A program made the position numbers and the translations under genes. DNA of 39,444 nucleotides, taken from the NCBI GenBank assembly GCA_021821045.1, contig JAKACW010000039.1, forward strand, positions 1-39,444, in the 5' to 3' direction. Below, one piece after another: positions 1-39,444 of the stretch. The notes beneath the pieces were generated by a model. It did not search any database. It saw nothing but the letters and a program-made list of their open reading frames with translations, and was not told the origin of the DNA. Source of the DNA: Pseudomonadota bacterium. Its GTDB lineage: Bacteria > Pseudomonadota > Gammaproteobacteria > JAADHS01. The stretch's first letter is position 1. The number at the start of each line of letters is the position of its first letter.

Positions 1-19
1 TCGGTTTGTACCGCGCCAT
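1..19 (-). CDS. Start of a gene running off the left edge (partial)
   Basis: Only six codons are visible, reading MARYKP from an ATG at 19. Support for a real start is the context: a GGGAG Shine-Dalgarno site about seven bases upstream and a perfect TATAAT on the minus strand at 60-55, which would give a leader of about 30 bases. Some IS1182-type transposases begin with MARYKP, so a transposase is possible, but six residues cannot establish this. It lies downstream of rnk on the same strand, about 90 bases away. Confidence 0.3.
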
Positions 20-109
20 CGTCGCTCTCCCACGCATCCGTTTCCGTGGCCTCCATTATACCCAATGACGCCACGGACATTACGCGTGGTTGCGGGTTTT
101 TCTACAGCG

Positions 110-523
110 TCAACGGTGGTATTCACCGGCCCGCTCGGGTTGATACAGAATTTCCTCGATGCGAACTTTCATTACGCCGCCGGCCGGCCTTGGCCACTCG
201 ATCTCGTCGCCCTGTGACAGACCAAGCAGAGCGCTGCCGACGGGAGCGAGAATGGAGATCGTGCCGCCGCTTTCATCGACGTCCTTCGGATACACCAGAG
301 TCAGGCTGAATTCGTCGTCCGATGACGAAATTCGGAATTTGACCTTCGAGTTCATGGTCACGACATTGGGCGGCATGTCCTTGGGGTCGACGATATCGGC
401 GCGCGCGATTTCCGCTTCCAATTCGGACTTCCCCGGAACAGCGTTGGCCGGCAGCGTGCTCAATAGTTTCTCAAGCCTCTCGGCATCCAGTTCGGAAAGA
501 ATCACCTTTGGCTTCGTATTCAT
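110..523 (-). CDS. rnk: Rnk-type regulator of nucleoside diphosphate kinase (GreA/GreB C-terminal domain family)
   Basis: The product is 137 residues, the usual length of Rnk. Rnk proteins resemble the C-terminal domain of GreA/GreB, bind RNA polymerase and were named for an effect on nucleoside diphosphate kinase levels. The N-terminal helix pair lies around residues 5-45. The C-terminal GreA/B-like barrel includes YPKDVDESGGTISILAPVGS and the GLSQGDEIEW segment. I chose the ATG at 523 because a GAGGAA Shine-Dalgarno site lies just upstream and the protein then begins MNTKPKVILSELD, as family members do. The frame stays open further upstream, but that extension overlaps a hemerythrin remnant and is not needed. 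The gene probably shared a transcript with the hemerythrin gene before that decayed. Confidence 0.88.
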   Translation of the reverse strand: MNTKPKVILSELDAERLEKLLSTLPANAVPGKSELEAEIARADIVDPKDMPPNVVTMNSKVKFRISSSDDEFSLTLVYPKDVDESGGTISILAPVGSALLGLSQGDEIEWPRPAGGVMKVRIEEILYQPERAGEYHR

Positions 524-590
524 AGTATTCCTCGATCGACCACATTGGCGGGTTGCGCCGCTGGGTCCGAGTATAACGGTTCCCATCCGT

Positions 591-759
591 GACCGGAAAA
601 GGCGCTGCCTCTTCTTTTGCATGATGGCACTTGTCGGCGAAGTCACGCATGAAGTGGATGACGTTTTGCATCAACTTCACGTCGATGCAGGCCATGGACG
701 ACTTTCAGAATGTATTTGTGTTCGTGCGACAACTCGTGAATCGGATTTTCGACTGTCAT
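591..759 (-). pseudogene. Hemerythrin (HHE cation-binding) domain remnant, frameshifted and truncated
   Basis: The minus strand has a good start at 759 with a GGGAGG Shine-Dalgarno site. It reads MTVENPIHELSHEHKYILKV, a typical first helix of a hemerythrin HHE domain, and then stops after 38 codons. In another frame, from about 695, it continues with the second-helix signature FMRDFADKCHHAKEE and then FPV. Both pieces are in the correct order, so a single gene was broken near 695. The third and fourth helices with the remaining iron ligands are absent, because the sequence runs directly into the rnk leader. The protein cannot be functional as it stands. A sequencing error could explain the frameshift but not the missing C-terminal half. 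Confidence 0.62.
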
Positions 760-883
760 GGTCGTATTTCCTCCCTGATTTCATCGGCGGACTCGCCAAT
801 GCCAAAAACGCTCATACCCACGGGGAACTTAAGCTTATTCCACCGCTTCTAATGGCATGTCGGTGCCAAGTCGCTAAATTGGT

Positions 884-889
884 TATAAT
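884..889 (+). promoter_or_regulatory. Perfect -10 box upstream of panD
   Basis: A TATAAT hexamer lies 46 bases upstream of the panD start, so transcription would begin around 896. No convincing -35 hexamer is visible at 16-18 bases spacing. The call rests on the -10 match and its position. Confidence 0.4.
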
Positions 890-935
890 AGGCGCCGTTT
901 GTTAGGTATAACCGACTGAATTTGCTGGATAAGCC

Positions 936-1325
936 ATGCATCACACTGTACTGAACGCCAAACTGCACCGCGCCCGGGTTACCCACTCGGAGTTGGAGTA
1001 TGAGGGCTCGTGCGCTATCGACGGCAGCCTGTTGGAAGCGGCGGGCATCCACGAGTATGAGCAAATTCAGATTTATAACGTCACGAATGGTGAGAGATTC
1101 ACCACCTACGCTATTCGGGCGGAAAACGGCTCTGGAATCATATCGGTGAACGGCGCGGCGGCGCATAAAGCATCGCCCGGCGACATCGTGATCATCTGCA
1201 GTTACGTCGGATTGTCGCGTCAGGAATTAGCGTCGTTCAAGCCGACGTTGGTCTACGTTGACGAAAACAACAGGATTGTTCGCATTCGCAACGCCATTCC
1301 CCTGCAAATGGCCAGCAACGAGTAG
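936..1325 (+). CDS. panD: Aspartate 1-decarboxylase (pyruvoyl enzyme)
   Basis: PanD converts L-aspartate to beta-alanine for pantothenate and coenzyme A synthesis in the cytoplasm. The 129-residue product has the family length and the self-cleavage site: Gly24-Ser25 in YEGSC, where Ser25 becomes the pyruvoyl group. Other conserved parts are the N-terminal [26 protein letters not shown] and the [19 protein letters not shown] segment. The gene stands alone. It is not next to panB or panC, and it converges on ppc with only nine bases between the stop codons. The frame gives one sensible start at 936; the Shine-Dalgarno match there is weak. Confidence 0.96.
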
Positions 1326-1334
1326 CTGGCTTCA

Positions 1335-4130
1335 CTAGCCCGTATTGCGCATTCCCGCCGCGATTGCATTGATTGAGCGCAGTAAAGGATCGAGCCAACG
1401 ATTTCGCTCGTCTTCCGCGCTGTTGTTGTCGCGATAGCGCTGCAGCAGGGTCACCTGGATGTGGTTGAGCGGATCCAGGTACGGGTTGCGGCGACGGATC
1501 GACAGCGCCAGTTGCGGGGTGTCCGACATCAAATCATCCGCCTGCGTGATGCGCAAGATCTGCGTATGCGTGCGGCGGTACTCGTCGCTAATGAAATTGA
1601 ATATTCGATTGCTGAGATCCGTTTGATCGCACAGAGCGGAGTATTGTTTGGCGATGGTCATGTCCGCCTTGATCAAGGCCATCTGAACGTTGCTGACCAG
1701 GGCGCGGAACGCCGCGCACTCCTCATACATTTGCCGTAGCCGGGCAAGCCGTTCGTCCGAGCGGCCGACCCAGCGCTCCAACGCGGTGCCGATGCCGAAC
1801 CAAGCGGGCAGGGTGTGGCGCGATTGCGCCCAACCAAAGACCCATGGAATGGCACGGATGGAGGCGCGAGAGCGATCTTGGTTCTTGCGGTGGGAAGGTC
1901 GCGAGCCGATGTTGAGCAATCCCAATTCCGATACGGGCGTCGCTTCGTAGAAGTAATCCATGAAGCCCAGAGTGTGGGTGGTGAGTTCGCGATACACTTC
2001 CTCGCCAACGCGCGCGATGTCTTGAAAAGCCGTGAGGTAATTCTGTTTGTCGGGCGTACTGTCCGTCACGAGATTCATGCTGGCTTTCATTAGGCCGGTG
2101 ATTCCCATAGTCAGCTCATAAACGGCCGTTTCCGCGTTGCTGTACTTGTAGGACAGAACTTCGCCCTGTTCGGTGAATTTGATCTGGCCCATGACCGTGC
2201 CCGGCGGTTGCGATAAAATGGCTTCATGGGTCGGTCCGCCGCCGCGACCGACGGTGCCGCCGCGACCGTGGAACAGCCGGCATTTGACGTTGCGCGAGCG
2301 GGCCAACTGCATGATTTTTTGTTGCGCGCTGTACAGCGCCCACGCGGATGCCAAAATTCCACCGTCCTTGCACGAGTCCGAATAGCCGAGCATGACCTCT
2401 TGTTGGTCATCGCCCGCCGCGAGCAGGGACCGGTAAGTCGAATTGTCGAGCAGCGTGGTCATCACGTCGGTGATGCGCTGCAGATCGTCGATGGTCTCGA
2501 ACAGGGGTGAAACGCGAATTTCGCAGCGCCAGCCTTGGAAAGTCTGTTCCACCAAGCCGGCTTGGCGAGCCAACGCGATCACTTCGAGCACGTGGCTGGC
2601 GTGATGCGTCATGGAGATGACGTAGTGACCAAACGCCTTCTCGCTGATCTCTTGGCGCATGTCGCGCATGACGTCAAAAACGGCGAGCGTCTCCTGTGTT
2701 TCGGCGGAGAGAGTGTCCCGGGGCGCCTTTAGAGGCGAGGCGTCGCCGATCAATTGGCACAACAGAGAGATTTTTTGGTCTTCTTTGAGTTCGCCGTAGT
2801 TGGTCTCGCGGCCGCTACTGGCCAGCAACTCCGCAATGGCCGCCGTATGCCTGGACGATTCCTGTCTGACGTCCAGAGCCATCAGGTAGAACCCGAACGT
2901 TTCCACCAACCGGATCAAGTCCTGTAGTTCCTCACGGGCGATGGCACCGTCGCCGTGGCTCGTCAATGAGTCGCGGATGGTATAGAGATCCTGTAGCAGT
3001 TCCCCTTCGTTGACATAAGCGTGCGGCGTTTCCGCGTGGGGACGCTCCTCCAAGCGGCTTTTCACGCGAACCAGATTTTGCTCCAACCGATAGCGCATGA
3101 TGTAGAGCTTGCGCCGGTAGGGTTCGTTGGCGAAACGGTTGGGTTTGTCGCGAAACGCGAGCGCGGCAAAAGGCGCGTCGCTTTCAAGGCTGGCGAGCAT
3201 GGCATCGGTTGGCTGGCACAACAGTATGGAGTGAGTCAGCACCAGTTGCAGGTTGGCGAGACGGCAGATGTATTCCAGTAGCGCCGCGCGCGACTGCAAG
3301 CGTAGCGCCAGGGCGGTGGTTTCGGGTCTGACGTTCGGATTGCCGTCACGATCGCCGCCGATCCATGAGCCGAAGCGCAAGAAGCTCGGCACGGTAATGT
3401 CGTGTCCGCCCGGCTCGGCCGTGCCATAAACGCGCTCAATGGCGTTTTCGAGATAACGGTATGTGCGGGGCACCGCGGCAAACAAACTGTCCTGGAAATA
3501 AAACACCCCATTGCGGATCTCGTCGTTGACTTGCGGCCGCTGCACCCGTACCTCGTCGGTTTTCCAGAGGACTTGGATGAGATTGCTCAGTTTGGCGTAG
3601 ATATCATCCCGTTCCCTTCGCGACAAACGCGGGTCATTGAGTTTCTCGCTGGTGACGAAAATGCGCCGCTGCAATTCCATCAGCGTTCGGCGCTTGGCCT
3701 CGGTCGGGTGGGCTGTGATGACCGGCATGTAGATCAGCCGATCGAGCAGGGTTTGGAGTTCTTCGCGGCCCATGCCGTCGTCGCGAAACTGTTGGACTGT
3801 ATCGTCGAAAGAGCCGCGCCAAAGCCGCCCGCCGGCCCGCACTTGGCGGCGGCGGTCTTGATGGTGGTAGGCTTCTTCGGCGATGTTTACCAAGTTGAAG
3901 TAAATCGCGAAGGCGCGCACCACGTGGGTCAGTACATCCGGATCGAGACGGGTGATGAATCGCACCAAATGGGCGCGCTTGTCCGCGTCATCCTGCTGGT
4001 GCAGCTTGATGAAGCCGCGCCGCAGTGTCTCGACCGCGCGCAGCACCCGCCCGCCTTGCTGCGAACGCAGCACTTCACCCAGCAAATTGCCAAATAGTTT
4101 GACGCGCGAGCGTAGGGCTTTATCAGTCAT
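1335..4130 (-). CDS. ppc: Phosphoenolpyruvate carboxylase
   Basis: This cytoplasmic enzyme carboxylates phosphoenolpyruvate with bicarbonate to give oxaloacetate, refilling the TCA cycle. The 931 residues are slightly longer than the E. coli enzyme. Signature segments are in order: VITAHPTEAKRRT with catalytic His141, GSWIGGDRDGNPNV, MLGYSDSCKDGG, FHGRGGTVGRGGGP (mobile loop), GSRPSHR and RAIPWVFGWAQSR. The C-terminus ends MRNTG, matching the conserved RNTG terminus of the family. Its start lies 124 bases downstream of the glgA stop on the same strand. No allosteric change can be read from the sequence with confidence. Confidence 0.97.
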   Translation of the reverse strand: MTDKALRSRVKLFGNLLGEVLRSQQGGRVLRAVETLRRGFIKLHQQDDADKRAHLVRFITRLDPDVLTHVVRAFAIYFNLVNIAEEAYHHQDRRRQVRAGGRLWRGSFDDTVQQFRDDGMGREELQTLLDRLIYMPVITAHPTEAKRRTLMELQRRIFVTSEKLNDPRLSRRERDDIYAKLSNLIQVLWKTDEVRVQRPQVNDEIRNGVFYFQDSLFAAVPRTYRYLENAIERVYGTAEPGGHDITVPSFLRFGSWIGGDRDGNPNVRPETTALALRLQSRAALLEYICRLANLQLVLTHSILLCQPTDAMLASLESDAPFAALAFRDKPNRFANEPYRRKLYIMRYRLEQNLVRVKSRLEERPHAETPHAYVNEGELLQDLYTIRDSLTSHGDGAIAREELQDLIRLVETFGFYLMALDVRQESSRHTAAIAELLASSGRETNYGELKEDQKISLLCQLIGDASPLKAPRDTLSAETQETLAVFDVMRDMRQEISEKAFGHYVISMTHHASHVLEVIALARQAGLVEQTFQGWRCEIRVSPLFETIDDLQRITDVMTTLLDNSTYRSLLAAGDDQQEVMLGYSDSCKDGGILASAWALYSAQQKIMQLARSRNVKCRLFHGRGGTVGRGGGPTHEAILSQPPGTVMGQIKFTEQGEVLSYKYSNAETAVYELTMGITGLMKASMNLVTDSTPDKQNYLTAFQDIARVGEEVYRELTTHTLGFMDYFYEATPVSELGLLNIGSRPSHRKNQDRSRASIRAIPWVFGWAQSRHTLPAWFGIGTALERWVGRSDERLARLRQMYEECAAFRALVSNVQMALIKADMTIAKQYSALCDQTDLSNRIFNFISDEYRRTHTQILRITQADDLMSDTPQLALSIRRRNPYLDPLNHIQVTLLQRYRDNNSAEDERNRWLDPLLRSINAIAAGMRNTG

Positions 4131-4253
4131 AACATTCCGCTGGTGGTGACTATGGGTGGTGAGGGTATTACCGGGCGCTGAGTTATTGTGCTGCCCCGAA
4201 AACGGCGCCGTCTTTGGGCCGCTGGGGTCGATCAGGGCGCCATTATAGCGTTG

Positions 4254-5741
4254 TTATCCCTTTTTTGCCCGATTTTTTGCCGCCTTGGCATAAAGCTGAA
4301 GATAGGAGCGGGCGCTGCGTTCCCAGCTGTAATTGTCCGCCATGGCACGTGCCATAAGGGCGCGCCAGACGGCTTTTTGCTCGTATAGCCCCAGAGCGCG
4401 GCCTATGGCGTCGGCCAGGGCTTTTTCAGTGCATTCGACAAAGGAAATTCCGTTGGCGGTGCCGTCGCGCAGGGATCCGGCGGTGGTGTCGCGAACCGTA
4501 TCCGCCAATCCACCGGTGTGGCGGACGATGGGCACCGTGCCGTAGCGAAGGCTGTACATCTGGTTCAGACCGCAAGGTTCGAACAAAGAGGGCATGAGAA
4601 ACATGTCCGAGCCGGCTTCGATCAAATGGGCCATGGGTTCGCTGAAGCCTGTGCGAACGGCGATTCTTGTCGGGTGAAGGGCGGCCATGCGACGAAACGC
4701 CTGTTCCAACGCGAGGTCGCCCGATCCGAGCACGACCAACTGAAACTCGAACCGGCTCGCCAAATCGGGCAGTGCCTGCAAAACCAGGCTCACGCCTTTT
4801 TGCTCGACCAACCGTCCTACCATGCCGATCAGCGGGGTATCGCGTTCGATGGGCAGTCCCATTTGTTGCTGAAGGGCGTGTTTGTTGACGTACTTCTGCT
4901 CCAAGTGTTCGGCGTCGTACGTCTGCGCGATCATGGTGTCTTGCGCCGGATTCCAGATGGCGTAGTCCGCGCCGTTGAGGATGCCCTCGAGGTCACCGGC
5001 GCGAAAATTGAGCAGTCCGTCGAGGCCGCAGCCGAACTCCGGGGTGCGGATTTCCTTGGCGTAGGTCGGGCTCACGGTATTGATCCGATCGGCAAACGCC
5101 AAGCCGCCTTTGATAAACGAAAATTGACCGTGGAACTCCATCGCGTCATAGCGAAAAAGCTCGCTGGGCAGTTTCAGCAGTGCCTGTAGGGCGCGGAATG
5201 TGCTCGCAGGAAAGTTGCCTTGATAGGCCAGGTTGTGCACCGTGAACGCCGTCGTCGGACGTTCGTGGTGCCGCGCCAACAACGCGGCTGCCAGGCCCGT
5301 TTGCCAATCATTGCAGTGCACCACATTTGGGCGCCAATTCAGGCCGACGTCATCCAGCGCAATGCGTTCGATAACCTTGGAGTACACTGCGAAGCGCTCG
5401 GCGTTGTCCGCCCAGTCCTTGCCGGCGGCGTCCACATAGGGATTGCCGGCGCGGTCGAAGTGCGACGGGGCATCGATCAACAAGAGCGGGATCTTAGAGT
5501 TCGGGAACTGGCCTTCGAGAATACGAACGGAGTGAGGCAAACCAAGATCGAGCACGCCCACGACGTTTAGCGGCTTCACTTTCGCCACCACTTCACGGTA
5601 AGCGGGAAGCACCATACGCACGTCCTTGCGCAGCGCCTTGAGCGCCACCGGCAGGCTGCCGGAAACGTCGCCCAATCCGCCCGTTTTGATCAATGGGGCG
5701 GCTTCACTGGTGGCGAATAGAATCTTGTTGGCTGCAGACAT
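4254..5741 (-). CDS. glgA: Glycogen synthase (ADP-glucose type, GT5)
   Basis: GlgA transfers glucose from ADP-glucose to the growing alpha-1,4-glucan chain. The 495-residue protein has the N-terminal KTGGLGDVSGSLP motif (Lys19) that binds ADP-glucose, the central HCNDWQTGL, and the C-terminal nucleotide-sugar motif EPCGLNQMYSLRYGTVPIVR followed by HTGGLADTV. This is the two-Rossmann-domain GT-B layout. No glgB, glgC or glgP is adjacent; the neighbours are ppc downstream and the divergent gnd-zwf-pgi set. The context therefore suggests carbon storage placed next to carbon entry points rather than a full glycogen operon. Confidence 0.95.
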   Translation of the reverse strand: MSAANKILFATSEAAPLIKTGGLGDVSGSLPVALKALRKDVRMVLPAYREVVAKVKPLNVVGVLDLGLPHSVRILEGQFPNSKIPLLLIDAPSHFDRAGNPYVDAAGKDWADNAERFAVYSKVIERIALDDVGLNWRPNVVHCNDWQTGLAAALLARHHERPTTAFTVHNLAYQGNFPASTFRALQALLKLPSELFRYDAMEFHGQFSFIKGGLAFADRINTVSPTYAKEIRTPEFGCGLDGLLNFRAGDLEGILNGADYAIWNPAQDTMIAQTYDAEHLEQKYVNKHALQQQMGLPIERDTPLIGMVGRLVEQKGVSLVLQALPDLASRFEFQLVVLGSGDLALEQAFRRMAALHPTRIAVRTGFSEPMAHLIEAGSDMFLMPSLFEPCGLNQMYSLRYGTVPIVRHTGGLADTVRDTTAGSLRDGTANGISFVECTEKALADAIGRALGLYEQKAVWRALMARAMADNYSWERSARSYLQLYAKAAKNRAKKG

Positions 5742-5998
5742 CGTGTTGGCCGCGTTGTTACGGTTGAATTGGAATCGTGCTCGGTATTATTTATTCGGAC
5801 CGACTAATGAATTAAAAACCATAGAAGAAGTTTGGCGTGTCGTCGAGTACCATTCATGAGATCAATCGTAGCAGCATAACGGTCAAAGTAACAGGCGAAC
5901 TGCGGTTTACGAGATGTAAAGTGGTAAATGTCCATGGCGATAACGATGGATCGCGACTATAGAATTATCACGAAGAGCGACACGGAAAGGGGCTCGTT
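5742..5998. other. Divergent intergenic region between glgA and gnd
   Basis: These 257 bases separate two divergent starts and must hold promoters for both. The left half is A+T-rich compared with the coding DNA. A TATAGAAT stretch at 5958-5965 is a reasonable -10 region for gnd, without a clear -35. A GGAAAGGGG ribosome site precedes the gnd ATG. No RNA gene, operator palindrome or repeat was recognised. Confidence 0.4.
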
Positions 5999-6915
5999 AT
6001 GAAACTCGCAATGATCGGGTTAGGGAAGATGGGCGGCAACATGGCGCGCCGATTGTGCCGCGGCGGCATTTCGGTGGTCGGGTATAACCGCTCGCCGCAA
6101 ATCGTCAACCAGCTTCAGGCCGAGGAAGGGATGATCGCCGCGACGTCGCTTGCCGACGCGGTGAGCAAGTTGTCGGCGCCGCGCGTGGTGTGGCTGATGC
6201 TGCCTGCCGGACAACCCACCGAGGACGCAATCGCCGAGCTCATTCCGCTTTTGAAAACAGGTGACGTCATCGTTGACGGCGGTAACTCGAACTACCATGA
6301 CAGCGTTCGGCGCGGCGCCATGTTGAATGGCCACGGCATCGGCTTCATGGACGCCGGCACATCCGGCGGCGTGTGGGGTCTCGACAACGGCTATTGTCTG
6401 ATGGTCGGCGCCAGCAAGGAAACGGCGAAAATCCTCGAGCCCGCGCTCAAGGTTCTGGCGCCCGGTACGGATGTTGGTTGGGCCCACGTCGGCCCGGTCG
6501 GCTCCGGTCATTTCACCAAGATGATTCACAACGGTATCGAGTACGGCATGATGCAGGCGCTTGCCGAAGGGCTGGCCATTCTGCGCGGCAAGGAAGAGTT
6601 CAAGCTGGATCTTGCCCAAATCACCGAGCTGTGGCGGCATGGCTCCGTGGTGCGTAGTTGGTTGCTCGATTTGACCGCCGATGCGCTGGAGAAGGACCAG
6701 GAATTGAAATCGGTGGCGCCGTACGTCGCCGATTCCGGTGAGGGGCGCTGGACGGTTGTTGAATCTATCGACCAAGGGGTTGCGGCGCCGGTGCTGACAT
6801 TGGCGCTGCAAATGCGTTTCGCCAGCCAGGACGTGGAAGGCTACCCCTATAAGCTGCTGTCGATGATGCGCAATGCGTTTGGCGGCCACGCCGTCAAGAG
6901 CGCGAAGGAGGGCAC

Positions 6916-6919
<4 letters not shown>
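5999..6919 (+). CDS. gnd: 6-phosphogluconate dehydrogenase, short decarboxylating form
   Basis: This enzyme oxidises and decarboxylates 6-phosphogluconate to ribulose 5-phosphate. At 306 residues it belongs to the short (GndA/YqeC-like) form rather than the roughly 470-residue E. coli form. It has the Rossmann start [15 protein letters not shown], the substrate-binding [20 protein letters not shown], and the catalytic segment [17 protein letters not shown] with the expected Lys, Asn and Glu. After the second strand it reads GYNRS. An Asn-Arg pair there is usual in NADP-using relatives, so NADP preference is possible, but this is an inference. Its stop overlaps the zwf start by four bases (GTGA), so translation is probably coupled. 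Confidence 0.93.
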
Positions 6920-10187
<3,268 letters not shown>

Positions 10188-10230
10188 TGTCTGCTACGGT
10201 GCGGGTTGAGTCCGCGCTCGTGTGGTCTCC

Positions 10231-10292
10231 AATCGCGGAATGATCCGCTCCCACAACGAGCGTTGCTGGTGGGAGCGCATTCCTTGCGCGGT
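10231..10292. repeat. REP-like inverted pair downstream of pgi
   Basis: Two opposed copies of a short palindromic unit: AATCGCGGAATGATCCGCTC followed by CCAC, then GTGGGAGCGCATTCCTTGCG after a 16-base spacer. The unit recurs in other gaps of this window. The pair forms a long imperfect hairpin that could act as a transcript-end stabiliser for pgi. Confidence 0.75.
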
Positions 10293-10376
10293 TCTTTGCC
10301 TGACTGGTCGTCGAGTGTGTTTCAGTCGGCCCATTCGCCGTGCCGCAGTCGCCCGCGGCCATGTTAAACTTCGGCC

Positions 10377-11195
10377 ATGATTCATGTTCGCACGTTCGCT
10401 GCTGTCGGCGCCTTGTTGCTATGGGCGGTCTGCGCGGTCGCGGCCGCTGCGGACGCGCTGACTTATCGCGTTGTGGCGCGCTATCCCCATGACCCGGACG
10501 CGTTCACCCAAGGGTTGCTCTATCATCAGGGCGTGCTGTACGAGAGCACAGGATTGTACGGCGAATCCACGGTGCGCCGGGTGGATCTGGCAACCGGCAA
10601 CGTGATTGCGAGCACAAAGCTACCGCCGCGCGCATTCGGAGAAGGACTGGCGTTGTGGAACGATCGACTGATTCAGCTCACCTGGCGTGAGCAAACCGCG
10701 TTTGTCTTCAATCTTGAGACGCTGGAGTTCGTCGGTCAGCACGAGTATCACACGGAAGGTTGGGGGCTCACCTTCGATGGCACGAATCTGCTCCTCAGTG
10801 ATGGCTCCGACACCTTATATTTTCATTCGCCGGAGGATTTCTCCGTGGTGCGGCGCGTTCAAGTGAAAGACGGCGAGAAACCGGTGACGCGGCTGAATGA
10901 GTTGGAATATATCAACGGCCAGGTGTGGGCTAATGTGTGGCAGCAGGATCGCATCGCTGTCATCGATCCGAATTCGGGTGGCGTGATCGCATGGCTTGAT
11001 CTGCAAGGGTTGCACCCGAAGTCCCAGCGCAAATCCTCGGAAGACGTCTTGAACGGGATTGCCTTCAATCCGGACAACGGACGCCTGTTGGTGACGGGAA
11101 AAAAGTGGCCTGTGTTGTTTGAGTTGGAAGTCGGCGGATTGGAGCCCGGAAATCAGAACGCCGCGTCCGGGACTGTCCCCGAGCCGCGGCGTTGA
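10377..11195 (+). CDS. Exported glutaminyl-peptide cyclotransferase (plant/bacterial-type, beta-propeller)
   Basis: The family forms N-terminal pyroglutamate from glutamine. The 272-residue product has an N-terminal signal sequence of about 24 residues (hydrophobic core AVGALLLWAVCAVAAA), so it probably acts in the periplasm. The mature part carries the family pattern: YPHDPDAFTQGLLY, LYESTGLYGESTVRRVDL, FGEGLALWNDRLIQLTW, EGWGLTFDGTNLLLSDGS, LNELEYINGQVWANVWQQD and DVLNGIAFNPDNGRLLVTGK. This is the Glu_cyclase_2 five-bladed propeller. It stands alone between pgi and the minus-strand DsrE-like gene. Confidence 0.88.
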   Translation: MIHVRTFAAVGALLLWAVCAVAAAADALTYRVVARYPHDPDAFTQGLLYHQGVLYESTGLYGESTVRRVDLATGNVIASTKLPPRAFGEGLALWNDRLIQLTWREQTAFVFNLETLEFVGQHEYHTEGWGLTFDGTNLLLSDGSDTLYFHSPEDFSVVRRVQVKDGEKPVTRLNELEYINGQVWANVWQQDRIAVIDPNSGGVIAWLDLQGLHPKSQRKSSEDVLNGIAFNPDNGRLLVTGKKWPVLFELEVGGLEPGNQNAASGTVPEPRR

Positions 11196-11217
11196 TGAGT
11201 TTGGAGCTTAACGCGCG

Positions 11218-11649
11218 CTAGGGCCGCAGGTAACTGAAGCCTTTCATTTGCAGCGCGGCGACCCGGACTACGCCGCCTTCTGGCCGTTCAATAAAGCCCG
11301 GGAGAAGATCGGCCAGTTTATAGTTGAGCTTCTTCATCGTATTGCCGCAGGCGTCGAACTCCACGCCCAGCTTCAGCAGCTTTGGGATCATGTCTTTGGT
11401 GAACGCGCTGGCTTTCGCGTTGGAAAAGCCGTGCATGCCCGGTCCGATGACTACCATCACGATTTCAGCATTTTCCGGTCCGCCGACACCGTTGATGTGA
11501 TTGGCGATATTGCGCAGGGTGAACTCGACCTGTGCTTCTTCCGAAACGTGGTACACCACTCGATGTTTCTCGTTGTCGGCGGATGTCGCAAAAGACGCGA
11601 ACAGCACGATCGCTGCAGCGAAAAAGGTCGTAACACGTTGAAATAACAT
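11218..11649 (-). CDS. Exported DsrE-like protein
   Basis: The product is 143 residues with a signal peptide (hydrophobic core FFAAAIVLFASFATS, probable cleavage near residue 23), so it is probably periplasmic. The mature part has the DsrE/DsrF-like fold pattern: VVYHVSEEAQVEFTLRNIAN, IVMVVIGPGMHGF and VEFDACGNTMKK, in which Cys101 is the conserved cysteine of this group. Relatives are often near sulfur-handling genes, but none is visible here. I chose the ATG at 11649 because it directly precedes the signal peptide and has an AGGGG ribosome site; a longer reading from 11718 would destroy the signal sequence. It is divergent from truA. Confidence 0.8.
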   Translation of the reverse strand: MLFQRVTTFFAAAIVLFASFATSADNEKHRVVYHVSEEAQVEFTLRNIANHINGVGGPENAEIVMVVIGPGMHGFSNAKASAFTKDMIPKLLKLGVEFDACGNTMKKLNYKLADLLPGFIERPEGGVVRVAALQMKGFSYLRP

Positions 11650-11773
11650 AGCATTTAACCCCTGTGTTGCCACGATCGAGTATAATGGCCGGCTTTGTGA
11701 AATTTGGCCGTGCACCACGAGTTAGCGGAATCGCTTTACCAAAGTTTAGTAAATGAAAATTCTGGCGCCATAA

Positions 11774-12553
11774 ATGAGAATCGCATTGGGGATTGAATAC
11801 GACGGCACGCCGTATCACGGTTGGCAGTTTCAGGATGGCGCCGTCAACGTGCAAGCCGAAGTCGAGGCCGCCCTGGCGAAGGTTGCGGATCATCCGGTGC
11901 GTGTCGCCTGCGCTGGGCGCACCGACACCGGGGTGCATGCGACGGCGCAGGTGGCGCACTTCGACACCTCGGCGCAGCGCACCGAGCGCTCGTGGGTTTA
12001 CGGCGCCAATAGTAATCTGCCCAAATCCATCGCGGTGCAATGGGCCAAACCCGTTTCCGAAGCCTTCCACGCCCGTTTTAGCGCGGTGAAACGGCGTTAC
12101 CGCTATGTGATTTTCAATCGGCATGTGCGGCCGACGTTTCTGGCGTATCGCGTGACGTGGGAACATCGCCCGTTGGACGAAACGCGCATGGCGCGGGCGG
12201 CCCAGTTCTGGGTGGGCGAGCACGATTTTTCGACTTTTCGTTCCTATGCCTGTCAGGCCAAGCATCCCGTTCGGATCATGCATCGTGTCGACGTCTGGCG
12301 CGATGGCCCGTTGGTTTTCATCGAGGTGGAGGCCAACGGCTTTTTGCACCACATGGTGCGGAATATGGCAGGCGTGCTGGCGGCCATCGGCGCCGGGGAG
12401 CAGGAGCCTGAATGGGCGCAGCAGTTGCTGGAACATCGCGACCGGGTGCTCGGCGGCGTCACCGCGCCGGCCCACGGCCTATATTTCACCGGCGTAACCT
12501 ATCCCGCGGAATTCGACCTGCCCGAGATTTCGCCGGCGGGGCTGGTCTGGTAG
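11774..12553 (+). CDS. truA: tRNA pseudouridine(38-40) synthase
   Basis: TruA makes pseudouridine at positions 38-40 of the tRNA anticodon arm. The 259-residue product has the catalytic motif CAGRTDTGVHA with Asp51, the N-terminal GIEYDGTPYHGWQ, RRYRYVIFNR, the DFSTFRS segment, and FLHHMVRNMAG near the C-terminus. It leads the conserved block that continues into trpF 24 bases later. This truA-trpF pairing is typical of Pseudomonas-like gammaproteobacteria. Confidence 0.96.
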   Translation: MRIALGIEYDGTPYHGWQFQDGAVNVQAEVEAALAKVADHPVRVACAGRTDTGVHATAQVAHFDTSAQRTERSWVYGANSNLPKSIAVQWAKPVSEAFHARFSAVKRRYRYVIFNRHVRPTFLAYRVTWEHRPLDETRMARAAQFWVGEHDFSTFRSYACQAKHPVRIMHRVDVWRDGPLVFIEVEANGFLHHMVRNMAGVLAAIGAGEQEPEWAQQLLEHRDRVLGGVTAPAHGLYFTGVTYPAEFDLPEISPAGLVW

Positions 12554-12577
12554 CCTATAGCGCCTGCGATGTAGGGG

Positions 12578-13216
12578 ATGCGTGTGCGAACGCGAATTAA
12601 AATATGTGGTATTCGCCAGCCGAAAGACGGGGTCTTCGCGGCGCGCCAGGGCGCGGATGCCATCGGGTTGGTGTTCTACGACAAGAGCCCCCGTGCGGTG
12701 GATGTGGCTCAGGCGCGCCAAGTGGTCGCCGCGTTGCCCCCCTTCGTGACGGTCGTGGGTTTGTTTGTCGACGCGCCGGTGGAATTCGTCGAGCAGGTGA
12801 GGCGCCAGGTGCCGCTGGCGCTATTGCAGTTTCACGGCGACGAGTCCGCGGAGTATTGTCGCCAATTTGCCTGTCCTTACATAAAGGCTGTCCGGATGCG
12901 CGACGGCGTCGACTTGCGCGAAGCAAGTCGCCAATATGCGGATGCGTCCGGTTTGCTCCTGGATAGCTACTCCCCCGCGGCACCCGGTGGAACGGGCGAG
13001 AGCTTCGATTGGACGCGGGTGCCGGTCAATCTGTCTCTGCCGCTGATTTTGGCCGGAGGCCTGACCCCCGGCAATGTGGGTCGGGCGGTAAAACAGGTTC
13101 AACCCTACGGCGTGGATGTGAGCGGCGGGGTGGAAAAGGCCAAGGGCGAAAAAGACAACAGCCGCATTATTGCGTTTATTGAAGAGGTGAGACGTGCCGA
13201 CCAACAACGCGCCTAA
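12578..13216 (+). CDS. trpF: Phosphoribosylanthranilate isomerase
   Basis: TrpF catalyses the third step of tryptophan synthesis from chorismate, the Amadori rearrangement of phosphoribosylanthranilate. It is a free-standing enzyme here, not fused to TrpC. The 212-residue TIM barrel has the KICGI motif with catalytic Cys10, [29 protein letters not shown] with the catalytic Asp, and the phosphate-binding ends [12 protein letters not shown] and GVDVSGGVE. Its 3' end overlaps trpB by 23 bases, so the two are translationally coupled. Confidence 0.96.
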
Positions 13217-14423
13217 GAGCGCAATTTCATTCGACTCGATGCCGGATGCCCAGGGTCATTTCGGCCCTTACGGCGGCCGCTTTGTGGCGGAAACCCTCAT
13301 GGAGCCGCTTGATGAACTGCGCGCGGCTTATGAGCGCTACAAGAACGATCCCGAGTTTCTCGCCGAACTTGAATACGATTTGAAGCATTTCGTCGGCCGG
13401 CCCTCGCCGATCTATCACGCGCGGCGCTGGAGCGAGCAATTGGGCGGCGCGCAGATCTATCTCAAGCGCGAGGATTTGAATCACACCGGTGCCCATAAGA
13501 TCAACAACACCGTCGGGCAGGCGTTGTTGGCGCGTCGCATGGGCAAACAGCGCGTCATTGCCGAGACCGGTGCCGGACAACACGGCGTGGCCAGCGCCAC
13601 GGTTGCCGCCCGTTTCGGTATGGAGTGCGTGGTGTACATGGGCGCCGATGACATTCAGCGCCAGGCCATCAACGTTTTTCGCATGCGGTTACTGGGGGCG
13701 AGAGTCGTGTCCGTTACATCCGGATCGCGCACATTGAAAGATGCGCTCAACGAAGCGATGCGCGATTGGGTCACCAATGTGGACAACACGTTCTACATCA
13801 TCGGCACCGTGGCCGGCCCCCATCCATATCCGGCGATGGTGCGAGATTTTCAAGCGGTGATCGGCCGCGAAGCCCGCGTGCAGATGCAGGAGATGACCGG
13901 CCGTCTGCCCGATGCGCTGGTGGCTTGCGTGGGCGGGGGATCCAACGCCATTGGGTTGTTTTATCCGTTCTTGAGCGATGCGTCCGTGGCGATTTACGGC
14001 GTCGAGGGTGGCGGCTACGGTATCGCGTCGGGCAAGCACGCCGCGCCGCTATGCGCCGGACGGCCAGGCGTATTGCACGGCAATCGCACTTATTTGATGG
14101 AAGATGACAACGGCCAAATCATCGAAACCCATTCCGTATCCGCCGGGCTCGACTATCCCGGCGTCGGGCCGGAACACGCCTGGCTCAAGGACACGGGCCG
14201 AGCCAACTACGTGGCCGCCACGGACGACGAGGCGCTGGCGGCGTTTCACGCTTTGACGCGAACAGAAGGCATCATGCCGGCGTTGGAGTCCAGCCATGCG
14301 CTGGCCTATGCAGCGAAGCTGGCGCCGACGATGTCCCGCGACAAATCGATTTTGGTGAACCTTTCCGGGCGCGGCGACAAGGACATTCACACGGTTGCGG
14401 CGCGGGAAGGAATCACACTATGA
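13194..14423 (+). CDS. trpB: Tryptophan synthase beta chain
   Basis: TrpB joins indole, channelled from TrpA, with serine in a pyridoxal-phosphate reaction. The start is GTG at 13194 inside trpF, with a GAAGAGGTGAG ribosome site. The 409-residue protein has [13 protein letters not shown], the PLP-lysine motif HTGAHKINN with Lys102, [10 protein letters not shown], the phosphate-binding GGGSNAIG, and [12 protein letters not shown]. Length and motifs match TrpB1 rather than the longer TrpB2. It overlaps trpA by four bases (ATGA). Confidence 0.97.
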
Positions 14424-15226
14424 GTCGCATTGCCGGATGTTTCGCTGCCCTGCGCAAGTCGGGCAAGCGCGCGCTGATTCCTTATTTCACCGCCGGCGAC
14501 CCTAGCCCCGACATCACCGTGCCGGCGATGCACGCCATGGTCGCGGCCGGCGCGGACGTCATCGAGCTGGGCGTTCCGTTCTCCGATCCGATGGCGGATG
14601 GGCCGGTCATTCAGGCTGCCTGCGAGCGGGCGTTGAAGCACAATGTCTCGCTGCGTGATGTGTTGGCCATGGTCAAGTCGTTTCGCCAGAAGAATACGAC
14701 GACGCCTGTGGTGTTGATGGGGTATCTCAACCCAGTCGAAGTCATGGGCTACGAAACGTTTGCCAAGGCGGCCAGCGAGGCCGGAGTCGACGGGGTGCTC
14801 ACGGTGGATTTGCCGCCCGAGGAGGCATCGTCGTTGGTGGACGCTTTGGGCAAGGCGCAAATCGATCCGATTTTTCTGCTCGCGCCGACAACGACCGACG
14901 CGCGGGTCAAGCGGGTGTGCGAATTCGCCCGGGGATTCATTTATTACGTCTCGCTCAAGGGCGTGACCGGAGCGAGTACCTTGGACGTTGGCGCAGTCAC
15001 CAAGCGGCTCGAGCAATTGCGCGGATTGACCTCGCTGCCCATCGGGGTCGGGTTTGGCATTCGCGACGCCGAATCGGCGGCGGCCATTGGTCGCGGCGCG
15101 GATGCTGTGGTGGTGGGCAGCGCCGTGGTGCGGTTGTTCGCTGACAACGCGCAGTCACCGCAGAAGATCGTTCCCGCCGTCACCGCATTGCTGAAAGGTA
15201 TTCGCGGCGCGCTGGATGCAAAATAA
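14420..15226 (+). CDS. trpA: Tryptophan synthase alpha chain
   Basis: TrpA cleaves indole-3-glycerol phosphate to indole, which passes to TrpB. The 268-residue TIM barrel has both catalytic acids at the same numbers as the E. coli enzyme: Glu49 in ELGVPFSDP and Asp60 in MADGP. It also has [31 protein letters not shown] and the phosphate site VGFGIRDAE. The neighbour accD starts 20 bases after the stop, as in many beta- and gammaproteobacteria. No trp leader peptide or operator was seen. Confidence 0.97.
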
Positions 15227-15246
15227 GAAGCACCAAAGGACATAGT

Positions 15247-16107
15247 ATGAGTTGGTTTGAGAAATTGCTGCCATCAAAGATTCGCACCGAAGGCGTGCGC
15301 AAGAAGAATGTGCCCGAAGGTCTATGGACCAAATGTACCGCCTGCAGCGCGATTCTTTACAAGGTCGAGTTGGAACGCAATCTCGAAGTGTGCCCCAAGT
15401 GCAATCATCACATGCGTATTGGCGCCCGCCAGCGGCTGGCATCGTTCTTGGATCCCGAACCGCAAACGGAAATCGGCGCGGAGCTTGAACCGGTCGATGC
15501 GCTGAAATTTCGCGACAGCAAAAAATACAAGGACCGGATTTCGCAAGCGCAGAAAGCGACGGACGAGAAAGACGCCTTGATCGTGATGAAAGGGCAGCTG
15601 AAAGCCATGCCCGTCGTGGCGGCCGCGTTCGAGTTCAAGTTCATGGGCGGTTCGATGGGATCGGTGGTCGGAGAGCGTTTCGTGCGCGCGGTACAGGCCG
15701 CCATCGAGGACAATGCGCCTTTGATTTGTTTTTCAGCAAGCGGCGGCGCGCGCATGCAAGAAGCTTTGTTTTCGCTCATGCAGATGGCCAAGACCAGCGC
15801 GGCCCTGGCCGAGTTGCAGGAGAAGCGGATTCCCTACATCTCGGTAATGACCGACCCGACCATGGGCGGCGTGTCGGCCAGTCTGGCGATGCTTGGCGAC
15901 ATCAACGTTGCAGAACCGGGTGCATTGATCGGTTTCGCGGGTCCACGGGTGATTCAGCAGACCGTGCGGGAAACCTTGCCTGAAGGATTTCAACGCAGCG
16001 AGTTCCTGTTGGAGCACGGCGCGCTGGACATGATCGTCGATCGGCGCGAAATGCGCGATCGGTTGGCCGGCCTGCTGGCCAAGCTGACGCGCCGGTCGGC
16101 GGCCTGA
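15247..16107 (+). CDS. accD: Acetyl-CoA carboxylase carboxyltransferase subunit beta
   Basis: AccD works with AccA to transfer carboxyl from biotin to acetyl-CoA, giving malonyl-CoA for fatty acid synthesis. The 286-residue product begins [12 protein letters not shown] and has the N-terminal four-cysteine zinc ribbon Cys30, Cys33, Cys49 and Cys52. The crotonase-fold region follows with [36 protein letters not shown] and GFAGPRVI. The length and the ribbon are those of the typical proteobacterial subunit. Confidence 0.97.
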
Positions 16108-16158
16108 TCACGCGCGTGAAGCCGATGCTCCGCGGCTGCGCGCGTTCTGTCCCGACCC

Positions 16159-16230
16159 AATCGCGGAATGATCCGCTCCCACGGCGCGTGCGCAGTTCCC
16201 CCTGTTGTGGGAGCGGTTTCTTACCGCGAT
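16159..16230. repeat. REP-like inverted pair between accD and folC
   Basis: The left unit reads AATCGCGGAATGATCCGCTC then CCAC; the right unit is TTGTGGGAGCGGTTTCTTAC then CGCGAT. They are inverted copies of one unit around a G+C-rich spacer. The right arm ends only 16 bases before the folC ATG chosen here. Confidence 0.78.
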
Positions 16231-16246
16231 GTTTTTCGATTCCACT

Positions 16247-17533
16247 ATGAACGGCCCATCCCAGCGGCCGTCCACCCTCGAACAATGGCTCGCCTATCAA
16301 GAGCACCTTCATCCGCACACTATCGACATGGGGCTCGATCGCGTTCGCGAGGTGGCCGCGCGCATGGGACTAACCCGCCCGGCGTCCTTCGTCTATGTCA
16401 TCGCCGGCACCAACGGTAAAGGTTCCACTGTTGCGTTTATCGAAGCCATTTTTCGCGCGGCCGGCTACAGTGTAGGCGCGTACACCTCGCCGCACATTCG
16501 GCGCTACAACGAGCGCATTCGGATCAATGGCGATGAGGTGAAAGACGAGGCGTTATGCCAGAGTTTCGAACGCATCGAAAACGCGCGCGCCGAAGTCAGT
16601 CTCACCTATTTCGAGTTTGGCACGCTGGCCGCGTTGGATCTGATGGAGCGGGCGGTGCTCGACATCGCGGTGTTGGAAGTGGGCATGGGCGGACGGCTTG
16701 ACGCGGTGAATATCGTGGACGGCGATGTTGCGGTCGTAACGAACATCGGGCTTGATCACATGCAGTTTCTCGGCGCGAACCGGGAAGCAATCGGTGCGGA
16801 AAAGGCGGGAATCTACCGTCCTGGGCGCCCGGCGGTGTGCGCTGATCGTTCGCCCCCGGCGTCGCTTGCGCGCCCGCCCAACGAGCTGTTGTATCAGTTG
16901 GGTCGGGATTTCGATTTCGCCGTCGAGAACGGCACATGGCGCTGGCGCAGCGCGCTGGGCGAGCGCTATACCCTGCCTGTGCCCCATATGCGGGGTCGCT
17001 ACCAGTTGACCAATGCCGCCACCGCCTTGATGGCGGTCATGTTGGCGCAAAACGCGCTGCCGGTGAGTCAGGCTCACTTGCGGCGCGGGCTGCGCGAAGC
17101 GTTCGTGCCGGGGCGCTTCGAAATTTGCCCCACCGTGCCGCCGACGATTCTCGACGTCGCCCATAATCCGGATGGCGCCCGTGTGTTGGCCGAGACGCTG
17201 CGCGCCCAGCCGTGCCTTGGCCGAACGTACGGCATATTCGGCGTGATGGCGGACAAGGACATCGCGGCGATGGTGGAGTCCCTGCGCGGCGTGATCGACG
17301 AGTGGCATGTGTGCAACTTGGCGGTTGATCGTGCCGCGTCCGCTCGAGAGGTGGCGCGCCGAATCGGGGATCTCTTGCCGGACGCCCACATCAAATGCCA
17401 CGCATCGGTTGCCGAAGCGGATTCGAGCATTCGCGCCGTTGCGTCGCCAAGCGACAGAATCGTGGTGTTCGGGTCATTCTTTACGGTGTCGGCTTGGTGC
17501 GACAGCGGTATAATGGTTCCCAATCGAAGTTGA
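16247..17533 (+). CDS. folC: Bifunctional dihydrofolate synthase / folylpolyglutamate synthase
   Basis: FolC adds glutamate to dihydropteroate and then to folates. The frame is open upstream to 16205, but that part is translated REP repeat, so I start at the ATG at 16247, giving 428 residues. The N-terminal STLEQWLAYQEHLHP and the ATP-binding loop GTNGKGST (54-61) match the family. TSPHIRRYNERIRING, EVGMGGRLDAVN, the DHMQFLG segment and the C-terminal ILDVAHNPDGARVL also match. It sits in the conserved accD-folC-dedD-cvpA-purF order. The ribosome site before 16247 is weak, perhaps because the REP arm lies so close. Confidence 0.93.
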   Translation: MNGPSQRPSTLEQWLAYQEHLHPHTIDMGLDRVREVAARMGLTRPASFVYVIAGTNGKGSTVAFIEAIFRAAGYSVGAYTSPHIRRYNERIRINGDEVKDEALCQSFERIENARAEVSLTYFEFGTLAALDLMERAVLDIAVLEVGMGGRLDAVNIVDGDVAVVTNIGLDHMQFLGANREAIGAEKAGIYRPGRPAVCADRSPPASLARPPNELLYQLGRDFDFAVENGTWRWRSALGERYTLPVPHMRGRYQLTNAATALMAVMLAQNALPVSQAHLRRGLREAFVPGRFEICPTVPPTILDVAHNPDGARVLAETLRAQPCLGRTYGIFGVMADKDIAAMVESLRGVIDEWHVCNLAVDRAASAREVARRIGDLLPDAHIKCHASVAEADSSIRAVASPSDRIVVFGSFFTVSAWCDSGIMVPNRS

Positions 17534-17570
17534 GCCCCACCACAACGGCATGTTCGCGGGAGGATCGTCC

Positions 17571-18293
17571 ATGGATGAGCGCATGAAGCAGCGCGCGGTA
17601 GGCGCAGCCGTCTTGGCTGCCTTGGCTGTGATTTTTGTTCCCATGGCGCTGGATTTCAGCAAGGAGAAGACCCAGGAGACGGTCGATTTTTCACTGCCGC
17701 CGCCGCCCGAGGGCGAATATAAAACCGTAACGATTCCGATGAAAGAGTGGGCCGATAAGTCGGTTGCGGACGTTGCGCCCGCTCGATCATTGCCGGAACC
17801 TGATTCCACCGATGTGGTTTTGGACGCGGAGCCGGCTGCGGCCACCGCGCCGGACATGGGTGCGCCGCAAATGCTCGCATCCGAAGCTGCGCCGCCGGCC
17901 CAACAGGCTGCGACCGCCAAGCCGACCCCACCGCCGAGTAAGAAAGAGATTGCCGAGGCAAAGCCCGCTCCCAAGGCCACGGCGGTGGCATCGGCACCCG
18001 CCCAGCAACAACTGAAAGTTGTTCCGAAACCGCAACTTGTCGGGCCGAATACCGGCGCGAAGGCGTGGGCCGTACAGGTTGGGAGCTTCAGTCAGCGCAA
18101 GAACGCCGACGCGCTGCGCCTCCGATTGCGCAAAATGGGCTATCCCGCTTTTGTTACGTCGTCAGAAACGGACGGTCGCACCATTGTTCGGGTGCGCATC
18201 GGGCCGGAGCTGGCGCGCGCGGAGGCCGATCGTATCAAGTCCGAAATCGAGCGCCAGCTCAAACTGCAGGCCATGGTGGTACCCCATCGCTGA
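17571..18293 (+). CDS. dedD: DedD-like cell-division protein with SPOR domain
   Basis: DedD proteins are single-pass inner-membrane proteins whose periplasmic SPOR domain binds denuded peptidoglycan at the division site. This 240-residue protein starts MDERMKQRAVGAAVLAALAV after a GGGAGGA ribosome site. One membrane helix lies at about residues 8-26, followed by a Pro/Ala-rich linker (about 70-155). The C-terminal SPOR domain is WAVQVGSFSQRKNADALRLR through the end. The position between folC and cvpA is the conserved one. A TATAAT at 17509-17514, in the end of folC, may give it its own promoter. Confidence 0.88.
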   Translation: MDERMKQRAVGAAVLAALAVIFVPMALDFSKEKTQETVDFSLPPPPEGEYKTVTIPMKEWADKSVADVAPARSLPEPDSTDVVLDAEPAAATAPDMGAPQMLASEAAPPAQQAATAKPTPPPSKKEIAEAKPAPKATAVASAPAQQQLKVVPKPQLVGPNTGAKAWAVQVGSFSQRKNADALRLRLRKMGYPAFVTSSETDGRTIVRVRIGPELARAEADRIKSEIERQLKLQAMVVPHR

Positions 18294-18350
18294 GCCCCTT
18301 TTTGTTCGCGTCAATGACCGGCTGTTATGGTCCAACCAGTGGCGCGGTCG

Positions 18351-18379
18351 TTCATGTCGCTGCGTGAATTTGCTAGAAT
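18351..18379 (+). promoter_or_regulatory. Possible promoter for cvpA-purF
   Basis: A TAGAAT hexamer at 18374-18379 has a weak TTCATG -35 candidate at 18351-18356 with a 17-base spacer. It lies about 50 bases before the cvpA start in the 138-base gap after dedD. The -35 match is only three of six, so this is tentative. No clear PurR operator was recognised. Confidence 0.3.
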
Positions 18380-18431
18380 TGCCCGCTCAACGATTTGCGG
18401 GCGACTGGGTGGCGCGCGGTAGGGTAAAGGT

Positions 18432-18938
18432 TTGATCGCGGTCGACTATGTTCTGATTGGAATCATCGCCGTTTCCACGCTGATCAGTCTGCTGCGTGGT
18501 TTTCTGCGCGAGATCCTGTCCCTGGTTACTTGGATTCTGGCGGGCGCGCTGGCGCTGATGTTTACGCCGCAGATGGCAAGCCTGCTGGAATCGACCATTG
18601 AGATTCCCGCGCTTCGGGCCGTTGTGGCATTTGTTGTCTTATTTGTTGTCGTGCTCATCTTGGGCGGTGTCGTGTCCTACCTGATCAATCAGGTGGTCAA
18701 GAAGAACGGCCTGTCCGGCGCCGATCGGGTCTTGGGCCTGATATTCGGATTGGCGCGCGGCTTGGTGATTGTCGTCGTGCTGGTGTTCTTGGTGGGGTTG
18801 ACCCCCATGGCACAGGACGAATGGTGGAGCGGTTCCATGTTGGTCGATGCATTGTCACGAACCACCGGTTGGTTGGAGCGATTTTTGCCCGATGAATTAT
18901 TGAATCGCGCGCGCGGCGTCATTGAAAAGGCGTCTTGA
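18432..18938 (+). CDS. cvpA: CvpA family inner-membrane protein
   Basis: CvpA is an integral inner-membrane protein first linked to colicin V production; it usually precedes purF. The start is TTG at 18432 after an AGGG ribosome site; no ATG is better placed, and the protein then begins MIAVDYVLIGIIAVSTLISL as the family does. The 168-residue product has about four hydrophobic segments: near 5-22, 30-48, 60-82 and 100-122. A conserved LRGFLREILSLVTWI stretch follows the first helix. It is 75 bases upstream of purF. Confidence 0.9.
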   Translation: MIAVDYVLIGIIAVSTLISLLRGFLREILSLVTWILAGALALMFTPQMASLLESTIEIPALRAVVAFVVLFVVVLILGGVVSYLINQVVKKNGLSGADRVLGLIFGLARGLVIVVVLVFLVGLTPMAQDEWWSGSMLVDALSRTTGWLERFLPDELLNRARGVIEKAS

Positions 18939-19013
18939 TGTTCGGTCACGCAAGCGCGCGGTTGAAGCGAGTTGGTCGGCCCTTCCACAGAGTAACAGCG
19001 AAGAGATCACAAT

Positions 19014-20531
19014 ATGTGCGGCATTGTCGGAATTGTTGGGACGTCCCCGGTAAATCAAGCCATCTATGACGGTTTGACTTTGTTGCAGCACCGCGGGCAG
19101 GATGCCGCCGGCATCATGACCTGCGACGGTCACACGCTGTACATGCGCAAGGACAACGGTCTGGTGCGGGACGTGTTTCGCACCCGGCACATGCTGCGTT
19201 TGAAGGGAAACATGGGCATTGGCCATGTGCGCTATCCCACCGCCGGCTGCTCGACTTCCGCCGAGGCGCAGCCGTTCTACGTCAACTCGCCTTACGGCAT
19301 CTCGCTGGCGCATAACGGCAATCTCACCAATGCGGAGGACCTCAAGCGTCACGTCTTCCTCGAGGATCGCCGCCATATCAACACCGGTTCCGATTCGGAA
19401 GTGCTGCTCAATGTGTTCGCCCACGAGCTGGCCGCGGTTGCGTCCCTGAGCATCGATCACAACGACGTGTTTAAGGCCGTCGAGGCCGTGCACCGCCGTT
19501 GCCGGGGCGCCTACGCCGCGGTGGCGATGATCACCGGCTATGGCATCGTCGGTTTTCGCGATCCCTACGGCATTCGGCCGCTGGTATTCGGCAAGCGCGA
19601 AACCGCAAAGGGCGCGGAGTACATGATTGCTTCGGAGAGCGTCGCGTTGGATGCTCTCGGCTTCGAACGCATTCGGGACGTCGCTCCCGGCGAGGCGGTG
19701 GTCATCGATCGCGACGGCAAACTTCACGCCATGCAGTGCGCCCAGAATCCGCAGTACTCGCCGTGCATCTTCGAGTACGTTTACTTGGCGCGACCGGATT
19801 CGATTATCGACGATGTGTTGGTCTACAAAGCGCGCATGCGCATGGGCGAGACTTTGGCGGAAAAAATCTTGCGCGAACGTCCGCGCCATGACATCGATGT
19901 TATCGTTCCCATTCCGGAAACCAGCCGCACCGCGGCGCTGCAGTTGTCGTATAAGTTGGGCGTGCCGTACCGCGAAGGTTTCGTCAAAAACCGCTACATT
20001 GCGCGTACGTTTATCATGCCCGGGCAGAAGATGCGCCAGAAGTCGGTGCGCCAGAAGCTCAATGCCATCGACTTCGAGTTCAGGGATAAGACCGTATTGC
20101 TGGTCGATGACTCCGTCGTGCGCGGGACGACCTCCAAGCAGATCATCCAAATGGCCCGCGATTCGGGCGCGCGAAAAGTCTATTTTGCATCGGCGGCGCC
20201 GCCTGTTCGATATCCGAATGTTTATGGTATCGATATGCCGGCCGCCGACGAGTTGGTGGCCCACAACCGCACCGAAGACGAAGTGGCCAAGGAAATCGGT
20301 GCCGACTGGCTCATTTACCAGGAGCTCGCCGATCTCGAACGAGCCGTGCGCCGGCGCAACAGCGCTTTGCAAAAGTTCGATACATCCATATTCACCGGCG
20401 AGTACGTTACCGGCGATGTGAACGAGCAATATTTGAAGGATGTGGGGTCAAAGCGGGCGGACACGGCGAAGTCGGCGCGCGAGAAAGATTCGCGCAAGGT
20501 CGCATCCATCGATCTGCACAATGTGGTGTAG
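19014..20531 (+). CDS. purF: Amidophosphoribosyltransferase
   Basis: PurF makes phosphoribosylamine from PRPP and glutamine, the first committed step of purine synthesis. The 505-residue product begins MCGIVGIVG, so Cys2 becomes the N-terminal nucleophile after Met removal with no propeptide. The glutaminase part includes [11 protein letters not shown] and LAHNGNLTN. The phosphoribosyltransferase part has the PRPP loop [17 protein letters not shown] with Asp365-Asp366. It follows cvpA and precedes metZ, as in Pseudomonas. Confidence 0.97.
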
Positions 20532-20627
20532 CGGCTCGGGAGCGGACTTGACAGGGCTGCGCCCAAATCACGAAAATCTGCACGATGCCTGCGCGGGAGC
20601 CTGAGCACAGCAGGTAATACGAGGACG

Positions 20628-20660
20628 AATCGCGGTTGGAGCGGATTTATCCGCGATACG
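20628..20660. repeat. Single REP-like palindrome between purF and metZ
   Basis: The sequence AATCGCGGTTGGAGCGGATT then TATCCGCGATACG combines a GGAGCGG core with the CCGCGAT arm seen in the other copies, but is shorter and diverged. The rest of the 244-base gap shows nothing recognisable apart from the metZ ribosome site. Confidence 0.55.
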
Positions 20661-20775
20661 ATGGAAGGCGCCGATTTGATGCAACAGCTTGCGGGCGCCC
20701 AATAAATTCAGCTAAAGCGCGCTCGTCTCGAGCCGCGGATGCTTTGCAAGAGTTTACATTTGCGGGAGAGATGAC

Positions 20776-21963
20776 ATGTCCGACGACAGCCCAGATGACT
20801 TCGGTTTCAGCACGCTTGCCACGCGCAGCGGACGCCACCCCACGCAGGAAGGGGAGCAGTCGGAACCGATTTTTCTTACCTCCAGTTACACTTTCGCTAG
20901 TGCGGCGGAAGCCGCCGCGCGCTTCTCCGGCGAACAACCGGGCAATATCTATTCGCGGTTTACCAATCCGACGGTGCGCGCCTTTGAAGAGCGACTCGCC
21001 AAGCTGGAGCGGGGCGAGCGCTGCGTGGCGACGTCATCGGGCATGTCCGCCATATTGTCCACGTTCATGGCGTTGCTCAAGGCCGGCGATCATATCGTGT
21101 CGTCGCGCGCCATCTTCGGCACCACCACTGTCCTGCTGAATCAATACATGGCGAAGTTCGGCGTCGAAACGACGTTCGTGCCGCTGGCGGACGAAGCCGC
21201 GTGGGAGGCCGCGATCCAGTCCAACACGCGCTTGCTCTTCTTGGAAAGTCCGTCCAATCCGCTGACCGAATTGGCGGATATCTCCCGCTTGGCCGAGATC
21301 GCCCATTCCGCCGGCGCATTGTTGGTGGTGGATAATTGTTTTTGTACGCCCGCCCTGCAGCAGCCGCTGGTGCTTGGCGCGGATGTTGTCATTCACTCCG
21401 CCACGAAGTTTCTCGACGGCCAGGGGCGCTGCATCGGCGGTGCGATCGTGGGCAGCGAGGAACTGGTGGGCAAGGATGTGTACGGCTTTTTGCGCACCGC
21501 GGGACCGACCATGAGTCCGTTCAATGCATGGGTTTTTCTCAAGGGATTGGAGACGTTGAAACTGCGCATGGACGCCCATTGCGCAAACGCGCTGGCGCTG
21601 GCCGAGTGGCTCGCCCAGCACCCAAGGGTGGAACGGGTGCATTATCCCGGGCTCGCCGATCATCCGCAGCACGCGTTGGCGTGTCGTCAGCAATCCGGCT
21701 TTGGCGGTATCGTTTCGTTCGAGGTGAAGGGCGGCAAGGACGCGGCGTGGAAAGTGGTGGACGCGGTGAAGATGATCTCCGTCACCGCGAACTTAGGCGA
21801 CACAAAAACCACTGTCACCCATCCGGCGACAACGACCCATGGCCGACTCACGCCTGAGCAACGGGCGAGTGCCGGAATAAAAGACAGTCTGCTGCGGGTC
21901 GCGGTTGGGCTGGAGGATTTTGCCGATATCCAGGCGGATTTGGCTCGGGGACTTGGCGGCTAA
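20776..21963 (+). CDS. metZ: O-succinylhomoserine sulfhydrylase
   Basis: MetZ makes homocysteine directly from O-succinylhomoserine and sulfide, using pyridoxal phosphate. The 395-residue protein is a Cys/Met-metabolism PLP enzyme with YSRFTNPTVRAFEERLAKLE, TSSGMSAI, the VVDNCFCTPALQQPL segment, and the PLP lysine Lys211 in HSATKFLDGQG. The C-terminal TTVTHPATTTHGRLTPEQR and LLRVAVGLED are conserved. Cystathionine gamma-synthase and methionine gamma-lyase are close relatives. The purF-metZ neighbourhood, as in Pseudomonas, supports MetZ. The ATG at 20776 has a GGGAGAG ribosome site. Confidence 0.9.
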   Translation: MSDDSPDDFGFSTLATRSGRHPTQEGEQSEPIFLTSSYTFASAAEAAARFSGEQPGNIYSRFTNPTVRAFEERLAKLERGERCVATSSGMSAILSTFMALLKAGDHIVSSRAIFGTTTVLLNQYMAKFGVETTFVPLADEAAWEAAIQSNTRLLFLESPSNPLTELADISRLAEIAHSAGALLVVDNCFCTPALQQPLVLGADVVIHSATKFLDGQGRCIGGAIVGSEELVGKDVYGFLRTAGPTMSPFNAWVFLKGLETLKLRMDAHCANALALAEWLAQHPRVERVHYPGLADHPQHALACRQQSGFGGIVSFEVKGGKDAAWKVVDAVKMISVTANLGDTKTTVTHPATTTHGRLTPEQRASAGIKDSLLRVAVGLEDFADIQADLARGLGG

Positions 21964-22334
21964 TAGATTCTTGGGCTGCGCGCCGAAATTGCATTCGCGA
22001 GTGCGCGAATCCAGAGTGGTTTGTCACGCGCGCGAAAGCCGGCCGTTGTGGGAGCGGTTTCTAACCGCGATTCGTCATCCGCCGCGTCGGCAGCGCCCAT
22101 TCAATTCCGCAGTCGTTTGTCTCCGAAATCATTGGTTGCCGTTGCGCAATCGTTGCATTAGTCGATTTGCTCAGGCTTCCCTAAGGTAAGTACCTCCGGC
22201 ATCCGCTATTCTCAGCGGTGAATTCGCTACATTCATGCTGCGGATTAATGCTTCGGCGGCAGTGTGGTTTTGACGAATTGAACACTTGGTTCAGTTGGTG
22301 TCCAAGTTTTTACGTCCGTGGTGAGGGTGCTCTT
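21964..22334. other. Gene-free stretch between metZ and the Sel1 lipoprotein gene
   Basis: These 371 bases contain no supportable gene. A seven-base-pair hairpin ATTCGCG-AGTG-CGCGAAT at 21993-22010 could slow transcription after metZ, but has no T tract. A REP-like palindrome lies at 22045-22072. An ACTTGG/CCAAGT hairpin with a 12-base loop (22284-22307) and a following T run sits just before the next gene. The remainder looks unstructured. Confidence 0.45.
22045..22072. repeat. REP-like palindrome upstream of the Sel1 gene
   Basis: GTTGTGGGAGCGGTTTCTAA followed by CCGCGATT is nearly identical to the left arm of the copy at 23258 and the right arm at 16203. It is a single unit, without an opposed partner nearby. 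Confidence 0.72.
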
Positions 22335-23204
22335 ATGACGCGCTTCGGCTTTACGCTTGTGTTTATCTCCTGTGCGCTTGCCGCCGGCTGCGCGACACCC
22401 GTAACGGAATCCCCTCAGCGCGCGGACGCCGTTGGTCTGCGAAAAACCGTTGCCCATGATCAACACTTTCACTCGGCCAAAGCCGATCAACCTCTGCCGC
22501 CGGCGTTTGCCGAAGGCCTCGAGGCCCATGAATACGGCCGCTATGACGTCGCCCTCAAAACACTGATGCCCCTGGCGCAAGAGGGACTCCCTGAAGCGCA
22601 AGCGCTGATCGGCTACATGTTCGCCAACGGCGAAGGCGTACCGCGCGACGACGCGGTCGCCGTTGTGTGGTTCCGCAAGGCGGCGGAGCAGGGCAACGCC
22701 AATGGTCAGGCAAACCTTGGTTATATGTATGCCACCGGCCGCGGCGTGGCACGGGACAAAGACGAAGCCATGAAATGGTATCTCTACGCTGCCGAGCAGG
22801 GCAACGACGCCGCCCAGCAGAATCTGCTTGGTTTATTCAGCCGCCGTCCGGTGAATCTCGCCGGCACGACGGTCGGCATCGACATGGTCGAACAGCGCGC
22901 CAAAGACGGCGATCGCGACGCGATGTACGTGCTCGGCCACAGCTACGTCACCGGCTTTGGCGTGCGGCAGAACACAGCCACCGGCATGGAGTGGATCCAA
23001 CGCGCCGCCACCCACGGCAGCGCCGCCGCTCAATATCGCTACGGTCGCTATTTGATGGACGGTAGTTATGGTCTGGAGAAAAGCGAGTCGCAAGGACTCG
23101 AATGGATAAACGAATCCGCTAAACAAGGCTACCTCGAAGCCAAGCAATGGATCGAGGAGCAGAATAAGCCGAAAGAAGAACAGGTCAGTAAGCAGACGCA
23201 GTAG
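22335..23204 (+). CDS. Sel1-like repeat lipoprotein
   Basis: The 289-residue product begins with a lipoprotein signal (MTRFGFTLVFISCALAAGC) with the lipobox cysteine at Cys19. Position -3 is Ala rather than the preferred Leu. Residues from about 55 to the end hold about five Sel1/TPR-like repeats, with units such as GYMFANGEGVPRDDAVAVVW, GYMYATGRGVARDKDEAMKW, GHSYVTGFGVRQNTATGMEW and YGRYLMDGS. Sel1 repeats form helical solenoids that bind other proteins; the partner is unknown. I chose the ATG at 22335 because it starts the signal peptide; the frame is open upstream but without one. It stands between two REP elements, with no obvious operon partner. Confidence 0.85.
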   Translation: MTRFGFTLVFISCALAAGCATPVTESPQRADAVGLRKTVAHDQHFHSAKADQPLPPAFAEGLEAHEYGRYDVALKTLMPLAQEGLPEAQALIGYMFANGEGVPRDDAVAVVWFRKAAEQGNANGQANLGYMYATGRGVARDKDEAMKWYLYAAEQGNDAAQQNLLGLFSRRPVNLAGTTVGIDMVEQRAKDGDRDAMYVLGHSYVTGFGVRQNTATGMEWIQRAATHGSAAAQYRYGRYLMDGSYGLEKSESQGLEWINESAKQGYLEAKQWIEEQNKPKEEQVSKQTQ

Positions 23205-23257
23205 GCGTTTTCGTCGCCGCCATCGTTGTTTGGCGCGAGTCCTGGTCCTCGCGATCC

Positions 23258-23325
23258 GTTGTGGGAGCGGTTTCCTACCGCGATTCTTCACCAAGTCAAT
23301 CGCGGAATGATCCGCTCCCACAACG
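23258..23325. repeat. REP-like inverted pair between the Sel1 and protease genes
   Basis: This is the most complete copy in the window. The left arm GTTGTGGGAGCGGTTTCCTA then CCGCGATT and the right arm AATCGCGGAATGATCCGCTC then CCACAAC are inverted copies of one 27-28-base unit, separated by a 13-base spacer. Each arm also folds on itself through GCGG/CCGC. This is the layout of a BIME-type REP pair. Confidence 0.82.
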
Positions 23326-23448
23326 GCCGCACCGACTCTTCCAATAAATTCCCTTTGATCCCTCAAAAATCCTTCGCTGCGGCGTCATAGCAACCTGTGA
23401 CGCTGCTTCATTGCGTCGCATTCCACACAATCACAAAAAGGGAAGCCT

Positions 23449-25974
23449 ATGAAAAAAAGCATGGCCGTTTTGGGTGCGCTGCTTGCCGCCAGCGCATCGT
23501 CGAGTTTCGCGGTTACGCCGCCCAAGGGCAAACAGCTCGATGTCGACCCCACGCACTTCAAAAAGGGCGAGATCGTGGTGCGCGTCAAGGCGGGAACCAA
23601 CATCAATACGCTTGCCGGCAGTCTCTCGTCGTACGGGGTAAGTAGCGCCCAAGGGCTTAAGTTGCCGAAGAAATTCCGCTCTTCGAAGCTCAGCAATTGG
23701 CAGGTGCTCAAGCTGGCACCGGGCCAGGATGAGAAAAAAGTCCTAACGCGGCTGCTAAAAGATAAAAAGGTGGAATTCGCTCAGCTCAATCATCGTGTCG
23801 TCGCCACGGCGATCCCCAATGATCCGCGCTTTGGCGAGCTGTGGGGGATGCATAACACGGGCGCGCAGGGAGTTGAAGATGCCGACATCGATGCCCCCGA
23901 GGCGTGGAACACGCTGACGGGCGGCGATGTGGTGGTGGCGGTGATCGATACGGGTGTGGACTACACCCACGAAGATTTGGCCGCCAACATGTGGACCAAC
24001 CCCGGCGAAATTCCAAACAACGGGATCGACGACGACGGCAACGGCTTTGTCGACGACTACTACGGCTACGATTTCAGCGCCAACGACGCCGATCCCATGG
24101 ACGAAATGGGCCATGGGACGCATGTGGCGGGCACCATCGCCGCGGTCGGCGATAACGGTGTTGGCGTTGCCGGCGTGAACTGGCAAGGCAAAATCATGGC
24201 GGTGCGTTTCCTCGACGCCGGAGGCAGTGGGTGGTATGACGATGCGGTGGAGGCGACGTTGTACGCAGCCGCCAACGGCGCACGGATTACCAACAACAGT
24301 TGGGGCGGTGGCGGGTTTGACGAGGCGCTCTACGATGCCCTGCGGGTCGCCCAGGACGCGGGCGTATTGACCGTCGCCGCCGCGGGGAACGACTGGAGCG
24401 ATTCCGACCGGTTTCCTCTGTATCCCGCCGCCTATGACTTGCCAGGCATTGTTTCCGTCGCGGCCGGCACCTCTACCGATGAACTTGCCAATTTCTCCAA
24501 CTGGGGCAAGGTGAGCGTGGACCTCGCGGCGCCTGGGATGGGAATCCTGTCGACTGTGCCGACGGACGTTTGGCTGGGTGATCCCAGTGGCTACATGTAT
24601 CTCGATGGCACCTCCATGGCGTCGCCCCACGTCGCGGGCGCCGCGGCGTTGTTGCTGGCGCAGGACGGTTCGCGCAGCGCGATCGGGGTCAAGCAACTGC
24701 TGCTGCAAACCGTAGATACCCTTCCGGCGTTTTCAGGAAAGCTGGTCTCCAACGGGCGTTTGAATCTAAACAGCGCCGTGAATTGTGATGCCAGTCAAAT
24801 CTCGCTGGTGCTCGGGGATCCGGCCGAGGGTTTCTTTGTCAAGCAATATGTCACGCGCACGGTCAGTGCGTTTGTCGGCGCCTGCGGCGCGACCTTGCCG
24901 GATGCTGCGGTGACGGCGAGCTTCTCCAACGGCGAACCGACGTTGCCGCTCTACGATGACGGTCTGCACGGTGACGGTGGAGCCGGTGACGGCTTCTACG
25001 CCAACACCTGGGAGCCATCGATCGTCGGCGACGTGACGGTTGCGGTCAATGCACAAGATCCCAATCTGGGCCAAGCGTCAGCCAGCGTCAGCGGTGTTGT
25101 CTACGATGTGTTGAACTACCGCATGGAAAGCGCGCCGTACGACTGGATCGATGCGACGGCCGGTGGAATCCTGATGTCCGGCGGTGACGATGATGTGAGC
25201 TGGCTGCCGCTGGAGTTCAGCTTTAACTTCTACGGCGTGCCATACAGCGAGGTTTATATCAGCGCCAATGGCTTCCTTTCTTTCACCGACTGGTCAATGG
25301 CCTTCGTCAACCCATCCATGCCGGATGCGGCATTGCCGAACGCGATTGTCGCGCCGTACTGGGACGACCTAACCGGCGCGACGGTATATGCCCTGACCGA
25401 CGGCGTTGCGCCGTACCGTCGAACCACTATCGCCTGGTACAAGGCCAAGCACTATGACGCTTCCAGTGCGGGATCGATCGTTTTTCAAGTAAGCCTTTAC
25501 GAAACGACCAACGAAATCGTCTTCCGTTACAACGATGTGGTGTTCGGCAACGCCAGTTTGGACAAGGGCGCGAGCGCGACGGTCGGCGTGGAAGATGCGA
25601 CCGGCACGTCGGCGAGTGTGTTTTCGGTTAACCAAGCGAAACTCACGGACCAATCGGCGATTCGATTGTCGTTTCAGATTGGCAAAGTCGCGCCGGTGGC
25701 GAACGCTGGACCGGATCAGACGGTGAAAAGCAAAACCAAGACCGTGAGTTTGTCCGGGGCATCATCTAGTGATGTGGACGGTTCGATCGTGGCCTACGGG
25801 TGGCGTCAAATTTCGGGTCCCGCCGTGAAGCTTGCCAATACCAACCAAGTCACGACGAGCTTCAGTCCGCCAAAGGGAGTGAAGTATCCGGCGACGCTGG
25901 TCTTTGAGCTAACGGTGACTGACAACGATGGCGGTCAGAGTACCGATCTTGTTAACGTCACCATTGTTAAATAG
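23449..25974 (+). CDS. Secreted S8 (subtilisin-like) serine protease with C-terminal PKD-type domain
   Basis: The 841-residue protein starts with a Sec signal peptide (MKKSMAVLGALLAASASSSF, cleaved after Ala21-22). An inhibitor-like propeptide follows (about 35-120, including GEIVVRVKAGTNINTLAGSL). The S8 catalytic domain has Asp167 in VIDTGVDYTHED, His222 in GHGTHVAGT, the oxyanion Asn in AAAGNDWSD, and Ser389 in GTSMASPHVAGA. After residue 440 come a beta-rich domain, a region with FNFYGVPYSEVYISANGFLS, and a PKD/REJ-like domain from about 750 (VANAGPDQTVKSKTKTVSLS). All three catalytic residues are present, so it is probably active outside the cell. Its ATG has an AGGGAAG ribosome site. 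No export genes are adjacent. Confidence 0.93.
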   Translation: MKKSMAVLGALLAASASSSFAVTPPKGKQLDVDPTHFKKGEIVVRVKAGTNINTLAGSLSSYGVSSAQGLKLPKKFRSSKLSNWQVLKLAPGQDEKKVLTRLLKDKKVEFAQLNHRVVATAIPNDPRFGELWGMHNTGAQGVEDADIDAPEAWNTLTGGDVVVAVIDTGVDYTHEDLAANMWTNPGEIPNNGIDDDGNGFVDDYYGYDFSANDADPMDEMGHGTHVAGTIAAVGDNGVGVAGVNWQGKIMAVRFLDAGGSGWYDDAVEATLYAAANGARITNNSWGGGGFDEALYDALRVAQDAGVLTVAAAGNDWSDSDRFPLYPAAYDLPGIVSVAAGTSTDELANFSNWGKVSVDLAAPGMGILSTVPTDVWLGDPSGYMYLDGTSMASPHVAGAAALLLAQDGSRSAIGVKQLLLQTVDTLPAFSGKLVSNGRLNLNSAVNCDASQISLVLGDPAEGFFVKQYVTRTVSAFVGACGATLPDAAVTASFSNGEPTLPLYDDGLHGDGGAGDGFYANTWEPSIVGDVTVAVNAQDPNLGQASASVSGVVYDVLNYRMESAPYDWIDATAGGILMSGGDDDVSWLPLEFSFNFYGVPYSEVYISANGFLSFTDWSMAFVNPSMPDAALPNAIVAPYWDDLTGATVYALTDGVAPYRRTTIAWYKAKHYDASSAGSIVFQVSLYETTNEIVFRYNDVVFGNASLDKGASATVGVEDATGTSASVFSVNQAKLTDQSAIRLSFQIGKVAPVANAGPDQTVKSKTKTVSLSGASSSDVDGSIVAYGWRQISGPAVKLANTNQVTTSFSPPKGVKYPATLVFELTVTDNDGGQSTDLVNVTIVK

Positions 25975-25988
25975 CGGTGAATGAGTGC

Positions 25989-26016
25989 AGCGGTGCGCGC
26001 TTGCGCGCGCACCGCT
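25989..26016 (+). terminator. Strong hairpin after the S8 protease gene
   Basis: A perfect 12-base-pair G+C-rich stem (AGCGGTGCGCGC and its complement) with a TTGC loop lies 15 bases after the protease stop. The T tract after it is weak (GATTTC), so it may work with reduced strength or as an RNA-stabilising hairpin. Confidence 0.5.
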
Positions 26017-26033
26017 GATTTCACCGGCGCAGT

Positions 26034-26080
26034 ACAAAAAGAAACGAGCGCGCCGGAAGGGAGGGGCCGGAACGCTCGTT
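26034..26080 (-). terminator. Rho-independent terminator facing left
   Basis: On the minus strand an eight-base-pair stem AACGAGCG/CGCTCGTT encloses an inner CCGG/CCGG stem. It is followed by TTTCTTTTTG, a proper U tract. It lies 28 bases after the stop of the small ORF at 26109-26288, which supports transcription of that ORF. Confidence 0.6.
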
Positions 26081-26108
26081 GGGGGAGGGAAAGGTTACGC
26101 GAGGGATG

Positions 26109-26288
26109 TTACGAACTCTCGCGCCAGAGTCGTGGACTGTCGTAGTCCGACGGTGGTTCGACTGGGTATGGCAGCCCGCCTTCGTGGTAGTCCGCCGCCG
26201 TTATGCGCACATCGATAGATTGAGTGTCGAAGTCCCGCTGATTGGTTACCAGGTCGATAAATCCCGCGTAGTTTCGTTTTGCGTTCAT
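26109..26288 (-). CDS. Small unknown protein, 59 residues
   Basis: I do not recognise this product. It reads from ATG at 26288 with an AAGGAG ribosome site ten bases upstream, and stops at TAA. The protein starts MNAKRNYAGFIDLVTNQRDF and is hydrophilic, with a basic N-terminus. The C-terminal half is rich in Pro, Asp, Glu and Tyr (GGLPYPVEPPSDYDSP). There is no signal peptide, membrane helix or cysteine. A left-facing terminator follows. The upstream DNA is a degenerate HAF-repeat gene on the same strand, so this could also be a surviving fragment of older coding sequence. The ribosome site and terminator make a real small gene somewhat more likely. Confidence 0.42.
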   Translation of the reverse strand: MNAKRNYAGFIDLVTNQRDFDTQSIDVRITAADYHEGGLPYPVEPPSDYDSPRLWRESS

Positions 26289-26665
26289 CTTCGTTACTCT
26301 CCTTCGCTGTCTTGGCGTGACGTTGGTTGCCTGAGAGACTCACTGTGACCGTTTCAAGATGCGTGCCAAGCGCCAAGCGCGCGGCCGTTGATGGTAACTG
26401 GCTGATTCTTCGTTTTTTGGGCGCGATGAGCGGGGGAAAACGCGATCCAAGGAAGTGCGTTATGCACCGTTTCTTGGCAACGATCGGGTGTAGTAGCGGT
26501 AGTCCGCGGTGGAGAGGCAGGGAGTCGTATGTTCGTACGCCGCCCACCGGTCTAGCGCGTCGGCGGCGTGCTTGCTCTGGACGCTATCTATCCGGCATTG
26601 TCGATTTTGTCGGCGTGTCGCCCGCGCCGCGCGCTGGCCGTGCTCCGTATATCCTCCGGCAGTGT
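26289..26665. other. Degenerate stretch without a supportable gene
   Basis: About 380 bases between the small ORF and the HAF-like fragment. Short open frames occur on both strands, but none has a family signature or a convincing ribosome site. Part of it may be further decayed HAF-repeat coding sequence on the minus strand; an AGGYTEHGQR-like stretch just left of 26666, in a shifted frame, is the best hint. Confidence 0.4.
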
Positions 26666-26908
26666 TCACGCATGACCCTCGACGAGAATTCCGCCGGTCA
26701 CGACATTCTTTTTGTTGATCGCTAATGCGGTGCTGGTTCGACCGAAGTTGCCGATTTCCCACGCACGGTCCTAAGTCACGACGAAGCAATGTCGTTGAAA
26801 GTTGCCATCTGCGACGGTGGCGTCCGAGGACAGCGTGAAGCCGACGATGGCGCCGTTGTTGTTGAGGGTTTTTGCGTATGGCTGAACGCCCGGCTTTGCC
26901 CAGACACT
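26666..26908 (-). pseudogene. Fragment of an HAF-repeat extracellular protein gene, with in-frame stop
   Basis: One minus-strand frame, interrupted by a TAG at 26773-26771, reads through two repeat-like units. The first includes AKTLNNNGAIVGFTLSSDA and then RHCFVV. After the stop it continues WEIGNFGRTSTALAINKKNV and VTGGILVEGHA. The alternation of INxxGxVVG with HxFxY and xxLGTFGGxxxxAxAIN at about 50-residue spacing is the pattern of HAF-family extracellular repeat proteins. There is no start codon or signal peptide, and the frame ends at 26666. I infer a decayed gene of which only one to two repeats remain. Confidence 0.45.
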
Positions 26909-26915
26909 TACTCGC

Positions 26916-26971
26916 CGAGGGGTGATTGAAAAGTATAAGGGATAGTCAAAAAAGTCTGGCTTGAGGCGTCA
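26916..26971 (+). promoter_or_regulatory. Conserved leader element upstream of the first RCC1 lipoprotein gene
   Basis: This 56-base stretch, from CGAGGGGTG to GGCGTCA, aligns without gaps with 29868-29923, with about 41 identical bases by eye. It ends 51 bases before the start codon; the other copy ends 50 bases before its own. It probably carries the promoter or a leader element common to both genes. No clear -35/-10 pair was assigned. Confidence 0.45.
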
Positions 26972-27022
26972 TCGTACCCTGAAAGCAATAAAGACTGTCC
27001 CAAATCTGAGGGTGGGGAGCGT

Positions 27023-29788
27023 TTGATCGGGTTCATTTCATGGGAAGCGGCGCATTGGCTGCGCGCGCTCGGCGCGGCTGTTGTCATCGTGATTGCCGGT
27101 TGCCAAGCAGGGGGAGAACTGGGCGATCCGCCGGCCGCACCGCAATTGTCCGCGGCCCCTGGCGATCGATCGATTCGGGTGGAATGGCCGGCGGTGGAAG
27201 GCGCCGGCGCATACTATCTTTATCGCCTTGATTCGGCGCAACCGACGGTACGGGCTGTGCAATCACGCCAGCTCGCGACGTCTCCGCTCGTTCTCGACGG
27301 TCTGACCAATGGCGCGACTTATTATTTGGGCGTGACCGCGATTGGCCAAGGTGGGGAAAGCGCTTTTTCCGAGATCGTCGAGGTCACACCCCAGCCGCCG
27401 CCAGCCGCACCGCAGAATGTCGTGGTTTCAACAGGCAACGGCTCGGTCGCGCTGCAGTGGGACGCGTCGACCGGCGCCCAGACATACCGCGTTTATCGAC
27501 TGCGCGGCGGGACACCGACGGACGGCGATATCGCCGCGGCACCCGGTTATGAAGGTCTGAACAGTGCTGTCGAGTCTGGATTTGTCGCCGACGGCCTGGA
27601 CAACGGCGTCGAGTATTCCTTTGTCGTCACAGCGGTAAACCAAAGCGGCGAGAGTGAACCGTCAACGATTGTCACCGCCACGCCGGGACCAATACGGATG
27701 CTCAGCACCGGGAAGCATCACGCATGTGCTATCGATAGTGAGTACCGGGCTTGGTGTTGGGGCGATAACGCTGATGCCCAGTTGGGTCAGAACGCTGCCC
27801 TGCTATCTCCAACGCCTCTTGAGGTGACCGGCGTGGACGGTTGGAGATTAGTGGCGGCGGGCGAGCGCTACACCTGTGGCGTCTCGCTTGATGAGGCGTT
27901 GATTTGCTGGGGCGGATCGGGCGGCCTGCAGATGGTTGCCGACGCGCCGCCGCGGACACGGACAACGTCGGTTGCCAGCTATTGGCGCAGCATTGCCATG
28001 GGGGCCGACAATGGTTGCGGCGTGCAGAGCGACGGTGTGCTGTGGTGTTGGTCGTTCGAATCGTCTCACAGCGGCAATTCGAGCAACGCCGCGCTGAAAC
28101 GCATTGGCCTGAGCTCCGAGTGGTTGGACGTCTTTGTCAATGATCAGAACTGGTGCGCCCGCAAGCAGGATTTGTCACTGTGGTGCTGGGGCGAAAATAG
28201 TGTCGGTCAACTCGGCACTTCCATGACGGTTGCTTCCAATGTCCCGATCGCTGTGGCGCCGGAATCGCGATTTGTCCAAATCAGCGTCGGCAAGAGTGGC
28301 GAGCCGGATGGATTTACGAATGGCACTGGTTACTCCCACGTTTGCGGCATCGATGTCGACGGAGTGCTATGGTGCTGGGGTTTCAATCGCTACGGCCAGC
28401 TCGGCAACGGACAGACGGAAGACGGCAAGAGTCCGCAGCGGCTTGTCGGTGCAAAGCCATGGTCAACGGTCGCCGCCGGTGGGCATCACACCTGTGGCGT
28501 CCAAGTCGACGGCACTCTGTGGTGTTGGGGAAGCAACGAGTTCGGGGCGCTCGGACTGGAGCAGCGGGCTGATTATCTCGAACCAACTCAAGTCGGCCAA
28601 GACACCGACTGGCGGCAAGTGTACGCCGGGCTGCAGTTCACTTGCGCCATGAAAGCCAACGGGGCGGTCTGGTGCGTGGGGCGCAACAACTACGCGCAAC
28701 TTGGTGACGGGGCCGCTCCCAGCGAGTCGGAGCCGTCGGTGGTCCTGGTCGATGTCATTGATTTCGCCGCTGCAGCAAGTGGTGCCTGCGCGGTGCGGAC
28801 CGGCGGAACCACTTGGTGCTGGGGCGAAGTTGCGCTGGCGCGGGGGCGCGAAAGCGCACGGGTATTTACAACGGAACGGGCGCCAGCGCCGATCGGCGCA
28901 CTGCCCGAGTTTGAAACCCTGTCCGCCAATCCAACATACGACGACGTGTGTGGCCGCGCGCGGGGAGGAGAATTATGGTGCTTTCGTTTGGCCAATCCGT
29001 CCGAGCGCTGGCGCAGCGATTTTTCCTTCGATTTGAAGGAACTTGCTCTCGGTCAGAGCGCTATATGCGCGTTGGGATCAGGCGCTAATTTGTACTGCGG
29101 GTTCGGCATCTATTCGATTTCCGAGCTCAGCCAAGCCTTGGCGCCGCTCGGAAAGGGTGTTACGTGGTCAAGCATCGCAGCGGGTTCCAGCTTCGCCTGT
29201 GCCGTTTCTGCAGCGGGCAGTTTGGAGTGTTTCGGTGTCGATAACGGGGGTGTTGTGGGTACGGGAGGAACGGGTTTCTCGCTGCTGGAGCCGATCCAGC
29301 TGATCCCGTTGTTCCCGGACAATGACTGGAAGGCCGTTGCCACTGGCTACTGGCATGCTTGCGCCATCGATGTCGCTGACGATCTGTGGTGTTGGGGTTC
29401 CGGCGACCGGGGGCAGTTAGGCGTCGGTCCCGATCCAGATTACAGCGTGCAGCCACATCGGGTCGATGATGGCCCGTGGCGCTTGGTTCGCGCTGCAAAC
29501 CAAGCGACCTGTGCAGTAAAAGAGGATGGCAGCCTGTGGTGCTGGGGAAATCACGCGGTCGGTCTCGCCCATCCTGAGATGGCTTCAGGACGGTTCGCAA
29601 GGGTTGACCGTCCCCAACAAGTGGGCACCGCGACTGACTGGATCGACGTCGCCCTCGGTCAGGGTTTTGGTTGCGGCCTGCGCGCCGGCGGCCAGTTGCA
29701 CTGCTGGGGTGTCAACAACCTGGGCCAAGTCGGCGACGGCAAAGCGTGGTCAACGGAGTGGGTACGGGTGGACTTCGCGGGGGAATAA
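27023..29788 (+). CDS. Lipoprotein with two FN3 domains and 14 RCC1-type repeats
   Basis: The 921-residue protein starts at TTG 27023 after GAGGGTGGGG; no in-frame ATG fits the signal peptide. The lipobox is VIAGC with Cys27. Two fibronectin type III domains follow (about 38-122 and 125-220), each ending in a GGES or SGES turn. Residues 225-921 contain 14 RCC1-type repeats built on CxIDxDGxLWCWGxNxxGQLG, for example GIDVDGVLWCWGFNRYGQLG. Each repeat has a cysteine pair about ten residues apart, which would suit disulfides outside the cytoplasm. Fourteen repeats suggest two seven-bladed propellers. RCC1 propellers usually bind proteins; the partner here is unknown. It is paralogous along its whole length to the next gene. 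Confidence 0.85.
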   Translation: MIGFISWEAAHWLRALGAAVVIVIAGCQAGGELGDPPAAPQLSAAPGDRSIRVEWPAVEGAGAYYLYRLDSAQPTVRAVQSRQLATSPLVLDGLTNGATYYLGVTAIGQGGESAFSEIVEVTPQPPPAAPQNVVVSTGNGSVALQWDASTGAQTYRVYRLRGGTPTDGDIAAAPGYEGLNSAVESGFVADGLDNGVEYSFVVTAVNQSGESEPSTIVTATPGPIRMLSTGKHHACAIDSEYRAWCWGDNADAQLGQNAALLSPTPLEVTGVDGWRLVAAGERYTCGVSLDEALICWGGSGGLQMVADAPPRTRTTSVASYWRSIAMGADNGCGVQSDGVLWCWSFESSHSGNSSNAALKRIGLSSEWLDVFVNDQNWCARKQDLSLWCWGENSVGQLGTSMTVASNVPIAVAPESRFVQISVGKSGEPDGFTNGTGYSHVCGIDVDGVLWCWGFNRYGQLGNGQTEDGKSPQRLVGAKPWSTVAAGGHHTCGVQVDGTLWCWGSNEFGALGLEQRADYLEPTQVGQDTDWRQVYAGLQFTCAMKANGAVWCVGRNNYAQLGDGAAPSESEPSVVLVDVIDFAAAASGACAVRTGGTTWCWGEVALARGRESARVFTTERAPAPIGALPEFETLSANPTYDDVCGRARGGELWCFRLANPSERWRSDFSFDLKELALGQSAICALGSGANLYCGFGIYSISELSQALAPLGKGVTWSSIAAGSSFACAVSAAGSLECFGVDNGGVVGTGGTGFSLLEPIQLIPLFPDNDWKAVATGYWHACAIDVADDLWCWGSGDRGQLGVGPDPDYSVQPHRVDDGPWRLVRAANQATCAVKEDGSLWCWGNHAVGLAHPEMASGRFARVDRPQQVGTATDWIDVALGQGFGCGLRAGGQLHCWGVNNLGQVGDGKAWSTEWVRVDFAGE

Positions 29789-29867
29789 TCTAGATCGAGG
29801 CGCGAGCAGCATACTGAGTGTTCTTTCGTATAGTGCGCGACGCTTCGTGGGCTAGACACTACACCGG

Positions 29868-29923
29868 CGAGGGGTGCTCAAAAATTAAAACGACCAGTAA
29901 AAAACGTCTTGCTGTTGGCGTCA
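29868..29923 (+). promoter_or_regulatory. Conserved leader element upstream of the second RCC1 lipoprotein gene
   Basis: This is the second copy of the 56-base element at 26916-26971. It has the same ends, CGAGGGGTG and GGCGTCA, and nearly the same distance to the start codon, with a matching CTGAGGGT ribosome site downstream in both. It would drive the gene run that begins at 29974. Confidence 0.45.
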
Positions 29924-29973
29924 GTTATCGGCGTAAGCATCGATCGACGTTACTGAACTGAGGGTAGGGGTAG

Positions 29974-32900
29974 GTGAAACCGGATTTTCCTATTGGCGCT
30001 ATGACGCAGGCGCGCGCGTTTTGTCGCGCGTCGCTGGCATGGATCGCTTTGCTCATTGCCGGCTGTCAGGCGGGAGGTGAACTGGGTGATCCGCCCTTCG
30101 CGCCGGAGATCGCCGTTACGCCGGGCGACCGCTCGGTGCGCTTGGAGTGGCAGCCGGTAGAAGGCGCCGGTGCGTATTATCTTTACGTCTCCGAACCGCA
30201 GCAAGGTTCGACGCCGCCGGCGCAATCGCGACGAATGGTCACGTCGCCTGCGGCTGTCGAGGGATTGAGCAACGGCACAACCTACTACCTGTGGGTGACA
30301 TCGGTCGGCTCGGGTGGCGAGAGTAACGTTCAACAAGTCCATTCCGTCACGCCCCAACCGCCGCCCGCCGCGCCACAGAACATTTTGATTGCCACGGGCA
30401 ACGGATCGGTCGCTCTGCAATGGGATGCCCCCGCTGGCGCGGAGACATACCGAGTCTACAGACTACGCGGAAGTCAGCCGGTGGAGGGTGACATCGCGTC
30501 GGCGCCTGGGTTGGAAGGCTCGAACAACGCCGCATTGCCCAACTTCACGGTCGACGGCCTCGATAACGGTGTCGAGTACTCCTTTGTGGTCACCGCGATT
30601 AATCAAAGCGGGGAAAGCGCCCCGTCGGCGATTGTGACGGCCACTCCCGGACCGTTTCGCTCCGTCAGTATCGGCGGCAATCACGGTTGCGTCATCGATG
30701 CGAAGGCGCAGATGTGGTGTTGGGGGTCCAATTCTAGCGGCCAAGTGGACGGCGCGTCGGGTGGGCGTATGCTGGAGCCGGTGCAGGTGGGTGGGATTGC
30801 CACATGGAAAACAGTCAGCGCCGGAGGCAGCAACACCTGCGGCGTCACTGCGGATGAATCCATCATGTGTTGGGGCAGTAACTCTGTCGGATTGACTGTG
30901 GTTGCGGAACGGCCAAATGGGTCCCGTTCACCTCTGCCCGAAGAGCGCTGGGTAGCCCTGGCCACCGGTAATGACGCCAACTGCGCGGTGCGTGGCGATG
31001 GTTCGCTGTGGTGCTGGGGGAACCTCAACGGGGTCAACAGCGGCCAGCTCACCCGGTTGGGATTTGCCAGTGATTGGGCCGACGTGGACGTGGGCGGCAG
31101 TCACTTCTGCGCCCGCAAGCTTGACTCCAGCGTGTGGTGTTGGGGTAACAACGATTCCGGTCAGCTTGGCACGGGCACGATGGAGTCGGTCGAGCGACCT
31201 GTGTCGATTCCGCTTGCCGGCAAGGTGAAAGCGCTCTCTACCGGCATGATCCATACGTGCGCCATCGACATGGACGACCAGTTGTGGTGCTGGGGCGGCA
31301 ATGGGTCCGGCCAGATTGGGGTTGACCTCACCGATGGTGCGATTGCGCAGCCCAGTCGAGTCGGCGGCGGCTCACAATGGCGCGACGTTAAGGCGGCCAA
31401 TGACTGGACCTGCGGCGTCAAAACCGATGGCACGCTGTGGTGCTGGGGTAACAATAGTTTCGGCCAATGGGGTGGCGCACCCCGCTTGACGGCGGCGGAA
31501 GACCTGGAGCTTATTCGAACCGTACCGGTGAGCGATGTGGCGCTTGGGCCACCCCCACTGCACGCTCACACTGTTCCCCAGCCGCTTCCAGCTTCCCCAG
31601 TTGACCACGCACAAGTACTCGGCGCTTGCGCCTCGTGCCACAACGGCACAATGGCCCCTGGAAAGCCCTCGCGTCACATCGCCACGACCGACGCATGTGA
31701 GGCGTGCCACACGACAGTTGCGTGGGTGCCGGCGCGGACCGGAACAAGTGTCACGGCTCGCAGTCTCGTGGCCGACACGCAAGCTTTGGCCACATCCGAC
31801 GCCGGAGACGTCATCACGACGGACACCACACTTTCCCCGCGCCAAGTCGGTGCGGATGGCGATTGGGTCGCCGTGTACGCCGGCGAGCAACACACCTGCG
31901 CGTCCAAACGGGATGGAAGTTTGTGGTGTTTGGGCCGCAGACAGTCAGGGCAATTGGGGGTGGGCGGCGAACCATCCGCTGCGGAACCGCCGCTGGTGTT
32001 GGATGAGGCGCAGGCGTTGGCGTCTCGCGCTACCATGAGTTGTGCGTTGCGTCTTGATGGTACGCTGTGGTGCTGGGGCGATTTTTCTCGGGGCGCGAGC
32101 ACCGGTACCCAGTTTCAAGTTCCCACTCTGGTCGGCGCAGCCGGTCGCTTCACCAAGATCTTTGGTGTGAGCGAAGGTATTTGCGCCTTGACCGCCGATG
32201 ACGAAATGTGGTGCTTGGGCGGCAGTCTCGGTCGAGAGCCGAGCTATGCCAGTCTTAGCATGCGAGGAGCGCGGATCAGCGTTGCAGCAATGGCTTCGAG
32301 TGGCAACCTGTTTGGCCCCAGCGGCGTATGCGGCATCGATGCGGGCCGTCGGTTGGGTTGTGCCGCGGGCTTCAGCCAGGGAACCCGTCTGACCATTGAT
32401 ATCTGGAGTGATCTCATGGGCAACGGAACGGTCGTACAAGATCCGAATCTCGCTGCCGCCGTCGAGCCGGGACAGTGGCGTGACGTTGCCATGGGATACG
32501 ACCACGTATGTGCAATTAGTGACGACGCCAGACTGTTGTGCCGGGGCAGCAATTCGGCGGGTCAGTTGGGTTTCTTTCGGGGCGACGCACACGACCCAAA
32601 TGTTTTTTTCCACAGCGCGGACTTTATTGAGCCGATCCCAGCAGTCCAGATGCAAGATGTCGCCGCCGGCGACTATCACACTTGCGCAATTGGTGTTGAC
32701 GCGGCCTTGAGGTGTTGGGGTTCGATGAGACAGTCTCTTCCAGCCGAGCCCATTGACCTTGTTGCGCCCGGTAGCGCGTGGCGCACGGTGGAGTCCGGTC
32801 CGACAAGCAATTGCGCTATCCAAGTCGACGGCAGCTTATGGTGCTGGGGCTCCGGTAGTTACGATTCCTCATATATGGTTACGCCCGCTTGGGCTGGCGG

Positions 32901-33093
32901 GTCCGCTGAACCGAAGCGCATCGGGATCTTAACGGATTGGATTGCCGTCCAGCCCGGTGATGGATTTTCCTGCGGCCTGCGCAGCGGAGGCCAAGTCCAC
33001 TGTTGGGGTGTCAACAATCTGGGTCAGCTTGGTGATGGCAAAGCGTGGTTGACCGAATTCACTCGAGTGAAATTTCCTGATGAACAAGAATGA
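29974..33093 (+). CDS. FN3/RCC1-repeat lipoprotein with inserted diheme cytochrome c-type segment
   Basis: The 1039-residue protein starts at GTG 29974 (ribosome site GAGGGTAGGGG). An ATG at 30001 is possible and would shorten the signal peptide. The lipobox is LIAGC with Cys31. Two FN3 domains (about 42-226) and 14 RCC1-type repeats with paired cysteines match the preceding paralog. Between repeats 6 and 7, residues about 509-619 have no counterpart there. This segment holds VDHAQVLGACASCHNG and TTDACEACHTTVAW, with CXXCH motifs at 552-556 and 575-579, the haem c attachment signature. It resembles one unit of the repeated CHNG/CHTT cytochrome-like module of other secreted proteins. Haem attachment is inferred. 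The gene overlaps the next by 14 bases and probably leads the operon. Confidence 0.85.
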   Translation: MKPDFPIGAMTQARAFCRASLAWIALLIAGCQAGGELGDPPFAPEIAVTPGDRSVRLEWQPVEGAGAYYLYVSEPQQGSTPPAQSRRMVTSPAAVEGLSNGTTYYLWVTSVGSGGESNVQQVHSVTPQPPPAAPQNILIATGNGSVALQWDAPAGAETYRVYRLRGSQPVEGDIASAPGLEGSNNAALPNFTVDGLDNGVEYSFVVTAINQSGESAPSAIVTATPGPFRSVSIGGNHGCVIDAKAQMWCWGSNSSGQVDGASGGRMLEPVQVGGIATWKTVSAGGSNTCGVTADESIMCWGSNSVGLTVVAERPNGSRSPLPEERWVALATGNDANCAVRGDGSLWCWGNLNGVNSGQLTRLGFASDWADVDVGGSHFCARKLDSSVWCWGNNDSGQLGTGTMESVERPVSIPLAGKVKALSTGMIHTCAIDMDDQLWCWGGNGSGQIGVDLTDGAIAQPSRVGGGSQWRDVKAANDWTCGVKTDGTLWCWGNNSFGQWGGAPRLTAAEDLELIRTVPVSDVALGPPPLHAHTVPQPLPASPVDHAQVLGACASCHNGTMAPGKPSRHIATTDACEACHTTVAWVPARTGTSVTARSLVADTQALATSDAGDVITTDTTLSPRQVGADGDWVAVYAGEQHTCASKRDGSLWCLGRRQSGQLGVGGEPSAAEPPLVLDEAQALASRATMSCALRLDGTLWCWGDFSRGASTGTQFQVPTLVGAAGRFTKIFGVSEGICALTADDEMWCLGGSLGREPSYASLSMRGARISVAAMASSGNLFGPSGVCGIDAGRRLGCAAGFSQGTRLTIDIWSDLMGNGTVVQDPNLAAAVEPGQWRDVAMGYDHVCAISDDARLLCRGSNSAGQLGFFRGDAHDPNVFFHSADFIEPIPAVQMQDVAAGDYHTCAIGVDAALRCWGSMRQSLPAEPIDLVAPGSAWRTVESGPTSNCAIQVDGSLWCWGSGSYDSSYMVTPAWAGGSAEPKRIGILTDWIAVQPGDGFSCGLRSGGQVHCWGVNNLGQLGDGKAWLTEFTRVKFPDEQE

Positions 33094-34234
33094 GGGCAGT
33101 ATCGTGGTGAGCCATTTCGCGCTTCGTTGCGCCCAGTTGGCCTTTGGGGTGTTGATCACTCTGCTGTTGGTCAAACAGGTATTCGCTTTCGAAGCCATCG
33201 AGCCTTCACCCGGCACGCGCGCCATGGGTATGGCGGGGGTGTTCGCGCCGCAGGCCGACGACAGCACGGCGATTTGGTACAACCCGGCCGGGCCGAAGCA
33301 CGGTCATGGCGTGCGGCAGGAAGTGTCCGCCGAACTCACCGATGCGGCCGCCCTCGAGATTCCGATGGCCGGCGGGGCGGTGTCTGGATTTGATAAGGGG
33401 GAAACGAGTCTGCGATTCGTTGGCGCCTATCGCGCCGGCATTGATCCGGACGACAAGCAAGCGACGGGATTCGGGTTGGCTTATTTGCGTCTCTACGACG
33501 CGGCGGTTTACGTCGATGCGCCGCGCAGCTTGTTGGACAGCACACCCTATGGTCGGGTGGAAAGCGTCTACCACCAGATCTCCGCGGCGCTCAATCGCAG
33601 TGTGTCCCACCGATTCACAGTGGGTGCGTCGCTCGATGTGCTTTGGACCGAAATTAGCTGTTTGGATTTTTCGCCATGCGTGGACAACGGACCGAACGGT
33701 TTTGGCGGCAGCGTCGGCGCGCTGTTTGACATCATCAAGACAGAAGAGCGTGCGGTCACTGCGTCCGCGATGTGGCGATCGGGGGCTGATTTGAGCTACG
33801 ACAGTCTGCCGTCCTCGGGTGTCGGCACGGTGTTGGAGAATTTTCTGCCGGATCGCCCTGAGACGTTGTCCATCGGAGTTAGCGTGAAACAGCCCTTGAG
33901 CTGGGCTCACCTGAGGGGGAACGTGGTGTATGAGATGCGCGATTGGTCGGGTGCCGCCAGCAGCGATGCGCCGCTGTCGGATTACTCGGGATGGGGCGTG
34001 AGCGGCGAAATGATGTCGGCGCCCCAGATCGGTCGTACGCTGGCGCTGCGGCTGGGGCTGAAACAGATGCAAGCGGATGACGCCGGGGACGACGTCAAGG
34101 TGCTCGCGGTCGGCGTCGGTTACGGTTTTGGCGGACGGCACGCCGTGGACGCCGCGGTGGAACGCCGCGACGGCGGCGGCGCCGCGCAACAAGAAAACAC
34201 CGCGTGGTCCGTATCCTATTCAATTCAGTTCTGA
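33080..34234 (+). CDS. Outer-membrane beta-barrel protein (FadL/PorV-like)
   Basis: The 384-residue product has a signal peptide (hydrophobic LAFGVLITLLLVKQVFAF, cleavage near residue 36). The mature start PSPGTRAMGMAGVFAPQADD then STAIWYNPAG is the hallmark of FadL/OmpP1- and PorV-like barrels. Alternating amphipathic strands continue to the end, which is the barrel terminus SVSYSIQF with a final Phe. Substrate and role are unknown. FadL relatives import hydrophobic compounds, and PorV-like proteins shuttle exported proteins. The start overlaps the RCC1 lipoprotein gene by 14 bases, so the two are probably coupled. The exported caspase-like gene follows after 13 bases. Confidence 0.78.
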   Translation: MNKNEGSIVVSHFALRCAQLAFGVLITLLLVKQVFAFEAIEPSPGTRAMGMAGVFAPQADDSTAIWYNPAGPKHGHGVRQEVSAELTDAAALEIPMAGGAVSGFDKGETSLRFVGAYRAGIDPDDKQATGFGLAYLRLYDAAVYVDAPRSLLDSTPYGRVESVYHQISAALNRSVSHRFTVGASLDVLWTEISCLDFSPCVDNGPNGFGGSVGALFDIIKTEERAVTASAMWRSGADLSYDSLPSSGVGTVLENFLPDRPETLSIGVSVKQPLSWAHLRGNVVYEMRDWSGAASSDAPLSDYSGWGVSGEMMSAPQIGRTLALRLGLKQMQADDAGDDVKVLAVGVGYGFGGRHAVDAAVERRDGGGAAQQENTAWSVSYSIQF

Positions 34235-34247
34235 GGGGCGCTGGCAA

Positions 34248-36164
34248 ATGACACGATTCACGAAATGCGGGCTGATTGTGTGCGCACTCTTTCCCCTGTT
34301 GGCGCAGGCGGGCAGCGAGGCGGCGTTGGAGTTTTTCCGCCAGGGCGAGGCCGCGTTTGCCGGGAAGCAATTTGACCAGGCAACCGATCTCTACACAAAG
34401 GCTATCGCCGAGTCGGCCCAGGATGGTGTGCTTGTCATCGGAACCGAGACGGTCGAGCGGACCGTGGGCGAGGGCCGATTCGCCCGCAAGGTGACGGCCG
34501 AATCGGTGCACGAAGCGGAGTACTTTCCCAATCGCCGTTTGCAGGAGATCACCCGGCTGCGCATTGAGGAGGTGCGCCGCCAGTCCCCGCCGGAGTTGCG
34601 GGTTACCTGGATGACTCTCAATGAGCCGACCCGCGACGATGTGCTCGACGGCGGTGAGCGCGGGGCCCTCGTCGTGACCGTGGAGAACACCGGAGTGTCC
34701 CAGGCGCTCGATGTATTTCTGGACATCGAAGCCGATGAGCGCAATGGACTGGAGTTTCCGCGCCGTTTGGATATCGGCAACATCGCACCAAGCGAGTCGT
34801 CCGTCGCGAACATCCAAGTCGCGGCGGCCCGTGACATCAAGAACGTCAGTCGCCAGATTCACATCACTGCCCGCGAGCGTGACGGTCACCCGAGTAATCG
34901 ACTGACGGTCGCGCTGCGCACGCGGCCCCATGAACCGGCGCAACTGGCGATTTCAGATATTCAAGTCACCGATCTCACCGGCGATGGACAAATCGAGCCG
35001 ATGGAAACAGTGTGGGTCACCGCCATGGTCAGCAACATCGGCAAAGGCGTGACCAATTCGTTGATCGCGCGCCTCGATGTGGGCAACAACGTGTTCCTGG
35101 GACCGGAGAACAACGAACCCCTGGTGCTCGGCGAGCTGTTTCCCGGTCAAGCGCGGAAGGTGGAGTTCTCGTTTCTTACCAATCGGCGTTTCGAAGAGGA
35201 CCAGAAGATTCCGGCGACCTTGCGCGTGGTGGACGTCAGCGACACGCGCCATGCGGAAAAGGATCTCAGCGTGTATGCCCACATCCCCCGCGATAAAGTC
35301 GGCTTGTACGCCAAGCGCTCGCTCAACACTGGGTCCGTCGATGAGCCGATTCCGACCGCCGATTTTCTGCTGCCACGGCGCGCCGAGCGCAATCCCAATG
35401 CTGTCGCGGTGGTGATTGGCAACCGCAACTACGCCAAAGCCGGACTGCCGGCCGTGAAGTACGCTCACAACGATGCGCGGGCGATCAAGGAATATTTGGT
35501 GCATGCCATGGGCGTGGACGAGCAGAATATTCTTTATGTCGAAGATGCCACCGCGGCATCGTTCAGCGAGATTTTTGGCACCCACGATGTGTATGCCGGC
35601 AAACTCAACAGCTATCTCAAGCCCGGTGTTTCCGACGTGTTCGTCTATTACTCCGGCCACGGCGCGCCGGACTTGAATAATCAGGGCGCTTATTTCGTCC
35701 CCGTGGACGCTGATCCGGCCTATATCGCCATGAGCGGCTATTCGTTGGATTTGTTTTACCGCAACGTGGCCAAGCTGCCGGCCCGCGCCGTGACCATCGT
35801 GTTGGATACGTGTTTCTCGGGTAACACCGACGGCGGATTCTTGTTGTCGAACGTCAGCCCGGCGGCGGTTCGCGTCAAGACCGACGGTCCGGCCATCTCC
35901 AACGCCAACATCTTCACTAGTGCGCGGGGCCAGCAAGTGAGCGCTTGGTTTCACGAGAAGCGCCACGGGTTGTTCACCTATTACTTTCTCAAAGGACTCT
36001 CCGGGGCGGCGGACGAAGACAGCGACAAGGTCGTGACGTCGACAGAGTTGGGCGCATTTCTCGCCACAGAGGTCTCACATCAAGCGCGCCGCAAGTATGG
36101 GCTCGAGCAAGTTCCGCTGCTGATCGAGCGCCAGCCATTGAACATGGCGCGCTTCGGCGATTGA
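34248..36164 (+). CDS. Exported caspase-like (peptidase C14) protein with TPR-like and Ig-like regions
   Basis: I chose the ATG at 34248 because it starts a signal peptide (MTRFTKCGLIVCALFPLLAQ, cleavage after AQA) and has a GAGGGG ribosome site. This gives 638 residues. Residues 24-58 form a TPR-like helix pair (ALEFFRQGEAAFAGKQFDQA). About 110-360 are beta-rich, with VVTVENTGVSQALDVFLDI and a second similar unit, resembling CARDB-type modules. The caspase domain begins at NAVAVVIGNRNY. The catalytic pair is His471 in VYYSGHGAPD and Cys522 in VLDTCFSGN, 51 residues apart, as in caspase-fold enzymes. Both residues are present, so activity is plausible, but substrate and cleavage specificity are unknown. 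Unlike cytoplasmic bacterial caspase homologues, it should act outside the inner membrane. The sigma factor gene follows after 19 bases. Confidence 0.87.
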   Translation: MTRFTKCGLIVCALFPLLAQAGSEAALEFFRQGEAAFAGKQFDQATDLYTKAIAESAQDGVLVIGTETVERTVGEGRFARKVTAESVHEAEYFPNRRLQEITRLRIEEVRRQSPPELRVTWMTLNEPTRDDVLDGGERGALVVTVENTGVSQALDVFLDIEADERNGLEFPRRLDIGNIAPSESSVANIQVAAARDIKNVSRQIHITARERDGHPSNRLTVALRTRPHEPAQLAISDIQVTDLTGDGQIEPMETVWVTAMVSNIGKGVTNSLIARLDVGNNVFLGPENNEPLVLGELFPGQARKVEFSFLTNRRFEEDQKIPATLRVVDVSDTRHAEKDLSVYAHIPRDKVGLYAKRSLNTGSVDEPIPTADFLLPRRAERNPNAVAVVIGNRNYAKAGLPAVKYAHNDARAIKEYLVHAMGVDEQNILYVEDATAASFSEIFGTHDVYAGKLNSYLKPGVSDVFVYYSGHGAPDLNNQGAYFVPVDADPAYIAMSGYSLDLFYRNVAKLPARAVTIVLDTCFSGNTDGGFLLSNVSPAAVRVKTDGPAISNANIFTSARGQQVSAWFHEKRHGLFTYYFLKGLSGAADEDSDKVVTSTELGAFLATEVSHQARRKYGLEQVPLLIERQPLNMARFGD

Positions 36165-36183
36165 GGGGCGAGCGAAGGTCGCA

Positions 36184-37119
36184 ATGGAGTCATCCTCGAA
36201 TGCGTTGCCCCAAAGTGCGCCGCACTTGCTCGCCGACGAGACTGCGTCAGAGCGCGCTGGATCAGCGGCGGCGTCCCGCGTTGAGGTGAACCGCCTGGCC
36301 AATGGTTTGGTGCAAGCCAAGGTGGCCACGTTCTGCAAAAAATTCTGCTTCAATAATCGCCGTATTCACCGTTGCACCGTCGATCCGAAGTGGGGGCGCG
36401 GCGAGTCCACGGCGCCGTTGTGCGACGCGGGCAATGCCACTTATCTGTGGATGTTGGAGCAGTTGGCTGGCGAGCATCGCATCGTGGCGCTCGAGGCGAA
36501 GGGTATTTCCTCGCTTGAAGCCTATTGGCGCAAAGTCATGGGGTCGCGGCCGTTCTGGGAGCGTTTCAAAGATTGGCGGTTTGGGCGTCGTATAAGAGTG
36601 CCGGCTTACGTCAAAGCCCTCGATAAGGACGCGCATAAAGTGTTTTGGTTCATGTGTGATGGAGACGCCGCGCCGAACATCGCTCAGCGTGTCGGCCGTC
36701 CGGAAGCGGAGATCGCGCGGCTTGTCGGTCAGATCAATCGCGAACTGCAACGGCGCAACCATGCCGGGGTACCTGTTGTTCCCCAGACTGAATCGCTGAC
36801 CCGGTGGACAGAGCATGATGAATCCGAGCAAGCGGAATTGGCCAGTGAGGAGATCGAACCGGACGAACATCTCTGGCGTCAGCATGTCATGGAGGCGTAC
36901 GGCAGCCTGACCTGGCAAGAACAGTTTATCGTCGATGCCATGGTGGTCGACGGTTTGAGCGCCAAAGCCGTGCTCACGGCGCTGCAAGTGCAAAATATTC
37001 AGCTTGGGGAAGATTGCGATCCAAATCAGATGAACGTGCAATCCGTGTATTACTTCCTACGCAAGACCCTAGCGAAGGTGCAGAAAATCGCGCTGACGGT
37101 CGAGGAGAAGTCGGAATGA
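36184..37119 (+). CDS. Divergent sigma-70/ECF-like factor with N-terminal cysteine cluster
   Basis: The 311-residue protein resembles an ECF-type sigma factor. A probable region 2 spans about 85-165 (NATYLWMLEQLA, LEAYWRKVMGSRPFWERFKD, WRFGRRIRVP), followed by an HTH-like stretch. A probable region 4 spans about 235-305 (YGSLTWQEQFIVDAMVVDGL, then NVQSVYYFLRKTLAKVQK). The match to classical motifs is weak. The strongest support is context: the next gene, overlapping by four bases, encodes a membrane zinc anti-sigma factor. The protein is longer than most ECF factors. Cys51, Cys55, Cys64 and Cys80 cluster before region 2 and could bind metal or sense redox state; this is an inference. The ATG at 36184 has a GAAGG ribosome site. 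Confidence 0.6.
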   Translation: MESSSNALPQSAPHLLADETASERAGSAAASRVEVNRLANGLVQAKVATFCKKFCFNNRRIHRCTVDPKWGRGESTAPLCDAGNATYLWMLEQLAGEHRIVALEAKGISSLEAYWRKVMGSRPFWERFKDWRFGRRIRVPAYVKALDKDAHKVFWFMCDGDAAPNIAQRVGRPEAEIARLVGQINRELQRRNHAGVPVVPQTESLTRWTEHDESEQAELASEEIEPDEHLWRQHVMEAYGSLTWQEQFIVDAMVVDGLSAKAVLTALQVQNIQLGEDCDPNQMNVQSVYYFLRKTLAKVQKIALTVEEKSE

Positions 37120-38408
37120 TCACCCGTTCCCACCTCACCCGCGACCAACTCCTGGGCTTGTTGATCAGTGAGCCTGGCGTGGACGCGCAAACCGTTCGGC
37201 GCCATCTTCTCGATTGCGCCGGTTGTCGCGACCGCATGGCTGACCTGAACAAACTGGCTGGCTTCTTGAAGCAAGTCAACGACGAGTCAGTCGAAGCAGT
37301 TGCGCCTGAGCATCTTAGTGATGCTCAGGTGAGCGAGTATGTTTTTGGAGCGATGGATCCCGCGGAGCGCGACAGCGTGGACGCTCACCTCAAGTCCTGC
37401 GGCGCCTGCATGAAGCATGTCATGCGGCTTCGATCCCACCGCGCGGCGAATGAACTTGCGCGGGCCGCGGCGGTGTCGGAGGAGTCAAAGCCGAATGCAA
37501 CAGTGACGGGTATTGGCGCGATTGCGCAAGCTAGAAAACAAAGGCCGATGACGATGGCGTGGAGCGGACTCGTCGCCGCCGGTGTCGGTGCGTTGGCGGT
37601 GTATGTCGGGGGATGGATGGCGGGCAACGATACGCCGCACATTGATCCTCTTTCCAACAACGAGCACGTAGCCGAAGTCACGCCGCCACCCATCGATTAC
37701 GGGATGTTAAAAGCGCGTTGGCTGACGGCGCCAGTCAGCCAGAACGGTGTCGACTGGTACGGCGGCTTTATCGAGGCGACTGCGACCGGCACCGTCGACA
37801 TGAGTAAGATGACCAATCGAGTGCAAGCCGAGATGGTCGCCGAAACCACCGCGCGGCATCTGGCGTATGCGGAGTTGGCGGAAATCATCGGCGGGGTTCG
37901 CGTGTCGGGCGGGACGTCCTATTCGGAGTTATTGCTCAAGACCAGCGACCTCAAAGTGGAGACGGACGGATTCGTGCGGGACGCCCGCGTGATCGCCAAG
38001 AAGGTCGAATGGGCGGGCAATGTGCCGAAGGCAACCGTGACCTTGCGCGTGCCGCTGGCCGGAAAGAAAGGACTGGGCGCATTGGCGGGTAAGTATCTTC
38101 GCCCGGCGGATGCGCCGCGCTCCGACCTGCAAGCGCTCGGATCGACGGCAGCATCGCGGATTGTCATCGATGCCCGCGGTGTTGGTTATGAGCCGGCGTT
38201 GAAGGTGGCGTTGACGGCGGGGCCGGCTGGAGAGATTGCGATCGATGACGTGATGTACCTGCCTGCCGCCGAGTATTCCAGTTTGGCAGACAGTGCCGCG
38301 GCGCTGCGGGCCCGGGCTGCCGCTGGAGCCGGGACCTTGCTGTTAAGCGAGCAAGACATCGACGCGCTGAGGCGAGGCAGTAACGCCGCCGTGTCGGTGG
38401 TGTTCTGA
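37116..38408 (+). CDS. Membrane anti-sigma factor with two zinc-finger motifs and a large periplasmic domain
   Basis: The start ATG overlaps the sigma gene stop (ATGA), giving 430 residues. The cytoplasmic part has two Hx3Cx2C motifs of the zinc anti-sigma (ZAS/zf-HC2) type: His30-Cys34-Cys37 in RRHLLDCAGCRDR, and His91-Cys95-Cys98 in DAHLKSCGACMKH. One membrane helix lies at about 147-168 (WSGLVAAGVGALAVYVGGWM). The periplasmic part (170-430) has TARHLAYAELAEIIGGVRVS and KATVTLRVPLAGKKGL, faintly like LPP20/FlgT N-terminal domains. I infer that it binds the adjacent sigma-like factor and senses an envelope signal. The next gene starts within its stop codon (TGATG). Confidence 0.77.
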   Translation: MITRSHLTRDQLLGLLISEPGVDAQTVRRHLLDCAGCRDRMADLNKLAGFLKQVNDESVEAVAPEHLSDAQVSEYVFGAMDPAERDSVDAHLKSCGACMKHVMRLRSHRAANELARAAAVSEESKPNATVTGIGAIAQARKQRPMTMAWSGLVAAGVGALAVYVGGWMAGNDTPHIDPLSNNEHVAEVTPPPIDYGMLKARWLTAPVSQNGVDWYGGFIEATATGTVDMSKMTNRVQAEMVAETTARHLAYAELAEIIGGVRVSGGTSYSELLLKTSDLKVETDGFVRDARVIAKKVEWAGNVPKATVTLRVPLAGKKGLGALAGKYLRPADAPRSDLQALGSTAASRIVIDARGVGYEPALKVALTAGPAGEIAIDDVMYLPAAEYSSLADSAAALRARAAAGAGTLLLSEQDIDALRRGSNAAVSVVF

Positions 38409-39238
38409 TGGTTCGCTTCGGCATTGTGCTGTTGTTGTTGGGTGTGATCCTCGCAACCTCGTCGCGGGTCGGTGCGGAAATACGCACAGTCACTGTATCG
38501 GGTCGCGCGGTTGTGGCCGGGGAAACAACCCTCGATCAGGCGCGCCATGCCGCGCTGAGTCAAGCGCGGACTCTCGCGGTGGAGCGGGCCGCTGGCGTGT
38601 CCGTGTCCAGCGTTGCGCTCCTGCGGGATCAGCTGATGGTTGGTGAATTGGTCAAGACGTTTGCCCACGGCTTCCTGGTATCCGAGAGCAACGTCGCGTG
38701 GCGGGGCGGGTGGTCGGAGGCCAACGCCGGCGAACTGGGTTACCCCATCGTGGACATGACGCTTGAGGCCAAAGTGGACGTGCGCCCCAAGACGTTCTTC
38801 CGCGACTACGCCATCGACGCTTCGCTCGACAAGACGACTTATCGGGATGGCGAATCGGCGCGCCTGCAAATCGCCGCCAAGGAAGATATGTACCTGCTGG
38901 TAGTCAACTACACGTCAACCGGCAGGATTTTACCGCTCCATCCGTATGGCCCGAACCAGCCCAACCTGCTCAAGTCCGGCGCGGTGTTGACCCTGCACGG
39001 TGATGGCGCCGAACCGTGGGATGTGGTGCTGCGCAATTACGCCGGGCACGAACAGGATACCGAAGCATTCATCGCGCTGGGCTTTCCGGTCGATGCACTC
39101 ACCCAGTCATTGACGTGGAGTGTTCTCTTTCCGTCCGGCAAGGAATTCGACTACGCCGAGTTCTTCGCCGCAGTTCTCAAACTTCCCGTGGATTGGATTG
39201 CCCAGGATACGGTGGTCTACACCGTGGTTCGCCGCTAG
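38408..39238 (+). CDS. Exported DUF4384-domain protein
   Basis: The 276-residue product has a signal peptide (VRFGIVLLLLGVILATSSRV, cleavage after VGA). Residues 25-140 resemble FlgT/LPP20-type N-terminal modules (TTLDQARHAALSQARTLAVE). Residues 145-230 form a DUF4384 domain: YRDGESARLQIAAKEDMYLL, NYTSTGRILPLHPYGPNQPN and LHGDGAEPWDVVL. DUF4384 proteins are often encoded with caspase-like or kinase genes, but have no assigned biochemical function. It is the last gene of the overlapping run and shares a one-base overlap with the anti-sigma gene, so it probably belongs to the same pathway. A REP-like element follows. Confidence 0.82.
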   Translation: MVRFGIVLLLLGVILATSSRVGAEIRTVTVSGRAVVAGETTLDQARHAALSQARTLAVERAAGVSVSSVALLRDQLMVGELVKTFAHGFLVSESNVAWRGGWSEANAGELGYPIVDMTLEAKVDVRPKTFFRDYAIDASLDKTTYRDGESARLQIAAKEDMYLLVVNYTSTGRILPLHPYGPNQPNLLKSGAVLTLHGDGAEPWDVVLRNYAGHEQDTEAFIALGFPVDALTQSLTWSVLFPSGKEFDYAEFFAAVLKLPVDWIAQDTVVYTVVRR

Positions 39239-39275
39239 TGTAGTGCTTCATTCTGTTCGGAACTTATCTTGTTTT

Positions 39276-39350
39276 TGTAGGAGCGGCTTAAGCCGCGAAA
39301 AAGCCGCGACTCCGCCGATCGGTTGGCCCGCCTTCGCGGCCAAAGCCGCT
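39276..39350. repeat. REP-like element after the DUF4384 gene
   Basis: TGTAGGAGCGGCTTAAGCCG then CGAAAAAGCCGCGACTCCG is a close match to the common gammaproteobacterial TGTAGGAGCGGCTT-type REP. A partial opposed copy, CGCCTTCGCGGCCAAAGCCG, lies at 39329-39348. It differs from the GTGGGAGCGG type in the rest of the window, so two REP classes may be present. The final 94 bases hold nothing else recognisable. Confidence 0.7.
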
Positions 39351-39444
39351 TATATGGACCCGTCCTGTTTTGCAAGATAGCCCTCTTGTGATTGACGACG
39401 GGGTTGCGACTGCGCGCTTATATCCGGCCTGTTGACGGCGGGTT

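Follow-up and report, generated by a model that had tools for sequence, protein, structure and literature searches.

Bacterial caspases have mostly been treated as intracellular proteases of cell death or defence whose triggers are unknown. Envelope stress in E. coli is answered by the regulon of sigmaE and its anti-sigma factor RseA, and BepA is a periplasmic M48-TPR protease of this organism. The ECF (group 4) sigma factors consist of two domains only, with a length of about 200 amino acids, and anti-sigma factors of the ZAS type carry an HxxxCxxC zinc motif. Cell-surface signalling of the FecIRA type combines a FecR-type anti-sigma factor with a TonB-dependent transducer, and Craspase loci are recognized by Cas7-11 and the TPR-CHAT protein Csx29. 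Csx29, a caspase-related CHAT protease, cuts an anti-sigma factor (PMC10028731), and neighbourhoods of caspase and ECF sigma factor genes were reported for the EACC2 caspase systems (PMC8195603).

In the window, i.e., the whole stretch of 39,444 nucleotides analysed here, six consecutive genes (29974-39238) form an array on the plus strand (Table 1). The initial annotation had described this array with its junctions and interpreted it as an apparently undescribed envelope circuit of sigma and anti-sigma factor with an exported caspase and a DUF4384 protein. The coordinates and junctions were confirmed, and the circuit is supported by the co-occurrence of its core in other genomes (see below). 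As read from the sequence, the barrel, the caspase and the DUF4384 protein have signal peptides and the RCC1 lipoprotein has a lipobox, and all six products except the sigma factor are predicted to be exported or membrane-anchored. The DUF4384 assignment in the window is weak, since the protein scored 23.1 bits against a gathering cut-off of 27 for Pfam PF14326, compared to 60.1 bits for a canonical member. Two features had been overlooked in the initial annotation, namely the lipoprotein paralogue in tandem with the first operon gene and the end of the contig 206 bp past the last one.

Table 1. Genes and candidate promoter elements of the operon region; junctions are given in bases relative to the preceding operon gene.
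Feature	Position	Strand	Junction	Matches and remarks
GTCT box AGTCAAAAAAGTCTGGC, candidate -10, before first RCC1 lipoprotein	26944..26960	+		
Tandem RCC1/fn3 lipoprotein paralogue (first RCC1 lipoprotein)	27023..29788	+		No CxxCH insert
Candidate operon promoter TTAAA-N16-GTCTTGC	29885..29912	+		Degenerate compared to TTCAAA-N16-GTCT
RCC1/fn3 lipoprotein, operon gene 1	29974..33093	+		RCC1-like E 4.5e-79, fn3 E 2.2e-15, lipobox LIAGC
PorV/FadL-like outer-membrane barrel	33080..34234	+	-14	NCBIfam PorV E 1.3e-4, Porin_4 E 0.011 (weak)
Exported caspase (C14), 638 aa	34248 (ATG)..36164	+	+13	Peptidase_C14 (PF00656) E 2.3e-14
Divergent sigma factor	36184..37119	+	+19	sigma2 with four-Cys insert, middle HTH, sigma4; no Pfam match
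Anti-sigma factor	37116..38408	+	-4	zf-HC2 E 3.9e-11, NCBIfam anti-sigma E 9.4e-12
Exported FlgT_N/DUF4384 protein	38408..39238	+	-1	DUF4384 E 8.2e-5, FlgT_N E 0.017 (weak)

With the window sigma factor as single query, the GTDB genomes gave no match, and relatives were found only by profile searches built on an alignment. These searches revealed relatives in about 44 genomes of Gammaproteobacteria and of Nitrospirota and Desulfobacterota bins. Of 369 genomes of the class, 10 had a relative, and 40 loci were found in GTDB. The locus occurs in tens of species including the cultured Reinekea forsetii; nearly all loci derive from MAGs, and those outside the Gammaproteobacteria could therefore be binning errors. 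The canonical gene order is exported M48-TPR protease, sigma factor, membrane anti-sigma factor, exported caspase, outer-membrane barrel and DUF4384 protein, accompanied by a divergently oriented lipoprotein gene. Among the testable sigma loci, an anti-sigma gene was present near the sigma gene in 36 of 38, M48 in 34 of 36, caspase in 32 of 33, DUF4384 in 28 of 29, barrel in 26 of 29 and lipoprotein in 25 of 29. All 21 pairwise correlations of protein distances were positive (Spearman 0.46-0.85), a value reached in at most 2 of 500 permutations, and caspase and barrel are fused in two loci (L038 and L054). The M48 proteins kept the HExxH motif in 33 of 33 cases; a PDB sequence search with the M48 protein gave no match. 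The recurrence across tens of genomes argues that the association of sigma factor, anti-sigma factor, caspase and DUF4384 protein is not due to chance. A restriction to this single strain had been named as an outcome that speaks against the earlier reading; since the core co-occurs in about 40 genomes, this reading was not refuted on this count. No description of the module was found in the literature on caspases with sigma/anti-sigma factors or with M48 proteases, and it is apparently undescribed so far.

The sigma-like protein comprises about 310 amino acids. A further HTH (aa ~145-208) separates its sigma2 from its sigma4, and sigma2 contains a four-Cys insert, whose residues Cys51, 55, 64 and 80 are invariant among the relatives. 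These properties place it outside the ECF (group 4) factors. As it matched no Pfam or NCBIfam model, the family appears to be undescribed. An AF2 model of a relative with 38% identity to the window sigma factor (pLDDT 76.7, pTM 0.44) retrieved almost only sigma factors as best rows in Foldseek, with an E value of 2e-3 at best. The sigma4 domain of the AF2 model superimposed on sigma4 of M. tuberculosis SigL with Z 9.4 and an rmsd of 1.8 over 69 residues, whereas whole-chain superpositions were poor (rmsd >10) because the domains float in the model. The sigma-like protein is thus predicted to contain the sigma2 and sigma4 folds of the sigma-70 family.

The window anti-sigma factor has two HxxxCxxC motifs, one transmembrane helix (aa ~151-169) and a periplasmic domain that was judged by eye to be LPP20/FlgT-like. 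HxxxCxxC was found in 30 of 33 relatives, in agreement with the ZAS zinc motif. The anti-sigma factor may bind the neighbouring sigma factor, as suggested indirectly by adjacency in 36 of 38 loci and by a single natural fusion of the two (genome G250), in which the periplasmic domain is missing. A model of the fused protein, built from read-through alignment rows after separate anti-sigma rows had misaligned, was confident per residue, the structural comparison hardly probing the anti-sigma part. The caspase consists of a CARDB-like region followed by the caspase domain. H471 and C522, the catalytic pair proposed initially, are both present, in YSGHG and DTCFSG, respectively, and the dyad was retained in 29 of 29 relatives, as in C14 peptidases.

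In 503 kb of sequence, the motif TTCAAA-N16-GTCT occurred in 70 copies, compared to 0-3 copies at each other spacing between 8 and 27, and 66 of the 70 precede M48 (25), anti-sigma (22) or lipoprotein (19) genes. A check of further family loci was mostly not independent, as six of its seven motif sites duplicated training-set sequences. The genome-wide excess of the motif over a reversed-pattern control was small and high-scoring sites were located almost exclusively at the locus (30 of about 90 sites read back), so that a wide regulon was rejected. The exact form of the motif is absent from the window and only a degenerate version precedes the operon, which is a tentative promoter as the motif matrix does not recognize it. 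The 4.5-Mb genome contains no more than two exact copies of AGTNAAAAANGTCTNGC, one of them before the first RCC1 lipoprotein gene and the other at 29896; this double occurrence is at most suggestive, since the two upstream regions are paralogous. A promoter of the operon's own, comprising the GTCT box only, is suggested by these sequences.

The window operon can be described as a rearranged variant of the conserved envelope module to which RCC1 lipoproteins were added. The M48 protease and the canonical versions of lipoprotein and barrel are missing from it. Its long caspase, its PorV-like barrel and its RCC1 proteins belong to other subfamilies than the canonical module has. Remnants of a window-type caspase (47 aa, 55% identical) and of M48 lie directly before the sigma gene in a sister genus (G002), and homologues of the window caspase in three genomes (G233, G122 and G001) have no adjoining sigma gene. 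The genome of the window encodes the sigma/anti-sigma pair a second time, together with M48 and DUF4384 and with a caspase nearby; the anti-sigma gene of this second copy is preceded by a TCAAAA-N16-GTCT-like site. The first RCC1 lipoprotein is 52% identical to the operon copy across the N-terminal half, and the upstream regions of the two genes are homologous. The operon copy carries two CxxCH motifs within an insert of ~50 aa (aa ~539-588), on which the label 'haem' rests; multi-CxxCH proteins encoded in other parts of the genome contain dozens of further copies of this insert. The neighbourhoods of the sigma relatives revealed no RCC1 gene at any other sigma locus, and the proposal that a haem/RCC1 lipoprotein is a core part of the module was therefore abandoned.

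The module resembles sigmaE/RseA of E. coli in having a membrane anti-sigma factor, an autoregulated sigma factor and envelope proteases, including an exported M48-TPR protease like BepA. It differs by the middle HTH and the four-Cys insert of its sigma factor and by a regulon that seemingly comprises one locus, with a caspase among the outputs; no DegS-like gene was recognized in the module locus. With ZAS-type ECF pairs it shares the HxxxCxxC anti-sigma factor with a transmembrane helix next to the sigma gene and a GTCT-like -10, but its sigma factor has three domains and no Pfam sigma-70 match, and the -35 is TTCAAAT. No FecR or TonB-receptor family was found among the window genes or the canonical module members, which argues against FecIRA-type signalling.

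Taken together, the operon probably represents a conserved envelope module in rearranged form, governed by its own sigma/anti-sigma pair. The membrane-anchored anti-sigma factor might sequester the sigma factor with its three domains at the inner membrane, and release would follow when a signal from the envelope reaches the periplasmic domain of the anti-sigma factor. The free sigma factor would then transcribe its canonical locus from three TTCAAA-N16-GTCT promoters, one driving the exported M48-TPR protease and sigma, a second the anti-sigma factor with caspase, outer-membrane barrel and DUF4384 protein, and a third the divergent lipoprotein. As the motif copies precede the M48, anti-sigma and lipoprotein genes, the module has the appearance of a local regulon that controls itself and co-induces the caspase with the inhibitor. 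Since this layout places caspase and anti-sigma factor in one unit, the caspase would be an output in the periplasm or outer membrane, induced along with the inhibitor that closes the circuit. We infer that the window operon, with its differing -35, may work like the canonical loci.

The initial annotation had suggested that the caspase processes a partner, perhaps the anti-sigma factor or the lipoprotein. In the former case the exported caspase (or M48) would be the trigger, freeing the sigma factor by cutting the periplasmic part of its inhibitor, as DegS does with RseA. The protease and anti-sigma genes adjoin in nearly all loci, other anti-sigma factors are under the control of proteases, and Csx29 provides a caspase-related precedent (PMC10028731), but we consider this order of events unlikely. 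No conserved Arg/Lys site was found in the juxtamembrane and periplasmic consensus of the anti-sigma factor, the fused protein of G250 has no periplasmic domain to be cut, and for a caspase predicted to be induced by sigma along with the inhibitor, a role as output fits at least equally well. About as doubtful is a maturation pathway in which barrel and proteases export and trim a surface lipoprotein, the RCC1 protein in the window and the DLPDSLTGG lipoprotein in canonical loci, with the sigma factor only setting the dose. The promoter motif in front of the lipoprotein gene, the caspase-barrel fusions and the variable target position in family f1, occupied by RCC1 in the window and in G002 by a beta-helix/Lcl_C protein (with a motif site of 18.5 bits), would fit such a pathway; no conserved cleavage site was demonstrated, and nothing comparable to the RCC1 proteins is encoded in the other loci.

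That unrelated envelope genes came to surround the sigma/anti-sigma pair by chance is improbable. The RCC1, PorV-like and long caspase subfamilies are indeed foreign to the canonical module, but gene junctions overlap, equivalent functional classes recur in other loci, and a decayed window-type caspase adjoins sigma in G002. Still less probable is a phage-defence or programmed-death module of the Craspase or EACC type. The caspase matched the PADLOC caspase model (E 2e-10) and reached 71-82 bits with the EACC1-type NCBIfam model NF047832, under its cut-off of 140. As in Type III-E Craspase (Csx29/Csx30/CASP-sigma), a caspase-related protease, a sigma factor and an inhibitor share a locus, and as in the EACC1/EACC2 systems, for which EACC2 caspase-ECF sigma neighbourhoods are on record, the caspase lies near a sigma gene (PMC8195603). 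Unlike the RNA-guided, cytoplasmic Craspase, the module has a C14 caspase that is exported, and unlike the EACC systems it includes a membrane anti-sigma factor; all products but sigma are exported or membrane-anchored. For those module proteins that were scanned, no match to another defence model was obtained, and none was recognized as a Cas, EACC or STAND protein. Our preferred reading, a rearranged envelope module with the caspase as induced output, might be extended, with little confidence, to a self-limiting extracytoplasmic cascade. Here, a new sigma factor of three domains that senses redox state or zinc would induce a caspase linked to the outer membrane. This caspase would feed back on the anti-sigma factor and process surface lipoproteins, and the cascade would spread between phyla as a single cassette with three promoters of its own.

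The locus links an exported caspase with a sigma factor, with the inhibitor of this factor and with a defined promoter within one compact unit. A genetic switch that can be tested would here control a bacterial caspase of the cell envelope. As this compact locus is present in tens of species, including cultured R. forsetii, its trigger, regulon and substrate are directly testable.

The six genes of the window operon and their junctions agreed, in our re-check of the window, with the initial annotation, which had also correctly assigned His471 and Cys522 to the caspase. Pfam and NCBIfam gave strong support for the RCC1/fn3 lipoprotein, the caspase and the zinc-type anti-sigma factor and weak support for the PorV-like barrel and the DUF4384 protein; the sigma-like protein had no family match in either database. 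The window spans the entire contig and ends 206 bp past the DUF4384 gene. The pair of RCC1 lipoproteins is closely preceded by a subtilase with PKD domains, and most of the region before that encodes housekeeping metabolism (PEP carboxylase, starch synthase, 6PGD, G6PD, PGI). The whole operon lipoprotein as query gave 83 matches in its own genome, mostly to a CxxCH repeat of about 50 amino acids. Its two-CxxCH insert belongs to this repeat, dozens of copies of which occur in very long multi-CxxCH proteins on contigs C126, C136, C135, C91 and C19 of the same genome.

Coordinates of features in the window and at related loci
Feature	Location	Position
Mostly housekeeping genes	window	1335-22000
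Subtilase with PKD domains	window	23449-25974
Tandem paralogue of operon lipoprotein	window	27023-29788
Operon lipoprotein	window	29974-33093
Two-CxxCH insert	operon lipoprotein	aa 539-588
Decayed caspase and M48 fragments	L006 (G002, sister genus)	2429-3580
Second module copy, window genome	L005 (contig C29)	6514-13255
Caspase-barrel fusion	L038	12074-13711
Caspase-barrel fusion	L054	11923-13614
Sigma/anti-sigma fusion	L022 (G250)	9343-10863

AlphaFold models of relatives of the sigma-like protein showed sigma2 and sigma4 domains with a second HTH, at roughly residues 145-208, between them, an architecture outside the two-domain ECF definition. The best Foldseek matches of a relative's model were sigma factors (E about 2e-3), and the sigma4 domain superimposed on that of M. 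tuberculosis SigL with Z 9.4 and an rmsd of 1.8 over 69 residues; whole-chain superpositions were poor because the domains float. An insert in sigma2 carries four cysteines invariant in 24 sequences, including that of the window, and one might guess that it senses metal or redox state.

Matches to the sigma-like protein were found in three of 37 related genomes and in 10 of 369 in the class, and a second copy is present in the window organism's own genome. A search of GTDB genomes with an alignment of ten relatives yielded 40 loci, mostly from gammaproteobacterial MAGs, with Reinekea forsetii as the one cultured species; bins labelled Nitrospira, Manganitrophaceae, Troglogloeales and Desulfosarcinaceae were included, and the placement of these mostly MAG contigs in Nitrospirota and Desulfobacterota is as binned and open to binning error. 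A single order prevailed: exported M48-TPR protease, sigma factor, anti-sigma factor with a TM segment, exported caspase, outer-membrane barrel and DUF4384 protein. Upstream lies a lipoprotein gene in divergent orientation, whose family lacks a Pfam match. Based on our own ORF calls and HMM thresholds, loci with enough DNA contained the anti-sigma factor in 36/38 cases, M48 in 34/36, caspase in 32/33, DUF4384 in 28/29, barrel in 26/29 and lipoprotein in 25/29. All pairwise distances of the seven families correlated (Spearman 0.46-0.85, permutation test), and therefore the families travel together. Caspase and barrel are fused in single genes at two loci, the caspase part being exported and the barrel outer-membrane, and at another locus sigma and anti-sigma factor share one reading frame, which stops after the TM segment and lacks the periplasmic domain. 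Loci L035 and L021 have only M48 and sigma followed by glycyl-tRNA synthetase genes; the anti-sigma factor, caspase and remaining genes are absent. In the second module copy of the window genome, DUF4384 and M48 precede the sigma/anti-sigma pair, and a different caspase, SH3/PEGA-like as judged by eye, is on the opposite strand.

The divergent M48/lipoprotein intergenic regions contain the same motif in both directions. TTCAAA-N16-GTCT, a pattern chosen after inspection of these regions, occurred 70 times in 503 kb of module loci, and each other spacing from 8 to 27 occurred 0-3 times. Of the 70 copies, 66 immediately preceded one of three genes, namely that for M48 (25), for the anti-sigma factor (22) or for the lipoprotein (19); neither the spacing control nor the anti-sigma position had played a part in choosing the pattern. 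The fuller consensus reads T-rich, TTCAAAT, N15, GTCTyTT. Across nine whole genomes the motif was only modestly above a reversed-pattern control; among the genome-wide sites read back, high-scoring ones were almost exclusively at the module locus. The simplest reading is that the sigma factor of the module would recognise this motif and mainly control its own locus.

M48 and the canonical forms of the lipoprotein and the barrel are missing from the window operon, and its caspase, which is longer and has a CARDB-like region, precedes the sigma gene, as it does at locus L055. In the sister genus, a decayed caspase and, after it, M48 fragments, all with broken frames, lie directly before an intact sigma/anti-sigma pair, and the caspase remnant (47 residues) is 55% identical to the window caspase. 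Therefore, both M48 and a caspase of the window type once adjoined sigma in this family, which argues against a chance assembly of the window operon. Upstream of the operon there is only TTAAA-N16-GTCT, in part common to the region upstream of the paralogue. The AGTNAAAAANGTCTNGC box was found genome-wide only in these two upstream regions, a restriction that common ancestry of both copies could explain. The sigma4 domain of the window sigma factor departs from the family (VQSVYYFLRK versus RQQLYYFRRK), which could fit a shifted -35. An 18.5-bit motif site in the sister genus precedes a divergent secreted beta-helix/Lcl_C protein; therefore the surface-protein target seems to vary, and the RCC1 protein may be its local version in the window.

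Protease-controlled anti-sigma factors (DegS/RseA) and Craspase, a CHAT protease with a sigma factor and its inhibitor, are treated in PMC10028731, and caspase-EACC2-ECF sigma neighbourhoods in PMC8195603, but neither corresponds to the present module. In E. coli, the M48 metallopeptidase BepA is periplasmic, as described in PMC7950410 and PMC8423444. Our literature search, with most subscription journals outside its scope, found no paper describing the module.

Catalytic motifs were intact in all relatives tested, 33/33 for M48 and 29/29 for the caspases, whose active site reads DSCFSG. In metacaspases and paracaspases this sequence goes with cleavage after Arg or Lys. An RGI/RGL motif within the first ~110 residues of 27 of the 29 caspases is a possible self-processing site. 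Cleavage of the anti-sigma factor by the exported caspase, which the initial annotation had suggested as one possibility, is possible but unsupported, because the periplasmic consensus of the anti-sigma factor showed no conserved basic site. The best supported mechanism is that the anti-sigma factor would sit at the membrane, an envelope signal would release the sigma factor, and the module genes would be induced from their own promoters, the inhibitor sharing the induced unit with the caspase.
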